Origin: Aromatoleum toluclasticum ATCC 700605 | GTDB lineage: Bacteria > Pseudomonadota > Gammaproteobacteria > Burkholderiales > Rhodocyclaceae | Length of the DNA stretch: 47,409 nt | Direction: 5' to 3' | Assembly (NCBI RefSeq): GCF_000378245.1 | Contig: NZ_KB899517.1 | Coordinates: 1-47,409, forward strand | Shown here: positions 1-47,409 of the stretch, piece by piece | Position numbering within the stretch: position 1 is the first letter of the stretch | Layout: the number at the start of each line of letters is the position of its first letter | Translations under genes and position numbers: made by a program | The notes under the pieces: model-generated | What the model was told of the DNA's origin: nothing | Seen by the model: only the letters and a program-made list of their open reading frames with translations | Database searches by the model: none

Positions 1-477
1 CTTCCGAACGGCAAGCAGGAAATTCTGGCGACCTCCCTGCTGGATGCCACAGCGTATCCGGTAACCGAGTTTGCGGCGCTCTATCATCGGCGTTGGCGCA
101 TCGAAGAGTGCTTCAAGCTCCTGAAATGCAGGCTGGCGATCGAACATTTCTCGGGCGAATTGCCCGAAGCGATCCGCCAGGACTTTCACGCCAAAGTCTG
201 GCTTGGCAATCTCGCGGCGTCCTTCGCTTTCGTTGCACGCGAACGATTGCCCGCGGACAAGCGTATGAACTTCGCGCCGAATCTGACCTATGCCTTGTCG
301 GCCATCCGCGCCAGCCTGCCGGGTCTGATGCTGCAGGCAAGAGCTCGTGTTCGTGGCGTCGAGACGCTCCTCACGTTGATCGCGAGCACCCTGGAGTGGG
401 TGCGTCCTGACCGCCATTTCCCCAGACCACGCCAAGCCGTCAAGCCAACACGGCATCGCGCCTACAAGGCTGCATGA
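1..477 (+). pseudogene. IS4-family transposase, C-terminal part (cut by window edge)
   Basis: Frame 1 is open from the first base to a TGA at 475-477, giving the last 158 residues of a DDE transposase. The signature Y-x2-R-x3-E-x6-K of IS4-type enzymes is present at residues 28-42 (YHRRWRIEECFKLLK), with the catalytic Glu at residue 35. A basic tail follows. The N-terminal part with the first catalytic Asp residues lies outside the window, so it cannot be judged whether the element is intact. It marks a mobile-element boundary just upstream of the catabolic genes. Confidence 0.8.
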
Positions 478-508
478 TGGCAACGACATCGCTTAACTTA
501 ACGGCATT

Positions 509-600
509 GGGGACAGACCACGGTTTTACGGTTTCTGTCCTCCGGCGTGGCTCGATTTTTCGTTCCGATGTTCCTTCAACGTGAAAATCGTGGTCTGTCC
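509..600. repeat. Inverted repeat GGACAGACCACG / CGTGGTCTGTCC
   Basis: A perfect 12-bp inverted repeat occupies 511-522 and 589-600, and the similarity continues inward (a T-run then ACG on both arms). It lies 30 bp after the transposase stop. It may be an IS terminal repeat facing the end of a second element, or a transposase-associated palindromic repeat. The rest of 478-674 shows no gene. Confidence 0.6.
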
Positions 601-674
601 CATATTTCCCCACTGCCCAAAGAGAATGTGCGGGAAACCAGGCTGGTTGCGGTACTTCTTGCCCTGGCTCGGAG

Positions 675-1826
675 CTAAGCCAACACGACCGCTACCTTGG
701 CCCACCCGCCGACCGGCGACACCGCCCGCTCGGCCGGTTGTTGTGGCTCAAGTACGATCGACGACGTTGCGGCGAGGAGTTCTTGTAGCGCGATGCGCAT
801 TTCCATCGTCGCCAGCAAGCGTCCGGGGCATGCGTGTTTTCCGATGCCGTACACCAGGTTTCGATCCGCGTTGCGCTCCGGATCCAGGGCGTCCGGGTCG
901 CCAAAGGCCGCCTCGTCGCGGTTCGCGGACGTCCAGTTCAGCTTCACGCGTGCCCCTTGCGGGATTTCCACGCCCCCGATCCTCACTGGACACGTTGTCA
1001 CGCGGCGATTGGACAAGAACGGGTCGTCGATCCGCAGGATCTCGTTGATGATGGCATCGATCTCGGCGTCGGACACACCGGAGCGCAGGCGATCCTGCAC
1101 AGCAGGGTGCGTCGCCAGGTAATGAACCAGCACGCCGACACACTGTGCGATGGAGCCCAGGTCCCCACCCGTCCAGTTCCGTAGAACCGAAACGATCTCG
1201 GCATCGGTCAGGGGCCGGCCGTTCACTTCGGTCCGCATGAGCTGGGCGGTGACATCGTCAGTGTCGTCGTCGCGCGCAGCACCGCGGCGCGGTTCGAGCA
1301 CGGACCGGATCAGGTCGTCGAACGACTCCGCCACCCGCTGCGTCCAGGACCTGTCGCCCGAGCGCGTCGCGGCATGGTTCTCGGCAACCCAGTCCACGAG
1401 GCGATCTTCAAGATCGGCCGGCCAGCCCAGCCACGCGCTTTGCGCCCGGACGGCAAACCGCACGCCCACCTGAGACACCGCATCGACGGCAACGCCTCGG
1501 GGCAGCGACGCGACCAAATCGGCTGCCACCCGCCGGAATTTCTCACGAAAGGGAGCGAGCGCCTCCGGGGTGAGGAAGCGGTCGAGGGCCTCCCGGTATG
1601 CCGTGTGCTCGGCCGAGTCCATGCCGTTCGGGACATGGAGATGGCTCGACACTGCGCTGGAAAACCGATCATCGCTCAGCGCAGCCTGCACGACCAGTTC
1701 GTGCCTCAGCAGCACCCACTCGCCATCGACGTTGCGCGCCACGCCGTGCCGGGGGCGCAGCTCGTCGGTGTAGGCCCTCATGTCCCTGCCGGCAGCAGAC
1801 AGGTCGTCAGGCATGTGATCGGTCAT
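675..1826 (-). CDS. Cytochrome P450 (substrate unknown)
   Basis: A soluble bacterial P450 of 383 residues from the ATG at 1826, which follows a good ribosome site (GAGGGGATAGGA). The frame stays open upstream, but the extra residues are not P450-like. Visible signatures are the ExxR motif (EILR, K-helix), the heme-binding loop YGIGKHACPG with the thiolate at about Cys333, and an I-helix segment WTGGDLGS in which the usual acid-Thr pair is altered. P450s of this size need separate ferredoxin and reductase partners, and none is adjacent. It is divergent from the phenol operon and shares its control region, so it may act on a phenolic or alkyl-aromatic compound; that is inference only. Confidence 0.85.
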   Translation of the reverse strand: MTDHMPDDLSAAGRDMRAYTDELRPRHGVARNVDGEWVLLRHELVVQAALSDDRFSSAVSSHLHVPNGMDSAEHTAYREALDRFLTPEALAPFREKFRRVAADLVASLPRGVAVDAVSQVGVRFAVRAQSAWLGWPADLEDRLVDWVAENHAATRSGDRSWTQRVAESFDDLIRSVLEPRRGAARDDDTDDVTAQLMRTEVNGRPLTDAEIVSVLRNWTGGDLGSIAQCVGVLVHYLATHPAVQDRLRSGVSDAEIDAIINEILRIDDPFLSNRRVTTCPVRIGGVEIPQGARVKLNWTSANRDEAAFGDPDALDPERNADRNLVYGIGKHACPGRLLATMEMRIALQELLAATSSIVLEPQQPAERAVSPVGGWAKVAVVLA

Positions 1827-1921
1827 TCCTATCCCCTCTTTGCGGCCCAGGCCGGCGTGGCCAATAGCCCGAGACCACATTTTAACGTCCGCCATGGGCC
1901 GATGAGTTGTGCACTGCACCG

Positions 1922-1965
1922 TGACGCTTTTGTAAGGCGAAAACGCCCGATGGACAAAAGTGTCA
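1922..1965. promoter_or_regulatory. Dyad, probable upstream activator site for the phenol operon
   Basis: TGACGCTTTTGT (1922-1933) and ACAAAAGTGTCA (1954-1965) are inverted copies matching at 11 of 12 positions, 32 bp centre to centre (about three helical turns). They lie about 95-137 bp upstream of the start predicted from the sigma-54 promoter at 2033, the usual place for sites of XylR/DmpR-type activators. A shorter palindrome (GGCG-AAAA-CGCC) sits between the arms. The same region holds the P450 promoter on the other strand. Confidence 0.6.
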
Positions 1966-2032
1966 GTGGGGAATTTCACCCACCTCTCAACGTTTTTCCA
2001 AGAGCCTCGCAAAAACAATCACTTGTCGAACA

Positions 2033-2048
2033 TGGCACGGCCGCTGCA
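2033..2048 (+). promoter_or_regulatory. Sigma-54 promoter of the phenol/catechol operon
   Basis: TGGCACGGCCGCTGCA matches the sigma-54 -24/-12 consensus TGGCACG-N4-TTGC with one change, and exactly 10 bases separate the GG (2034-2035) and GC (2046-2047). The expected start is near 2059, leaving a leader of about 140 bases before the dioxygenase gene. Phenol operons of the dmp type are known to use such promoters with a phenol-sensing activator. Confidence 0.85.
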
Positions 2049-2202
2049 TTAGTAGGTCTGAGGGCGACATAAGACAGATTGATTGATCGCCCCCGGTGAC
2101 GAAACCGTCAGTTCCGGTTCGAGCGGCGTAAAGACGACCCAAGGACCCGGACGGCGGATGAGTCGCCGAGACCGTTCCACTAGAACAATGGAGACAAGAG
2201 AC

Positions 2203-3135
2203 ATGGCAATGACAGGCGTTCTTCGCCCCGGCCACGCCCAGGTGCGCGTGCTGAACCTGGAGGAGGCGGTGCAGTTCTACCGCGATGTGCTGGGACTGGT
2301 CGAAACGGGTCGCGATACGCAGGGCCGCGTGTATTTCAAGTGCTGGGACGAGCGCGATCACAACAGCTACGTGATCCGCGAAGCCGACCGCGCCGGTATC
2401 GACTTCTTCGCGTTCAAGGTGCTCGACAAGGCGACGCTCGACAAGCTGGACGCGGATCTGCAGGCCTACGGGATCAAGACCGAACGTATCCCCGCCGGCG
2501 AGATGCTGGAAACCGGCGAGCGCGTGCGCTTCGAGCTGCCGTCAGGTCACTTGATGGAGCTGTACGCCGAGAAGACCGCGATCGGCAACGGTCTGCCGAT
2601 CGTGAATCCCGCGCCCTGGACGCGCCAGCGTGAGCATGGCATCGGCCCGGTGCGGCTCGACCACACGCTGCTGTACGGCCCGAACGTCGCCGAGGTGCAG
2701 AAGATCTTCACCGAGGTGCTGGGCTTCTACCTCGTCGAGCGCGTGCTGACGCCGGACGGCGAAAACAACGCCGCGATCTGGCTGTCGTGCTCGCACAAGG
2801 TGCATGACATCGCCTTCGCCGAGTATCCGGAGAAGGGCAAGCTGCATCACTGCTCCTTCCTGATGGAGAGCTGGGAGCAGGTGCTGCGCGCGGGCGACAT
2901 CATGTCGATGAACAAGGTCCCCGTCGACATCGGCCCGACCCGCCACGGCGTGACGCGCGGCTGCACGATCTACGCGTGGGATCCGTCGGGCAACCGTTTC
3001 GAGACCTTCATGGGCGGCTACCAGCCCTATCCGGACAACACCGAGCCGCTGACCTGGACCTTCGACAACTTCGGCCAGGGTCTCGACTACCCGCAGCGCA
3101 AGCTCCACGAGACCTTCCTGACGGTCGTGAGCTGA
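2203..3135 (+). CDS. dmpB: Catechol 2,3-dioxygenase
   Basis: Extradiol ring-cleaving Fe(II) enzyme converting catechol to 2-hydroxymuconic semialdehyde. From the ATG at 2203 (GGAGACAAGAGAC upstream) it has 310 residues, the usual length. It has two vicinal-oxygen-chelate domains. The metal ligands are visible as His154 (VRLDHTLLYG), His216 (KLHHCSF) and Glu267 (NRFETF), with the conserved catalytic Tyr257 region (CTIYAWDPSGNR). The N-terminus resembles the TbuE/I.2.C branch of catechol dioxygenases, known from low-oxygen toluene and phenol degraders, more than DmpB/XylE. Unusually it is the first gene of the operon, ahead of phenol hydroxylase. The frame is open to 2083, but the extra residues are not family-like. 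Confidence 0.95.
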   Translation: MAMTGVLRPGHAQVRVLNLEEAVQFYRDVLGLVETGRDTQGRVYFKCWDERDHNSYVIREADRAGIDFFAFKVLDKATLDKLDADLQAYGIKTERIPAGEMLETGERVRFELPSGHLMELYAEKTAIGNGLPIVNPAPWTRQREHGIGPVRLDHTLLYGPNVAEVQKIFTEVLGFYLVERVLTPDGENNAAIWLSCSHKVHDIAFAEYPEKGKLHHCSFLMESWEQVLRAGDIMSMNKVPVDIGPTRHGVTRGCTIYAWDPSGNRFETFMGGYQPYPDNTEPLTWTFDNFGQGLDYPQRKLHETFLTVVS

Positions 3136-3146
3136 GGGGGCAGGCG

Positions 3147-3416
3147 ATGAGCACCCTTGCGACACCCGCCGCGTTCGACACCCGCCGCAAATTCGTGCGC
3201 GTCACCGGCGAGCGTGCCAACGGTTTCGTCGAGTTCGACTTCGCTGTCGGCGAGCCGGACCTCGCGGTCGAGATGATCCTGACGCGCGCGGCCTTCGCCG
3301 AGTTCTGCGAGCGCAATGCGGTCGAGATGCTGGCGCCGCAGGGGGAGCCCGATTCGACCGAAAAGACCGACTGGGACTGGCGCCTCGCCGACGCGACCCG
3401 CACCCGCTTCCGATAA
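3147..3416 (+). CDS. dmpK: Phenol hydroxylase assembly protein DmpK-like
   Basis: Small acidic protein of 89 residues, 11 bp after the dioxygenase, with ribosome site GGGGGCAGG. It matches the DmpK/PhK family: the central FVEFDFAVGEPDLAVEMILTR and FCERNAVEML segments are family-typical. DmpK is not part of the active oxygenase; in Pseudomonas it is needed to assemble the iron centre of the hydroxylase. It is the first of the six KLMNOP genes, in canonical order. Confidence 0.9.
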   Translation: MSTLATPAAFDTRRKFVRVTGERANGFVEFDFAVGEPDLAVEMILTRAAFAEFCERNAVEMLAPQGEPDSTEKTDWDWRLADATRTRFR

Positions 3417-3427
3417 ATCGAGAACAG

Positions 3428-3449
3428 CGCTCCCTCCTACGGGAGCGCC
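3428..3449 (+). other. Intercistronic hairpin dmpK-dmpL
   Basis: GCGCTCCC (3428-3435) and GGGAGCGC (3442-3449) form a perfect 8-bp stem with a 6-base loop, inside the 45-bp dmpK-dmpL gap. No T-run follows, so it is not an intrinsic terminator. It may affect mRNA processing or relative subunit expression. Confidence 0.55.
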
Positions 3450-3461
3450 ACGGAGACATCC

Positions 3462-4454
3462 ATGCAGATCGACCTTCGCACGGTGAGCATTCAGCCGCTG
3501 CGCAACACTTTCGACCACCTCGCGCGGCGTTTCGGCGACAAGCCTGCGTCGCGCTACCAGGAAGGCAGCTACGACATCCAGGCCGCCGAGAACCTGCACT
3601 ACAAGCCGACCTGGGATCCGGACCAGGACCTGTACGACACGAAGATCACCAAGATCGTGATGAAGGACTGGTATGCGCTGAAGGATCCGCGCCAGTTCTA
3701 CTACAGCACCTACACGCTGGCCCGCGCCCGCCAGCAGGACACGACCGAGGCGAACTTCGCCTTCGTCGAATCGCGCGGACTCGCGGACATGCTGCCGCCG
3801 GCGCTGCGCGATACCGCGCTGAACGTGCTGGTGCCGCTGCGCCACGCCGCCTGGGGCGCGAACCAGAACAACACGCTGATCTGCGGCTACGGCTACGGCG
3901 CCGTGTTCACGCAGCCCTGCATCTACCACGCGATGGACAACCTCGGCATCGCGCAATACCTGTCGCGGCTCGGCCTGCTGCTCGGTGACACCGAAGCGCT
4001 CGACGCCGGCAAGGCCGCGTGGCTGGACGACCCGGTGTGGCAAGCGTTGCGCCGCTATGTCGAGGACACGCTGGTGCTGCGCGATCCCTTCGAAGCCTTC
4101 GTCGCGCAGAACGTCGCGCTCGACGGCCTGCTGTATCCGCTGGTGTATGGCCGCATCGTCGATGACTTCCTGTCGGCGCAGGGCGCCTCGGCGGTCGCGA
4201 TGCTCACGCAGTTCATGACGGACTGGTTCGACGAGACGAAGAAGTGGGTCGACGCGGTGCTGAAGGTCGCGGCGGCCGAGTCCGACGACAACCGCGCGGT
4301 GCTGCAGGACTGGATCGCCGCGTGGAGCGCGCGCGCCGCGTCCGCGCTGCTGCCGGTGGCCGAGATCGCGCTCGGCGCCAACGCCGACGCAGCGGTCGGC
4401 GAAGAGCTCGCGGGCTTCCGCGCCCGCATCCAGAAAACCGGCATCACGATCTGA
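3462..4454 (+). CDS. dmpL: Phenol hydroxylase oxygenase beta subunit
   Basis: The 330-residue beta subunit of the multicomponent phenol 2-monooxygenase, in the ferritin-like fold of soluble diiron monooxygenases but without metal ligands. Family-typical segments include YKPTWDPDQDLYDTKITKI near residue 50 and QFYYSTYTLARARQQDT near residue 85. It builds the (alpha-beta-gamma)2 hydroxylase with DmpN and DmpO. The ribosome site GGAGACATCC precedes the ATG at 3462. Confidence 0.95.
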   Translation: MQIDLRTVSIQPLRNTFDHLARRFGDKPASRYQEGSYDIQAAENLHYKPTWDPDQDLYDTKITKIVMKDWYALKDPRQFYYSTYTLARARQQDTTEANFAFVESRGLADMLPPALRDTALNVLVPLRHAAWGANQNNTLICGYGYGAVFTQPCIYHAMDNLGIAQYLSRLGLLLGDTEALDAGKAAWLDDPVWQALRRYVEDTLVLRDPFEAFVAQNVALDGLLYPLVYGRIVDDFLSAQGASAVAMLTQFMTDWFDETKKWVDAVLKVAAAESDDNRAVLQDWIAAWSARAASALLPVAEIALGANADAAVGEELAGFRARIQKTGITI

Positions 4455-4465
4455 GAGGCCCATCG

Positions 4466-4735
4466 ATGTCCACCGTATTCATCGCCCTGCAGGCGAACGA
4501 GGAAACCCGCCCGATCATCGAGGCGATCGAGATCGACAACCCCAATGCGGTCGTCAATCGCCAGCCCGCGATGGTGAAGATCGATGCGCCGAATCGCCTC
4601 GTGATCCGCAAGGAGACCATCGAGGAGCAGATCGGACGTTCGTTCGACCTGCAGGAACTGCACATCAACCTCATCACGCTGGGCGGCAACGTCTCGGAAG
4701 ACGACGACAGCCTCACGCTGAGCTGGGCCGAGTAA
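4466..4735 (+). CDS. dmpM: Phenol hydroxylase effector (regulatory) protein
   Basis: The 89-residue cofactorless coupling protein of the MmoB/DmpM family. It binds the hydroxylase and is required for productive oxygen activation. The pattern MSTVFIALQANEETRPIIEAIE and the central NAVVNRQPAMVKIDAP are typical. It starts 11 bp after dmpL, and GAGAGGCCC serves as ribosome site. Confidence 0.93.
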   Translation: MSTVFIALQANEETRPIIEAIEIDNPNAVVNRQPAMVKIDAPNRLVIRKETIEEQIGRSFDLQELHINLITLGGNVSEDDDSLTLSWAE

Positions 4736-4757
4736 TCGGGCGAAACAGGAGACCGTC

Positions 4758-6275
4758 ATGGATATGAAAGTTGCAAAGAAGAAGCTCGGCCTGAAGGAGA
4801 AATACCGGCTGATGACGCGCGACCTCGGCTGGGAGCCGAGCTACCGCACGAAGGACGAGGTGTTCCCGTACGTGAAGTACGAAGGCATCAAGGTGCACGA
4901 CTGGGACAAGTGGGAAGACCCGTTCCGTCTGACGATGGACGCCTACTGGAAGTACCAGGCCGAGAAGGAGCGCAAGTTCTACGCGATCATCGACGCGCAC
5001 GCGCAGAACAACGGCCACCTGAACATCACCGACGGCCGCTACCTGTCCGCGTTGAAGGTCTTCCTGCAGGCGATCAGCCCGGGCGAATACGCGGCGCACA
5101 AGGGTTTCTCGCGTGTGGGTCGGGAATTCCCGGGCGTCGGCACCCAGGTCGCGTGCCAGATGCAGGCGATCGACGAGATCCGCCACGCGCAGACGCAGAT
5201 CCACGCGCTGTCGAACTACAACAAGTACTACAACGGCTTCCACGCCTTCGCCGATGCGCGTGACCGCATGTGGTACAACACCGTCGCCCGCTCGTTCTTC
5301 GACGACGCGATGTCGGCCGGCCCGTTCGAGTTCATGATCGCGATCGGCTTCTCGTTCGAGTACGTGCTCACGAACCTGCTGTTCGTGCCCTTCATGTCGG
5401 GTGCCGCGTACAACGGCGACATGGCGACCGTGACCTTCGGCTTCTCGGCGCAGTCCGACGAGGCGCGCCACATGACGCTGGGCCTCGAGTGCATCAAGTT
5501 CATGCTCGAGCAGGATCCGGACAACCTGCCCATCGTCCAGGGCTGGCTCGACAAGTGGTTCTGGCGCGGCTTCCGCGTGCTGGGGTTGGTCAGCACGATG
5601 ATGGACTACATGCTGCCCAAGCGCGTGATGTCGTGGCGCGAGGCGTGGGAGATCTACGGCGTCGAGAACGGCGGCGCGCTGTTCAAGGATCTGGCGCGCT
5701 ACGGCATCCGTCCGCCCAAGGGCTGGGACGACGCCGAGAAGTCGATCGACCACATGTCGCACCAGTTCATGCTGGGCCTGTACCAGTGGAGCTTCGGCAC
5801 CTCGCTCCATTCGTGGATTCCGTCCGACGAGGACATGGACTGGCTGTCGGCCAAGTACCCCACGACCTTCGACAAGTACTACCGGCCGCGCTGGGACCAC
5901 ATCCGCAAGCTCGCGGCTGAGGGAAAACAGTTCAAGAACTTCGGCCTCGCCAAGCTGTGCCAGACCTGCCAGCTGCCGGTCGTGTTCACCGAACCGGACG
6001 ATCCGACCATGTCCTGCCATCGCGAGACGAGCTACAAGGGCGAGAAGTATCACTTCTGCTCCGACGGCTGCCAGCACGTGTTCGAGAACGAGCCTGAGAA
6101 GTACGTCCAGGCGTGGCTGCCGATGCCGGCGCTGTTCCGGGAATTCGAGGGCGACGTGGGCGCCTGGATGGACTGGGTGAGCCTGCGCGACGGCCAGGAC
6201 AACGGCGACTACGTGGGTTCGATCGACCAGCGCAATTTCGAGCAGTGGCGCGGTCTCGCTACGTCGAACACCTGA
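4758..6275 (+). CDS. dmpN: Phenol hydroxylase oxygenase alpha subunit (diiron)
   Basis: The 505-residue catalytic subunit that hydroxylates phenol to catechol with O2. All six carboxylate/histidine ligands of the diiron site are present: Glu110, Glu140 and His143 (DEIRH), Glu201, Glu235 and His238 (DEARH), with spacing matching soluble methane monooxygenase. The C-terminus carries a cysteine-rich YHS segment (LCQTCQL, then FCSDGCQHVF) typical of phenol/toluene hydroxylase alpha subunits. CAGGAG precedes the ATG. Nothing suggests damage. Confidence 0.97.
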   Translation: MDMKVAKKKLGLKEKYRLMTRDLGWEPSYRTKDEVFPYVKYEGIKVHDWDKWEDPFRLTMDAYWKYQAEKERKFYAIIDAHAQNNGHLNITDGRYLSALKVFLQAISPGEYAAHKGFSRVGREFPGVGTQVACQMQAIDEIRHAQTQIHALSNYNKYYNGFHAFADARDRMWYNTVARSFFDDAMSAGPFEFMIAIGFSFEYVLTNLLFVPFMSGAAYNGDMATVTFGFSAQSDEARHMTLGLECIKFMLEQDPDNLPIVQGWLDKWFWRGFRVLGLVSTMMDYMLPKRVMSWREAWEIYGVENGGALFKDLARYGIRPPKGWDDAEKSIDHMSHQFMLGLYQWSFGTSLHSWIPSDEDMDWLSAKYPTTFDKYYRPRWDHIRKLAAEGKQFKNFGLAKLCQTCQLPVVFTEPDDPTMSCHRETSYKGEKYHFCSDGCQHVFENEPEKYVQAWLPMPALFREFEGDVGAWMDWVSLRDGQDNGDYVGSIDQRNFEQWRGLATSNT

Positions 6276-6342
6276 ACCCCCAAACAAAAGAGGATGCGCG
6301 GCGTGCTCCCCGGCGCCGCAGCCCGATCTCAAGGAGACAATC

Positions 6343-6696
6343 ATGACCGTAGCAGCAATCAAGGAATACGTTGGCGTCGCGCGCGACCGCGTCGAGACTT
6401 TCAACGGAAAGCAGCTGGTGTATGCGAGCTGGGATCATCACCTGCTGTTCGCCGCCCCCTTCCTGCTCTACGCGGCGCCGCAGATGAGCTTCCGCGAGCT
6501 GGTCGGGGGCCCGCTCGCGGCCCTCGTGCAGCCGGACCCGGATGGCGCTGCAATCGACTGGACGCAGGTTGAGTGGCTGAAGTCGAACCAGCCCTGGACA
6601 CCGGACTTCGACCGCAGCCTCGCGGACAACGGCATCGGGCACAAGGATCAGATCCGCTTCCGCACACCGGGTCTGACCTCGCTGGCAGCTGCGTGA
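6343..6696 (+). CDS. dmpO: Phenol hydroxylase oxygenase gamma subunit
   Basis: The 117-residue small subunit of the phenol hydroxylase oxygenase. Typical segments are YVGVARDRVETFNGKQLVYA near the N-terminus, WDHHLLFAAPFLLY and the closing GHKDQIRFRTPGL. It has no cofactor and stabilises the alpha-beta dimer. CAAGGAGACAATC upstream is a strong ribosome site. Confidence 0.93.
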   Translation: MTVAAIKEYVGVARDRVETFNGKQLVYASWDHHLLFAAPFLLYAAPQMSFRELVGGPLAALVQPDPDGAAIDWTQVEWLKSNQPWTPDFDRSLADNGIGHKDQIRFRTPGLTSLAAA

Positions 6697-6706
6697 GGAC
6701 AGGGCG

Positions 6707-7768
6707 ATGAGCTACGAGCTGACCATTGAACCGCTCGGCCAGACGATCCCCATCGAGGAAGGGCAGACCATCCTCGATGCGGCGTTGCGCGCGGGCGTGT
6801 ACCTGCCGCATGCGTGCTGTCATGGCTTGTGCGCGACCTGCAAGGTTCAGGTCGTCGACGGCGAGGTCGATCACGGCGAGGCGTCGAGCTTCGCGCTGAT
6901 GGATTTCGAGCGCGACGAACAGAAGACGCTGGCGTGTTGCGCCACAGCGCAGGGCGACATCGTGATCGAGGCCGAGATCGAGGAAGACCCGGACGCCGAG
7001 AACCTGCCGGTGCGCGATTTTGCGGGAACGGTGAGCCGCATCGAGACGCTGACGCCGACGATCAAGGGGATCTGGATCAAGCTCGACGACGCGGAAGGGA
7101 TGCGCTTCCAGGCGGGGCAGTACATCAACCTGGAACTGCCGGACGGAATCGGCACCCGCGCATTTTCGGTCGCCAGTGCGCCGTCGGAATCGGGTGAGAT
7201 CGAGCTCAACATCCGCATCGTGCCGGGCGGGCAGGGCACGCGCTACGTGCACGAGACGATGCGCGTAGGGGAACGAACGAAGATTTCCGGCCCCTACGGG
7301 CGCTTCTTTGTGAAGAAGTCGGCGGACGTGCCGGTGATCTTCATGGCCGGGGGGTCCGGGTTGTCGAGCCCGCGTTCGATGATCCTCGATTTGCTGGCGG
7401 AAGGCTTCGAGCGCCCGATTACGCTGGTCTACGGCCAGAGGACGCGGGAGGAGTTGTACTACCACGACGAATTCCTCGCCCTGGCGGAGCGACACAAGAA
7501 CTTCCGCTACGTGCCGGCGCTGTCGCACGAACCGGAAGGATCGGACTGGCAGGGTTTCAGGGGGTTCGTGCACGACGCGGCGAAGAACCACTTCGACAAC
7601 GACTTCCGCGCGCACAAGGCCTACCTGTGCGGCCCACCGCTGATGATCGAGGCCTGCATCGGCACCTTGATGCGCGGCCGACTCTTCGAGCGCGACATCT
7701 ATACCGAGAAGTTCATCTCGGCGGCGGACGCCCAGCAGGTCCGGAGTCCGTTGTTCAAGGCGATCTGA
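6707..7768 (+). CDS. dmpP: Phenol hydroxylase reductase (2Fe-2S, FAD)
   Basis: The 353-residue NADH-dependent electron-transfer component. The N-terminal plant-type ferredoxin domain (1-95) has the cluster cysteines in ACCHGLCATCKVQV and LACCAT. The FAD domain (about 100-210) has RAFSVAS, and the NAD domain (about 220-340) has the GGSGLSSPRSM loop and the CGPP motif (YLCGPPLMIE). It passes electrons from NADH to the DmpN diiron centre. It starts 10 bp after dmpO with ribosome site GAGGACAGG. Confidence 0.96.
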   Translation: MSYELTIEPLGQTIPIEEGQTILDAALRAGVYLPHACCHGLCATCKVQVVDGEVDHGEASSFALMDFERDEQKTLACCATAQGDIVIEAEIEEDPDAENLPVRDFAGTVSRIETLTPTIKGIWIKLDDAEGMRFQAGQYINLELPDGIGTRAFSVASAPSESGEIELNIRIVPGGQGTRYVHETMRVGERTKISGPYGRFFVKKSADVPVIFMAGGSGLSSPRSMILDLLAEGFERPITLVYGQRTREELYYHDEFLALAERHKNFRYVPALSHEPEGSDWQGFRGFVHDAAKNHFDNDFRAHKAYLCGPPLMIEACIGTLMRGRLFERDIYTEKFISAADAQQVRSPLFKAI

Positions 7769-8126
7769 TTAGTAATCGGAGAAAGCCGGGCCGTGCTTGA
7801 GAGTCGCCCCCGGCGGGCGGTACTCCGCGCCTCCTTCAACGCGTGGCGGAGGCGTCGGCACGGAGTACCGCCCACCAGGGGTTGCGTCGTGCCGGAAATG
7901 TCAGCCGATTCGTAATCTCGTCTTCGAGGCGAGTTCCTGCATCTGCCGGGCGGTCGGCGTATCTATGCTGAACGCGTGGCATAGGGCTGAGTTTGGCGAT
8001 ACCTAAAAGGTAATGCATATCTGAAATAAAGGTATTGGACGGTATATCTCGCCGTTCATAGACTGGTCCTCAAGCGCGGAATGCAGCGAGCACGACGCGA
8101 ACGGATAACAAGGAAAAGGAGCGAGG
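7769..8126. other. Intergenic region dmpP-dmpC with a long hairpin
   Basis: No gene is seen in these 358 bases. A large stem-loop is formed by GGGCGGTACTCCG (7815-7827) with CGGAGTACCGCCC (7861-7873), and nested inside it CGCCTCC (7828-7834) with GGAGGCG (7848-7854): 20 pairs in total with one 6-base bulge. No T-run follows, so it is not a standard terminator; it may be an mRNA-processing or stabilising element between the hydroxylase and lower-pathway parts. The last 120 bases are AT-richer and end in a strong ribosome site (AAAAGGAGCGAGG) for dmpC. Confidence 0.6.
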
Positions 8127-9593
8127 ATGACCATGCGTCAGATTCAGAATTTCATCGGCGGCGAGTTTGTTGCCGCTGCGAGCGGCAAGCGCTTCGACAA
8201 GCGTTCGCCGCTCGACAACCGGGTGATCGCGTCGATCTCCGAAGCCGGACGGGCCGAAGTCGACGCCGCGGTGAGCGCCGCGCGCGCCGCCTTGCATGGC
8301 GAGTGGGGCGGCCTTACGACCGAGCAGCGCGTCGAGCTGCTGTACGGCGTGGCCAACGAGATCACGCGCCGTTTCGAGGACTTCGTCGAAGCCGAGATGG
8401 CCGACACGGGCCAACCACGTCACGTCATGACCAGCGCGTTCATTCCGCGCGGAGCGGCGAACTTCAAGGTGTTCGCGGACGTCGTCAAGAACGTGCCGAA
8501 CGAGTCCTTTCAGATGGCGACGCCGGACGGACGCGGCGCGCTGAACTACGGCATCCGCGTGCCCAAGGGCGTGGTCGGCGTGATCTGCCCGTGGAACGCG
8601 CCTTTCATGCTGATGACCTGGAAGGTCGGGCCGGCGCTGGCCTGCGGCAACACGGTCGTCGTCAAGCCGTCCGAGGAATCGCCGCACACCGCTACGCTGC
8701 TCGGTGAAGTGATGAATGCCGTCGGCGTGCCCAAGGGTGTTTACAACGTCGTGCATGGTTTCGGGCCGGATTCCGCGGGCGAATTCCTGACGCAGAACCG
8801 CGACGTCGACGCGATCACCTTCACCGGCGAGACGCGTACCGGTACCGCGATCATGAAGGTGGCAGCGGAAGGCATGCGCGACGTGTCTTTCGAGCTCGGC
8901 GGCAAGAACGCCGGCATCGTGTTCGCGGACGCGGATTTCGATGCGGCGGTCGAAGGCATCTTCCGCTCGGCCTTCCTGAATTCCGGCCAGGTGTGCCTTG
9001 GCACCGAGCGCGTCTATGTCGAGCGCCCGATCTTCGAGCGCTTCGTGCAGGCGCTGAAGGAGAAGGCCGAAGCGGTGAAATTCGGTCGTCCGGACGACCA
9101 CGACGCCAACTACGGCCCGCTGATCAGCCAGGAGCACCGCCAGAAGGTGCTCTCGTACTACCGCAAGGCGGTGGAAGAGGGCGCGACTGTCGTCACGGGT
9201 GGCGGCGTGCCGCAGATGCCGGGCGAGCTGGCCGAAGGTGCGTGGGTCGAGCCGACGATCTGGACGGGCCTGCCCGACACCGCCGCGGTCGTGCGCGAGG
9301 AGATCTTCGGACCCTGCTGCCACATCCGGCCTTTCGACAGCGAAAACGAAGTCGTCGCACTTGCCAACGACACCGAATACGGCCTCTCCACCACCATCTG
9401 GACCACCGACCTTGCCCGCGCCCATCGCGTCGCGGCGCGCGTCGAAGTCGGCATCACCTGGGTGAATAGCTGGTTCCTGCGCGATCTGCGCACCGCCTTC
9501 GGCGGTTCCAAGCAGTCCGGCATCGGCCGCGAGGGTGGCGTGCACTCGCTCGAGTTCTATACCGAAACCCGAAACATCTGCGTGAAGTTGTGA
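8127..9593 (+). CDS. dmpC: 2-hydroxymuconic semialdehyde dehydrogenase
   Basis: NAD-dependent aldehyde dehydrogenase of 488 residues. It oxidises the ring-cleavage product to 4-oxalocrotonate (2-hydroxymuconate), the entry to the oxalocrotonate branch. The catalytic Cys290 (NSGQVCLG), general base Glu256 (FELGGKNAG) and cofactor segment PWNAPFMLMTWK are in place. Position in the meta operon and the DmpC/XylG-type N-terminus (IQNFIGGEFV) support the substrate. Because no hydrolase (dmpD) gene is present, this is the only route onward for the semialdehyde in this operon. Confidence 0.94.
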   Translation: MTMRQIQNFIGGEFVAAASGKRFDKRSPLDNRVIASISEAGRAEVDAAVSAARAALHGEWGGLTTEQRVELLYGVANEITRRFEDFVEAEMADTGQPRHVMTSAFIPRGAANFKVFADVVKNVPNESFQMATPDGRGALNYGIRVPKGVVGVICPWNAPFMLMTWKVGPALACGNTVVVKPSEESPHTATLLGEVMNAVGVPKGVYNVVHGFGPDSAGEFLTQNRDVDAITFTGETRTGTAIMKVAAEGMRDVSFELGGKNAGIVFADADFDAAVEGIFRSAFLNSGQVCLGTERVYVERPIFERFVQALKEKAEAVKFGRPDDHDANYGPLISQEHRQKVLSYYRKAVEEGATVVTGGGVPQMPGELAEGAWVEPTIWTGLPDTAAVVREEIFGPCCHIRPFDSENEVVALANDTEYGLSTTIWTTDLARAHRVAARVEVGITWVNSWFLRDLRTAFGGSKQSGIGREGGVHSLEFYTETRNICVKL

Positions 9594-9737
9594 ATGAACC
9601 TGCTGCGCGCCCCGATCTCGCGACTCCGGTACTCGCCGTACTTCCGTACGACTCCCGAGTTTGCCAACTGAGTCATCACGACCTCGGGGCTGCTCGCGAC
9701 GGTTCCTTCACAACTTCGATAAATGAATGAGGCAACC

Positions 9738-10535
9738 ATGAACGAAGAAAAGATCAGGCAATACGGCGACGAGCTCTTCGACGCCTGGCGCGAGCGCCGC
9801 ACTGTTGCGCCCCTGCTGGAGCGCGAGCCGGACATCACGCTCGACGACGCGTATCGCATCCAGCTGCGCTACATCGAGCGGCGCGTGCAGGCCGGCGAGA
9901 AGATCGTCGGCAAGAAGATCGGCGTCACGAGCAAGCCGGTGCAGGATTTCCTCGGCGTGTTCCAGCCGGACTTCGGCCAGCTGACGTCCGGCATGGTGCA
10001 CCAGGAAGGCGACGTCATCGACCTGGGCTCGTTGATCCAGCCCAAGGCCGAAGCCGAGCTCGCTTTCGTGCTCAAGCACGACCTGCAGGGCCCGGGCGTG
10101 ACCGCGATGGACGTGATCCGCGCGACCGACTACGTCGTGCCCTGCTTCGAGATCGTCGATTCGCGCATCACCGACTGGAAGATCCGCATCCAGGACACGG
10201 TGGCCGACAACGCGTCGTGCGGCGTGTATGTGCTCGGCAAGACCAAGGGGGACCCGCGCAAGCTCGACATCACCCTCGCCGGCATGGTGCTGGAGAAGAA
10301 CGGCGAGCTGCACTCGACGGGGGTGGGCGCCGCGGTGCAGGGCTCGCCCGCCAATGCGGTGGCGTGGCTCGCCAACACCCTCGGTGAACTGGGCATCCCG
10401 TTCAAGGCCGGCGAGGTGATCCTCTCCGGCTCGCAATCGGCCCTCGTGCCGGTCGTGGATGGCGACGAACTCGTGTGCACGGTCGGCGGCCTCGGCAGCT
10501 GCCGGGTGAAATTTTCCGGAAGGAGCGCGGTATGA
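9738..10535 (+). CDS. dmpE: 2-oxopent-4-enoate (2-hydroxypentadienoate) hydratase
   Basis: A 265-residue member of the fumarylacetoacetate-hydrolase-like hydratase/decarboxylase family that adds water to 2-hydroxypenta-2,4-dienoate to give 4-hydroxy-2-oxovalerate. Family motifs are KKIGVTSK near residue 65, the metal-binding acid run PKAEAELAFVL, and FEIVDSRITDWK. It is a paralogue of the next gene, with which it forms a complex in dmp systems. The start at 9738 is chosen for GAGG upstream; an ATG at 9723 is also in frame. The stop overlaps the next start (ATGA). Confidence 0.93.
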   Translation: MNEEKIRQYGDELFDAWRERRTVAPLLEREPDITLDDAYRIQLRYIERRVQAGEKIVGKKIGVTSKPVQDFLGVFQPDFGQLTSGMVHQEGDVIDLGSLIQPKAEAELAFVLKHDLQGPGVTAMDVIRATDYVVPCFEIVDSRITDWKIRIQDTVADNASCGVYVLGKTKGDPRKLDITLAGMVLEKNGELHSTGVGAAVQGSPANAVAWLANTLGELGIPFKAGEVILSGSQSALVPVVDGDELVCTVGGLGSCRVKFSGRSAV

Positions 10536-11338
10536 GCCCAAGCAATGAACTGACGCTGTCGCGCGAGGACATCGTGCGCCTGTGCGAGCGCGTCGAAGGT
10601 GCCCAGACGCGCGCCTATGCGATCCCCAAGCTGACCGACGAATACCCGGCCATGACCATCGCCGACGGCTACGCGGTGCAGAGCGAACTGCGCCGCCGCT
10701 ACCTGGCGCAGGGCCACCGGCTCGTCGGCTGGAAGGCCGGACTCACGTCGAAGGCGAAGATGCAGCAGATGGGCGTGGACGTGCCGTCGATCGGCTTCCT
10801 CACCGACCGCATGGCGCGACCGGAGAGCTCGGCGATCTCCATGGCCGACCTCGTCCATCCGCGCGCAGAGTGCGAAGTTGCGTTCGTAATGAAGAAGGAC
10901 CTGCACGGACCCGGCTGCACCCGCGAGGACGTGCTCGACGCGACCGACTACGTGCTGCCGGCCGTCGAAATCATCGATTCGCGCTATTCCGGCTTCAAGT
11001 TCGACCTCGCCAGCGTGATCGCCGATAACGGCTCCTCCGCGCGCTTCGTCGGCGGCGGGCGTGCGCGTTACGTCGAGGAGCTGGATCTGCGCACGCTCGG
11101 CGTCGTGATGGAAAAGAACGGCGAGATGGTCGCCATGGGCGCCTCGGCGGCCGTGCTTGGCCACCCGGCGGAGGCGATCGCGATGCTGGCGAACATCCTC
11201 GCCGACATGGGCGAGCACCTGCCCGCCGGGAGCTTCGTCATGAGCGGCGGCATCACTGAGGCGATTCCCGTGAAGCCGGGCGACAGCATCGTCGCGCGTT
11301 TCCAGGAACTCGGCAGCGTGTCGATGCGCTTCGTCTGA
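10532..11338 (+). CDS. dmpH: 4-oxalocrotonate decarboxylase
   Basis: A 268-residue paralogue of DmpE that decarboxylates 2-oxo-3-hexenedioate to 2-hydroxypentadienoate with Mg2+ or Mn2+. Motifs are [12 protein letters not shown], the acidic cluster [12 protein letters not shown] and [12 protein letters not shown]. It starts at an ATG overlapping the dmpE stop by 4 bp, preceded by GGAAGGAGCG, so translation is probably coupled and fits the known DmpE-DmpH complex. Confidence 0.93.
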
Positions 11339-11368
11339 TCCCCCAATCCCAAAAATACAGAGAGAACC

Positions 11369-11596
11369 ATGCCTATCATCGAAATGCATCTCGCGGAGGG
11401 ACGCACGCCCGAGCAGAAGCGCCGGGTCGCGAACGCCGTCACCGAAGCCGTCATCCAGGCGCTCGGCGTGAAGTCCGAAGCCGTACGCGTCCTGATTACC
11501 GAACACGGCAACGAAGAGTTCTACGTTGCCGGCGAAACCCTGGCGGAGCGTGCCGAACGGCAGCGCGTCGCCGCCCTCGTGGAGCAAGGCCAATGA
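11369..11596 (+). CDS. dmpI: 4-oxalocrotonate tautomerase
   Basis: A small tautomerase of 75 residues including Met. After Met removal the catalytic Pro1 is exposed (MPIIEMHL). A second family feature is the basic segment near residue 10 (GRTPEQKRR). It isomerises 2-hydroxymuconate to 2-oxo-3-hexenedioate, the substrate of the decarboxylase encoded upstream. The tail is slightly longer than the 62-residue P. putida enzyme. It overlaps dmpF by 4 bp. Confidence 0.93.
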
Positions 11597-12507
11597 AGAA
11601 GATCAAGTGCGCCCTGATCGGGTCCGGCAACATCGGCACCGACCTGATCTACAAGATCAAGCGCAGCCCCGTGCTCGAGCCGGTGTGGATGGTCGGTATC
11701 GACCCGGAATCCGAAGGCCTCGCGCGGGCCCGCGAGATGGGGCTGAAGACCACCGCGGAAGGCGTCGACGGACTGCTGCCGCACGTGCTGGATGACGACA
11801 TCCAGATCGCGTTCGATGCGACCAGCGCCTACGTGCATGCGGAGAACAGCCGCAAGCTGAACGAGCTGGGCGTGATGATGATCGACCTGACGCCGGCCGC
11901 GATCGGGCCGCTGTGCGTGCCGCCGGTGAACCTGCGCCAGCACGCCGACAAGCTCGAGATGAACGTGAACATGATCTCGTGCGCCGGCCAGGCGACCATT
12001 CCGGTCGTGAACGCCGTGTCGCGCATCCAGAGCGTCGAGTACGCCGAGATCGTCGCGAGCCTCGCGTCGAAGTCCGTCGGCCCCGGCACGCGCGCGAACC
12101 TCGACGAGTTCACCTATACGACGTCGAACGCGATCAAGGTCGTCGGCGGCGCACGTCGCGGCAAGGCGCTGTGCATCATCAACCCGGCCGAGCCGCCGAT
12201 GATCATGCGCAACACGATCTACTGCCTGACCGACGACGAACCGGATCACGCGCGCATCACCGAGTCGATCCTGCAGATGATAGTCGAGGTGCAGAAGTAC
12301 GTGCCGGGCTACAAGCTCGTGAATGGACCGATCTTCGACGGCAACAAGGTGTCCGTCTTCCTCGAAGTCGCCGGTCTCGGCGACTACCTGCCCAAGTATG
12401 CCGGTAACCTCGACATCATGACCGCGGCCGCGACGCGCACCGCCGAGATGTTCGCCGAGGAGATCCTCGCCGGAAAGATCCAGTTGAAAGCCGTGGAGAC
12501 CGTGTGA
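11593..12507 (+). CDS. dmpF: Acetaldehyde dehydrogenase, acylating
   Basis: A 304-residue NAD- and CoA-dependent enzyme that turns acetaldehyde into acetyl-CoA. The Rossmann motif [11 protein letters not shown] is at residues 10-20, and the catalytic Cys130 lies in [11 protein letters not shown]. It works as a channelling complex with the aldolase encoded directly downstream (4-bp overlap, ATGA). The final steps of the meta pathway are therefore complete. Confidence 0.96.
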
Positions 12508-13568
12508 TGAGTCAAGCAGCCAATTCTTCCAACCTCAAGGGCCGCAAGGTCATCCTGCACGACATGTGCCTGCGCGACGGCATGCACGCGAAGCGCGAGC
12601 AGATCAGCGTCGAGCAGATGGTGAAGGTCGCCACCGCCCTCGACGACGCCGGCATTCCCTACGTGCAGGTCACGCACGGCGCGGGCCTCGGCGGCAACTC
12701 GCTGCAGCACGGCTTCGCGATGGCCCCCAACGAGGAATACATCTCGGCCGTGGCCTCGCGCATGAAGCAGGCCAAGGTGTCGGTGCTGCTGATCCCGGGC
12801 CTCGGCACGATGAAGGAACTGCAGGCCGCGTACGACGCCGGTGCCCGCAGCGTGCATGTGGCGACCCACTGCACCGAGGCCGACACCTCGCCGCAGCACA
12901 TCGCCTATGCGCGCAAACTCGGCATGGACACGACCGGCTTCCTGATGATGTCGCATCTCAACGACGCCGCCGGCATCGCCCAGCAGGGCAAGCTGATGGA
13001 GTCCTACGGCGCGCAGACCATCTACGTCACCGACTCGGCCGGCTACATGCTGCCCGATGACGTGAAGGCGCGCGTCGGCGCCTTGCGCGAAGTACTGAGG
13101 CCGGAGACGGAAATCGGCTTCCACGGCCATCACAACCTCGGCATGGGTATCGCCAACTCGATCGCGGCGATAGAGGCGGGCGCCTCGCGCATCGACGGCT
13201 CCGTCGCGGGCCTGGGCGCGGGCGCCGGCAACACCCCGCTCGAAGTCTTCGCCGCGGTGTGCGAGCGCATGGGCATCGTGACCGGCGTCGATCTCTTCAA
13301 GATCATGGACGTCGCCGAAGACATCATCGTGCCGATGATGGACCACGTCGTTCGCGTCGATCGCGAATCGCTGACCTTGGGTTATGCGGGCGTGTATTCG
13401 ACCTTCCTGCTGCATTCGAAGCGGGCGGCGGAGCGCTTCGGCGTGCCGGCGCGCGATATCCTGGTCGAGCTGGGCCGCAAGAAGATGATCGGCGGTCAGG
13501 AAGACATGATCCAGGACACCGCGATGACGATGGCGAAGGAACGCGGGCTGTTGAAGGCTGTGGCCTGA
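12504..13568 (+). CDS. dmpG: 4-hydroxy-2-oxovalerate aldolase
   Basis: A 354-residue HMG-CoA-lyase-like TIM-barrel aldolase that splits 4-hydroxy-2-oxovalerate into pyruvate and acetaldehyde. The N-terminal [14 protein letters not shown] supplies the catalytic Arg and metal-binding Asp, and [15 protein letters not shown] the metal-binding His pair. The C-terminal communication domain that docks the dehydrogenase is present. Length is normal (DmpG is 345 residues). Confidence 0.96.
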
Positions 13569-13583
13569 GGCGCGGCGAGCGTC

Positions 13584-13922
13584 GTGAAATTCGCCGTCAC
13601 CATCGAAGACACGTCGGAACGCTACGAATGCGCGCCCGACGAGTCGCTCCTCGCCGGCATGGTCCGCCTCGGCCGGCGGGGGATTCCCGCAGGGTGTTGC
13701 GGCGGAGGCTGCGGCGTGTGCAAGGTGGAGATCACCACGGGCGTTTTCGAAGTGCGCGCGATGAGCCGCGATCACGTCAGCCCCGACGACGAGGCGCAAG
13801 GCCGGGTACTCGCGTGCCGCGTCTATCCGCGCAGCGATGTGACGTTGCGTGTGCTGGGTAAGATGCACAAGACGGTGTGCCGCAAGTGTGCCGCGACGCC
13901 GAGGGCGCAACCTGCGATTTGA
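13584..13922 (+). CDS. dmpQ: Plant-type 2Fe-2S ferredoxin (DmpQ/XylT-like)
   Basis: A 112-residue ferredoxin starting at GTG. The cluster cysteines sit in GCCGGGCGVCKVEI and LACRVYP, and the lead-in DESLLAGMVRLGRRGIP is characteristic of the XylT/DmpQ group. These proteins re-reduce the oxidised iron of catechol 2,3-dioxygenase during turnover of inactivating substrates. In dmp operons it sits directly before the dioxygenase; here it is the last gene, about 10.4 kb away from it. It ends about 50 bp before the operon terminator. Confidence 0.9.
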   Translation: MKFAVTIEDTSERYECAPDESLLAGMVRLGRRGIPAGCCGGGCGVCKVEITTGVFEVRAMSRDHVSPDDEAQGRVLACRVYPRSDVTLRVLGKMHKTVCRKCAATPRAQPAI

Positions 13923-13974
13923 GTATCGCAGCCGGTCGGAGAGTCTTCCGGCATCTACGCCAAAGCCCAAGAGA

Positions 13975-14008
13975 CAAAGGCCTGCGCAATGCGCAGGCCT
14001 TTGTTTTT
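13975..14008 (+). terminator. Rho-independent terminator of the phenol operon
   Basis: CAAAGGCCTGCGC (13975-13987), loop AAT, GCGCAGGCCTTTG (13991-14003): a perfect 13-bp stem followed by TTTTT (14004-14008). It ends the 11.7-kb catabolic operon. Read on the other strand it lies just downstream of the tRNA fragment at 14012-14060, so it may have come with the tRNA 3' flank. Confidence 0.9.
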
Positions 14009-14011
14009 GTT

Positions 14012-14060
14012 TGGTTGCAGGGGCTGGATTTGAACCTGCGACCTTTGGGCTATGAGCCGC
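14012..14060 (-). other. 3' fragment of tRNA-Met(CAT), probable attachment-site scar
   Basis: On the minus strand this 49-base stretch reads from the CAT anticodon region (GGCTCATAGCC) through the variable region and T-loop (GGTTCAAATCC) to the CCA end. Beyond the anticodon stem similarity to tRNA stops and no D-arm follows, so it is not a functional tRNA gene. One mismatch in the T-stem suggests decay. 3' tRNA pieces of this extent are typical att cores left by tyrosine-integrase islands. No integrase is in the window. Confidence 0.72.
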
Positions 14061-14257
14061 ATTTCTCAAACGTCGGGGATGCCCGAAGACATCGCCCGAT
14101 ACTCTGATGCGGACATGGCAGCCGGAGTAACCACCGGCCGCCCGTGGCCTGCTTCCGGGCGAGCTGTCGTCGCCTGGTTTTCTCTCCTACGGTGGCACCC
14201 CACGCGCCGAAGTTCGACACCGCGAATCGGAAATGTCCTACGCGTGTCTGGGCGAAC

Positions 14258-14334
14258 TCCGATCCGCGGGGCAGAAACTGACTACAAAAATTCCACCATG
14301 TCCGATGTTTCTGGCGGTCCCGCAAACGTATCTT
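14258..14334 (+). promoter_or_regulatory. Shared activator-type promoter element, copy 1 (efflux/ligase operon)
   Basis: The block has TCCGATCCG (14258-14266), GACTACAAAAATTCC (14280-14294), TCCGAT (14301-14306) and a -10-like TATCTT (14329-14334). GA(C/T)TACA lies 49 bp and TCCGAT 28 bp before the -10-like hexamer, the same spacing as in copies 2 and 3. There is no good -35 box; TCCGAT would centre near -38, as expected for an activator-dependent promoter. The remainder of 14061-14443 holds no recognisable gene. Predicted start near 14341. Confidence 0.65.
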
Positions 14335-14443
14335 TTTTGCCATTGGACGAAGGACAGGGATGTGACCGTGATATCGGCACGTCTTCGTTCATGAGGGCGG
14401 GTGCGTCATGCGGAGTTGGAACATCTGGCAGAGGGGGGGCGTC

Positions 14444-16081
14444 ATGGATGAGTCGGGAGTCGGTATTTCGCGGCAGCAGACACCGGGGTGCGCGGGGCGG
14501 TGGGGGCAGGTGGCGATGTTGGGACTGGCGTTGGCATCGCCAGCGGTCGGTGCGTTCGAGTTCAACACCGGAAACCCCGACGTGAAAATGTCGTGGGATA
14601 ACACGCTGAAATACAGCGCGGCCTGGCGCGTCAAGGACCGTGATGCGCGCGTCGAGGGCAGTGCCTTCAATCCGAACGTCGACGATGGCGACCGCAATTT
14701 CGACAAGGGGTTGATCTCGAACCGCGTCGATCTGTTGTCCGAATTCGACCTCGTTTACAAGAGCAAGCTGGGGTTTCGCGTCAGCGGTGCAGGGTGGTAC
14801 GACGAAGTCTATAACCGCTCGAACGACAACGACTCGCCGGCCACGTTCAACCCGGTTTCGGTGCGGCACGACAAGTTTCCGGACGCGACGCGGCACCTGC
14901 ACGGGCGCAACGCGGAATTTCTCGATGCCTTCGTTTACGGCCGGTTAACGCCCGGCGGTGCAACGCTCAACCTGCGAGCCGGGCGCTTCACGCAGGTGTA
15001 TGGCGAGAGCCTGTTTTTTGGCGGCAACGGCATCGCCGCCGCGCAGACCTCGCCCGATATCGTCAAGCTACTGTCCGTGCCGAGCTCGCAGTTCAAGGAG
15101 ATCCTGCGGCCGGTCGGCCAGATTTCCGCGCAGCTGCAGGTGTCGCCCCGGCTGTCGTTCGGCGCCTATTACCAATATGAATGGCGCAAGGCGCGCCTGC
15201 CCGGCGTCGGCAGCTACTTCAGTTTTGCCGATTTCGTCGATGCCGGTGGCCAGCGGCTGTTCACGCCACTCGGACCCTTGCCGCGCGCCGAGGATCTCGA
15301 CGCGCGCGATTCCGGACAGGGCGGTCTGCAGATCCGCTACAAGTACGGTGACGTCGAATACGGTTTCTACGCGGCCCGCTTTCACGACAAGTTTCCCCAG
15401 TTCTACGTGCGCCCGCTGTCGGGCGACTACGCCGTGGTCTATGCGCAGGACATCAAAGTATACGGCGCGAGCCTCAGCACGGTCGTGGGCGAAACGAACG
15501 TCGCCGCGGAGGTATCGATGCGGCGCGATGCGCCGCTCGCCGCGGTCGGGAATGTCGTCGTCGCGCTCGATCCGCGTGCGGACGGCCGTGACCATCCGTT
15601 GTATCCGGTCGGCAACACCTTTCATGCACAGGTGTCGGCGATCAGCGTGCTGCCGGCCTCCGCGCTGTGGGAAGGTGCCTCGTTCCTCGGCGAGCTGGCG
15701 TTCAACCGCCGCCTCAGCGTCGACAAGAATGCCGGCCAGCTCGATCCCAACACGACGCGCGATGCCTCTGCGCTGCGCTTCATCTTCCAGCCCGAGTACT
15801 TCCAGGTTGTACCGGGCGTGGATCTGCAGGTGCCGATCGGCGTCGGCTACGGCCTGAGCGGCCGCACATCCGTGCTCGGCACGGGGTTCTCGGCTGAGCG
15901 GGGCGGCGACGTCAGCATCGGTGTCAAGGCGGACTACCAGAAGGCCTGGCAGGCGAGCCTCACCTACACGCATTTCTACGGAAGAGCGGGGGCGATCGTC
16001 GATGAGAGCGCGCGGCTCTCGTTCGACCAGTTTCACAAGGATCGCGATTTCGTCGCGTTGTCCGTTCAGCGGACCTTCTAA
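14444..16081 (+). CDS. DUF1302 outer-membrane protein
   Basis: A 545-residue secreted protein with a signal peptide (hydrophobic VAMLGLALASPAVGA, cleavage before FEFNTG). Its body is beta-strand rich with alternating aromatic residues and a terminal Phe (SVQRTF), as in outer-membrane porins. The composition and order of segments match the DUF1302 family, often found with DUF1329 and RND/MMPL genes in clusters for hydrophobic compounds such as steroids and alkylaromatics. The start at 14444 follows AGAGGGGGGGCG; an upstream ATG at 14408 is in frame but weaker. Likely role: substrate passage or efflux across the outer membrane (inferred from context). Confidence 0.8.
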   Translation: MDESGVGISRQQTPGCAGRWGQVAMLGLALASPAVGAFEFNTGNPDVKMSWDNTLKYSAAWRVKDRDARVEGSAFNPNVDDGDRNFDKGLISNRVDLLSEFDLVYKSKLGFRVSGAGWYDEVYNRSNDNDSPATFNPVSVRHDKFPDATRHLHGRNAEFLDAFVYGRLTPGGATLNLRAGRFTQVYGESLFFGGNGIAAAQTSPDIVKLLSVPSSQFKEILRPVGQISAQLQVSPRLSFGAYYQYEWRKARLPGVGSYFSFADFVDAGGQRLFTPLGPLPRAEDLDARDSGQGGLQIRYKYGDVEYGFYAARFHDKFPQFYVRPLSGDYAVVYAQDIKVYGASLSTVVGETNVAAEVSMRRDAPLAAVGNVVVALDPRADGRDHPLYPVGNTFHAQVSAISVLPASALWEGASFLGELAFNRRLSVDKNAGQLDPNTTRDASALRFIFQPEYFQVVPGVDLQVPIGVGYGLSGRTSVLGTGFSAERGGDVSIGVKADYQKAWQASLTYTHFYGRAGAIVDESARLSFDQFHKDRDFVALSVQRTF

Positions 16082-16099
16082 TCGGCAGGAGCGAAGAAC

Positions 16100-17449
16100 A
16101 TGATCAGATCGATGTGGATGGCCGTCACCGCGGCCGCCTTGCTCGCCGGCAGTCAGTTGGCCGGCGCCGCGGTATCCGCCGACGAGGCGGGGAAATTGAA
16201 GACCACTTTCACGCCGCTCGGCGCCGAGCGAGCCGCAAACAAGGACGGGTCGATCCCGGTATGGGACGGCAAGGGGGTCGGGACGGTCGCCGGCGCGAAG
16301 CTCGGCGACATCCCGACCGATCTCTTCGCCGCCGAGAAGCCGTCGCTGCAAATCACCGCGGCGAACATGGCGCAGCACCTCGACAAGCTCAGCGAGGGTA
16401 CGCAGGCGCTGCTGAAGAAGTACCCGGACACCTTCCGCGTCGAGGTGTACCCGACGCATCGCACCGCGGCCGCGCCGCAGGCGGTCTACGACGCGGTGTT
16501 CAGGAACGCGTCGCAGTGCAGGATCAAGGATGACGGCGGCCTCGAAGGCTGTTTCGGCGGAACGCCGTTTCCGATTCCGAAAGACGGGCGCGAAGCGCTG
16601 ATGAACCATCTGATGCGCCTGATGCCCGAATCGACCGAACACGGCTTCAACAACGTCGTCGTCAATGCCGACGGGTCGCGCACGATCGCCTCGCGCGCGG
16701 ACTACTTCAATCAGTACCCGCACATGGCGAAAGACGGCAGCGCCGAAAAATGGTCGGGCGAGTATTTCCTCGGCCGTCTGCAGCAGACGGCGCCGCCGTT
16801 CAAGGCGGGCGAGGCGCTCGCGCTGCGCGACAGCACCGACGCGAAGAGTCCGCGCACGGTGTGGCAGTACCTCGTCGGCCAGCGGCGCGTGCGCCGGGCA
16901 CCGACGGTGTGCTGCGACACGCCGGACTTCGTCGCCTCGGGTGCCAACTACTTCGACGAGGTCGAGGGGCTGTCGCCGCCGATCGACCGGCACGAATGGA
17001 AGCTCGTCGGCAAGGCAGAGATGTACGTGCCGTACAACAACAACCGCTTCTACGGCGCCTCGCTCGACGATGCCTTCAGCGGCCATCATTTGAATTCGGG
17101 CAAGCTGCGCTGGGAATTGCACCGCGTCTGGATCGTCGAGGGCAACGTCGCGGCCGGCAAGCGGCACGCGGTTCCGAAGCGCCGCTATTACCTCGACGAG
17201 GATACGTGGCTGATCCTGATGTCGGACGGATTCGATGCCAACGGCAAGCTCTGGCGCACCGCCCAGGGCATCGCCTTCGCCTTGCCGTCGTTGCCGTCGG
17301 TGATCCGCAAGACCGACGCCGTCTATAACCTGCAGGCGAATTCGCTGAGCGTCGTGCAGTTGCTCAACGGCGAATATTTCCGCGTGGTTGCGCCCAAGCC
17401 GGACGCCTACTTCACCGGTGACGCGATTGCGGCCGACGCCGCGCGATAG
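16100..17449 (+). CDS. DUF1329 periplasmic/outer-membrane-associated protein
   Basis: A 449-residue protein with a signal peptide (MAVTAAALLAGSQLAGA). The mature N-terminus, with LTPLGAERA-like and GSIPVWDGKG segments, is characteristic of DUF1329 (LolA/LolB-like fold). These proteins are nearly always paired with DUF1302 proteins and are thought to handle lipophilic molecules in the envelope; the biochemical function is unknown. It begins 18 bp after the DUF1302 gene with ribosome site AGGAGCG. Confidence 0.82.
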   Translation: MIRSMWMAVTAAALLAGSQLAGAAVSADEAGKLKTTFTPLGAERAANKDGSIPVWDGKGVGTVAGAKLGDIPTDLFAAEKPSLQITAANMAQHLDKLSEGTQALLKKYPDTFRVEVYPTHRTAAAPQAVYDAVFRNASQCRIKDDGGLEGCFGGTPFPIPKDGREALMNHLMRLMPESTEHGFNNVVVNADGSRTIASRADYFNQYPHMAKDGSAEKWSGEYFLGRLQQTAPPFKAGEALALRDSTDAKSPRTVWQYLVGQRRVRRAPTVCCDTPDFVASGANYFDEVEGLSPPIDRHEWKLVGKAEMYVPYNNNRFYGASLDDAFSGHHLNSGKLRWELHRVWIVEGNVAAGKRHAVPKRRYYLDEDTWLILMSDGFDANGKLWRTAQGIAFALPSLPSVIRKTDAVYNLQANSLSVVQLLNGEYFRVVAPKPDAYFTGDAIAADAAR

Positions 17450-17473
17450 CGATGCGCCCAATTGGCGCATCGC
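17449..17473 (+). other. Intercistronic hairpin after the DUF1329 gene
   Basis: GCGATGCGCC (17449-17458) and GGCGCATCGC (17464-17473) form a perfect 10-bp stem with a CAATT loop, starting at the last base of the DUF1329 stop codon. No T-run follows. It may be an mRNA stability or processing site, or a leaky terminator within the operon. Confidence 0.6.
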
Positions 17474-17528
17474 CGGTGGGCGGACGGAAGTCCTTCGTCC
17501 GCTGGCCCCGAATTTTCCCGGAGCGGCG

Positions 17529-18641
17529 ATGATGAAATACGCGTACAGAAGCCTTGTCCTTGCAGCAATCTGCATGCTCGGCCCGGTCTGTCCCGCTGGT
17601 GCAGGTGGGGGCACAGCTGCGACCGCCAGTCAGGACTTGCTGGACCGGCCCGCCGAGACGAGCGGCCGCGCGGCGAAGTACGTGCTGCTCGCGGCGGCGC
17701 GCGCCGGGCGCCGTCTGGTGGCGGTGGGCGAGCAAGGGATCGTTCTGCTCTCCGACGACGATGGCGAGCGGTGGCGGCAGGCGAAGGTTCCGACCAGCGT
17801 GACGCTGACGAAGGTCTGCTTCGTGTCGCCGGGCAGGGGCTGGGCGGTCGGCCATGGCGGCGTCGTGCTCGCGAGCCGCGACGGGGGGGAAACCTGGGTC
17901 CGGCAGTTCGACGGGCGCGAGGCCGCACAGCGCGAGCTGGAGGCTGCGAAAGCCGCGGCGGCGCAGGGCGAGGCGTCCGCCAACAGGCGCCTGCGCGAAG
18001 CCGCGCGTCTGCTCGACGAGGGGCCTGACAAGCCACTGCTAGACGTCTGGTTCGCGGACGAGAACAACGGACTGGTCGTCGGCGCATACGGGGCGATCTT
18101 CGCGACCGGCGACGGCGGAAACAGCTGGCGCCCGCTGCGACATCTGCTCGATGACGCGAAGGGCAGGCACTTGTACAGCATTCACGTTGCGGGGCGGGAC
18201 CTCTATATCGCGGGTGAGCAGGGCGCGCTCTACCACTCGGCTGACGGTGCGAAGAGCTTCACTGCGATCCGCACGCCCTACGTCGGGACCCTGTTCGGTG
18301 CAGTGAGTGCCGGCGACGGCGCGCTGGTCGTCTTCGGGCTGCGCGGCAACGCGTACCGCTCGGGCGACGGTGGCGCGAGCTGGCACAAGATCGATCTCGC
18401 GCAGCCGGTAACGGTGAGCGCGGGCGCCCGTCTGGCCGACGGGTCTCTCGTGCTGGTCGACGAGACCGGCCGCGTGCTGCGCAGTGACGACGGAGGACTG
18501 CGCTTTTCGCCAGTGAATGTGCCACAGCCTTCGCCGTTTGCCGGCGTCGTACAGGCTGCCGACGGCAGCCTCGTACTCCCCGGTGCGCGCGGGCTCACGC
18601 GCGTGCCGCTTTCGACCGCGTTGCTGGAGCGAAACAAATGA
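17529..18641 (+). CDS. YCF48/BNR-type beta-propeller secreted protein
   Basis: A 370-residue protein with a signal peptide (SLVLAAICMLGPVCPAGA) followed by repeated propeller blades with Asp-box-like turns (SDDDGERW, SRDGGETW, TGDGGNSW, SGDGGASW, SDDGGLRF). It resembles the YCF48/photosystem II assembly-like family. Such genes frequently sit between DUF1329 and MMPL genes in degradation clusters, where the product may scaffold the transporter in the periplasm (inference). The start at 17529 follows CCCGGAGCG. It overlaps the transporter gene by 4 bp. Confidence 0.8.
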   Translation: MMKYAYRSLVLAAICMLGPVCPAGAGGGTAATASQDLLDRPAETSGRAAKYVLLAAARAGRRLVAVGEQGIVLLSDDDGERWRQAKVPTSVTLTKVCFVSPGRGWAVGHGGVVLASRDGGETWVRQFDGREAAQRELEAAKAAAAQGEASANRRLREAARLLDEGPDKPLLDVWFADENNGLVVGAYGAIFATGDGGNSWRPLRHLLDDAKGRHLYSIHVAGRDLYIAGEQGALYHSADGAKSFTAIRTPYVGTLFGAVSAGDGALVVFGLRGNAYRSGDGGASWHKIDLAQPVTVSAGARLADGSLVLVDETGRVLRSDDGGLRFSPVNVPQPSPFAGVVQAADGSLVLPGARGLTRVPLSTALLERNK

Positions 18642-21076
18642 GTATCGAGACCCCCCTGGCGGAGCATCCCGTCATCCGCAGCCTCGCGGACTTCGATCGC
18701 AGGTCGGGTTCGCTCGCCGAACGGGTGCTGTTCAACAACCGCGTGGCGGTCGTCGTGCTGTGCGTCATCGTCACCGTCGTGCTCGGCTACCAGGCGCTTG
18801 GCCTCAGGCTCAACGCCGGTTTCGAGAAGATGATTCCGACGAAGCACCCGTACATCATCAACTACCTCGAGAACCGGGGGCAGCTCGCGGGGCTCGGCAA
18901 TACGCTACGCATCGCCGTCGAGGCGAAGACGGGCACGGTCTTCGATGCCGACTATCTCGATACACTGCGCAAGATCAACGACGAGCTCTTTCTCTACCCC
19001 GGCGTTGACCGCCCGTACATGAAGTCGCTGTGGACGCCGGCGACGCGCTGGACCGGAGTCACCGAGGAGGGGCTCGACGGCGGTCCGGTGATTCCGGACG
19101 ACTACGACGGCTCGCCGGCGAGCCTCGAGCAGGTGCGCGTGAACGTAGAGCGTTCGGGCGAGATCGGGCAGCTCGTGGCGGCGAACTTCCGCTCGACCGT
19201 CATCCTCGTGCCGCTGCAGGAGACCGACGCCGAAACCGGCCAGCGCATCGACTACCACGACTACTCGCAGCGTCTCGAACGGCTGCGCCAGCAGTACGAG
19301 TCGGACGCGATCGGCATCCACATCACCGGCTTCGCCAAGGTGGTCGGCGACCTGATCGACGGCCTGCAGCAGGTGCTGCTGTTCTTCGCCGCCGCGGTCG
19401 CGATCTGCACGACGGTGCTGTACTGGTACACGCGCTGCGTCCGCAGCACGCTGCTGGTCGTCGCATGCTCGTGCGTCGCCGTCGTCTGGCTGCTTGGACT
19501 GCTGCCGACGCTCGGCTTCGAACTCGACCCGTATTCGGTCCTCGTGCCCTTCCTCGTGTTCGCCATCGGCATGAGCCACGGCGCGCAGAAGATGAACGGC
19601 GTGATGCAGGACATCGGGCGCGGCACGCACCGGCTGGTCGCGGCGCGTTTCACGTTCCGGCGCCTGTTTCTCGCCGGGTTCACCGCGCTGATGGCCGACG
19701 GCGTCGGTTTTGCCGTGTTGATGGTCATCGACATCCAGGTCATCCGCGATCTCGCGGTGACCGCGAGCATCGGCATGGCCGCGCTGATTCTGACGAACCT
19801 AGTGCTGATCCCGATCCTGCTGTCGTACACCGGGGTGAGCGCCGCCGCCGCGCAGCGCAGCCTCAATGCCGAAAGGTCTGACGAACGGGATACGCGGTAC
19901 GCAAAGCACAGGTTCTGGGCCTTCCTGGATCTCTTTACCGGCCGCCGCTGGGCCGGAGTCGCCATCGTCGCTGCGGCGGTCCTCGGGGTGGCCGGCTTTG
20001 CCGTGAGCCTGCAGCTCAAGATCGGCGACACCGATCCGGGTGCGCCGGAGCTGCGTCCGAACTCGCGCTACAACCGCGACAACGCCTTCATGGTCGCCAA
20101 CTACGCGGCGAGCAGCGATACCTACGTCATCATGGTGAAGACGCCGCAATTCCACTGCGCCCATTACGACACGCTGCTCGAGGTCGCGGCGCTCGAATGG
20201 CGGCTGCAGCAGCTGCCCGGCGTCGAGGCGACGAATTCGTTGGCGGCGCTGGCGAAGCGCGCCGCCGTGGGCATGAACGAAGGCAGCCTCAAGTGGTACG
20301 AAATCCCGCGCTCGCAGGACATGCTCAACACCATCATCATGCGGGCACCGCGCGAACTGTTCAACCAGAACTGCGACTTGCTGACGCTCTACGTGTCACT
20401 CAAGGATCACAAGGCCGACACGCTCGACGCGGTCGTGCAGACCTTCGAGACCTTCGCCGCACAGCACAACAAGGCCGAGGTTCGTTTCCTGTCGGCGGCG
20501 GGGAACGCCGGCATCGAGGCGGCGACGAACATCGTCGTCAAGCGCGCCAACGTCGAGATGGTGCTGCTCGTCTATCTCGCGGTGGTCGTGCTCGCGTTCA
20601 TCACGTTCCGCTCATGGCGGGCGGTGATCTGCGCGGTGCTGCCGCTGATGCTGACATCGGCATTGTGCGAGGCGCTGATGGTGTATCTGAACATCGGCGT
20701 CAAGGTCGCGACGCTGCCGGTGATCGCGCTCGGCGTGGGCATCGGCGTCGATTACGCGCTGTACGTGCTGACCGTGACGCTCGCGCGGCTGCGCGAGGGC
20801 ATGACGCTGTCGGCCGCGTACTACAAGGCGCTGCTCTTCACCGGCCGCGTCGTCGTGCTGACCGGTATCACGCTCGGCCTCGCGGTGGCGACCTGGACGT
20901 TCTCGCCGATCAAGTTCCAGGCCGATATGGGCATCCTGCTCGCCTTCATGTTCGTCTGGAACATGCTCGGCGCATTGATCCTGTTGCCGGCGCTGGCGTG
21001 CTTCCTGCTCGCACCGGCGGCAGCCGCGCAGCGCGAGGAAGAGTCCGCGCTGCTCGTGCCGAATCCGGCGCTCTAG
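18638..21076 (+). CDS. RND-superfamily (MMPL-type) exporter
   Basis: An 812-residue inner-membrane protein with the duplicated RND layout: one N-terminal membrane helix (about 30-52), a periplasmic domain, a block of helices (about 245-400), a second start helix (about 445), a second periplasmic domain and a final helix block (about 640-800). MSHGAQKMNG and LGVGIGVDYALYVL are the paired helix-4-type signatures with charged residues. The single-chain layout without an adaptor resembles predicted exporters of the MMPL/hydrophobe group. With the three upstream envelope genes it probably moves a hydrophobic substrate or toxic intermediate such as an aromatic ketone. Confidence 0.85.
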   Translation: MSIETPLAEHPVIRSLADFDRRSGSLAERVLFNNRVAVVVLCVIVTVVLGYQALGLRLNAGFEKMIPTKHPYIINYLENRGQLAGLGNTLRIAVEAKTGTVFDADYLDTLRKINDELFLYPGVDRPYMKSLWTPATRWTGVTEEGLDGGPVIPDDYDGSPASLEQVRVNVERSGEIGQLVAANFRSTVILVPLQETDAETGQRIDYHDYSQRLERLRQQYESDAIGIHITGFAKVVGDLIDGLQQVLLFFAAAVAICTTVLYWYTRCVRSTLLVVACSCVAVVWLLGLLPTLGFELDPYSVLVPFLVFAIGMSHGAQKMNGVMQDIGRGTHRLVAARFTFRRLFLAGFTALMADGVGFAVLMVIDIQVIRDLAVTASIGMAALILTNLVLIPILLSYTGVSAAAAQRSLNAERSDERDTRYAKHRFWAFLDLFTGRRWAGVAIVAAAVLGVAGFAVSLQLKIGDTDPGAPELRPNSRYNRDNAFMVANYAASSDTYVIMVKTPQFHCAHYDTLLEVAALEWRLQQLPGVEATNSLAALAKRAAVGMNEGSLKWYEIPRSQDMLNTIIMRAPRELFNQNCDLLTLYVSLKDHKADTLDAVVQTFETFAAQHNKAEVRFLSAAGNAGIEAATNIVVKRANVEMVLLVYLAVVVLAFITFRSWRAVICAVLPLMLTSALCEALMVYLNIGVKVATLPVIALGVGIGVDYALYVLTVTLARLREGMTLSAAYYKALLFTGRVVVLTGITLGLAVATWTFSPIKFQADMGILLAFMFVWNMLGALILLPALACFLLAPAAAAQREEESALLVPNPAL

Positions 21077-21103
21077 AACCGGCGCGGCGTCGCGCCAGCG
21101 CGA

Positions 21104-23131
21104 ATGGCAACCCTGACGATGAAACTGAGGTCGATGATGGTCAAAGAAGGCGATCTGCTGTGGACTCCCGATGCCGGGTGGCTCGAACACGCGAATGTCA
21201 CAGCTTTCATGAACTGGCTGCGCGCGACACGCGGCCGCGATTTCGCGGATTACGATGCGCTGTGGCGCTGGTCGGTCGACGATCTCGAAGGCTTCTGGGG
21301 CGCGCTGTGGGAGTATTTCGCGCTCGAGTCGTCGGCGCCCGTCGCGCGCGTCCTCGGCCGCCGCACGATGCCCGGTGCGGAGTGGTTTCCCGGTGCGCGG
21401 CTCAACTACGCACAGCATGTGCTGCGCCGCGAGCGGCCCGGCAGCGACGCGCTGATGTTCCTCGGCGAGACCGTGCCGCTGTCGGCGATGCGCTGGGAGG
21501 ACCTGGCCGGTCAGGTACGCGTGCTTGCGACCCGCCTGCGTGCCTGGGGCATCGGACCCGGTGACCGTGTCGCGGCCTATCTGCCGAACATCCCGCAGGC
21601 GATCGTCGCACTGCTCGCGACGACCGCCGTCGGCGCCGTCTGGGCGAGCTGCTCGCCCGATTTCGGCTCGCGTGGCGTGCTCGACCGGCTCACGCAGCTT
21701 TCGCCCAAGGTGCTGTTCTGTGTCGACGGTTACCGCTACGGCGGCAAGGCGTTCGACCGCCGCGGCGAACTCGCCGAGATCGCCGGCGCGCTCGACAGCG
21801 TCAACCACATCGTCTATCTGCCCAACCTCGATCCACAGGCGCCGCTGCCGGCCGATGCCCGCGCGGTGCGCTGGAATGTGCTGCTCGACCACCCGCCGGT
21901 GCCGGCCGACGGGTTCGAGTTCGCGCAGGTGCCTTTCGGGCATCCGCTGTGGATCCTCTTCTCGTCGGGCACGACGGGGCTGCCCAAGGCGATCGTCCAT
22001 AGCCACGGCGGCATCCTGCTCGAGATGATGAAGCTGCTGCACTTCCATATGGACATCCACCCCGGCGAGCGGACGTTCTTCTTCACCACGACAGGCTGGA
22101 TGATGTGGAACGTGGTGGCCAGCTCGCTGCTCGTCGGTGCGTGTCCGGTGCTCTACGACGGCAATCCCGCGTACCCCGAGCCCGATGTGCTGTGGAAGAT
22201 GGCGCAGGACTCGCGCGCGGCGTTCTTCGGCGCCAGTCCGACCTACGTCGACATCATGGCGAAGGCGGGCATCGTGCCCGGCGCGAAATACGACCTGTCG
22301 GCGCTGCGTGCGATCATGCCGGCCGGTTCGCCGGTGTCGCCCGAATGCACCGCGTGGTTCTACGACAACGTCAAGAAGGATCTGTGGGTCGCGACCGGCA
22401 GCGGCGGCACCGATTGCTGCACCGGTTTCGTCGGCGGGGTGCCGACGCTGCCGGTGTACGCCGGGGAGATCCAGGCGCGCTCGCTCGGCGTCGCAGCCGC
22501 GGCGTACAACGACGCGGGGGAATCCGTCGTCGACGAGGTCGGCGAGCTCGTCATCACCGCACCGTTGCCGTCGATGCCGGTCGGCTTCTGGAACGACGAC
22601 GGCGACGCGCGCTATCGGGAATCCTACTTCGACACCTTGCCCGGCGTGTGGCGGCATGGCGACTTCTTCCGCGTCAACGCGCGCGGCGGCTGCTTCGTGC
22701 TCGGGCGCTCGGATGCGACGCTGAACCGCCAGGGCGTGCGCATCGGCACCGCGGAAATCTATCGTGCGCTCGCGCAGCTGCCGGAGATCGACGGTGCGCT
22801 GATCGTCAATCTCGACCTGCCTGGCGGCAGGTTCTTCATGCCCCTGTTCGTGAAGCTTGCGGACGGTGTCGAGCTCGACACCGGCGTCGAGCGGCGCATC
22901 GGCGAGCGTTTGCGCCGGGAATATACGCCGCGCCACGTGCCCGACCGCATCATCGCGGTCCCGGCGATCCCGATGACGCTGACCGGAAAGAAAATGGAGG
23001 TGCCGGTCCGCAAGATCCTGCTCGGGATTCCCGTCGAGCAAGCTGCCAACCGCAACGCCATGGCCGATCCGCGGGCGCTCGATGCCTTCGTCCACTACGC
23101 GAGAACGCAGCGCGATTACGCCACGGCATGA
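21104..23131 (+). CDS. acsA: Acetoacetyl-CoA synthetase-type acyl-CoA ligase
   Basis: A 675-residue ATP-dependent (AMP-forming) ligase of the acetoacetyl-CoA synthetase branch. The nucleotide-binding motif SSGTTGLPKAIVHSHGG, the A5 motif TGSGGTDCC and the C-terminal catalytic lysine motif LTGKKMEVPVRK are intact. The branch acts on beta-keto acids, so the likely substrate here is the keto acid made by the carboxylase encoded at 35418-38742 (benzoylacetate if the ketone is acetophenone). A similar acsA gene is known in the p-hydroxyacetophenone cluster of Aromatoleum aromaticum. In-frame ATGs at 21134 and 21137 are alternative starts. Confidence 0.85.
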   Translation: MATLTMKLRSMMVKEGDLLWTPDAGWLEHANVTAFMNWLRATRGRDFADYDALWRWSVDDLEGFWGALWEYFALESSAPVARVLGRRTMPGAEWFPGARLNYAQHVLRRERPGSDALMFLGETVPLSAMRWEDLAGQVRVLATRLRAWGIGPGDRVAAYLPNIPQAIVALLATTAVGAVWASCSPDFGSRGVLDRLTQLSPKVLFCVDGYRYGGKAFDRRGELAEIAGALDSVNHIVYLPNLDPQAPLPADARAVRWNVLLDHPPVPADGFEFAQVPFGHPLWILFSSGTTGLPKAIVHSHGGILLEMMKLLHFHMDIHPGERTFFFTTTGWMMWNVVASSLLVGACPVLYDGNPAYPEPDVLWKMAQDSRAAFFGASPTYVDIMAKAGIVPGAKYDLSALRAIMPAGSPVSPECTAWFYDNVKKDLWVATGSGGTDCCTGFVGGVPTLPVYAGEIQARSLGVAAAAYNDAGESVVDEVGELVITAPLPSMPVGFWNDDGDARYRESYFDTLPGVWRHGDFFRVNARGGCFVLGRSDATLNRQGVRIGTAEIYRALAQLPEIDGALIVNLDLPGGRFFMPLFVKLADGVELDTGVERRIGERLRREYTPRHVPDRIIAVPAIPMTLTGKKMEVPVRKILLGIPVEQAANRNAMADPRALDAFVHYARTQRDYATA

Positions 23132-23212
23132 TTTTCGCGTCGTCGCCGCAGGCCCGCCCCGCGACCGCCATCGCCACCGCCAACTGACATAAGATCTGCA
23201 ACGGGAGCCGAG

Positions 23213-24955
23213 ATGGATCGAATGCAAGACAGGGGGGTGGTGGTGGAGACAACAAAAAGAACGACGGTGGATCCACACGAGGCCCAATCAGGGATCGAGG
23301 ATCTCGCGTCGCGGCTGCGCTTCGAATTCACCGAGGGCAACATCTGGCTCGGCGAGGAACGCATGATCCTCCTGCACATGAAGGCCTTCGGCAGTCTGCG
23401 CAAGGAGCTCGCCGATACGCTCGGCGTGGAGCGAGCACGTGGGCTGCTGACGCGCATGGGCTATGCGGCAGGCATGTGCGACGCCGAGCTCGTGCGCAAG
23501 CTCTACCCCGACGTGCCGGACCCCGAGATCGTCCGCAAGGGGCCGATGCTGCACACGCTCGAAGGCTTCGTCAAGGTGGATCCTGTAATCATCGACGCCG
23601 ACATTGCGAAGGGTACGTATTACTCGGAAGTCATCTGGTCGAACTCGTTCGAGGGCGAAGCGCACCGGCAGATCTTCGGTGTCGAGCCGGGACCGACGGG
23701 CTGGATGCAACAGGGCTACGCCACCGGCTACGTCAGCGGCATCATGCGGACCTTCGTCCTGTTCAGGGAAGTCGAGGTCCATGCGGACCATTCGCGGCTA
23801 CTCGGCAAGCCGCTGAAGGACTGGGCACCCGCCGAAGTCGAGGAGTCGCTGAAGTACTTCCATCCGGATGCGATCGCCGACCAGATCCTGCAGCTGCAGG
23901 AGCAGGTGCAGGGGCTGCGCTACTCGATCGAGGAAAGCCTCGAGACGAGCGATCTCGTCGGTGCGTCGCCGGCGTTCATGACCGCGTGGTCGTTGATCCA
24001 GAGGGCGGCAGCCAGCCAGATCACGGTCCTGCTGCTGGGTGAGACGGGCGTCGGCAAGGAGGTGTTCGCGCGGGCGCTGCACAAGGCGAGCGGACGCGCC
24101 AACGGCTCCTTCGTCGCGGTGAACTGCGGGGCCCTGCCCGAGCAACTGATCGAGGCCGAGCTCTTCGGCGTCGAGAAGGGTGCCTACACCGGGGCGCACG
24201 ACTCGCGCCCCGGGCGCTTCGAGCGGGCGCACTGGGGAACGCTGTTCCTCGACGAGGTCTCCGAGTTGAGCGTTTCGGCGCAGACCAAGCTGCTGCGCGT
24301 GCTGCAGGAGGGCGAGGTGGAGCGTCTCGGCGACACGAAAGCGCGCAAGGTCGATGTGCGCATCGTGGCTGCGAGCAACATCGATCTGAAGGAAGCGGTG
24401 GAGCAGGGTCGGTTCCGCAAGGATCTGTTCTACCGGCTCAACATCCTTCCGGTGCAGGTTCCGCCGTTGCGCGAGCGTACGCAGGACATTCCACTGCTGG
24501 CCGCGCGCTTCGTCGAGAAGTATTCGGCACGCGAAGGCAAGCGCGTTGCGGGACTGACCGACCGTGCCATGCACGCGCTGATGAGCTATGCCTGGCCCGG
24601 CAACGTGCGCGAGCTCGAGAACATGATCGAGCGCGGCGTGCTGCTGGCGCAGAACGGGGAACGGATCGACGTCTCGAACCTGTTTCTCACGCCTCTGCAA
24701 CCCACTGCGGAGTCGCCCGAGGCGAGCGTGGATCGGCACGGGAAGTTGTCGTCGCGCGCGGATGACGCCGTCCGCACATTCGTCGATCACGCGTTATCGC
24801 GCGCGATGCGGCTCGAGGAACTGGAGTCGACGTTCATCGACGCGGCTCTGGAACGGGCGGGGGGCAATGTCAGTGCTGCGGCCCGCATGCTCGGAATGAC
24901 GCGTGCACAGTTGCGCTACCGTCTGAAGAGTCGGAGCGCGGACGCACCGGATTAG
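23213..24955 (+). CDS. Sigma-54-dependent XylR/DmpR-family activator 1
   Basis: A 580-residue one-component regulator. The N-terminal XylR_N/V4R sensor domain spans about 30-220, then a linker, the AAA+ domain (about 240-480) with Walker A GETGVGKE, the sigma-54 contact loop GAYTGA (Tyr in place of Phe), Walker B and WPGNVRELENMIERG, and a Fis-type helix-turn-helix at the end (GNVSAAARMLGMTRAQLRYR). The V4R region lacks the Cys-rich ECRG...C signature of DmpR (here EVEVHADHSRLLGKP), unlike activator 2 at 43967. This suggests a different effector or loss of the zinc site. Closest role by context: an EtpR-type ketone or alkylphenol sensor. Confidence 0.9.
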   Translation: MDRMQDRGVVVETTKRTTVDPHEAQSGIEDLASRLRFEFTEGNIWLGEERMILLHMKAFGSLRKELADTLGVERARGLLTRMGYAAGMCDAELVRKLYPDVPDPEIVRKGPMLHTLEGFVKVDPVIIDADIAKGTYYSEVIWSNSFEGEAHRQIFGVEPGPTGWMQQGYATGYVSGIMRTFVLFREVEVHADHSRLLGKPLKDWAPAEVEESLKYFHPDAIADQILQLQEQVQGLRYSIEESLETSDLVGASPAFMTAWSLIQRAAASQITVLLLGETGVGKEVFARALHKASGRANGSFVAVNCGALPEQLIEAELFGVEKGAYTGAHDSRPGRFERAHWGTLFLDEVSELSVSAQTKLLRVLQEGEVERLGDTKARKVDVRIVAASNIDLKEAVEQGRFRKDLFYRLNILPVQVPPLRERTQDIPLLAARFVEKYSAREGKRVAGLTDRAMHALMSYAWPGNVRELENMIERGVLLAQNGERIDVSNLFLTPLQPTAESPEASVDRHGKLSSRADDAVRTFVDHALSRAMRLEELESTFIDAALERAGGNVSAAARMLGMTRAQLRYRLKSRSADAPD

Positions 24956-25086
24956 CCGGCCACGCCTGACGAGGGTGGATCAAATGAGCCAGTCGCGGGT
25001 GATGGGTGGTTGTGGCGATCCATGGTGAATCCCGCCCGGCTATCCCTGAAGCGCCAGAAACTCGACGAAACAAAGAGATAGACGTG

Positions 25087-25102
25087 TGGCACGTGGATTG
25101 CT
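25087..25102 (+). promoter_or_regulatory. Sigma-54 promoter of the two-component operon
   Basis: TGGCACGTGGATTGCT is a full match to the consensus TGGCACG-N4-TTGCW, with 10 bases between the GG (25088-25089) and GC (25100-25101). It lies 74 bp before the response-regulator start. GTGGCA (25086-25091) and TGCCAC (25110-25115) flank it as a short inverted repeat. TCAAATGA at 24980-24987 matches part of the dyad arms at 45886-45941 and is a weak candidate activator site. The promoter directly follows the activator 1 gene. Confidence 0.88.
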
Positions 25103-25175
25103 AAGAAATTGCCACAACGAGCGGAGCCGAAGAAGCGACCGCCAATAATGAGACCACACCGAAGGAGAATCGACC

Positions 25176-25811
25176 GTGATTAGACTGCTGATCGCCGATG
25201 ATCATTTCGTCGTCCGCGAGGGTTTGAAAATGGTGCTGTCGGGCATGCGCGAGGTCGTCATCGCCGGCGAAGCGACGTGCGGCGGCGAGGTGCTGACCGC
25301 CATCCGGCGCCGCGACATCAATCTCGTGCTGCTCGACATCTCGATGCCGGGCGTGTCGGGCATCGAACTGATCAAGCGTATCAAGAGCGAACGTCCGCAG
25401 CTATCGATCCTGGTCCTGAGCATGCACGGCGAGGCGCAGCTCGCGGCCAAGGCGCTGCAGATCGGCGCATCGGGCTACATCACGAAAGGCCGCGGCGCGG
25501 ACACGCTGGCCGAGGCGATCCGCAAGGTCGCGAGCGGGCTCAAATACATCGATCCGGATCTCGCCGAAAAGATCATCTTCGACGTTCGCGTGCCGACGGA
25601 GTCGGTCCAGGAGCAGCTGACCGGCCGTGAGGCGCAGGTGCTGCAGATGCTGCACGTGGGCAAGACGGTGACCGGCATCGCGCACGAGCTGGCGCTGAGT
25701 CCGAAGACGGTCAGCACGCACAAGATCCGCATCATGCAAAAGCTCAACTGCCACAACAACGCCGAGCTGCTGCGCTATTCGACGGACGGGGCGATGTCGG
25801 CAGCGTTCTGA
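25176..25811 (+). CDS. NarL/LuxR-family response regulator
   Basis: A 211-residue regulator starting at GTG after a strong ribosome site (GAAGGAGAATC). The receiver domain has Asp8-Asp9, phospho-acceptor Asp54 (LVLLDISMPG) and Lys in YITKGRG. The C-terminal GerE-type helix-turn-helix (about 145-205) carries LTGREAQVLQML and LSPKTVSTHKIRIM. It pairs with the kinase 3 bp downstream. Aromatoleum ethylbenzene clusters carry similar Tcs/Tcr pairs next to ebd. It is the best candidate to bind the shared element at 14258, 27552 and 35263. Confidence 0.92.
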   Translation: MIRLLIADDHFVVREGLKMVLSGMREVVIAGEATCGGEVLTAIRRRDINLVLLDISMPGVSGIELIKRIKSERPQLSILVLSMHGEAQLAAKALQIGASGYITKGRGADTLAEAIRKVASGLKYIDPDLAEKIIFDVRVPTESVQEQLTGREAQVLQMLHVGKTVTGIAHELALSPKTVSTHKIRIMQKLNCHNNAELLRYSTDGAMSAAF

Positions 25812-25814
25812 GAA

Positions 25815-27386
25815 ATGGAGCCCGTGGGCAAGACCGCTGCCCCAGTCGATGCCGATACGCTGCGCTTCAAGTACGACCAGGCCTTCGACAGGTGGATCAA
25901 GCGCTCGCAGGACCTTTTCGTGCTGTTCGGATGCGATTTCCGCGTCACCTACGCAAATCCGACTTTCTGCCGGACTTTCGGCGTCGCCCCCGAGGTGCTG
26001 CGCGAGGCCGGGTTCGACGGCCTCGGCCTCGCGCCGGATATGGCGGCCGTCTGGCGCATGTTGTTGCAGAAAGCGCTCGACGAAAGGCACGAGCACGTCG
26101 AGGAGCTGTCGCTGCCGACTCGCAACGGCGTGCGCTGCTACCGGTTGCGCATCGTTCCCGAGCTGCGTGTCGACGGTGAGGTCGAGGCGCTGTGGGTCGC
26201 CGGGCAGGACATCACCGAGATCCGCGGTACGGAGAGCGTGCTCGGCGAGACCGAGGCGCGTTTCAACGCAGTCGCCGCGAACGTCCCCGGCCTTGTCTTC
26301 CAGTTGTCGCTGCGCAAGCTCGACCGGTCGGTGGAGTTTCATTACGTCAGCGAGGGCGCCACCGCGCTGTGCGGTATCGCCCCCGAGCGCATCACGCTCG
26401 CTCCGGGCGAGTTCGTCGAGCTCATCCACCCCGACGACCGGGAAGCGTTCTTCCAGTCGATGCGCCTGTCGCTCAAGACGCTCGCGAACTGGACGTGGGA
26501 GGGGCGCCTGTCGGGCGGGCTGCGCGGCGAGCGCTGGGTGATCCTGCACGCGACGCCGCGTCGCGGGAACACGTGCAGCACGCTGTGGGACGGCATCATG
26601 CTCGACGTCACCGACAGCCGGCGCAACGCCGAGAAGCTGCGTCAGTCGGAAGAGTTCCTGCGCGATCTTTGCGTGCGTGTGGCGACCGTGCGCGAAGAGG
26701 AGAAGCAGGCGATCGCGCACGAAATTCACGACGAGCTCGGGCAGCTGCTGACGGCGCTGAAGCTGGACCTCTCGTGGATGCGCGAGAGCGACGGACTGAC
26801 GCCGATCGTTCGGTCCAAGGTGCAGCGCATGGAAAGCCTCACCGACGACATCCTGCACCGCGTCCGTGACATCGCCAGCACGCTGCGGCCGAAGGTGCTC
26901 GACCTGGGGCTGGCGGCGGCAATCGAGTGGCTGGCACAGGAATTCACGTACCGGACCGGCGCGGCCTGCCGTCTCGTGCTCGACGGCCTCGATCTGTGCG
27001 ACGGGCTCGACGGCGCAAGGACGACGGCGATTTTCCGCATCGTGCAGGAGTCGCTGACCAATGTCGCGCGTCATGCGCATGCGCGGCGGGTCGACATTTC
27101 GTTCGCCGCATGCGGAGCGGGGCTGCGGCTCGAGATCCGCGACGACGGTGCCGGGTTCGATCCGGAAGCGGTGCAGGTCAGCGGGATCGGGCTGAGCGGC
27201 ATACGGGAGCGCGCGGTCATTCTCGGCGCCGAGTTGCGCATCGACTCCGCGGCCAAGGCCGGCACGACGCTCGAGGTGGTAATCCCCGCTGCATCCTTGC
27301 GGCCGCCGGACACGCGCAAGGCGGCGCACCCGGCGAAGCGGAAGCGGGCGGCAAGGCGGCTTCGGGACGGCGGCGCGGCGGCCTGA
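25815..27386 (+). CDS. PAS-domain sensor histidine kinase (NarX/HisKA_3 type)
   Basis: A 523-residue soluble kinase without membrane segments. Two PAS-like domains (about 20-135 and 145-270) precede a HisKA_3 dimerisation domain with the phospho-His motif AHEIHDELGQ (His305) and a HATPase_c domain (about 390-490: IVQESLTNVARHA, IRDDGAGFD, GIGLSGIRERA). The cytoplasmic PAS domains suggest sensing of an intracellular hydrocarbon, alcohol or ketone. The C-terminus is Lys/Arg-rich. It is probably cotranscribed with the response regulator from the sigma-54 promoter at 25087. Confidence 0.9.
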   Translation: MEPVGKTAAPVDADTLRFKYDQAFDRWIKRSQDLFVLFGCDFRVTYANPTFCRTFGVAPEVLREAGFDGLGLAPDMAAVWRMLLQKALDERHEHVEELSLPTRNGVRCYRLRIVPELRVDGEVEALWVAGQDITEIRGTESVLGETEARFNAVAANVPGLVFQLSLRKLDRSVEFHYVSEGATALCGIAPERITLAPGEFVELIHPDDREAFFQSMRLSLKTLANWTWEGRLSGGLRGERWVILHATPRRGNTCSTLWDGIMLDVTDSRRNAEKLRQSEEFLRDLCVRVATVREEEKQAIAHEIHDELGQLLTALKLDLSWMRESDGLTPIVRSKVQRMESLTDDILHRVRDIASTLRPKVLDLGLAAAIEWLAQEFTYRTGAACRLVLDGLDLCDGLDGARTTAIFRIVQESLTNVARHAHARRVDISFAACGAGLRLEIRDDGAGFDPEAVQVSGIGLSGIRERAVILGAELRIDSAAKAGTTLEVVIPAASLRPPDTRKAAHPAKRKRAARRLRDGGAAA

Positions 27387-27543
27387 GCCGTCGCGGGCGT
27401 TCGCGAGGCGCGGGACTTCTCATCCCCGAGCACTGGATCGCGCGGCAGATGCGCCGCGGCGGCATTTGCGGGCGGCTTGTCCGGCAATGTCGCCTGCATA
27501 TGAACGCCCTTCGGATGCATAGGAAATTTCCGAGTCCGGCCTT

Positions 27544-27629
27544 CAGCGCTATCCGATCCGAAAGTCGGAATTCCGACTACAAAGAATCCGCCTTTTCCGA
27601 TTTTTTGCGTCTGGCCTCATCCCTATAGT
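27544..27629 (+). promoter_or_regulatory. Shared activator-type promoter element, copy 2 (SDR-ebd operon)
   Basis: In order: CAGCGCT (27544-27550), TCCGATCCG (27552-27560), the perfect 16-bp palindrome AGTCGGAATTCCGACT (27563-27578), TACAAAGAATC, TTCCGATTTTTT (27595-27606) and a -10-like TATAGT (27624-27629). TTCCGA occurs twice, 24 bp apart. GACTACA and TCCGAT lie 49 and 28 bp upstream of the hexamer, as in the other copies. Predicted start near 27636, giving a leader of about 50 bases. The remainder of 27387-27685 is non-coding. Confidence 0.72.
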
Positions 27630-27685
27630 GGTTCGTACCGACAGCGAATGCGCTGTTCGCGGCAAATCACGGACCGGGAGGTGTC

Positions 27686-28435
27686 ATGGCAGGACGTCTG
27701 GATGGAAAGGTGGCGATCGTGACCGGCGGCGGCGCCGGCATTGGTCGAAAGTTCTGTGTCGGGCTGGCATCGGAGGGGGCGCGCGTCGTCGTCGCGGACG
27801 TGGGTGACGTGTCCGGGACGCTTGCCGAAGTCGATGCGGCGCGAGGCACCGCGACCGGCGTTCGCGCGGACGTCTCAGATCCCGCCGATGTTGCGCGTCT
27901 GGTGAGGCACGCACTCGACACCTGCGGCCGCGTTGACGTTCTCGTCAATAACGCCGGCATCTATCCGACGCGGCCGATCGAGCAGATGAGCCTCGAGGAG
28001 TGGCGCAAGGTCATGGCCGTCAATCTCGACGGCGTCTTCCTGTGTGCGAAGGAAGTCATTCCGCACATGAAGCGCCAGGGTGGCGGGCGCATCGTCAATA
28101 TGAGCTCGACGACCTTCTTCATGGGCGTGCCGAATTTCTGCCACTACGTCGCGAGCAAGGGCGGCGTGGTGGGGTTCACGCGCGGGCTTGCCGGCGAGGT
28201 CGGCGAGTTCGGCATCACGGTGAATTGCATCGCGCCAGGGCTCACGAAGACCGACAGCGTCGAGGCCTCCCCGGTGATCCGGGAGACCTGGCAGATGCTC
28301 GTCGATGCGCAGGCGATCCACCGCAAGCAGGTACCGGACGACCTGCTCGGGCCGCTGCTCTTCCTCGCGTCCGACGATTCCGCGTTCGTGACCGGCCAGA
28401 CGCTGTGCGTCGACGGCGGCTGGACGCGGCACTGA
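27686..28435 (+). CDS. Short-chain dehydrogenase, 1-phenylethanol dehydrogenase-like
   Basis: A 249-residue classical SDR that should oxidise a secondary alcohol to a ketone with NAD+. The cofactor motif GGGAGIG is near residue 14-20, NNAG near 89, and the catalytic Ser-Tyr-Lys in SSTTFFMG and CHYVASKGG. The C-terminal half (EASPVIRET, LASDDSAFVTGQTLCVDGGWTRH) closely follows (S)-1-phenylethanol dehydrogenase of Aromatoleum as I remember it, including the end in RH. It leads the operon, directly before ebdA, so it fits oxidation of the Ebd product to acetophenone or an analogue. In the known cluster ped lies after ebdD. Confidence 0.85.
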   Translation: MAGRLDGKVAIVTGGGAGIGRKFCVGLASEGARVVVADVGDVSGTLAEVDAARGTATGVRADVSDPADVARLVRHALDTCGRVDVLVNNAGIYPTRPIEQMSLEEWRKVMAVNLDGVFLCAKEVIPHMKRQGGGRIVNMSSTTFFMGVPNFCHYVASKGGVVGFTRGLAGEVGEFGITVNCIAPGLTKTDSVEASPVIRETWQMLVDAQAIHRKQVPDDLLGPLLFLASDDSAFVTGQTLCVDGGWTRH

Positions 28436-28474
28436 GGCCCGGGCCGATCTTTCGTCAGTCAGGAGACGGATGCA

Positions 28475-31408
28475 ATGGATGAACGTGTGAAAACGGGTGC
28501 GGCCGCGAACGGCGCGTCGACGGTCGACGCGGGGCGGCGCAACTTTCTCAAGGGTAGCGGCGGGCTGGGCCTGTCGCTGTCGCTGCCGTCGTTCGCGACG
28601 GCGTTGGCGCCCGGCTTCGTCGGCGAGGCGCTGGCGGGGACCAAGGTGCCGGCCTACGCGAAGTGGGAGGACATCTACCGCAACGAATGGAAGTGGGACA
28701 AGGTCACCTGGGGCTCGCACCTGAACATCTGCTGGCCCCAGGGTTCGTGCAAGTTCTACGTCTATGTCCGCAACGGCATCGTCTGGCGCGAGGAGCAGGC
28801 GGCGCAGACGGCCGCGTGCAACGCCGACTACGTCGATTACAACCCGCTGGGCTGCCAGAAAGGCGCCGCCTTCAACAACAACCTCTACGGCGACGAGCGG
28901 ATCAAATATCCGCTCAAGCGCGTCGGCGAACGCGGTGAGGGCAAGTGGAAGCGCGTGAGCTGGGACGAGGCGACTGCGGACATCGCCGACGCGATCATCG
29001 ACGGCCTGGAAAGCCAGGGGTCGGACGCCTTCATCCTCGATTCGCCGCACGTGCATGCGGGCTCGGTCGCCAACTCCGGCGGCTACCGCATGACCTACCT
29101 GCTCGACGGCGTGTCGCCGGACAACAACGTCGACATCGGCGATACCTACACGGGGGCGTTCCACACCTTCGGCAAGATGCACATGGGGTATAGCGCGGAC
29201 AACCTGCTCGACTCCGAACTCATCTTCATGACCTGCAGCAACTGGTCGTACACCTATCCGACCGGTTACCACTTCATGACCGAGGCGCGCTACAAGGGCG
29301 CTGAAGTCGTGGTCGTCGCGCCCGACTTCAATCCGACGACCCCGGGCGCGGATATCCACGTGCCGGTCAAGGTGGGGCGCGATGCGGCATTCTGGCTCGG
29401 CCTGTGCCAGGTCATGATCGACGAGAAACTCATCGACCGCCAGTTCGTCAGCGAACAGACCGACCTGCCGCTGCTGGTGCGCAGCGACACCGGCAAATTC
29501 CTCAGCGCCGCCGACGTCGACGGCGGGCACGCGAAGCAGTTCTACGTCATCGACGAGAAGACCCGGGCGCTACGCCAGGCGCCGCGCGGCACGCTGCGGC
29601 AGGACGGCCCGGTGGCGCTCGAAGGGACCTTCAGCGCGAAGCTGCACGACGGCAAGACCGTCGAGGTGCGCCCGGTCTTCCAGCTGATGAAGGATCAGCT
29701 CGACAAGGAATTCACCCCCGAGAAGGCCAGCGCGAAGAGCGGCGCGCCGGTCTCGCTGATCCGCGAATTGGGACGCAAGGTCGCGAAAAAGCGCACGTTG
29801 AGCTACATCGGCTTCACCGCTGCGAAGAGCTACCACGGCGATCTCTTCGAACGCAGCATGTACCTCGCGATGGCCCTGAGCGGCAATTGGGGCAAGCCGG
29901 GCACCGGCTTCTACTCCTGGGCCTATGCCGAGGACAACATGTTCTTCCTCGCCGTGATGAACAAGCCGACGGCGCAGGGCGGCATGAACGAAATGGCCGA
30001 GATGCAGAAGTCGTTCCACGAACGACTGAAGAAGGAAGACCCGACCTCCACCGACGAGATGGCCGACATCGAGTTCACGAAGGCGGTGACCGTTGCGATG
30101 GGCGCGGTGCCGCCAGCGATGTGGCTGTACAACCACGCCGGCTACGACCAGCTCTACAACAACAAGGCATGGGCGGACCCGTCGCTGAAGACGACTTTCG
30201 GCGGCTACCTGAAGGAAGCGATCGACAAGGGTTGGTGGACGAAGGACCACCTGCGGCCGGCGCCGGACAAGACGCCGCAGGTCTATATGATGATTTCGCA
30301 CAACCCGATCCGGCGCAAACGCAGCGGCGCGAAGCTGTACCCGGAAGTGCTGTTCCCGAAGCTCAAGATGATCTTCGCGATGGAAGTGCGGATGTCGTCG
30401 TCGGCGATGTACGCGGACATCGTGCTGCCCTGTGCCTGGTATTACGAGAAGCACGAGATCACCACGCCCTGCAGCGGCAACCCGTTCTTCACCTTCGTCG
30501 ACCGCGCGGTCGCCCCTCCGGGCGAGTGCAAGGAGGAATGGGAAGGCATGGCGCTGATCCTGAAGAAGGTGGGCGAGCGCGCGAAGGCGAGGGGGCTGAC
30601 GGAATTCACCGACCACTACGGCAAGAAGCGGCGCTACGACGAGCTGTACAGCAAGTTCGTCATGGACGGTCACCTGCTGACCAACGAGGACTGCGTCAAG
30701 GAGATGGTGCAGATCAACGTCGCCGCCGACGTCTTCCCGAAGGGCTACACGTACGAGAAGTTGCGTAAGGAAGGTCAGGTCAAGTTCACGAGCCTCGGCC
30801 AGTCGGTCGCGAAGTACGCCTGCGGCAACGAATACGACCCGAACAAGCCCTTCTTCCCGCTGCGCTGGCACGTCGATGACCGGAAGGTGTATCCGACGCA
30901 CACGCGCCGGGCGCAGTTCTATTTCGATCACGACTGGTACCTGGAGGCCGGCGAGGCGCTGCCGACGCACAAGGATCCCCCGATGATGGGCGGCGACCAT
31001 CCGTTCCAGATCACCGGCGGGCACCCGCGCGTGAGTATCCATTCGGCGCACCTGACCAACGCCCACCTGTCGCGGCTGCATCGCGGGCAGCCGGTGATGC
31101 ACATGAACGACCACGATGCGGTGGCGCTCGGCATCAAGGACGGCGAGATGGCGAAGGTGTTCAACGACTTCGCCTCGTGCCAGATCATGGTGCGCACCGC
31201 GCCCAACATCCAGCCCAAGCAGTGCGTCGTCTATTTCTGGGAGGCGTACCAGTACAAGGACTGGAAGCCCTACGACATCCTGCTGCTCGGCATCCCGAAG
31301 GCACTGCATCTGGCGGGCGGCTACGAGCAGTTCCGCTACTACTACCTCAATGGAAGCCCGGCGCCGGCCACGGACCGCGGTGTCCGCGTGAGCATCGAAA
31401 AGGCGTAG
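28475..31408 (+). CDS. ebdA: Ethylbenzene dehydrogenase-like molybdopterin alpha subunit
   Basis: A 977-residue catalytic subunit of a type II DMSO-reductase-family enzyme. A twin-arginine signal (RRNFLKG, residues 21-27) predicts periplasmic export of the folded complex. The [4Fe-4S] FS0 ligands are visible as His82, Cys86, Cys92 and Cys127. DIGDTYTGAFHTFGKMH near residue 225 fits the molybdenum-ligand region, and GGDHPFQITGGHPRVS begins the C-terminal cofactor domain. Length and long stretches agree closely with EbdA of Aromatoleum (976 residues) as remembered. The known enzyme hydroxylates ethylbenzene with water to (S)-1-phenylethanol; propylbenzene or another alkylbenzene cannot be excluded. 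Confidence 0.92.
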   Translation: MDERVKTGAAANGASTVDAGRRNFLKGSGGLGLSLSLPSFATALAPGFVGEALAGTKVPAYAKWEDIYRNEWKWDKVTWGSHLNICWPQGSCKFYVYVRNGIVWREEQAAQTAACNADYVDYNPLGCQKGAAFNNNLYGDERIKYPLKRVGERGEGKWKRVSWDEATADIADAIIDGLESQGSDAFILDSPHVHAGSVANSGGYRMTYLLDGVSPDNNVDIGDTYTGAFHTFGKMHMGYSADNLLDSELIFMTCSNWSYTYPTGYHFMTEARYKGAEVVVVAPDFNPTTPGADIHVPVKVGRDAAFWLGLCQVMIDEKLIDRQFVSEQTDLPLLVRSDTGKFLSAADVDGGHAKQFYVIDEKTRALRQAPRGTLRQDGPVALEGTFSAKLHDGKTVEVRPVFQLMKDQLDKEFTPEKASAKSGAPVSLIRELGRKVAKKRTLSYIGFTAAKSYHGDLFERSMYLAMALSGNWGKPGTGFYSWAYAEDNMFFLAVMNKPTAQGGMNEMAEMQKSFHERLKKEDPTSTDEMADIEFTKAVTVAMGAVPPAMWLYNHAGYDQLYNNKAWADPSLKTTFGGYLKEAIDKGWWTKDHLRPAPDKTPQVYMMISHNPIRRKRSGAKLYPEVLFPKLKMIFAMEVRMSSSAMYADIVLPCAWYYEKHEITTPCSGNPFFTFVDRAVAPPGECKEEWEGMALILKKVGERAKARGLTEFTDHYGKKRRYDELYSKFVMDGHLLTNEDCVKEMVQINVAADVFPKGYTYEKLRKEGQVKFTSLGQSVAKYACGNEYDPNKPFFPLRWHVDDRKVYPTHTRRAQFYFDHDWYLEAGEALPTHKDPPMMGGDHPFQITGGHPRVSIHSAHLTNAHLSRLHRGQPVMHMNDHDAVALGIKDGEMAKVFNDFASCQIMVRTAPNIQPKQCVVYFWEAYQYKDWKPYDILLLGIPKALHLAGGYEQFRYYYLNGSPAPATDRGVRVSIEKA

Positions 31409-31438
31409 TGGTTCCCGGAACCGTCATTGGAGGCAAAC

Positions 31439-32497
31439 ATGGCTTACGTGCCAGGCGGCAGCAAGAAAGAACTGCGGAAGGCGGACCGACAACTCGCCAC
31501 GGTGATCGACCTGAACAAGTGTCTGGGTTGCCAGACCTGTTCGGTCGCCTGCAAGAATCTCTGGACCAAGCGCCCGGGGACCGAACACATGCGTTGGGCG
31601 AACGTCACGACCTATCCCGGCAAGGGCTACCCGCGCGACTACGAAAAGAAGGGCGGCGGATTCAGGGACGGCGAGCCGCAGCCGGGAAAGATCCCCTCGG
31701 TGATCGATAGCGGCGACAACTTCCAGTTCAACCACAACGAGGTGTACTACGAAGGCAAGGGCCAGAGCGTGCGGCTGCACCCGGTCAGCAACGTGACCGG
31801 CAAGGAGCCGGAGTGGGGCTACAACTGGGATGAGGACCAGGGTGGGGGCCAATGGCCCAATCCCTACTTCTTCTACTTCGCCCGCATGTGCAACCACTGC
31901 ACGAAGCCGGCCTGTCTAGAGGCCTGTCCGACCGGGGCGATCTTCAAGCGCGAGAAGGACGGCATCGTCCTCATCGACCAGGACCGCTGCAAGGGCCACC
32001 GCCACTGCGTCGAGGCCTGCCCGTACAAGGCGGTCTACTTCAACCCCGTGGCGCAGAAGAGCGAGAAATGCATCCTCTGCTTCCCGCGCATTGACAAGGG
32101 CATCGCCAACGCCTGCAACCGTCAATGCACCGGCCGTGTGCGTGCGTTCGGCTACCTCGACGATCGCGACAGCCAGGTGCACAAGTTGGTGGCCAAGTGG
32201 AAGGTCGCGCTGCCGCTGCACGCCGAGTACGGCACCGGCCCGAACGTCTTCTACGTGCCGCCGATGGGCGCACGCGGGTTCGGCTCCGATGGCGAGATCA
32301 CCGACGGCAGCCGCATTCCGCTCGACGTGCTGGAGGGCCTGTTCGGGCCGGAGGTCAGGCGGGTGCTCGACGTGCTGCGCACCGAGCGGGCAAAGATGAA
32401 GGCCGGCCAGGGTTCCGAGCTGATGGACATCCTGATCAGCAAGAAGTGGACGGACCGCTTCGGCGGCTTCACCAACGATCCGCTGACGCAATCCTGA
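31439..32497 (+). CDS. ebdB: Ethylbenzene dehydrogenase-like iron-sulfur beta subunit
   Basis: A 352-residue electron-transfer subunit, the same length as EbdB, from the ATG at 31439 behind TTGGAGG (an in-frame ATG at 31427 lacks a site). Four ferredoxin-type cysteine groups are seen: NKCLGCQTCSVACKN, MCNHCTKPACLEACP, DRCKGHRHCVEACP and SEKCILCFPR with ACNRQC. They bind one [3Fe-4S] and three [4Fe-4S] clusters in the family. It has no signal of its own and is exported with the alpha subunit. It passes electrons to the heme subunit encoded next. Confidence 0.94.
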   Translation: MAYVPGGSKKELRKADRQLATVIDLNKCLGCQTCSVACKNLWTKRPGTEHMRWANVTTYPGKGYPRDYEKKGGGFRDGEPQPGKIPSVIDSGDNFQFNHNEVYYEGKGQSVRLHPVSNVTGKEPEWGYNWDEDQGGGQWPNPYFFYFARMCNHCTKPACLEACPTGAIFKREKDGIVLIDQDRCKGHRHCVEACPYKAVYFNPVAQKSEKCILCFPRIDKGIANACNRQCTGRVRAFGYLDDRDSQVHKLVAKWKVALPLHAEYGTGPNVFYVPPMGARGFGSDGEITDGSRIPLDVLEGLFGPEVRRVLDVLRTERAKMKAGQGSELMDILISKKWTDRFGGFTNDPLTQS

Positions 32498-32516
32498 CCG
32501 CACCGGGAGACAAGAG

Positions 32517-33155
32517 ATGAAAGCGAAACGAATCGACGCGAGCAACGACGCGTTGCTCGATGCGGCCTCGCCGGTGTGGGCGGGAGCCGAGGGCGAAAGT
32601 GTGAGCATGGCGCCGACGCCGCTGATGTTGGTGAAAGAGGTGTCGCCGTTTCTTGCGCTGAGCCAGGATCACGGCGCGGTCACGAGCCTGCGGGCGGCCG
32701 CGCTGCACAACGGCGGCATGCTGGCGATCCGGCTGCAGTGGGCAGCGCCGAAGCATGATCGGATCGTCGACCTCGACTCCTTCGTCGATGGCGCGGCCGT
32801 GATGTTCCCGGTCGTGCGCGGCGCGCCGGCGGCGACGATGGGCGCACGTGGCAAGCCGACCAACGCCTGGTACTGGAAGGCGAACACGCCCGCGCCGTAT
32901 GAGGTCGTTGCCGAGGGCTTCGCATCGGTGCAGCGGCTCGCGGGCCGCAGCGACCTCAAGGCAGCGGCGCATTACCGCGACGGGCAATGGAACCTCGTGC
33001 TCGGGCGTTCGCTCGGCAAGGCCGACGGGCTGGTGAAGCTCGAGGCGGGCGGCAGCACGAAGATCGCCTTCGCGGTGTGGAGTGGCGGCAATTCCGAGCG
33101 CTCGGGGCGCAAGTCGTTCTCGGGCGAATTCGTCGATTTCGAGATTCTCAAGTGA
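32517..33155 (+). CDS. ebdC: Ethylbenzene dehydrogenase-like heme b gamma subunit
   Basis: A 212-residue subunit of the family of periplasmic heme-b gamma subunits (EbdC, DdhC, SerC type). Known members bind heme with axial Met and Lys; a Met followed by Lys (TMGARGKPTNAWYWKA) lies in the matching central region, and the C-terminal beta-sandwich ends KSFSGEFVDFEIL. There is no cleavable signal, consistent with co-export. GGGAGACAAGAG precedes the ATG. It would pass electrons to a periplasmic acceptor such as a cytochrome c not encoded here. Confidence 0.9.
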   Translation: MKAKRIDASNDALLDAASPVWAGAEGESVSMAPTPLMLVKEVSPFLALSQDHGAVTSLRAAALHNGGMLAIRLQWAAPKHDRIVDLDSFVDGAAVMFPVVRGAPAATMGARGKPTNAWYWKANTPAPYEVVAEGFASVQRLAGRSDLKAAAHYRDGQWNLVLGRSLGKADGLVKLEAGGSTKIAFAVWSGGNSERSGRKSFSGEFVDFEILK

Positions 33156-33166
33156 GCGTGGATGCC

Positions 33167-33841
33167 ATGAACAGCCCGATCGAGTTGTGTCCCCGTGACG
33201 ACCGCCGCGCGAGCGCGGCGCGGTCGCAGTTTTACAAGATCCTGAGCGGCGTTTTCAACTATCCGGCGGATGCGGCGCAGTCCGATTTCGTGCGGCGCGG
33301 TGCCGCAGAGGCGCTGCGCGATGCAGCCGCCGGGCTGCCGTTTCTCGTTCCGGCTGTCGCGATGCTGGGTGACGCGGGCGGCGGCGACGTCGTCGAGGCC
33401 GGCGACGAAGATGTCGCGCTCGCCTACACCAGTCTGTTCGACAACTGCGGCGGCCGTCCGGCGGTGCCGCTGCACGAGAAGGACTATGTGCAGCGCGACA
33501 CCAAGCAGGTGTGGGAAGAGCTGATCCGCTTCTACGAGCACTTCGGGCTCGGCTACGACCTGAAGGCGAGCGGGGAATGGCCCGATCACCTCGGCACCGA
33601 GCTCCAGTTCCTGCACTACCTGACTTTTCTCGAAACCGGCGCGCCCGACGACGCGGCCGGGACCTACGCTGCCGCGGCGGGCGACTTCCTCGAGCGGCAT
33701 CTGGCGAACTGGGTGCCGAAGTTCGCCGACAACCTCGCCGGCAAGGCGGAAGGCGCGGCCTATGTCGCGCTCGCGCAGGTTCTCGTGCAATTCGTCGCCG
33801 GTGAGGTGGAATGGAACCGCAGCCGCCGGGCGCTGCAATAG
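33167..33841 (+). CDS. ebdD: Molybdoenzyme-specific chaperone (EbdD/TorD-like)
   Basis: A 224-residue helical cytosolic protein of the TorD/NarJ/DdhD family that escorts the alpha subunit and helps molybdenum cofactor insertion before Tat export. The typical core is YTSLFDNCGGRPAVPLHEKDY around residue 92, followed by YEHFGLGYD and WPDHLGTELQFLHYL. Gene order A-B-C-D matches ebd. A GTG at 33152 that overlaps the ebdC stop is an in-frame alternative (229 residues). Confidence 0.88.
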   Translation: MNSPIELCPRDDRRASAARSQFYKILSGVFNYPADAAQSDFVRRGAAEALRDAAAGLPFLVPAVAMLGDAGGGDVVEAGDEDVALAYTSLFDNCGGRPAVPLHEKDYVQRDTKQVWEELIRFYEHFGLGYDLKASGEWPDHLGTELQFLHYLTFLETGAPDDAAGTYAAAAGDFLERHLANWVPKFADNLAGKAEGAAYVALAQVLVQFVAGEVEWNRSRRALQ

Positions 33842-33868
33842 GCGCGATCCTCGAGTGGGGGCAAGGGA

Positions 33869-35059
33869 GTGACGAACGTGGCAAACGACAAGATTCAGGT
33901 GATCGGCGTGGGAATGGTCAAGTTCGCCAAGCCGGGGGCTCACGAGCCCTACGAGGTCATGGCCGCGAAAGCGATCCGCGCGGCGCTGGCCGATGCCGGC
34001 ATCGACTGCGCGGACGTCGGCCAGGCGTATGCGAGTTACGTGTTCGGGGACAGCGCGTGCGGGCAGCACGCCCTCTACAAGGTCGGCATGACCGGCATCC
34101 CGGTGGTCAACGTCAACAACAACTGCTCGTCGGGCTCGTCCGCGTTGATGCTCGCGCGCCAGGCGGTGATGGCCGGCGTGGTCGATTGCGCGCTGGCCTT
34201 CGGCTTCGACGAAATGCAGCCCGGGGCGATCGCGCCCAAGTGGACCGACCGGACTGCACCGCTGCTCGAACTGGAGCGCGTGCTCGAGGATCTGGTGCCG
34301 GGCGTGGCCGAAGCCCCGAACGCGCTGCGGCTTTTCGGTTCTGCGGCGCGGGCCTATATCGACCGGAGCGGCGCCGACCCGGACATCTTCGCCAAGGTCG
34401 CGGTGAAGACGCGCAACCATGCGCTGCGCAATCCGCTGGCCATCTTCGACAAGCCGATCACCGTGGCCGAGGTGCTCGCGTCGCCCGTGATCTTCGCGCC
34501 CTACCTGACGCGCCTGGAGGCCTGCCCGCCGTCGTGCGGGGCAGCCGCGGCGGTCGTCTGCAGCGAAGCGTTCGCCCGCGCGCGGGGACTTGGCCGCGGC
34601 GTGAAGATCCGCGCCCAGGCGATGACGACGGACAGGATGGCGCGCCTGGACAACCCCATCGATCTGGCCGGCGCCGACATGACGCGCAACGCCGCGCGCC
34701 AGGTCTACGAGCAGGCCGGCATCGGCCCCGACGACATCCACGTCGTCGAACTGCACGACTGCTTCACGTCCAACGAGGTCATTACCTACGAGGGGCTCGG
34801 CCTGTGCGGGGAAGGGGAGGCCGAGCGCATGATCAATGACGCCGACAACACCTACGGCGGGAAATACGTCGTCAATCCTTCCGGCGGGCTCATGTCCAAG
34901 GGGCACCCGTTGGGGGCGACGGGGCTCGCGCAATGCACCGAGCTAGTCACGCAGTTGCGCGGGGAGGCGGGGCCTCGGCAGGTACACGGCGCGCGTCTCG
35001 CGCTCCAGCACAACCTGGGGCTGGGGGGAGCGTGCGTGGTGACCCTCTACGAGCGCTGA
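33869..35059 (+). CDS. Thiolase (SCP-x/TioL type)
   Basis: A 396-residue thiolase starting at GTG behind GGCAAGGGA. The acyl-accepting Cys86 lies in NVNNNCSSGSSA; His-containing ELHDCFTSNE and the closing GGLMSKGHPLGATG and LQHNLGLGGACVVT are typical of the SCP-x/lipid-transfer branch. Located right after ebdD, it should cleave the beta-ketoacyl-CoA made by the AcsA-like ligase, for example benzoylacetyl-CoA to benzoyl-CoA and acetyl-CoA. A gene of this type (tioL) is proposed for the p-hydroxyacetophenone pathway. Confidence 0.88.
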   Translation: MTNVANDKIQVIGVGMVKFAKPGAHEPYEVMAAKAIRAALADAGIDCADVGQAYASYVFGDSACGQHALYKVGMTGIPVVNVNNNCSSGSSALMLARQAVMAGVVDCALAFGFDEMQPGAIAPKWTDRTAPLLELERVLEDLVPGVAEAPNALRLFGSAARAYIDRSGADPDIFAKVAVKTRNHALRNPLAIFDKPITVAEVLASPVIFAPYLTRLEACPPSCGAAAAVVCSEAFARARGLGRGVKIRAQAMTTDRMARLDNPIDLAGADMTRNAARQVYEQAGIGPDDIHVVELHDCFTSNEVITYEGLGLCGEGEAERMINDADNTYGGKYVVNPSGGLMSKGHPLGATGLAQCTELVTQLRGEAGPRQVHGARLALQHNLGLGGACVVTLYER

Positions 35060-35172
35060 ACGGGCATCGTCGCCCGCGGCGCGCAGCGACTCGTATCGCA
35101 CGGATCAGCGCATATGCGGATGATGATCGAATAGATTCCGGCTGTACAACGTCTCCTCCCCGCCGGGATTTT

Positions 35173-35199
35173 CGGGGCGCCACAGGCGCCCCGTTTTTT
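35173..35199 (+). terminator. Rho-independent terminator of the SDR-ebd-thiolase operon
   Basis: GGGGCGCC (35174-35181), loop ACA, GGCGCCCC (35185-35192), then GTTTTTT. A perfect 8-bp GC stem with a T-run 115 bp after the thiolase stop. It separates this operon from the carboxylase operon, which has its own promoter element at 35263-35342. Confidence 0.92.
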
Positions 35200-35262
35200 A
35201 TCCGCAGGCCGGAAACATCCAGCCGAGCAAGGTTCGCCCCGGCCGGTAGGAAACGTCCGATA

Positions 35263-35342
35263 CAGCGCTGTTCTTCGCTCGGTTTCCGATTACAGAAAAT
35301 CAGGCTTTTCCGATTTTTCCTGCTTTTGCCGGCCCGTATATT
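35263..35342 (+). promoter_or_regulatory. Shared activator-type promoter element, copy 3 (carboxylase operon)
   Basis: CAGCGCT (35263-35269), TCGG (35279-35282), TTCCGATTACAGAAAATC (35284-35301), TTCCGATTTTT (35308-35318) and a -10-like TATATT (35337-35342). GATTACA and TCCGAT are 49 and 28 bp upstream of the hexamer, exactly as in copies 1 and 2, and TTCCGA repeats 24 bp apart as in copy 2. Predicted start near 35349, 69 bases before the first gene. Nothing else is seen in 35060-35417 apart from the terminator. Confidence 0.72.
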
Positions 35343-35417
35343 TCCCTCAAGACATTTGAAACCGCAGTGATTGGACGGCCGCGCGGCGGCCGGCATTGCG
35401 CCGCATGAGGGAAGGCG

Positions 35418-35906
35418 ATGGATATCGATCTCGAAGAATTGGCGACCATGGTGGGTTTGCTCAAGGACGCGGAATTTACCGAGTTCCGCTACGAAAAAGC
35501 GGACATGCGCCTGGTCATCAGCCGCGGGGCCGCGACAACGAACGACGAATCTGCTCCGGTTCGTGCTCTGGGCAAGCCTGCCGTGGCGCTGCCGTCCGCG
35601 CCGGCCGCTCAGCTTGCAAAGGTCCAGCCGACCGCCGCTGCGCCTGCTTCCCACGAGGGCGCCGAGGTCGTGCGGACCCCGTTGCTGGGAACGTTCTACG
35701 CGAGCCCGAAGCCGGGCGAGGCGCCGTTCGTGCGGGTGGGCGACCGGGTCGAGGCCAGGACCGTGCTGTGCATCGTCGAAGTCATGAAGCTGATGAATTC
35801 GGTCGAAGCAGGCTGCAGCGGCGTGGTCGTCGCGATCCACGCCGAAGACGGGCAGCTGGTCGAGTCCGGCCAAGCCTTGTTCAGCATCGTAGCGGGTGAT
35901 GCCTGA
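35418..35906 (+). CDS. Biotin carboxyl carrier protein
   Basis: A 162-residue carrier. The AccB-like N-terminal helix (MDIDLEELATMVGLLKDAEF) is followed by a Pro/Ala-rich flexible linker (about 40-80) and a biotinyl domain. The biotin-acceptor Lys124 lies in EVMKLMN, where Val replaces the usual Ala of EAMK. It carries carboxybiotin between the next two subunits. Its place in a catabolic operon, with a pyruvate-carboxylase-type transferase rather than AccAD, argues against a role in fatty-acid synthesis. It overlaps the next gene by 1 bp (TGATG). Confidence 0.93.
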   Translation: MDIDLEELATMVGLLKDAEFTEFRYEKADMRLVISRGAATTNDESAPVRALGKPAVALPSAPAAQLAKVQPTAAAPASHEGAEVVRTPLLGTFYASPKPGEAPFVRVGDRVEARTVLCIVEVMKLMNSVEAGCSGVVVAIHAEDGQLVESGQALFSIVAGDA

Positions 35907-37261
35907 TGGCGACGCAACGTGTCTTCGTCGCCAACCGCGGGGAGATCGCCCTGCGCATCATCGATGCGTGCGACCGCCTCGGCTTCGAAACGGTGCTGGG
36001 CGTGTCCGCTGCGGACCGCGACAGTCTGCCCGCGCGGCGGGCCGGCCGGGTCGTGACGCTGGGCGGCCCGCGGGCGGCGGAAAGCTACCTCAATGTCCCC
36101 GCGGTCGTGCATGCCGCGGTCGCGACCGGTTGCACGGCCATTCATCCGGGCTACGGCTTCCTGTCGGAGCGCGAGGATTTCGCCCGGCTGTGCGCCGAGA
36201 ACGGGCTGGTTTTCGTCGGTCCGCGCCCGGAACAGCTCCAGGCGCTCGGCGACAAGATCAGCGCGCGCCGGCTGGCCGAAGCGGTGGGCGTGCCGGTGTC
36301 GCCGGGCGGACCCACTACGACGGCCGCGGATGCGCTGGCGCTCGCGCGCAGGATCGGCTTCCCGGTGCTGGTGAAGGCCGCGTTCGGCGGTGGCGGGCGC
36401 GGCATGAAGCAGGTCCACGACGAGACCGGTCTGGTCGCCGCGTGGGAGCTCGCGTCATCTGAGGCCGCCGCCTCGTTCGGCGACGGCACGGTGTTCATCG
36501 AGCGCTTCGTCCAGTCGGCCAAGCACGTCGAGGTGCAGATCCTGGGCGACGCCCATGGCAACCGCATTCACCTGGCCGAACGCGAGTGCTCGCTGCAGTA
36601 CCGCTACCAGAAGATCATCGAGGAGGCGCCCTGCGTCGCGCTGTCCGACGAGGCGCGCCGGCGCCTGCACGGCTACGCATTGCGCATCGCCGACGCGCTC
36701 GACTACGTGAGCCTCGGTACGGTCGAGTTCCTGGTCGACGTCGAGCGCGGCGACATCTGCTTTCTCGAGGTGAATCCGCGCGTCCAGGTGGAGCATCCGG
36801 TGACCGAGGCGATCACCGGCGTCGATCTCGTGCGCGAGCAGCTGCTGGTCGCCTTCGGCGAGCCGTTGCGCTTGCGCCAGGACGACGTGCGCGTCGACGG
36901 CCACGCGGTCGAACTGCGTCTTACGGCGCAGGACCCGGGGCACGGACTGCGGCCTTCGCCCGGCCGGCTCACGCACTGGCGGCCGAGTCCAATCGGCGGC
37001 GTGCGCTGGGATACGCACATGTACGAGGGCTATCTCTTTCCGCCGTACTACGACGCGCTGATGGCCAAGATCATCGCGCACGGGCCGGACCGGGAGGCGG
37101 CGCTCGCGCGGGCGCGGGCGGCGATTGCCGGCTTGCAGGTGCAGGGTTGCACGACGAACCAGTCCCTGCTGCGGGAGCTGCTCGACACCCCCGAGATCAT
37201 TCACGACACCGTGACCACCCGTTGGCTCGAGGATCGTTTTGCGGAGGAGATGCAGGCATGA
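35906..37261 (+). CDS. Biotin carboxylase subunit
   Basis: A 451-residue ATP-grasp enzyme that carboxylates biotin with bicarbonate and ATP. The N-domain begins VFVANRGEIALRIIDAC. The glycine-rich lid FGGGGRGMKQV is near residue 160, and the metal and bicarbonate site EVNPRVQVEHPVTEA near residue 285. The length equals AccC. It is the energising subunit of the predicted ketone carboxylase, and its start and stop overlap both neighbours, indicating coupled translation. Similar subunits (XccABC) are proposed for p-hydroxyacetophenone in Aromatoleum. Confidence 0.94.
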   Translation: MATQRVFVANRGEIALRIIDACDRLGFETVLGVSAADRDSLPARRAGRVVTLGGPRAAESYLNVPAVVHAAVATGCTAIHPGYGFLSEREDFARLCAENGLVFVGPRPEQLQALGDKISARRLAEAVGVPVSPGGPTTTAADALALARRIGFPVLVKAAFGGGGRGMKQVHDETGLVAAWELASSEAAASFGDGTVFIERFVQSAKHVEVQILGDAHGNRIHLAERECSLQYRYQKIIEEAPCVALSDEARRRLHGYALRIADALDYVSLGTVEFLVDVERGDICFLEVNPRVQVEHPVTEAITGVDLVREQLLVAFGEPLRLRQDDVRVDGHAVELRLTAQDPGHGLRPSPGRLTHWRPSPIGGVRWDTHMYEGYLFPPYYDALMAKIIAHGPDREAALARARAAIAGLQVQGCTTNQSLLRELLDTPEIIHDTVTTRWLEDRFAEEMQA

Positions 37262-38742
37262 CCGACATACGACTGGTCGACGTGTCCTTGCGCGACGGCA
37301 ACCAGAGTCTCTGGGGAGCGGTCGGCGTCAAGACGCGCACCATGGAGCGGGTGTGCCCGGCGCTGGGTCGGGTCGGCTATCACGCGCTGGAGCTGCTGTC
37401 GAGCACGCAGGTCGCGGTGGCGGTGCGGTTTCACCGTGAGGACCCGTGGGCTCGCATCGATGCCGCGCGCCGTGCCGCTCCGCATACGACCCTCGGCTTC
37501 CTGACCACCGGCAAGCGCTTCATCAGCTTTTCGCGCACTCCGGCCAACCTGTTCCAGCTCGCCTTCGACCTGTTGCGGCGCCACGGCGTTACCCGCATGT
37601 GGATCATCGACCCGATGCACGACATGGCGTCGGCGCGCGAGACCGCGCGCATGGCCAAGCGGGCGGGCTTCGACGACGTCGTCGCTGGCATCTGCTACAC
37701 GATCAGCCCGGTGCACACGGACGATTATTTCGCCGATCGCGTCGCCGAACTCGACGACTGCGAAGCCATCGACTCCGTCTATCTCAAGGATCCGGCCGGG
37801 CTGCTCACGCCGTCGCGGCTGGAAACCCTCGTGCCGCACATGCGCCAGCGGCTCAAGCGGCTGCGCCTCGACGAGCTGCACACCCACTGCAACACGGGGC
37901 TGGCGCCGATCACCCTGCTGAGCGCCGCCGACCTCGGCATCGGCACGCTGCACTGCGCGCTGCCGCCGCTCGCCAACGGCTCGTCGCACGCATCGGCGCC
38001 GAAGCTGGTGGCCAACCTGCGTGCACGCGGCCATCGGGTGGACGTCGATCTCGCCGCGATGGAAGAGGCCTCCGCGATCCTGACCCGCGAGGCAAAGCTG
38101 CGCCGCCTGCCTTCGGGAACGCTGCAGGAATACGACGAGGGCTATTACCGCCACACGCTGCCCGGCGGCGTGATCTCCACGACGCGGCGCCAGCTTGCCG
38201 AGATGGGGAAGGCGGACCTGATGCCGGCGGTCATCGAGGAGTCGGTGCGCGTGCGCAGCGACCTCGGCTGGCCGATCGTGATGACGCCGTTCGCGCAGTA
38301 CATCGTTACCCAGGCGGCGCTCAACGTGATTGGCGGCGAGCGGTATCGCCAGCTCAGCGACGAGGTCGTCGACATGCTGATGGGCGACTGGGGTCCGATG
38401 CCGGGCCCGGTCGACGGCAATCTGCTCGACCGCGCGCACGATACGCCGCGCGCGCGCAACCGTCACCAGGATCCGGCGGCGCCGTCGCTCGACGAGCTGC
38501 GCGCGCGATTCGGCCGCGGCATTTCGGACGAGGATCTGCTGCTGCGCGCGCTGATGCCTGCCGAGCAGGTCGGCGCGATGGTCGACGAACGCGAGCGCCG
38601 GAGGGCGGGTGGAGACGGCGCGTCGCTGAAGGCGCTGGCCGAAGCCCTGAGCGATCCGCAGCGGCCGATGTCGGTGAGTTTCAGCCGGGGGGATACGTCG
38701 TTCTTCCTGCGCGGCGGCCGTTCAGCAAGGGAGGCATCATGA
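37258..38742 (+). CDS. Carboxyltransferase subunit, pyruvate carboxylase/5S type
   Basis: A 494-residue HMGL-like TIM-barrel carboxyltransferase. SLRDGNQSLWG (residues 10-20) aligns with RDAHQSL of pyruvate carboxylase and transcarboxylase 5S. The carbamylated-Lys motif is LKDPAGLLTP with Lys177, and the metal-binding HTHCNTG (208-214) keeps both His but replaces the usual DT by CN. A C-terminal PYC_OADA-like domain follows. Members transfer CO2 from biotin to the alpha-carbon of a ketone or keto acid, which fits acetophenone-like ketones. The altered active-site loops suggest a substrate other than pyruvate. It overlaps the next gene by 4 bp. Confidence 0.88.
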   Translation: MTDIRLVDVSLRDGNQSLWGAVGVKTRTMERVCPALGRVGYHALELLSSTQVAVAVRFHREDPWARIDAARRAAPHTTLGFLTTGKRFISFSRTPANLFQLAFDLLRRHGVTRMWIIDPMHDMASARETARMAKRAGFDDVVAGICYTISPVHTDDYFADRVAELDDCEAIDSVYLKDPAGLLTPSRLETLVPHMRQRLKRLRLDELHTHCNTGLAPITLLSAADLGIGTLHCALPPLANGSSHASAPKLVANLRARGHRVDVDLAAMEEASAILTREAKLRRLPSGTLQEYDEGYYRHTLPGGVISTTRRQLAEMGKADLMPAVIEESVRVRSDLGWPIVMTPFAQYIVTQAALNVIGGERYRQLSDEVVDMLMGDWGPMPGPVDGNLLDRAHDTPRARNRHQDPAAPSLDELRARFGRGISDEDLLLRALMPAEQVGAMVDERERRRAGGDGASLKALAEALSDPQRPMSVSFSRGDTSFFLRGGRSAREAS

Positions 38743-39635
38743 CGCAGGCAATGATGAGCCGGCCAGCGTCGCGCGACGCGCTGAGGGCTGTCGTCGAGGC
38801 GCGCGGCTGGGTGCTCGATGTCGATGGCTGCCTCGTGCGCACGGCCACGGCCGGCGGCACGGGCGGCGAGCCGATGCGCGGGGCGGTCGAGCTGCTGCGT
38901 TGGCTGCGCCAGCACGGGCGCGACTTCGTCGTATGTACGAACGCCTCGCAGCGTCCGGCGCGCGACTACGCGAAGCACCTGCGCGAAATCGGCCTCGACG
39001 TCGCCGACCACGAACTGATGACGGCCGCGACGGCCGCCGCCGGCTACATCGCGGCGCACCACCCCGGCGCGCGGGTGCTGACGGTCGGCGGCCCCGGGCT
39101 GGAAGACGCGTTGCGCGAGCGGCAACTGGAACTCGCCCGGCCCGGCGAGGGGCTCGCCGACGTCGTCGTGGTCGGCGCCGCCGACCTCTACACGACGGCG
39201 GTGCTCAACGCCGCATGCCTCGCCATCGCCGACAACGACGCTGCCTTCTATGTCACGGTCGATGCGCCCTGGTTCTACGGCGGGTTGCAGCGCTCGGTGT
39301 GCGCTTCGTCGGCGATCGCCGCGGCCATCGCATCGCCGACCGGACGTGAGGCCGTCGTGTGCGGCAAGCCGTCGCCGGCGATCGGCGAGGTGCTGCGCGA
39401 GCGGCTCGGCGGCGAGGGCGGCCGCATCGTCGTCGTCGGCGACGTCGCGACGATCGAAGTGCGGCTCGCCCACCAGATGGGCGCGCTGGGTGTGCTGGTG
39501 ATGAGCGGGGGCACTTCGCCCGAAGAAGTTTCTGGCCTTCAGCCCATGGACCGCCCCGACCTGCAGGTCGCAGACGTGGGGGCTCTGGTCGACCTGATGG
39601 AGGCCGTGGATGCTCGAGGAGACGACAATGACTAA
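38739..39635 (+). CDS. HAD-superfamily phosphatase (NagD/HAD-IIA type)
   Basis: A 298-residue HAD hydrolase with all four motifs: VLDVDGCLV (nucleophile Asp and acid Asp), VCTNAS, the Lys in CGKPSP, and VVGDVATIEV. The large cap between motifs II and III is of the NagD/p-nitrophenyl-phosphatase type. Embedded between a carboxylase and a phosphotransferase, with overlapping ends, it is expected to act on a phosphorylated pathway intermediate or by-product. A HAD protein (PpcD) also belongs to phenylphosphate carboxylase, but it is much smaller. Exact substrate unknown. Confidence 0.85.
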   Translation: MTQAMMSRPASRDALRAVVEARGWVLDVDGCLVRTATAGGTGGEPMRGAVELLRWLRQHGRDFVVCTNASQRPARDYAKHLREIGLDVADHELMTAATAAAGYIAAHHPGARVLTVGGPGLEDALRERQLELARPGEGLADVVVVGAADLYTTAVLNAACLAIADNDAAFYVTVDAPWFYGGLQRSVCASSAIAAAIASPTGREAVVCGKPSPAIGEVLRERLGGEGGRIVVVGDVATIEVRLAHQMGALGVLVMSGGTSPEEVSGLQPMDRPDLQVADVGALVDLMEAVDARGDDND

Positions 39636-41448
39636 GGCACGGGATCGGTTTGAATTTTTCCACGAAGCGAAAGCGCCTGCCGGTGCCGAGGGCTGGCAGC
39701 GCATGTATCCGTATTTCCTCGTCTCGCAGCCCGAAGGGCGCGCGGCGGAGGACTCCCGATTCTGGTTCGCGGATTCGATGCACTGGTCGCGCGCCGTGCA
39801 TCCGTTCGACAGCATCGGCGCCGAGGCGGTGTATTACGGCTGCGGGGTGAACAGCACGCGCGGCATCGCGTTGCCTTCGGCGCTCGGGCTGGATGTGCGC
39901 GTCGTCAACGGCTACGTCTATATTTGCCCGCTGCCGGTAACCGACTCCGCGGAGGTCGAGAAGCGCCTGGCGCTGTTCCAGGAGCGCGCAGGTTTCTACT
40001 ACAAGAACTGGGACGACCTGTACGCCCGCTGGCAGGAGAAGATGCGGGTAGCAGTCAAGCGCATGAAGGCGCTGAAGTTCGAGCCGTTGCCGGAGTTCGA
40101 GCCGCTCGAGGTGGTCACGGAAGGCAAGGGCCGCTCGACCTCCTGGGATCTGGTGGAGAACTACCACCGCCTGATCAACGACTTCTTCCTCGTCTGGCAG
40201 TACCACTTCGAGATGCTGGGCCTCGGCTACGGCGCGTATCTCGTGTTCTTCGGCTTCTGCAAGCAGGCCTTCCCCGAGATCGAGGATCAGACCATCGCGC
40301 GTATGGTCGCGGGCGTCGAGGGTATCGCGTTCCGGCCCGACGACGAGCTGCGCCGGCTCGCCAAGCTGGCGGTGGAGCTGGGGCTCGCGGATGCCTTCGA
40401 CGCGAAGGACAGTCCTGAGGAAATCTTTGCAGCGCTCGGGCGCCGCAGCGACGGCGAGCGCTGGATCGCCGCGTTCGAGGCCACGCGCGACCCCTGGTTC
40501 GACTACTTCGCCGAATACGGTTTCCTGCATGACCAGCAAACCTGGAACGGCAACCTGGAAATTCCGCTGCAGGGCATCGCCCGCTACGTGAGCCTGCTGC
40601 AGGCGGGCAAGGATATCGATCGGCCGGTGGCCCGGTTGCAGGCCGAGCAGGACGAGATCGCCGCGGAGTACCGCGCGCTGCTGACGCCCGAGGAGGCGCA
40701 GCGCTTCGACGAGGCGCTGGGGTTGTCGCGGGCCGTGTTCCCGTTCATCGAGGAGCACAACATCTACGTCGAGCACTGGTCGCACGCGGTGTTCTGGGAG
40801 AAGGTGCGCGATCTCGCCCAGGTGTTCGTCGATGCGGGCTTCTTCCAGGAAGCCGGCGACCTCTATTACCTGAACCGTTTCGAGCTCGATCAGGCGCTGT
40901 TCGACCTGGTCGAATCCTGGGGCATCGGCGTGCCCGCCCGCGGCGTGCAGCACTGGCGCACCGAAATCGCCGACCGGCGCCGCATCATGGCCGCGCTGCG
41001 CGCCGCAGCGCCCGCGCCCGCGTATGGCATTCCGCCCACGGAGGTGACCGACCCGTTCGCGATCATGAACTACGGCGTGACCACCGAACGCGTGGCCGAT
41101 TGGCTCGACCAGACGGCCGGCGGCGACAACGGCCAGATCAAGGGCATTCCCGTGTCGCCAGGCGTCGTCGAAGGCAAGGTGCGGGTCATCCGGCACGAAG
41201 ACGAGCTGAGCCAGTTGCAGACGGGAGAGATCCTCGTCGCGCAGATCACCGCCCCGTCGTGGGCGTCCGCGTTCTCGGTCGTTTCCGGGGTCGTGACCGA
41301 CATCGGCGGGATGATGAGCCACGCCGCCATCATCTGCCGCGAGTACGGCATGCCGGCGGTGGTCAGCACCGGGTTCGCCACGACACGCCTGAAGACCGGG
41401 ATGCGCGTACGCATCGACGGCCGCAAAGGCACCGTCGTCCCCCTTTAG
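39628..41448 (+). CDS. Phenylphosphate synthase-like subunit A (PEP-synthase phosphohistidine protein)
   Basis: A 606-residue protein. The C-terminal 100 residues form a PEP-utiliser mobile domain with the phosphorylated His565 in GGMMSHAAIICREYGMPAVV, preceded by GIPVSPGVVEGKVRVI. The first 480 residues carry a domain without the PEP/pyruvate barrel, matching the layout of the 70-kDa subunit of Thauera phenylphosphate synthase (conserved His near 569). The start at 39628 follows GAGGAG; an ATG at 39610 is in frame. It is expected to pass phosphate from ATP, through the His, to an enol or phenol acceptor. No phenylphosphate carboxylase genes are present, so a new acceptor is likely. Confidence 0.87.
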   Translation: MTKARDRFEFFHEAKAPAGAEGWQRMYPYFLVSQPEGRAAEDSRFWFADSMHWSRAVHPFDSIGAEAVYYGCGVNSTRGIALPSALGLDVRVVNGYVYICPLPVTDSAEVEKRLALFQERAGFYYKNWDDLYARWQEKMRVAVKRMKALKFEPLPEFEPLEVVTEGKGRSTSWDLVENYHRLINDFFLVWQYHFEMLGLGYGAYLVFFGFCKQAFPEIEDQTIARMVAGVEGIAFRPDDELRRLAKLAVELGLADAFDAKDSPEEIFAALGRRSDGERWIAAFEATRDPWFDYFAEYGFLHDQQTWNGNLEIPLQGIARYVSLLQAGKDIDRPVARLQAEQDEIAAEYRALLTPEEAQRFDEALGLSRAVFPFIEEHNIYVEHWSHAVFWEKVRDLAQVFVDAGFFQEAGDLYYLNRFELDQALFDLVESWGIGVPARGVQHWRTEIADRRRIMAALRAAAPAPAYGIPPTEVTDPFAIMNYGVTTERVADWLDQTAGGDNGQIKGIPVSPGVVEGKVRVIRHEDELSQLQTGEILVAQITAPSWASAFSVVSGVVTDIGGMMSHAAIICREYGMPAVVSTGFATTRLKTGMRVRIDGRKGTVVPL

Positions 41449-41467
41449 ATCGCGAGGAACAGACAAC

Positions 41468-42562
41468 ATGCTGACATTCGATTTCGACGACCCGCTGGCG
41501 ACTGATCACAAGCTCGTAGGCGGCAAGGGTTACGGCTTGGCGATGATGACGAGGGCCGGCATTCCGGTGTCGCCCGGCTTCACCGTGCTGACCCGGACGT
41601 ATCGGGATTACCTCGTGTCGACCGGCCTGAAGCATCGGCTGGAGTCGGCCCTCGGCCTCGTCGATCGCGCCTCCATCGACGCGCTCGACGAGCTGGCGCG
41701 AACCATCCACGCCTGGTTTCTCGATACGCCCCTGCCTCCTGGAGCACACGAGGCACTCGCGTCCGCCTACGACCGCCTGTGCGCATCCGTCGGCGTCTCC
41801 GACGTGTCGGTCGCGGTACGCTCCAGCGCGACCGCGGAGGACTCCGCCGGCGCGAGCTTCGCCGGCGAATACGAGACCTTCGTTGGCCTGCGCGGCATGG
41901 CCCAGGTCGAGCTGCACCTACGCCTGTGCTGGGCGAGCGCATTCACCGCCCGTGCGCTCAGCTACGCGTGGAAGAACGGTATCGAGCCGCTCGACGTGGA
42001 TATGGCGGTGGTCGTGCAGAAGACGGTGAATGCGCGTGCCGCCGGCGTCATGTTTACGGTGAGCCCGCTCACGGGCGACCGCTCACGCATCCAGATCGAA
42101 GCGTCATACGGGCTCGGCCTCGGCGTGGTCGGCGGCGACGTGACGCCCGACCGCTACGTCATCGCGAAGATCGAAGGGTGCGTGATCGACCGCGTGATCG
42201 GCGACAAGCACATCGAATACGTCGGCGGCCAGGTCGCCACCCCGGTCGACGCGGAACGGCGCGCGAGGCTGTGTCTGAGCGATGACGAAGTGATGACGCT
42301 GGCGCAGTTGGGCAAACGCCTGGAACGTCTCAACGGGGGGCCGCAGGACATCGAGTTCGCCATCGACAGCGACCTGCCCGCCGCCCGAAACGTCGTGCTG
42401 CTGCAATGTCGCCCGGTCACGGTCCTGCCGGCGAAGGAGGGTACGAAATCGGTGTCGGCCGACGCGCTCTCCCGCATGGCCTCCACGGTACTTGCGGCAG
42501 CCCGCGGGGGCGTGAGCGCTACTCCGTCATGCACGTCAGATCGCGCAGGAGTCGGTCGATGA
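41468..42562 (+). CDS. Phenylphosphate synthase-like subunit B (PPDK/PEPS ATP-binding protein)
   Basis: A 364-residue protein equal to the N-terminal ATP-grasp domain of PEP synthase. VGGKGYGLAMM (residues 17-27), VRSSATAEDSAGASFAGEYE (117-136, with ATP-binding Arg118), GVMFTVSPLTGDRSRI and PQDIEFA...LLQCRPVT are all typical. It would phosphorylate His565 of the upstream protein using ATP (beta-phosphate transfer in the family). The A/B split and sizes of about 68 and 39 kDa mirror PpsA/PpsB. No PpsC-like CBS-domain activator is seen. Its stop overlaps the next start (ATGA). Confidence 0.88.
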   Translation: MLTFDFDDPLATDHKLVGGKGYGLAMMTRAGIPVSPGFTVLTRTYRDYLVSTGLKHRLESALGLVDRASIDALDELARTIHAWFLDTPLPPGAHEALASAYDRLCASVGVSDVSVAVRSSATAEDSAGASFAGEYETFVGLRGMAQVELHLRLCWASAFTARALSYAWKNGIEPLDVDMAVVVQKTVNARAAGVMFTVSPLTGDRSRIQIEASYGLGLGVVGGDVTPDRYVIAKIEGCVIDRVIGDKHIEYVGGQVATPVDAERRARLCLSDDEVMTLAQLGKRLERLNGGPQDIEFAIDSDLPAARNVVLLQCRPVTVLPAKEGTKSVSADALSRMASTVLAAARGGVSATPSCTSDRAGVGR

Positions 42563-43554
42563 CACGAGTCGTCAGGTTTCACGAGTACGGCGGTCCCGAA
42601 GTGCTCAGGATCGAAGAGCTCGAGGTCGGCGAGCCGGCTGCCGGCGAGCTGCGGGTCCGGATCGAGGCGATCGGCCTGAACAGGGCGGAAGCCGGCTTTC
42701 GGTCCGGGCACTACATCGAAAAGGCCAAGCTGCCGGCGCGTCTGGGCTACGAGGCCGCGGGCGTTGTGGAGGCCCTGGGCTCGGGGGTTAGCGGCATCGA
42801 AGTCGGCGAGGCCGTGTGCGTCATCCCCGGGTTCTCGATGAACTCCTATGGCGTTTACGCCGAACGGGCGATCGTACCCGCCGCGGCGGTCGTCAGACGC
42901 CCGGCCGGCCTGACTACGGTCGAGGCGGCCGCGGTCTGGATGCCGTATCTGACGGCTTACGGCGCTCTGATCGATGCGGTCGGTGTCGGCAAGGCCGAGG
43001 TCGTCGTGATCACCGCCGCTTCGAGCAGTGTCGGGCTTGCCGCAATCCAGATCGCCAACAGCATCGGCGCCGTCCCGATCGCCGTCACGCGTACCCGGGC
43101 CAAGCGAGGGGCGCTGCTCGCGGCTGGTGCGGCGCACGTCGTCGTGAGCGCCGATCAGGACATTGCCGACGAGGTGATGCGACTCACTGAAGGACGCGGG
43201 GCGCGCATGGCGTTCGACCCGGTCGGCGGGCCCGGCGTCGTCGCCCTCGCGTCCGCGCTGGCGCCCCGGGGCACACTCGTGCTGTACGGCAACCTCGGCG
43301 GCGAAGCCGACCAGACACCTTTCCCGTTCGGTCTCGCGGTCGGCCGGGGGCTGAGCCTGCGCGGTTACCTCGTGTTCGAGGTCATCCACGACCCGGCCCG
43401 CCGCGCACGCGCCGAGTCCTTCATCCGCGAGGGGCTGCAAACCGGCGCCCTCAAGCCGACGGTCGACCGGACGTTTCCGCTCGACGACATCGTCGCGGCC
43501 CACCGTTACCTCGAGGGGAATCAGCAACTGGGCAAGGTCGTGGTCACGGTGTGA
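42559..43554 (+). CDS. Zinc-free MDR oxidoreductase (quinone reductase-like)
   Basis: A 331-residue medium-chain dehydrogenase/reductase of the quinone oxidoreductase branch, without structural-zinc cysteines. The N-terminal GroES-like domain (FHEYGGPEVL) is followed by a Rossmann fold with TAASSSVGLAAIQIAN, in which AASSSVG replaces the usual GAAGGVG. NADPH is the typical cofactor. As the last gene of the carboxylase operon, preceded by CAGGAG, it may reduce a conjugated enone or side product; nothing identifies its substrate. No clear terminator follows. Confidence 0.85.
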   Translation: MTRVVRFHEYGGPEVLRIEELEVGEPAAGELRVRIEAIGLNRAEAGFRSGHYIEKAKLPARLGYEAAGVVEALGSGVSGIEVGEAVCVIPGFSMNSYGVYAERAIVPAAAVVRRPAGLTTVEAAAVWMPYLTAYGALIDAVGVGKAEVVVITAASSSVGLAAIQIANSIGAVPIAVTRTRAKRGALLAAGAAHVVVSADQDIADEVMRLTEGRGARMAFDPVGGPGVVALASALAPRGTLVLYGNLGGEADQTPFPFGLAVGRGLSLRGYLVFEVIHDPARRARAESFIREGLQTGALKPTVDRTFPLDDIVAAHRYLEGNQQLGKVVVTV

Positions 43555-43966
43555 GAGAACTGCTCGATCGGCGGCGTGCCGGGTAGCGTGATGCGGCAGT
43601 CCGAGATCGCCTCGCAGGCGACGGTGAGCTGCCCCACGAATTTCGTCTTCCAACGTAGTCTCGACGCGGGCGCCGTCGAGACACGTGCAGCAGCTTCCTG
43701 CTGGGCATGCAGACGGGCCTAGACCAGTTCTCCCGGGTGCTCCTGTTGCGTATTCCTTTGTTGTGGCGTTTCGGCCGTCGGACAAGCTCACTGCGGTCTG
43801 GAGGCCGCGATTGACGTTGGTTTGTCGGCGGTGTTGTCCAAGACCACAGAGAATGCCAGTCAGCCGATTACAGTAGTACCGCTCGCCGTCCGGCTCTCCG
43901 TCGTGGCATATCGCAGGCGCTTCTGACAGATCAAGCCCCCCAGGGCGCCGCGCCCGGGAGCATCCA
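43555..43966. other. Convergent intergenic region without recognised gene
   Basis: This lies between the converging MDR gene and sigma-54 activator 2. Minus-strand frames stay open but show no family motif and no good ribosome site. A short minus-strand segment near 43570-43660 reads KFVGQLTVACEAISDCRITL and might be a decayed remnant, though I cannot name it. A small stem GCAGCAG-CTTC-CTGCTGG is near 43690; no T-run follows it. Confidence 0.4.
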
Positions 43967-45736
43967 TCAACGTGCTTCAGGCATGACGTCGTATTTGCGA
44001 AGCCTGTACACCAGTTTCGCGCGGCTGATGCCCAGTACCCGGGCGGCCTGCGACAGGTTGCCGTTAGCCTCTGCGACGGCAGCCCGCAACATCGCCACCT
44101 CCGTTTCCGCCAGTCCCGAGTGTCCGAGGGCCGCGGCCGACAGCGATTCCGTTCCCCCCAGTTTGCCGACACGTCCGATGCTGCCGCTGCGCTTCAACAT
44201 GAAAGCGGTGGTATCGACTTCCTCGCCGCCGGTGAACAGATGACATAAGTCGAGCGCGCCGCCATCCTCGGCCAGGATGACCGCACGTTCTATCATGTTC
44301 TCCAGCTCTCTCACGTTGCCCGGCCAGTCGTAGGCGAACATCGCATCGACCGCGCTTTCGCGGAAGCCAGTGATATGTTTGTCGTGCCTGCGGCCCATGC
44401 GCTGGAGGAACCAGTTCATCATCAGCGGGATGTCGTCGCGGCGCTCGCGCAACGGCGGCACCTCGATCGGGAAGACGTTGAGGCGGAAAAAGAGATCCTC
44501 GCGGAACTGTCCGGCCTTGACGGCTTCGCGCAGGTTCACGTTCGTGGCGGCTACCACCCTGACGTCCACCTGGCGCGTGCGCGTATCGCCCACGCGCTCG
44601 ATCTCGCCCTGCTGCAGCGCGCGCAGCAGCTTGCCCTGCGCAGTGAAGCTCAGTGTGGCGATCTCGTCGAGAAAGAGCGTGCCGTGGTCGGCTCGCTCGA
44701 AGCGTCCGGCGCGAGACGTCGTAGCACCCGTAAATCCGCCTCGCTCGACGCCAAACAGTTCCGACTCCATCAGGTGTTCCGGAATGGACGCGCAGTTCAC
44801 CGCGACGTAGGGGCCATCTGCGCGTTTGCTCAGGCGATGCAGGTTGTTGGCGAAGACTTCCTTGCCGACGCCGCTCTCACCCAGGAACAGCACGGTAGCG
44901 TTGGTGGGCGCCACCTTGTTGACCATGTGGCAGACCGTGTTGAAGCCGGCGGAGATGCCGACCACGCCGAAGCTGTTCTCGGGTGCGCTGGTGAGCCCGG
45001 CGGCGATGCGGCTCGTGGCGGGTAATTGCTCCTCGGCTTGTGGCGCCCATTTGACGAAATCGCCGATCCGCAGGAAGCGCAGGTCATCCTGGGCGTCTTC
45101 CCATTCCTCCACCGGCTTGCCCACCACGCGGCATTTCGCGTGCCCCATCCCGCGGCATTCGGTTTCCCGCCACAGGATGGGGCGGCCCATGAAGGCGCTG
45201 GTGTAGCCGCACGCATAGCCGATCAGCATCCAGCACACCGGTTCGTTGCCGATACCGTAGCTGGCGATGTGGGCCTCCGCCTCGGAGCTGTCGACGAGAT
45301 AGAACTCGCCGAAGTAGCGGCCACGCTGGACGTCGATATCCAGCGCCACCGGCTCGCAATGCACCATGCCCTCCAGCGACACGAGTTGCGGACCGGCCAG
45401 GAAGTCGTCATAGGTATTCAGGCCGGCGCGGACCTTGCGCGCCATTGCCGCGTCTCGCGTGCCGGCCTGGTAGCCGATGCGGGTGATCAGCCCGCGTGCC
45501 GTTTCCTTGTCGAGGCTCTCGATCAGCTCCTGCCGCAGGGAGCCAAGCGAGCTGACATGCATCAGCATCATCCGCTGATCGTCAAGCCAGATGCGGCCTT
45601 GGTCGGGTGCGAAACGCAGGCGCTTGGCGAGGTCATGGAACGCCGGCACCCGAATTCCCTTGGAAGTCGCGTGGAGCTCTTGATGAGTGTGCGCGGGTGA
45701 GTCGGGCTCGGGTCCCTGGGGATGCCTTTTCGCCAT
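43967..45736 (-). CDS. Sigma-54-dependent DmpR-like activator 2
   Basis: A 589-residue regulator from the ATG at 45736 behind GAGGAAATC (an ATG at 45772 gives 601 residues). The V4R sensor keeps the DmpR-type Cys signature: EPVCWMLIGYACGYTSAFMG, then ECRGMGHAKCRVVGKP. The AAA+ domain has GESGVGKE, the sigma-54 loop GGFTGA and WPGNVRELENMIERA. The Fis-type HTH ends the protein (NLSQAARVLGISRAKLVYR). By resemblance it is a phenol or alkylphenol sensor. Possible targets are the divergent kinase promoter at 46060 and, in trans, the phenol operon promoter at 2033. Confidence 0.92.
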   Translation of the reverse strand: MAKRHPQGPEPDSPAHTHQELHATSKGIRVPAFHDLAKRLRFAPDQGRIWLDDQRMMLMHVSSLGSLRQELIESLDKETARGLITRIGYQAGTRDAAMARKVRAGLNTYDDFLAGPQLVSLEGMVHCEPVALDIDVQRGRYFGEFYLVDSSEAEAHIASYGIGNEPVCWMLIGYACGYTSAFMGRPILWRETECRGMGHAKCRVVGKPVEEWEDAQDDLRFLRIGDFVKWAPQAEEQLPATSRIAAGLTSAPENSFGVVGISAGFNTVCHMVNKVAPTNATVLFLGESGVGKEVFANNLHRLSKRADGPYVAVNCASIPEHLMESELFGVERGGFTGATTSRAGRFERADHGTLFLDEIATLSFTAQGKLLRALQQGEIERVGDTRTRQVDVRVVAATNVNLREAVKAGQFREDLFFRLNVFPIEVPPLRERRDDIPLMMNWFLQRMGRRHDKHITGFRESAVDAMFAYDWPGNVRELENMIERAVILAEDGGALDLCHLFTGGEEVDTTAFMLKRSGSIGRVGKLGGTESLSAAALGHSGLAETEVAMLRAAVAEANGNLSQAARVLGISRAKLVYRLRKYDVMPEAR

Positions 45737-45885
45737 GATTTCCTCGATCGCAGCCGCCGCGGTTGCTGGCACGGGAACTCGCCGCCGCGCATCGTGCGAA
45801 CCGGCCGGATTGGGCGATTGTTTCTAGTCAAATAATAACTAATAACGAGCCTGGCTAGCGAACTTTGTTCGAGGAAACGCCTGGG

Positions 45886-45941
45886 TATTCGATCATTTGA
45901 TGAAAAAGTCCTCGCGGTCGATCCGCTCAAATCATCGAATA
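45886..45941. promoter_or_regulatory. Long dyad, probable upstream activator sites
   Basis: TATTCGATCATTTGA (45886-45900) and TCAAATCATCGAATA (45927-45941) are inverted copies with one mismatch in 15, 41 bp centre to centre (about four helical turns). They lie about 150-200 bp upstream of the start predicted from the sigma-54 promoter at 46060, in the region between the divergent activator gene and the kinase. The arms resemble XylR/DmpR sites of the TTGATCAATTGATCAA type. The rest of 45737-46204 is AT-rich and non-coding. Confidence 0.72.
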
Positions 45942-46059
45942 TCGGCAGTGCCCCGCGAGATTCGGTCCTTGCAGCGTCTGCAGCAAGATGTCCCCGCATT
46001 TCGCCTGTCTGTAGGTTCGGGGAATTCTTATAAACAACGAAATTCTGCCGACCCGACGC

Positions 46060-46075
46060 TGGCACATATTCTGCT
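46060..46075 (+). promoter_or_regulatory. Sigma-54 promoter of the second sensor kinase
   Basis: TGGCACATATTCTGCT fits the -24/-12 consensus, with 10 bases between GG (46061-46062) and GC (46073-46074). The expected start is near 46087. Together with the dyad at 45886-45941 and the divergent activator 2 gene it forms a complete enhancer-binding-protein control unit. Confidence 0.8.
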
Positions 46076-46204
46076 TGAATCTGGCGTCGGCATGTAGTTG
46101 CAAGTGCAGGTCCACCAAACCACGAAGGGGGCATATACATGACATCCCCAATAACATTACGACGCTCAGAGGCGGTGCGCTACCTCAATAAGGAGGCAGT
46201 GCTC

Positions 46205-47409
46205 ATGCGGGATGACGCGTTCGACGTGGAACCGGACGACGAGCAGGGTGAGGATGCCTCGGTCGGCTATGAAGCGCTCTTTCGCAACACGCCCGTGGCG
46301 ATCTGCCACCTGTTCAACCGCAGGATCAGGCGCTGTAACCGGCGATACGAGGAATTGTTCGGGTACGAACCCGGCGAACTCGACAACCAGTCGGTCGGCG
46401 TGCATTACCCGAGCGAAAACTCGTTTTCGACCATCGGCCGCAAATTCGGCCACTTCTTCGAGTCCCATCACACCTTCAAGGACGAGCGGCCGTTCGTGCG
46501 CAAGGACGGCACGCTGATCTGGTGCATCGTCACCGGCACCTTGCTCGATCCAGCCAACCCCAAGCTCGGCAGCATCTGGGTGGTGCAGGACATCTCCGAG
46601 CACAAGCGGATCGAGGACGAATTGAAGGCCGACGTCGAGAAGCTCGAATTCGTCGTGCAACAGCGGACCGTGGAGCTCAGCCGGCACGTCGCGAGTCTAG
46701 AGGAGGAAGTCGCGACGCGCCAGCGCGCCGAGGAGGCCGCGAACGAGAACCGCGAGAAATACCAGAAGCTCTTTCACATGCTGCCGATCGGCATTTCGAT
46801 CACCGATACGCAGGGCGGCATCCTCGAGGCCAATTGCCAGTTCGCCGAAATGGCCGGCCTGCGGCGCGCGTCGCCCGAAAATTGGCGCAAACTGCCGCTG
46901 CGCTTCTATCTGCACGACGGCACGGAGATCCCGAGGGATCGCCTGCCCTGGCAGATCCGCGACTTCCAGAAGGATTCGATCGACAACATCGAAATCGGCA
47001 TGCGCGACGAGAAGGGGCGCAAGCTGCGCTGGCTGAGTGTCAGCTCGTCGCTGATCGAGCGCAAGGACGAGCGCTTCGTCGTCGCCGCCTTCACCGACAT
47101 CACCTACCGCAAGCGCATCGAAGAGCTCGAACGGCTGCGCCACGCGGAGCTCACGCGCCTGGGCCGGATCAACTCCATGGCCGAAATGGCGGCGGCGCTG
47201 GCGCACCAGATGGGGCAGCCGCTGGTGTCCGCGGTCAACTATCTGAACGGCTGCCGCTTGCGTCTCGAGCGCGTCGACGGCGTTGGGGAGATTTCCGAGT
47301 CCATGGGGCTCGCGCTGAAGTATCTCGAGCAGGCGGGCGAGATCCTGCGCCACGTCAAGGAGTTCGTCTGCAAGCACAAGCCCGACAAGGAACCCGAGAA
47401 CATCAACGA
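46205..47409 (+). CDS. PAS-domain sensor histidine kinase, N-terminal part (runs off window)
   Basis: The frame is open to the window end (401 codons seen). PAS domain 1 (about 20-130: ALFRNTPVAICHL ... IWVVQDISEHKRIEDEL) is followed by a coiled-coil linker, PAS domain 2 (about 180-300: LFHMLPIGISITDTQGGILE ... FTDITYRKRIEEL) and a HisKA segment with the H-box MAAALAHQMGQPL, as in FixL/TodS-like soluble kinases. The ATPase domain lies outside. The start at 46205 follows a perfect AAGGAGG; an upstream ATG at 46139 with AAGGGGG is in frame. A response-regulator gene probably follows beyond the edge. Confidence 0.87.
   Translation, partial: MRDDAFDVEPDDEQGEDASVGYEALFRNTPVAICHLFNRRIRRCNRRYEELFGYEPGELDNQSVGVHYPSENSFSTIGRKFGHFFESHHTFKDERPFVRKDGTLIWCIVTGTLLDPANPKLGSIWVVQDISEHKRIEDELKADVEKLEFVVQQRTVELSRHVASLEEEVATRQRAEEAANENREKYQKLFHMLPIGISITDTQGGILEANCQFAEMAGLRRASPENWRKLPLRFYLHDGTEIPRDRLPWQIRDFQKDSIDNIEIGMRDEKGRKLRWLSVSSSLIERKDERFVVAAFTDITYRKRIEELERLRHAELTRLGRINSMAEMAAALAHQMGQPLVSAVNYLNGCRLRLERVDGVGEISESMGLALKYLEQAGEILRHVKEFVCKHKPDKEPENIN

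Follow-up and report, generated by a model that had tools for sequence, protein, structure and literature searches.

In Rhodococcus rhodochrous GD02, 4-hydroxyacetophenone is processed by HpeHI-HpeCBA-HpeD: its phenolic OH is phosphorylated, the aryl phosphate is carboxylated by a biotin enzyme, and the product is dephosphorylated (PMC9618137, PMC12167813). This chemistry was worked out in 2022, in bacteria other than the one analyzed here (PMC9618137). That paper states that HpeCBA carboxylates the aryl phosphate with the phosphate retained, and that conversion of unphosphorylated 4-hydroxyacetophenone or acetovanillone by the biotin enzyme was not detectable. It also states that HpeD removes the phosphate after carboxylation and has no detectable effect on the carboxylase activity. 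None of the Hpe steps requires O2, its authors note, and their origin may lie in an anaerobe. The catalytic His of the dikinases is found in the motif T/SXXGGXXXH (PMC12167813).

A similar set of genes is encoded in the genome of Aromatoleum toluclasticum ATCC 700605. The window, that is, the whole analyzed stretch of 47,409 nucleotides (contig NZ_KB899517.1), includes a cassette at 35418-43554, whose seven ORFs are all intact and on the forward strand. The BCCP (HpeC-like, 35418..35906) scores above the cut-off of TIGR00531 and has the biotin Lys124 in EVMKLMN. It overlaps by 1 bp with the biotin carboxylase BC (35906..37261), which was recognized by its motifs and the Pfam domains Biotin_carb_N, CPSase_L_D2, and Biotin_carb_C. 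The 5S-type carboxyltransferase CT (37258..38742; 4-bp overlap with BC) matches PRK09282, pyruvate carboxylase B, best in NCBIfam, and also matches transcarboxylase 5S. The HAD-IIA-type phosphatase (HpeD-like, 38739..39635; 4-bp overlap with CT) has Asp27 in DVDG and matches PF13344 (1.3e-23), while its TIGR01460 score of 88.2 bits is under the cut-off of 100.15. The dikinase alpha subunit (HpeH/PpsA-like, 39628..41448) overlaps by 8 bp with the HAD gene; its catalytic His565 is in TDIGGMMSH, matching T/SXXGGXXXH, and its NF006153 score is 990.8 bits (cut-off 578). After a 19-bp gap, the 364-aa ATP-grasp beta subunit (HpeI/PpsB-like, 41468..42562) matches PF01326 (PPDK_N) with an E-value of 7e-92, and it overlaps by 4 bp with the gene for an MDR-family quinone-oxidoreductase-like reductase (42559..43554; TIGR02824, 179 bits, below cut-off). 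The MDR relative in cluster A of A. aromaticum EbN1 is 79% identical and adjoins the CoA ligase there. BC, CT, HAD, PpsB, and MDR are under the NCBIfam cut-offs of the named housekeeping families among the matches listed, as expected if they belong to another subfamily. Among the matches listed for the cassette proteins, there is no hydantoinase A/B or acetone-carboxylase-gamma subunit and no UbiD-type family (for CT, in the NCBIfam scan). Within its own genome, the CT is the sole match at E 1e-50 or better, and thus no further Xcc/Hpe-type carboxylase was found there.

The cassette falls in a supported subclade with a genome taken to be EbN1 and 13 named genomes. This subclade is one group both in the carboxyltransferase tree (SH-aLRT 100) and in the PpsA tree (94). 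In the latter, three phenol-type copies, which were chosen as the outgroup, group together (100), apart from the subclade of the window. The six core genes are in identical order at 12 of the 13 named loci, and the gene set is therefore not a chance assembly; at the remaining locus, L066, PpsB is missing at the contig end. An earlier note on this DNA had read the gene content, the overlaps, the 19-bp gap, His565, and Lys124 from the sequence, and ORFs and motifs bear this reading out; the BC-CT-HAD-PpsA-PpsB synteny to which it pointed is conserved beyond this genome. Three arginines of CT are conserved among 87 relatives: Arg87 (87/87, and 0/16 outgroup sequences), Arg311 (87/87, and 1/16), and Arg113 (86/87, and 1/16). 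The signature is a correlation, and it may mark carboxylases of aryl-phosphate ketones. At position 84, all 87 relatives have Thr or Ser, whereas 11 of the 16 outgroup sequences have Arg, which we take to be the Arg of pyruvate carboxylase that binds the pyruvate carboxylate. The plasmid locus of Rhodococcus sp. JS3073 was used as a stand-in for HpeHI of GD02 in the sequence comparisons. The PpsA-like protein is 45.5% identical to the JS3073 protein, which has GGIMCH and a His at 581, in agreement with the published description of HpeH. The PpsA-like and PpsB-like proteins show 45-46% and 38-40% identity, respectively, to the phenol-type copies of EbN1 and their own genome, where a separate PpsA paralogue lies in a phenol-type setting at C5.

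The upstream part of the window encodes, on the forward strand, efflux-type proteins (DUF1302, DUF1329, YCF48-like, and MMPL by Pfam; 14408..21076), 49-77% identical to those of EbN1 clusters A and B. They are followed by an AcsA-like ligase of the acetoacetyl-CoA-synthetase family (21104..23131; TIGR01217, 803 bits, cut-off 520.9), predicted to be an aryl beta-keto acid CoA ligase. It is 78% identical to the ligase of the EbN1 p-ethylphenol cluster B and 77% to that of cluster A. A sigma54 XylR/MopR-type regulator (23213..24955) keeps the His and Trp that anchor the phenol OH, and so does its EbN1 relative. A NarL-type response regulator and a PAS histidine kinase (25176..27386) are 65% and 58% identical to their relatives in cluster A. 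Further downstream are a Ped2-like SDR alcohol dehydrogenase (27686..28435), 74% identical to that of cluster A and 45% to the SDR from the region of the canonical ebd genes in EbN1, and, beyond ebdABCD, a TioL-like thiolase (33869..35059; Pfam thiolase), 80% identical to that of cluster B and 82% to that of cluster A. On the other side of the cassette, a second sigma54 XylR/MopR-type regulator on the reverse strand (43967..45772) is missing both phenol-anchor residues. EbN1 Bal has no meaningful match among the 26 window proteins compared. A Bal-like ligase (46-48% to EbN1 Bal) is present at three of the 13 named loci of the subclade, which weakens the type of CoA ligase as a substrate discriminator.

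The ebdABCD genes (28475..33841, forward strand), designated here as EBDH2, are orthologous to the second ethylbenzene dehydrogenase of EbN1. All four proteins exceed the NCBIfam equivalog cut-offs (EbdA 2148.7/2000, EbdB 749.4/740, EbdC 417.5/400, and EbdD 361.6/360). These ebd genes beside the cassette, to which the earlier note alludes, are nearer to the second EbN1 set than to the canonical one, with EbdA 91% identical to the second EbN1 copy versus 78% to the canonical one. EBDH2 retains W87, H192, D223, K450, and W481, which we take to be the catalytic residues of ethylbenzene dehydrogenase; the roles of the substituted positions are likewise presumed. The substitutions W200N, G201S, F204Y, M226T, F479Y, and A480S are all toward polar residues. 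A478F was not counted among them, as Phe also occupies this position in the G137 enzyme (77% identity to that of the window), from another genome. No publication on the second ebd/Hpe-type cluster of EbN1 was found in a literature search that covered few subscription papers. The gene names ppsA1, acsA1, and ebdA1 in PMC10715001 suggest that paralogues are annotated somewhere.

Three operons of the window have a common 35-bp element upstream, as have their three counterparts in EbN1 cluster A, which contains the orthologous second ebd set. All copies in the window are on the forward strand. The copy upstream of the cassette (35284..35318) is followed by the -10-like CGTATATT 16 nt further on; the copies of the ped-ebdABCD operon (27571..27605) and of the efflux/CoA-ligase operon (14276..14310) differ from it at 5 and 12 of the 35 positions, respectively. 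When the window was shuffled 20 times, the best sites had 13-17 mismatches. In EbN1 cluster A, the element of the efflux operon is at the corresponding place with 10 mismatches. The element is absent from the xcc and the canonical ebd-apc regions, the two other EbN1 regions searched. From the element, co-regulation of the cassette, ped-ebdABCD, and efflux operons is inferred, and the response regulator and histidine kinase at 25176..27386 are candidates for the regulators. An intrinsic terminator with a 9-pair all-GC stem and T6 (35173..35193, forward strand) lies between the thiolase and the BCCP, and thus the cassette is probably a separate transcription unit. It was the only terminator convincing by eye in a scan that gave 6, below the shuffled mean of 9.0. 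The scan for sigma54 promoters (TGGC-N7-TTGCA, one mismatch) gave 10 sites against 9.42 expected, which is no evidence for them, and the sigma70 scan gave 1, below the shuffled mean of 1.7.

Quite probably, the cassette represents a variant Hpe module that acts on a hydroxyphenyl alkyl ketone derived from an alkylphenol, under a regulatory element shared with EBDH2, Ped2, the ligase, the thiolase, and the efflux genes. We infer a regulon for a hydroxylated alkylbenzene comprising EBDH2, Ped2, the Hpe-type cassette, the AcsA-like ligase, and the TioL-like thiolase. As the element is shared in this way, EBDH2 and Ped2 are likely to make the ketone from the alkylphenol. The chemistry of the kinase, carboxylase, and phosphatase is taken from their homologues. 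The PpsAB-like dikinase would phosphorylate the ring hydroxyl of the ketone, converting ATP to AMP and Pi via phospho-His565. BCCP, BC, and CT would then put CO2 on the alpha carbon of the ketone with the phosphate still on the ring, and the HAD enzyme would strip the phosphate after carboxylation. The AcsA-like ligase and the thiolase would yield hydroxybenzoyl-CoA and acetyl-CoA. The use of a molybdenum hydroxylase might reflect a meta- (or ortho-) position of the alkyl group, which would put the alkylphenol beyond the reach of flavin quinone-methide enzymes; this is a speculation with a limited chance of being right.

Several features support this reading with an alkylphenol as the substrate: the phenol anchors kept in the regulator at 23213 and its EbN1 relative, the polar substitutions in EBDH2, and the identity of 78-80% of the ligase and the thiolase to their counterparts in the EbN1 p-ethylphenol cluster, next to the lack of a meaningful Bal match. 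The downstream regulator without phenol anchors counts against it, as does the response regulator at 25176..27386, which is 58% identical to one in the canonical ethylbenzene region of EbN1 and thus fits a hydrocarbon inducer. The identity of the kinase to the characterized type, just ~45%, counts against a firm assignment of its specificity.

It is unlikely that an ordinary Hpe module, serving imported 4-hydroxyacetophenone or lignin-type hydroxyketones, was brought close to ebd here by a mobile-element accident while the EBDH2 product goes elsewhere. The EbN1 cassette is flanked by two identical inverted 1283-bp IS copies, and relative to the ped-ebd operon the cassette lies on one side in EbN1 and on the other in the window. 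No ebd match is listed in the flanks of the 13 named loci (10 kb at most, and much less at some of them), and the link to ebd thus rests on two Aromatoleum genomes. However, the 35-bp element ties the cassette, ped-ebd, and efflux operons together in both; in EbN1, the IS pair encloses the copy of the cassette, and those of ped-ebd and efflux come just beyond it, yet all are conserved.

In a proposal of the earlier note, the enol of an aromatic ketone may be phosphorylated by PpsAB and then carboxylated by the biotin enzyme with loss of phosphate; the ketone would here be non-phenolic, for example acetophenone from EBDH. It fits this proposal that the element is shared with an EBDH 78% identical to the ethylbenzene enzyme and that one flanking regulator is without phenol anchors. 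The closest ApcC relative in the genome is 37% identical and scores 552.7, far under the NCBIfam cut-off of 1500 (the ApcC subunit was scored); no clear acetophenone carboxylase was found, which leaves room for an acetophenone role. However, the two-component homologues HpeHI, CreHI, and PpsAB are described as acting on a phenolic OH (PMC12167813), and the phosphate survives carboxylation by HpeCBA (PMC9618137). By our own reasoning, an enol phosphate requires no biotin-bound CO2. The regulator common to EbN1 and the window keeps the phenol anchors. In addition, EbN1 holds its cluster besides canonical ebd and apc, and cluster A should therefore be dispensable for acetophenone there; in EbN1, ApcA, ApcC, and ApcE exceed the cut-offs of the NCBIfam equivalogs, and their genes map to 1.41-1.42 Mb, at a distance from cluster A. 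A link to canonical ethylbenzene degradation via apc was likewise rejected, from this distance and from the failing ApcC relative of the window genome. Since the cassette has the Hpe parts and the characterized Hpe acts on a phenolic OH, the enol phosphate is highly unlikely and was discarded as the main reading. A regulon of EBDH2 for a non-phenolic ketone, in which the dikinase phosphorylates the enol or another oxygen before biotin carboxylation, unlike both Hpe and Apc, is highly improbable. From the Hpe homologues, the more general expectation of the earlier note, that an aromatic ketone is handled by the dikinase, biotin carboxylase, and phosphatase one after the other, is most likely right.

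That the biotin enzyme is a housekeeping pyruvate carboxylase or an oxaloacetate/methylmalonyl-type enzyme, with the Pps-like genes serving phenol degradation, is practically untenable: pyruvate carboxylase B and OadA are the general families that it matches best and a phenol-setting PpsA paralogue exists, but the tree places the CT apart from the PC/OadA group, residue 84 is replaced, the phenol-type PpsA is the distinct copy at C5, and the synteny of the carboxylase with the kinase is fixed.

With the Hpe-type variant as the preferred reading, the second EBDH cluster of a model anaerobe becomes a testable pathway of molybdenum hydroxylation, oxidation, phosphorylation, carboxylation, dephosphorylation, and thiolysis. 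A full kinase-carboxylase-phosphatase set is placed in the regulon of an anaerobic degrader, which points to a putative anaerobic route for alkylphenols, and Arg87/Arg113/Arg311 offer a sequence signature as a possible marker for the carboxylases. The combination of activities was unfamiliar to the earlier note, but the same parts are already described in HpeHI-HpeCBA-HpeD (PMC9618137, PMC12167813). The chemistry of the module is known; the setting, an Hpe-type cassette under an element shared with an EBDH2 operon, looks new.

The cassette shares PpsA/PpsB homologues with phenylphosphate synthase PpsABC and carboxylase PpcABCD, but its carboxylase is a biotin enzyme. With ApcABCDE it would share the ATP-dependent carboxylation of an aryl alkyl ketone; ApcABCDE is of the hydantoinase family, biotin-free, and missing from the cassette. 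Compared with EbdABC, EBDH2 passes the equivalog cut-offs and keeps the presumed catalytic residues, and it differs by the nearby substitutions. XccABC/HacABC of EbN1 cluster B, the biotin-dependent 4-hydroxyacetophenone carboxylase, has the same order BCCP-BC-CT-HAD along with AcsA, thiolase, efflux genes, and a sigma54 regulator. It differs in sequence (BCCP 38-41%, BC 52%, and CT 46% identity) and has no PpsAB match in 60 kb; a Tm-1-like/UPF0261 gene adjoins the carboxylase instead. This kinase candidate has no match at E 1e-10 in the genome of the window, in a search run without a positive control. For the Acv pathway of Sphingobium lignivorans SYK-6, acvABCDEF is described as homologous and syntenous to hpeHICBAD (PMC13101465, PMC9618137), and the likeness to it is by published description; its gene order is unlike that of the window. 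The Hpe system of GD02 has, like the cassette, a two-component dikinase, a three-subunit biotin carboxylase, and a HAD phosphatase in one gene string, and the arginine signature of CT is common to the window and the Hpe-like JS3073 locus. The order BCCP-BC-CT-HAD-PpsA-PpsB, with the kinase genes after HAD, contrasts with hpeHICBAD; the kinase-carboxylase-HAD order is a trait of the published operons and is dispensable for the chemistry. The cassette is in a separate subclade (~45% and 40-43% identity of kinase and carboxyltransferase to their JS3073 counterparts). Its operon, without HpeE/HpeF, neighbours EBDH2, and the genus is one of anaerobic degraders.

The seven plus-strand cassette genes at 35418-43554 (BCCP, BC, the 5S-type carboxyltransferase CT, HAD phosphatase, PpsA-like, PpsB-like and MDR), their overlaps, Lys124 of BCCP and His565 of the PpsA-like protein were all confirmed as first described by ORF, profile and motif checks. 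A strong intrinsic terminator (35173-35193) parts the cassette from ebdABCD-thiolase. The combination of kinase, carboxylase and phosphatase, unfamiliar to the earlier note, is already published, since the Hpe pathway of Rhodococcus rhodochrous GD02 with these three steps is described in the available parts of PMC9618137 and PMC12167813. There, 4-hydroxyacetophenone and acetovanillone are phosphorylated by HpeHI, the phosphorylated ketones, and not detectably the free ones, are carboxylated by the biotin carboxylase HpeCBA, and the carboxylated product is dephosphorylated by HpeD (PMC9618137). HpeHI, a dikinase for which His581 is essential, targets the phenolic OH; its activity is weak on 3-hydroxyacetophenone and not detectable on 2-hydroxyacetophenone (PMC12167813). 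With HpeHI acting on the phenolic OH and HpeCBA on phosphorylated ketones, the enol phosphate that the earlier note proposed as intermediate is unlikely.

In the best-supported route, EBDH2 (ebdABCD, 28475-33841) and Ped2 (SDR alcohol dehydrogenase, 27686-28435) would convert an alkylphenol to a hydroxyphenyl ketone, PpsAB would place phosphate on its ring OH, the biotin enzyme would carboxylate the ketone, the HAD enzyme would dephosphorylate the product, and an AcsA-like ligase and thiolase would perform the final steps. By our own reasoning, the aryl phosphate would remove phenolate resonance, which makes enolisation unfavourable in hydroxyphenyl ketones, and unsubstituted acetophenone would not need it. 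EBDH2 of the window and the second copy in a same-genus genome, which we take to be A. aromaticum EbN1, share W200N, G201S, F204Y, F479Y and A480S relative to canonical EbN1 EBDH, and have Thr or Ser in place of M226. The presumed catalytic residues are kept in both and lie near the shared substitutions. A478F is in both, but also in a canonical-like enzyme from another genome (G137).

EbN1 cluster A (3.41-3.45 Mb) is orthologous to the window cluster, with identities of 69% (BCCP), 89% (BC), 88% (CT), 74% (HAD), 89% (PpsA), 78% (PpsB) and 91% (EbdA). Identical inverted 1283-bp IS copies with a DDE transposase (3428637-3429919 and 3437595-3438877 of G100:C1) surround the EbN1 cassette, an arrangement resembling a composite transposon; the window has short partial matches only to this stretch. 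The canonical ebd genes are at 1.39 Mb and apc at 1.41-1.42 Mb. Cluster B (about 0.19-0.21 Mb), which matches the p-ethylphenol/4-hydroxyacetophenone cluster in the available part of PMC4630880, includes BCCP-BC-CT-HAD; a search of the 60 kb retrieved gave no match to PpsA or to PpsB.

CT matches at E 1e-50 or better came from 18 of the 395 family genomes; apart from that of the window itself, the EbN1 match alone exceeded 50% identity. The named-genome scan gave 331 relatives, and the best 80 were kept, so that counts among them are lower bounds. Thirteen of these 80 loci, one from Eoetvoesiella caeni and twelve actinobacterial (CT 61-69% identical), constitute a subclade with the window and EbN1 cluster A. 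The synteny extends beyond this genome: the order BCCP-BC-CT-HAD-PpsA-PpsB is kept in 12 of the 13, and L066 lacks PpsB at a contig end. In quick trees with SH-aLRT support and no bootstrap, the subclade is a single group for both PpsA (47 rows, support 94) and CT (103 rows, 101 different, support 100).

The comparison of CT residues set 16 outgroup sequences against 87 relatives, comprising the 80 named loci, the window, both EbN1 clusters, and two loci each from the family and from plasmids; two pairs among them have identical CTs. Arg87 (87/87 versus 0/16), Arg311 (87/87 versus 1/16), Arg113 (86/87 versus 1/16) and Thr308 (87/87 versus 4/16) characterize the relatives. Position 84 is Thr or Ser in all 87 and Arg in 11 of the 16; this Arg is presumably the pyruvate carboxylase residue binding the carboxylate of pyruvate. 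The named loci were selected by peptide patterns at about residues 12-19 and 59-66, and neither pattern covers these positions. From this correlation only, we infer that the relatives may have lost 2-oxo-acid binding and gained a phosphate-binding set.

In EbN1 cluster B, a Tm-1-like/UPF0261 ATP-binding protein is encoded beside the Xcc/Hpe-like carboxylase (L043:9706-10947). Among the best 80 of 331 loci, 37 have PpsA and PpsB, 20 a Tm-1-like gene (at least 50% identity), none both and 23 neither, some of these being cut by contig ends and two (L124, L130) having PpsAB on the other strand; for the 52 loci flanked on each side by 5.5 kb or more, the counts are 29, 14, 0 and 9. The minimum number of swaps on the CT tree is four. 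The Tm-1-like protein seems to take the place of PpsAB next to carboxylases of the Xcc/Hpe-like kind, and may be a kinase of unrelated type acting at this step. A single-component kinase, MarK, is mentioned in the available part of PMC13101465. Operons of Tm-1-like, biotin carboxylase and HAD genes are also present on plasmids of Pseudomonas putida YC-AE1 (L153) and Sphingobium yanoikuyae YC-JY1 (L160), the former with DUF1302/DUF1329/YCF48/MMPL efflux genes, as in the window.

Three operons of the window are preceded by a 35-bp element: the cassette (35284, reference copy), ped-ebdABCD (27571, 5 mismatches) and the efflux/ligase genes (14276, 12 mismatches). Their counterparts in EbN1 cluster A carry it with 3, 7 and 10 mismatches, and no copy with 13 or fewer mismatches was found in cluster B (60 kb) or the canonical ebd-apc region (58 kb). 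Twenty mononucleotide-shuffled versions of the window, scanned on the plus strand, gave best sites of 13-17 mismatches, so the main support for the efflux copy is its conserved position. By eye, a TATATT-like -10 sequence follows about 16-17 nt after the element in all six copies. We infer that the three operons may form one regulon, in which the cassette is probably co-regulated with its neighbours, possibly controlled by the NarL-type pair at 25176-27386. Upstream of the response regulator lies a good match to a sigma54 promoter, TGGCACGTGGATTGCT (25087-25102, plus strand); a strict sigma54 scan gave none in the EbN1 regions, and a looser pattern was at chance level in the window. In phenol sensors, a His-Trp pair anchors the ligand hydroxyl (PMC10715001, available part). 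The evidence on the inducer is mixed: His and Trp, though not the aligned zinc cysteines, are retained in the regulator at 23213 and in its relative in EbN1 (80%), whereas the regulator at 43967 has Val and Leu instead, with the zinc site kept.

The region 2083-13568, with two phenol/toluene-monooxygenase-type hydroxylase genes, ferredoxin-NAD reductase-like, extradiol dioxygenase-like and meta-cleavage genes, is an aerobic route next to the anaerobic one. A minus-strand ORF (675-2018) overlapping plus-strand ORFs shows a partial cytochrome P450 match (E 6.6e-24). Elsewhere in the same genome (G000:C8), a distant apc-like operon (about 192.4-199.3 kb; 29-37% identical to EbN1 apc, with 51% for the small subunit) and, about 23 kb away, a distant ebd-like set (222.7-227.8 kb; EbdA 36-37%) possibly represent another alkylbenzene pathway.

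The Hpe-like locus on the plasmid of Rhodococcus JS3073, a stand-in for GD02, occupies 3993-11402 of L152 and encodes BC, CT and BCCP of 49.5, 57.5 and 17.6 kDa, each computed from one of several possible start codons. As these match the published HpeB (49.3 kDa), HpeA (57.4 kDa) and HpeC (17.4 kDa), the BC and CT labels of HpeA and HpeB look swapped in the available part of PMC9618137. The same source states, citing its supplement, that xcc (4-hydroxyacetophenone carboxylase of EbN1) clusters with hpeHI homologues; EbN1 cluster A would fit this statement, and cluster B does not. The JS3073 locus with Aurantimicrobium is sister to the subclade on the CT tree (83, with a long-branch warning), and the PpsA tree gives no resolved relation between them. 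The cassette is a real, conserved variant of the known Hpe module.
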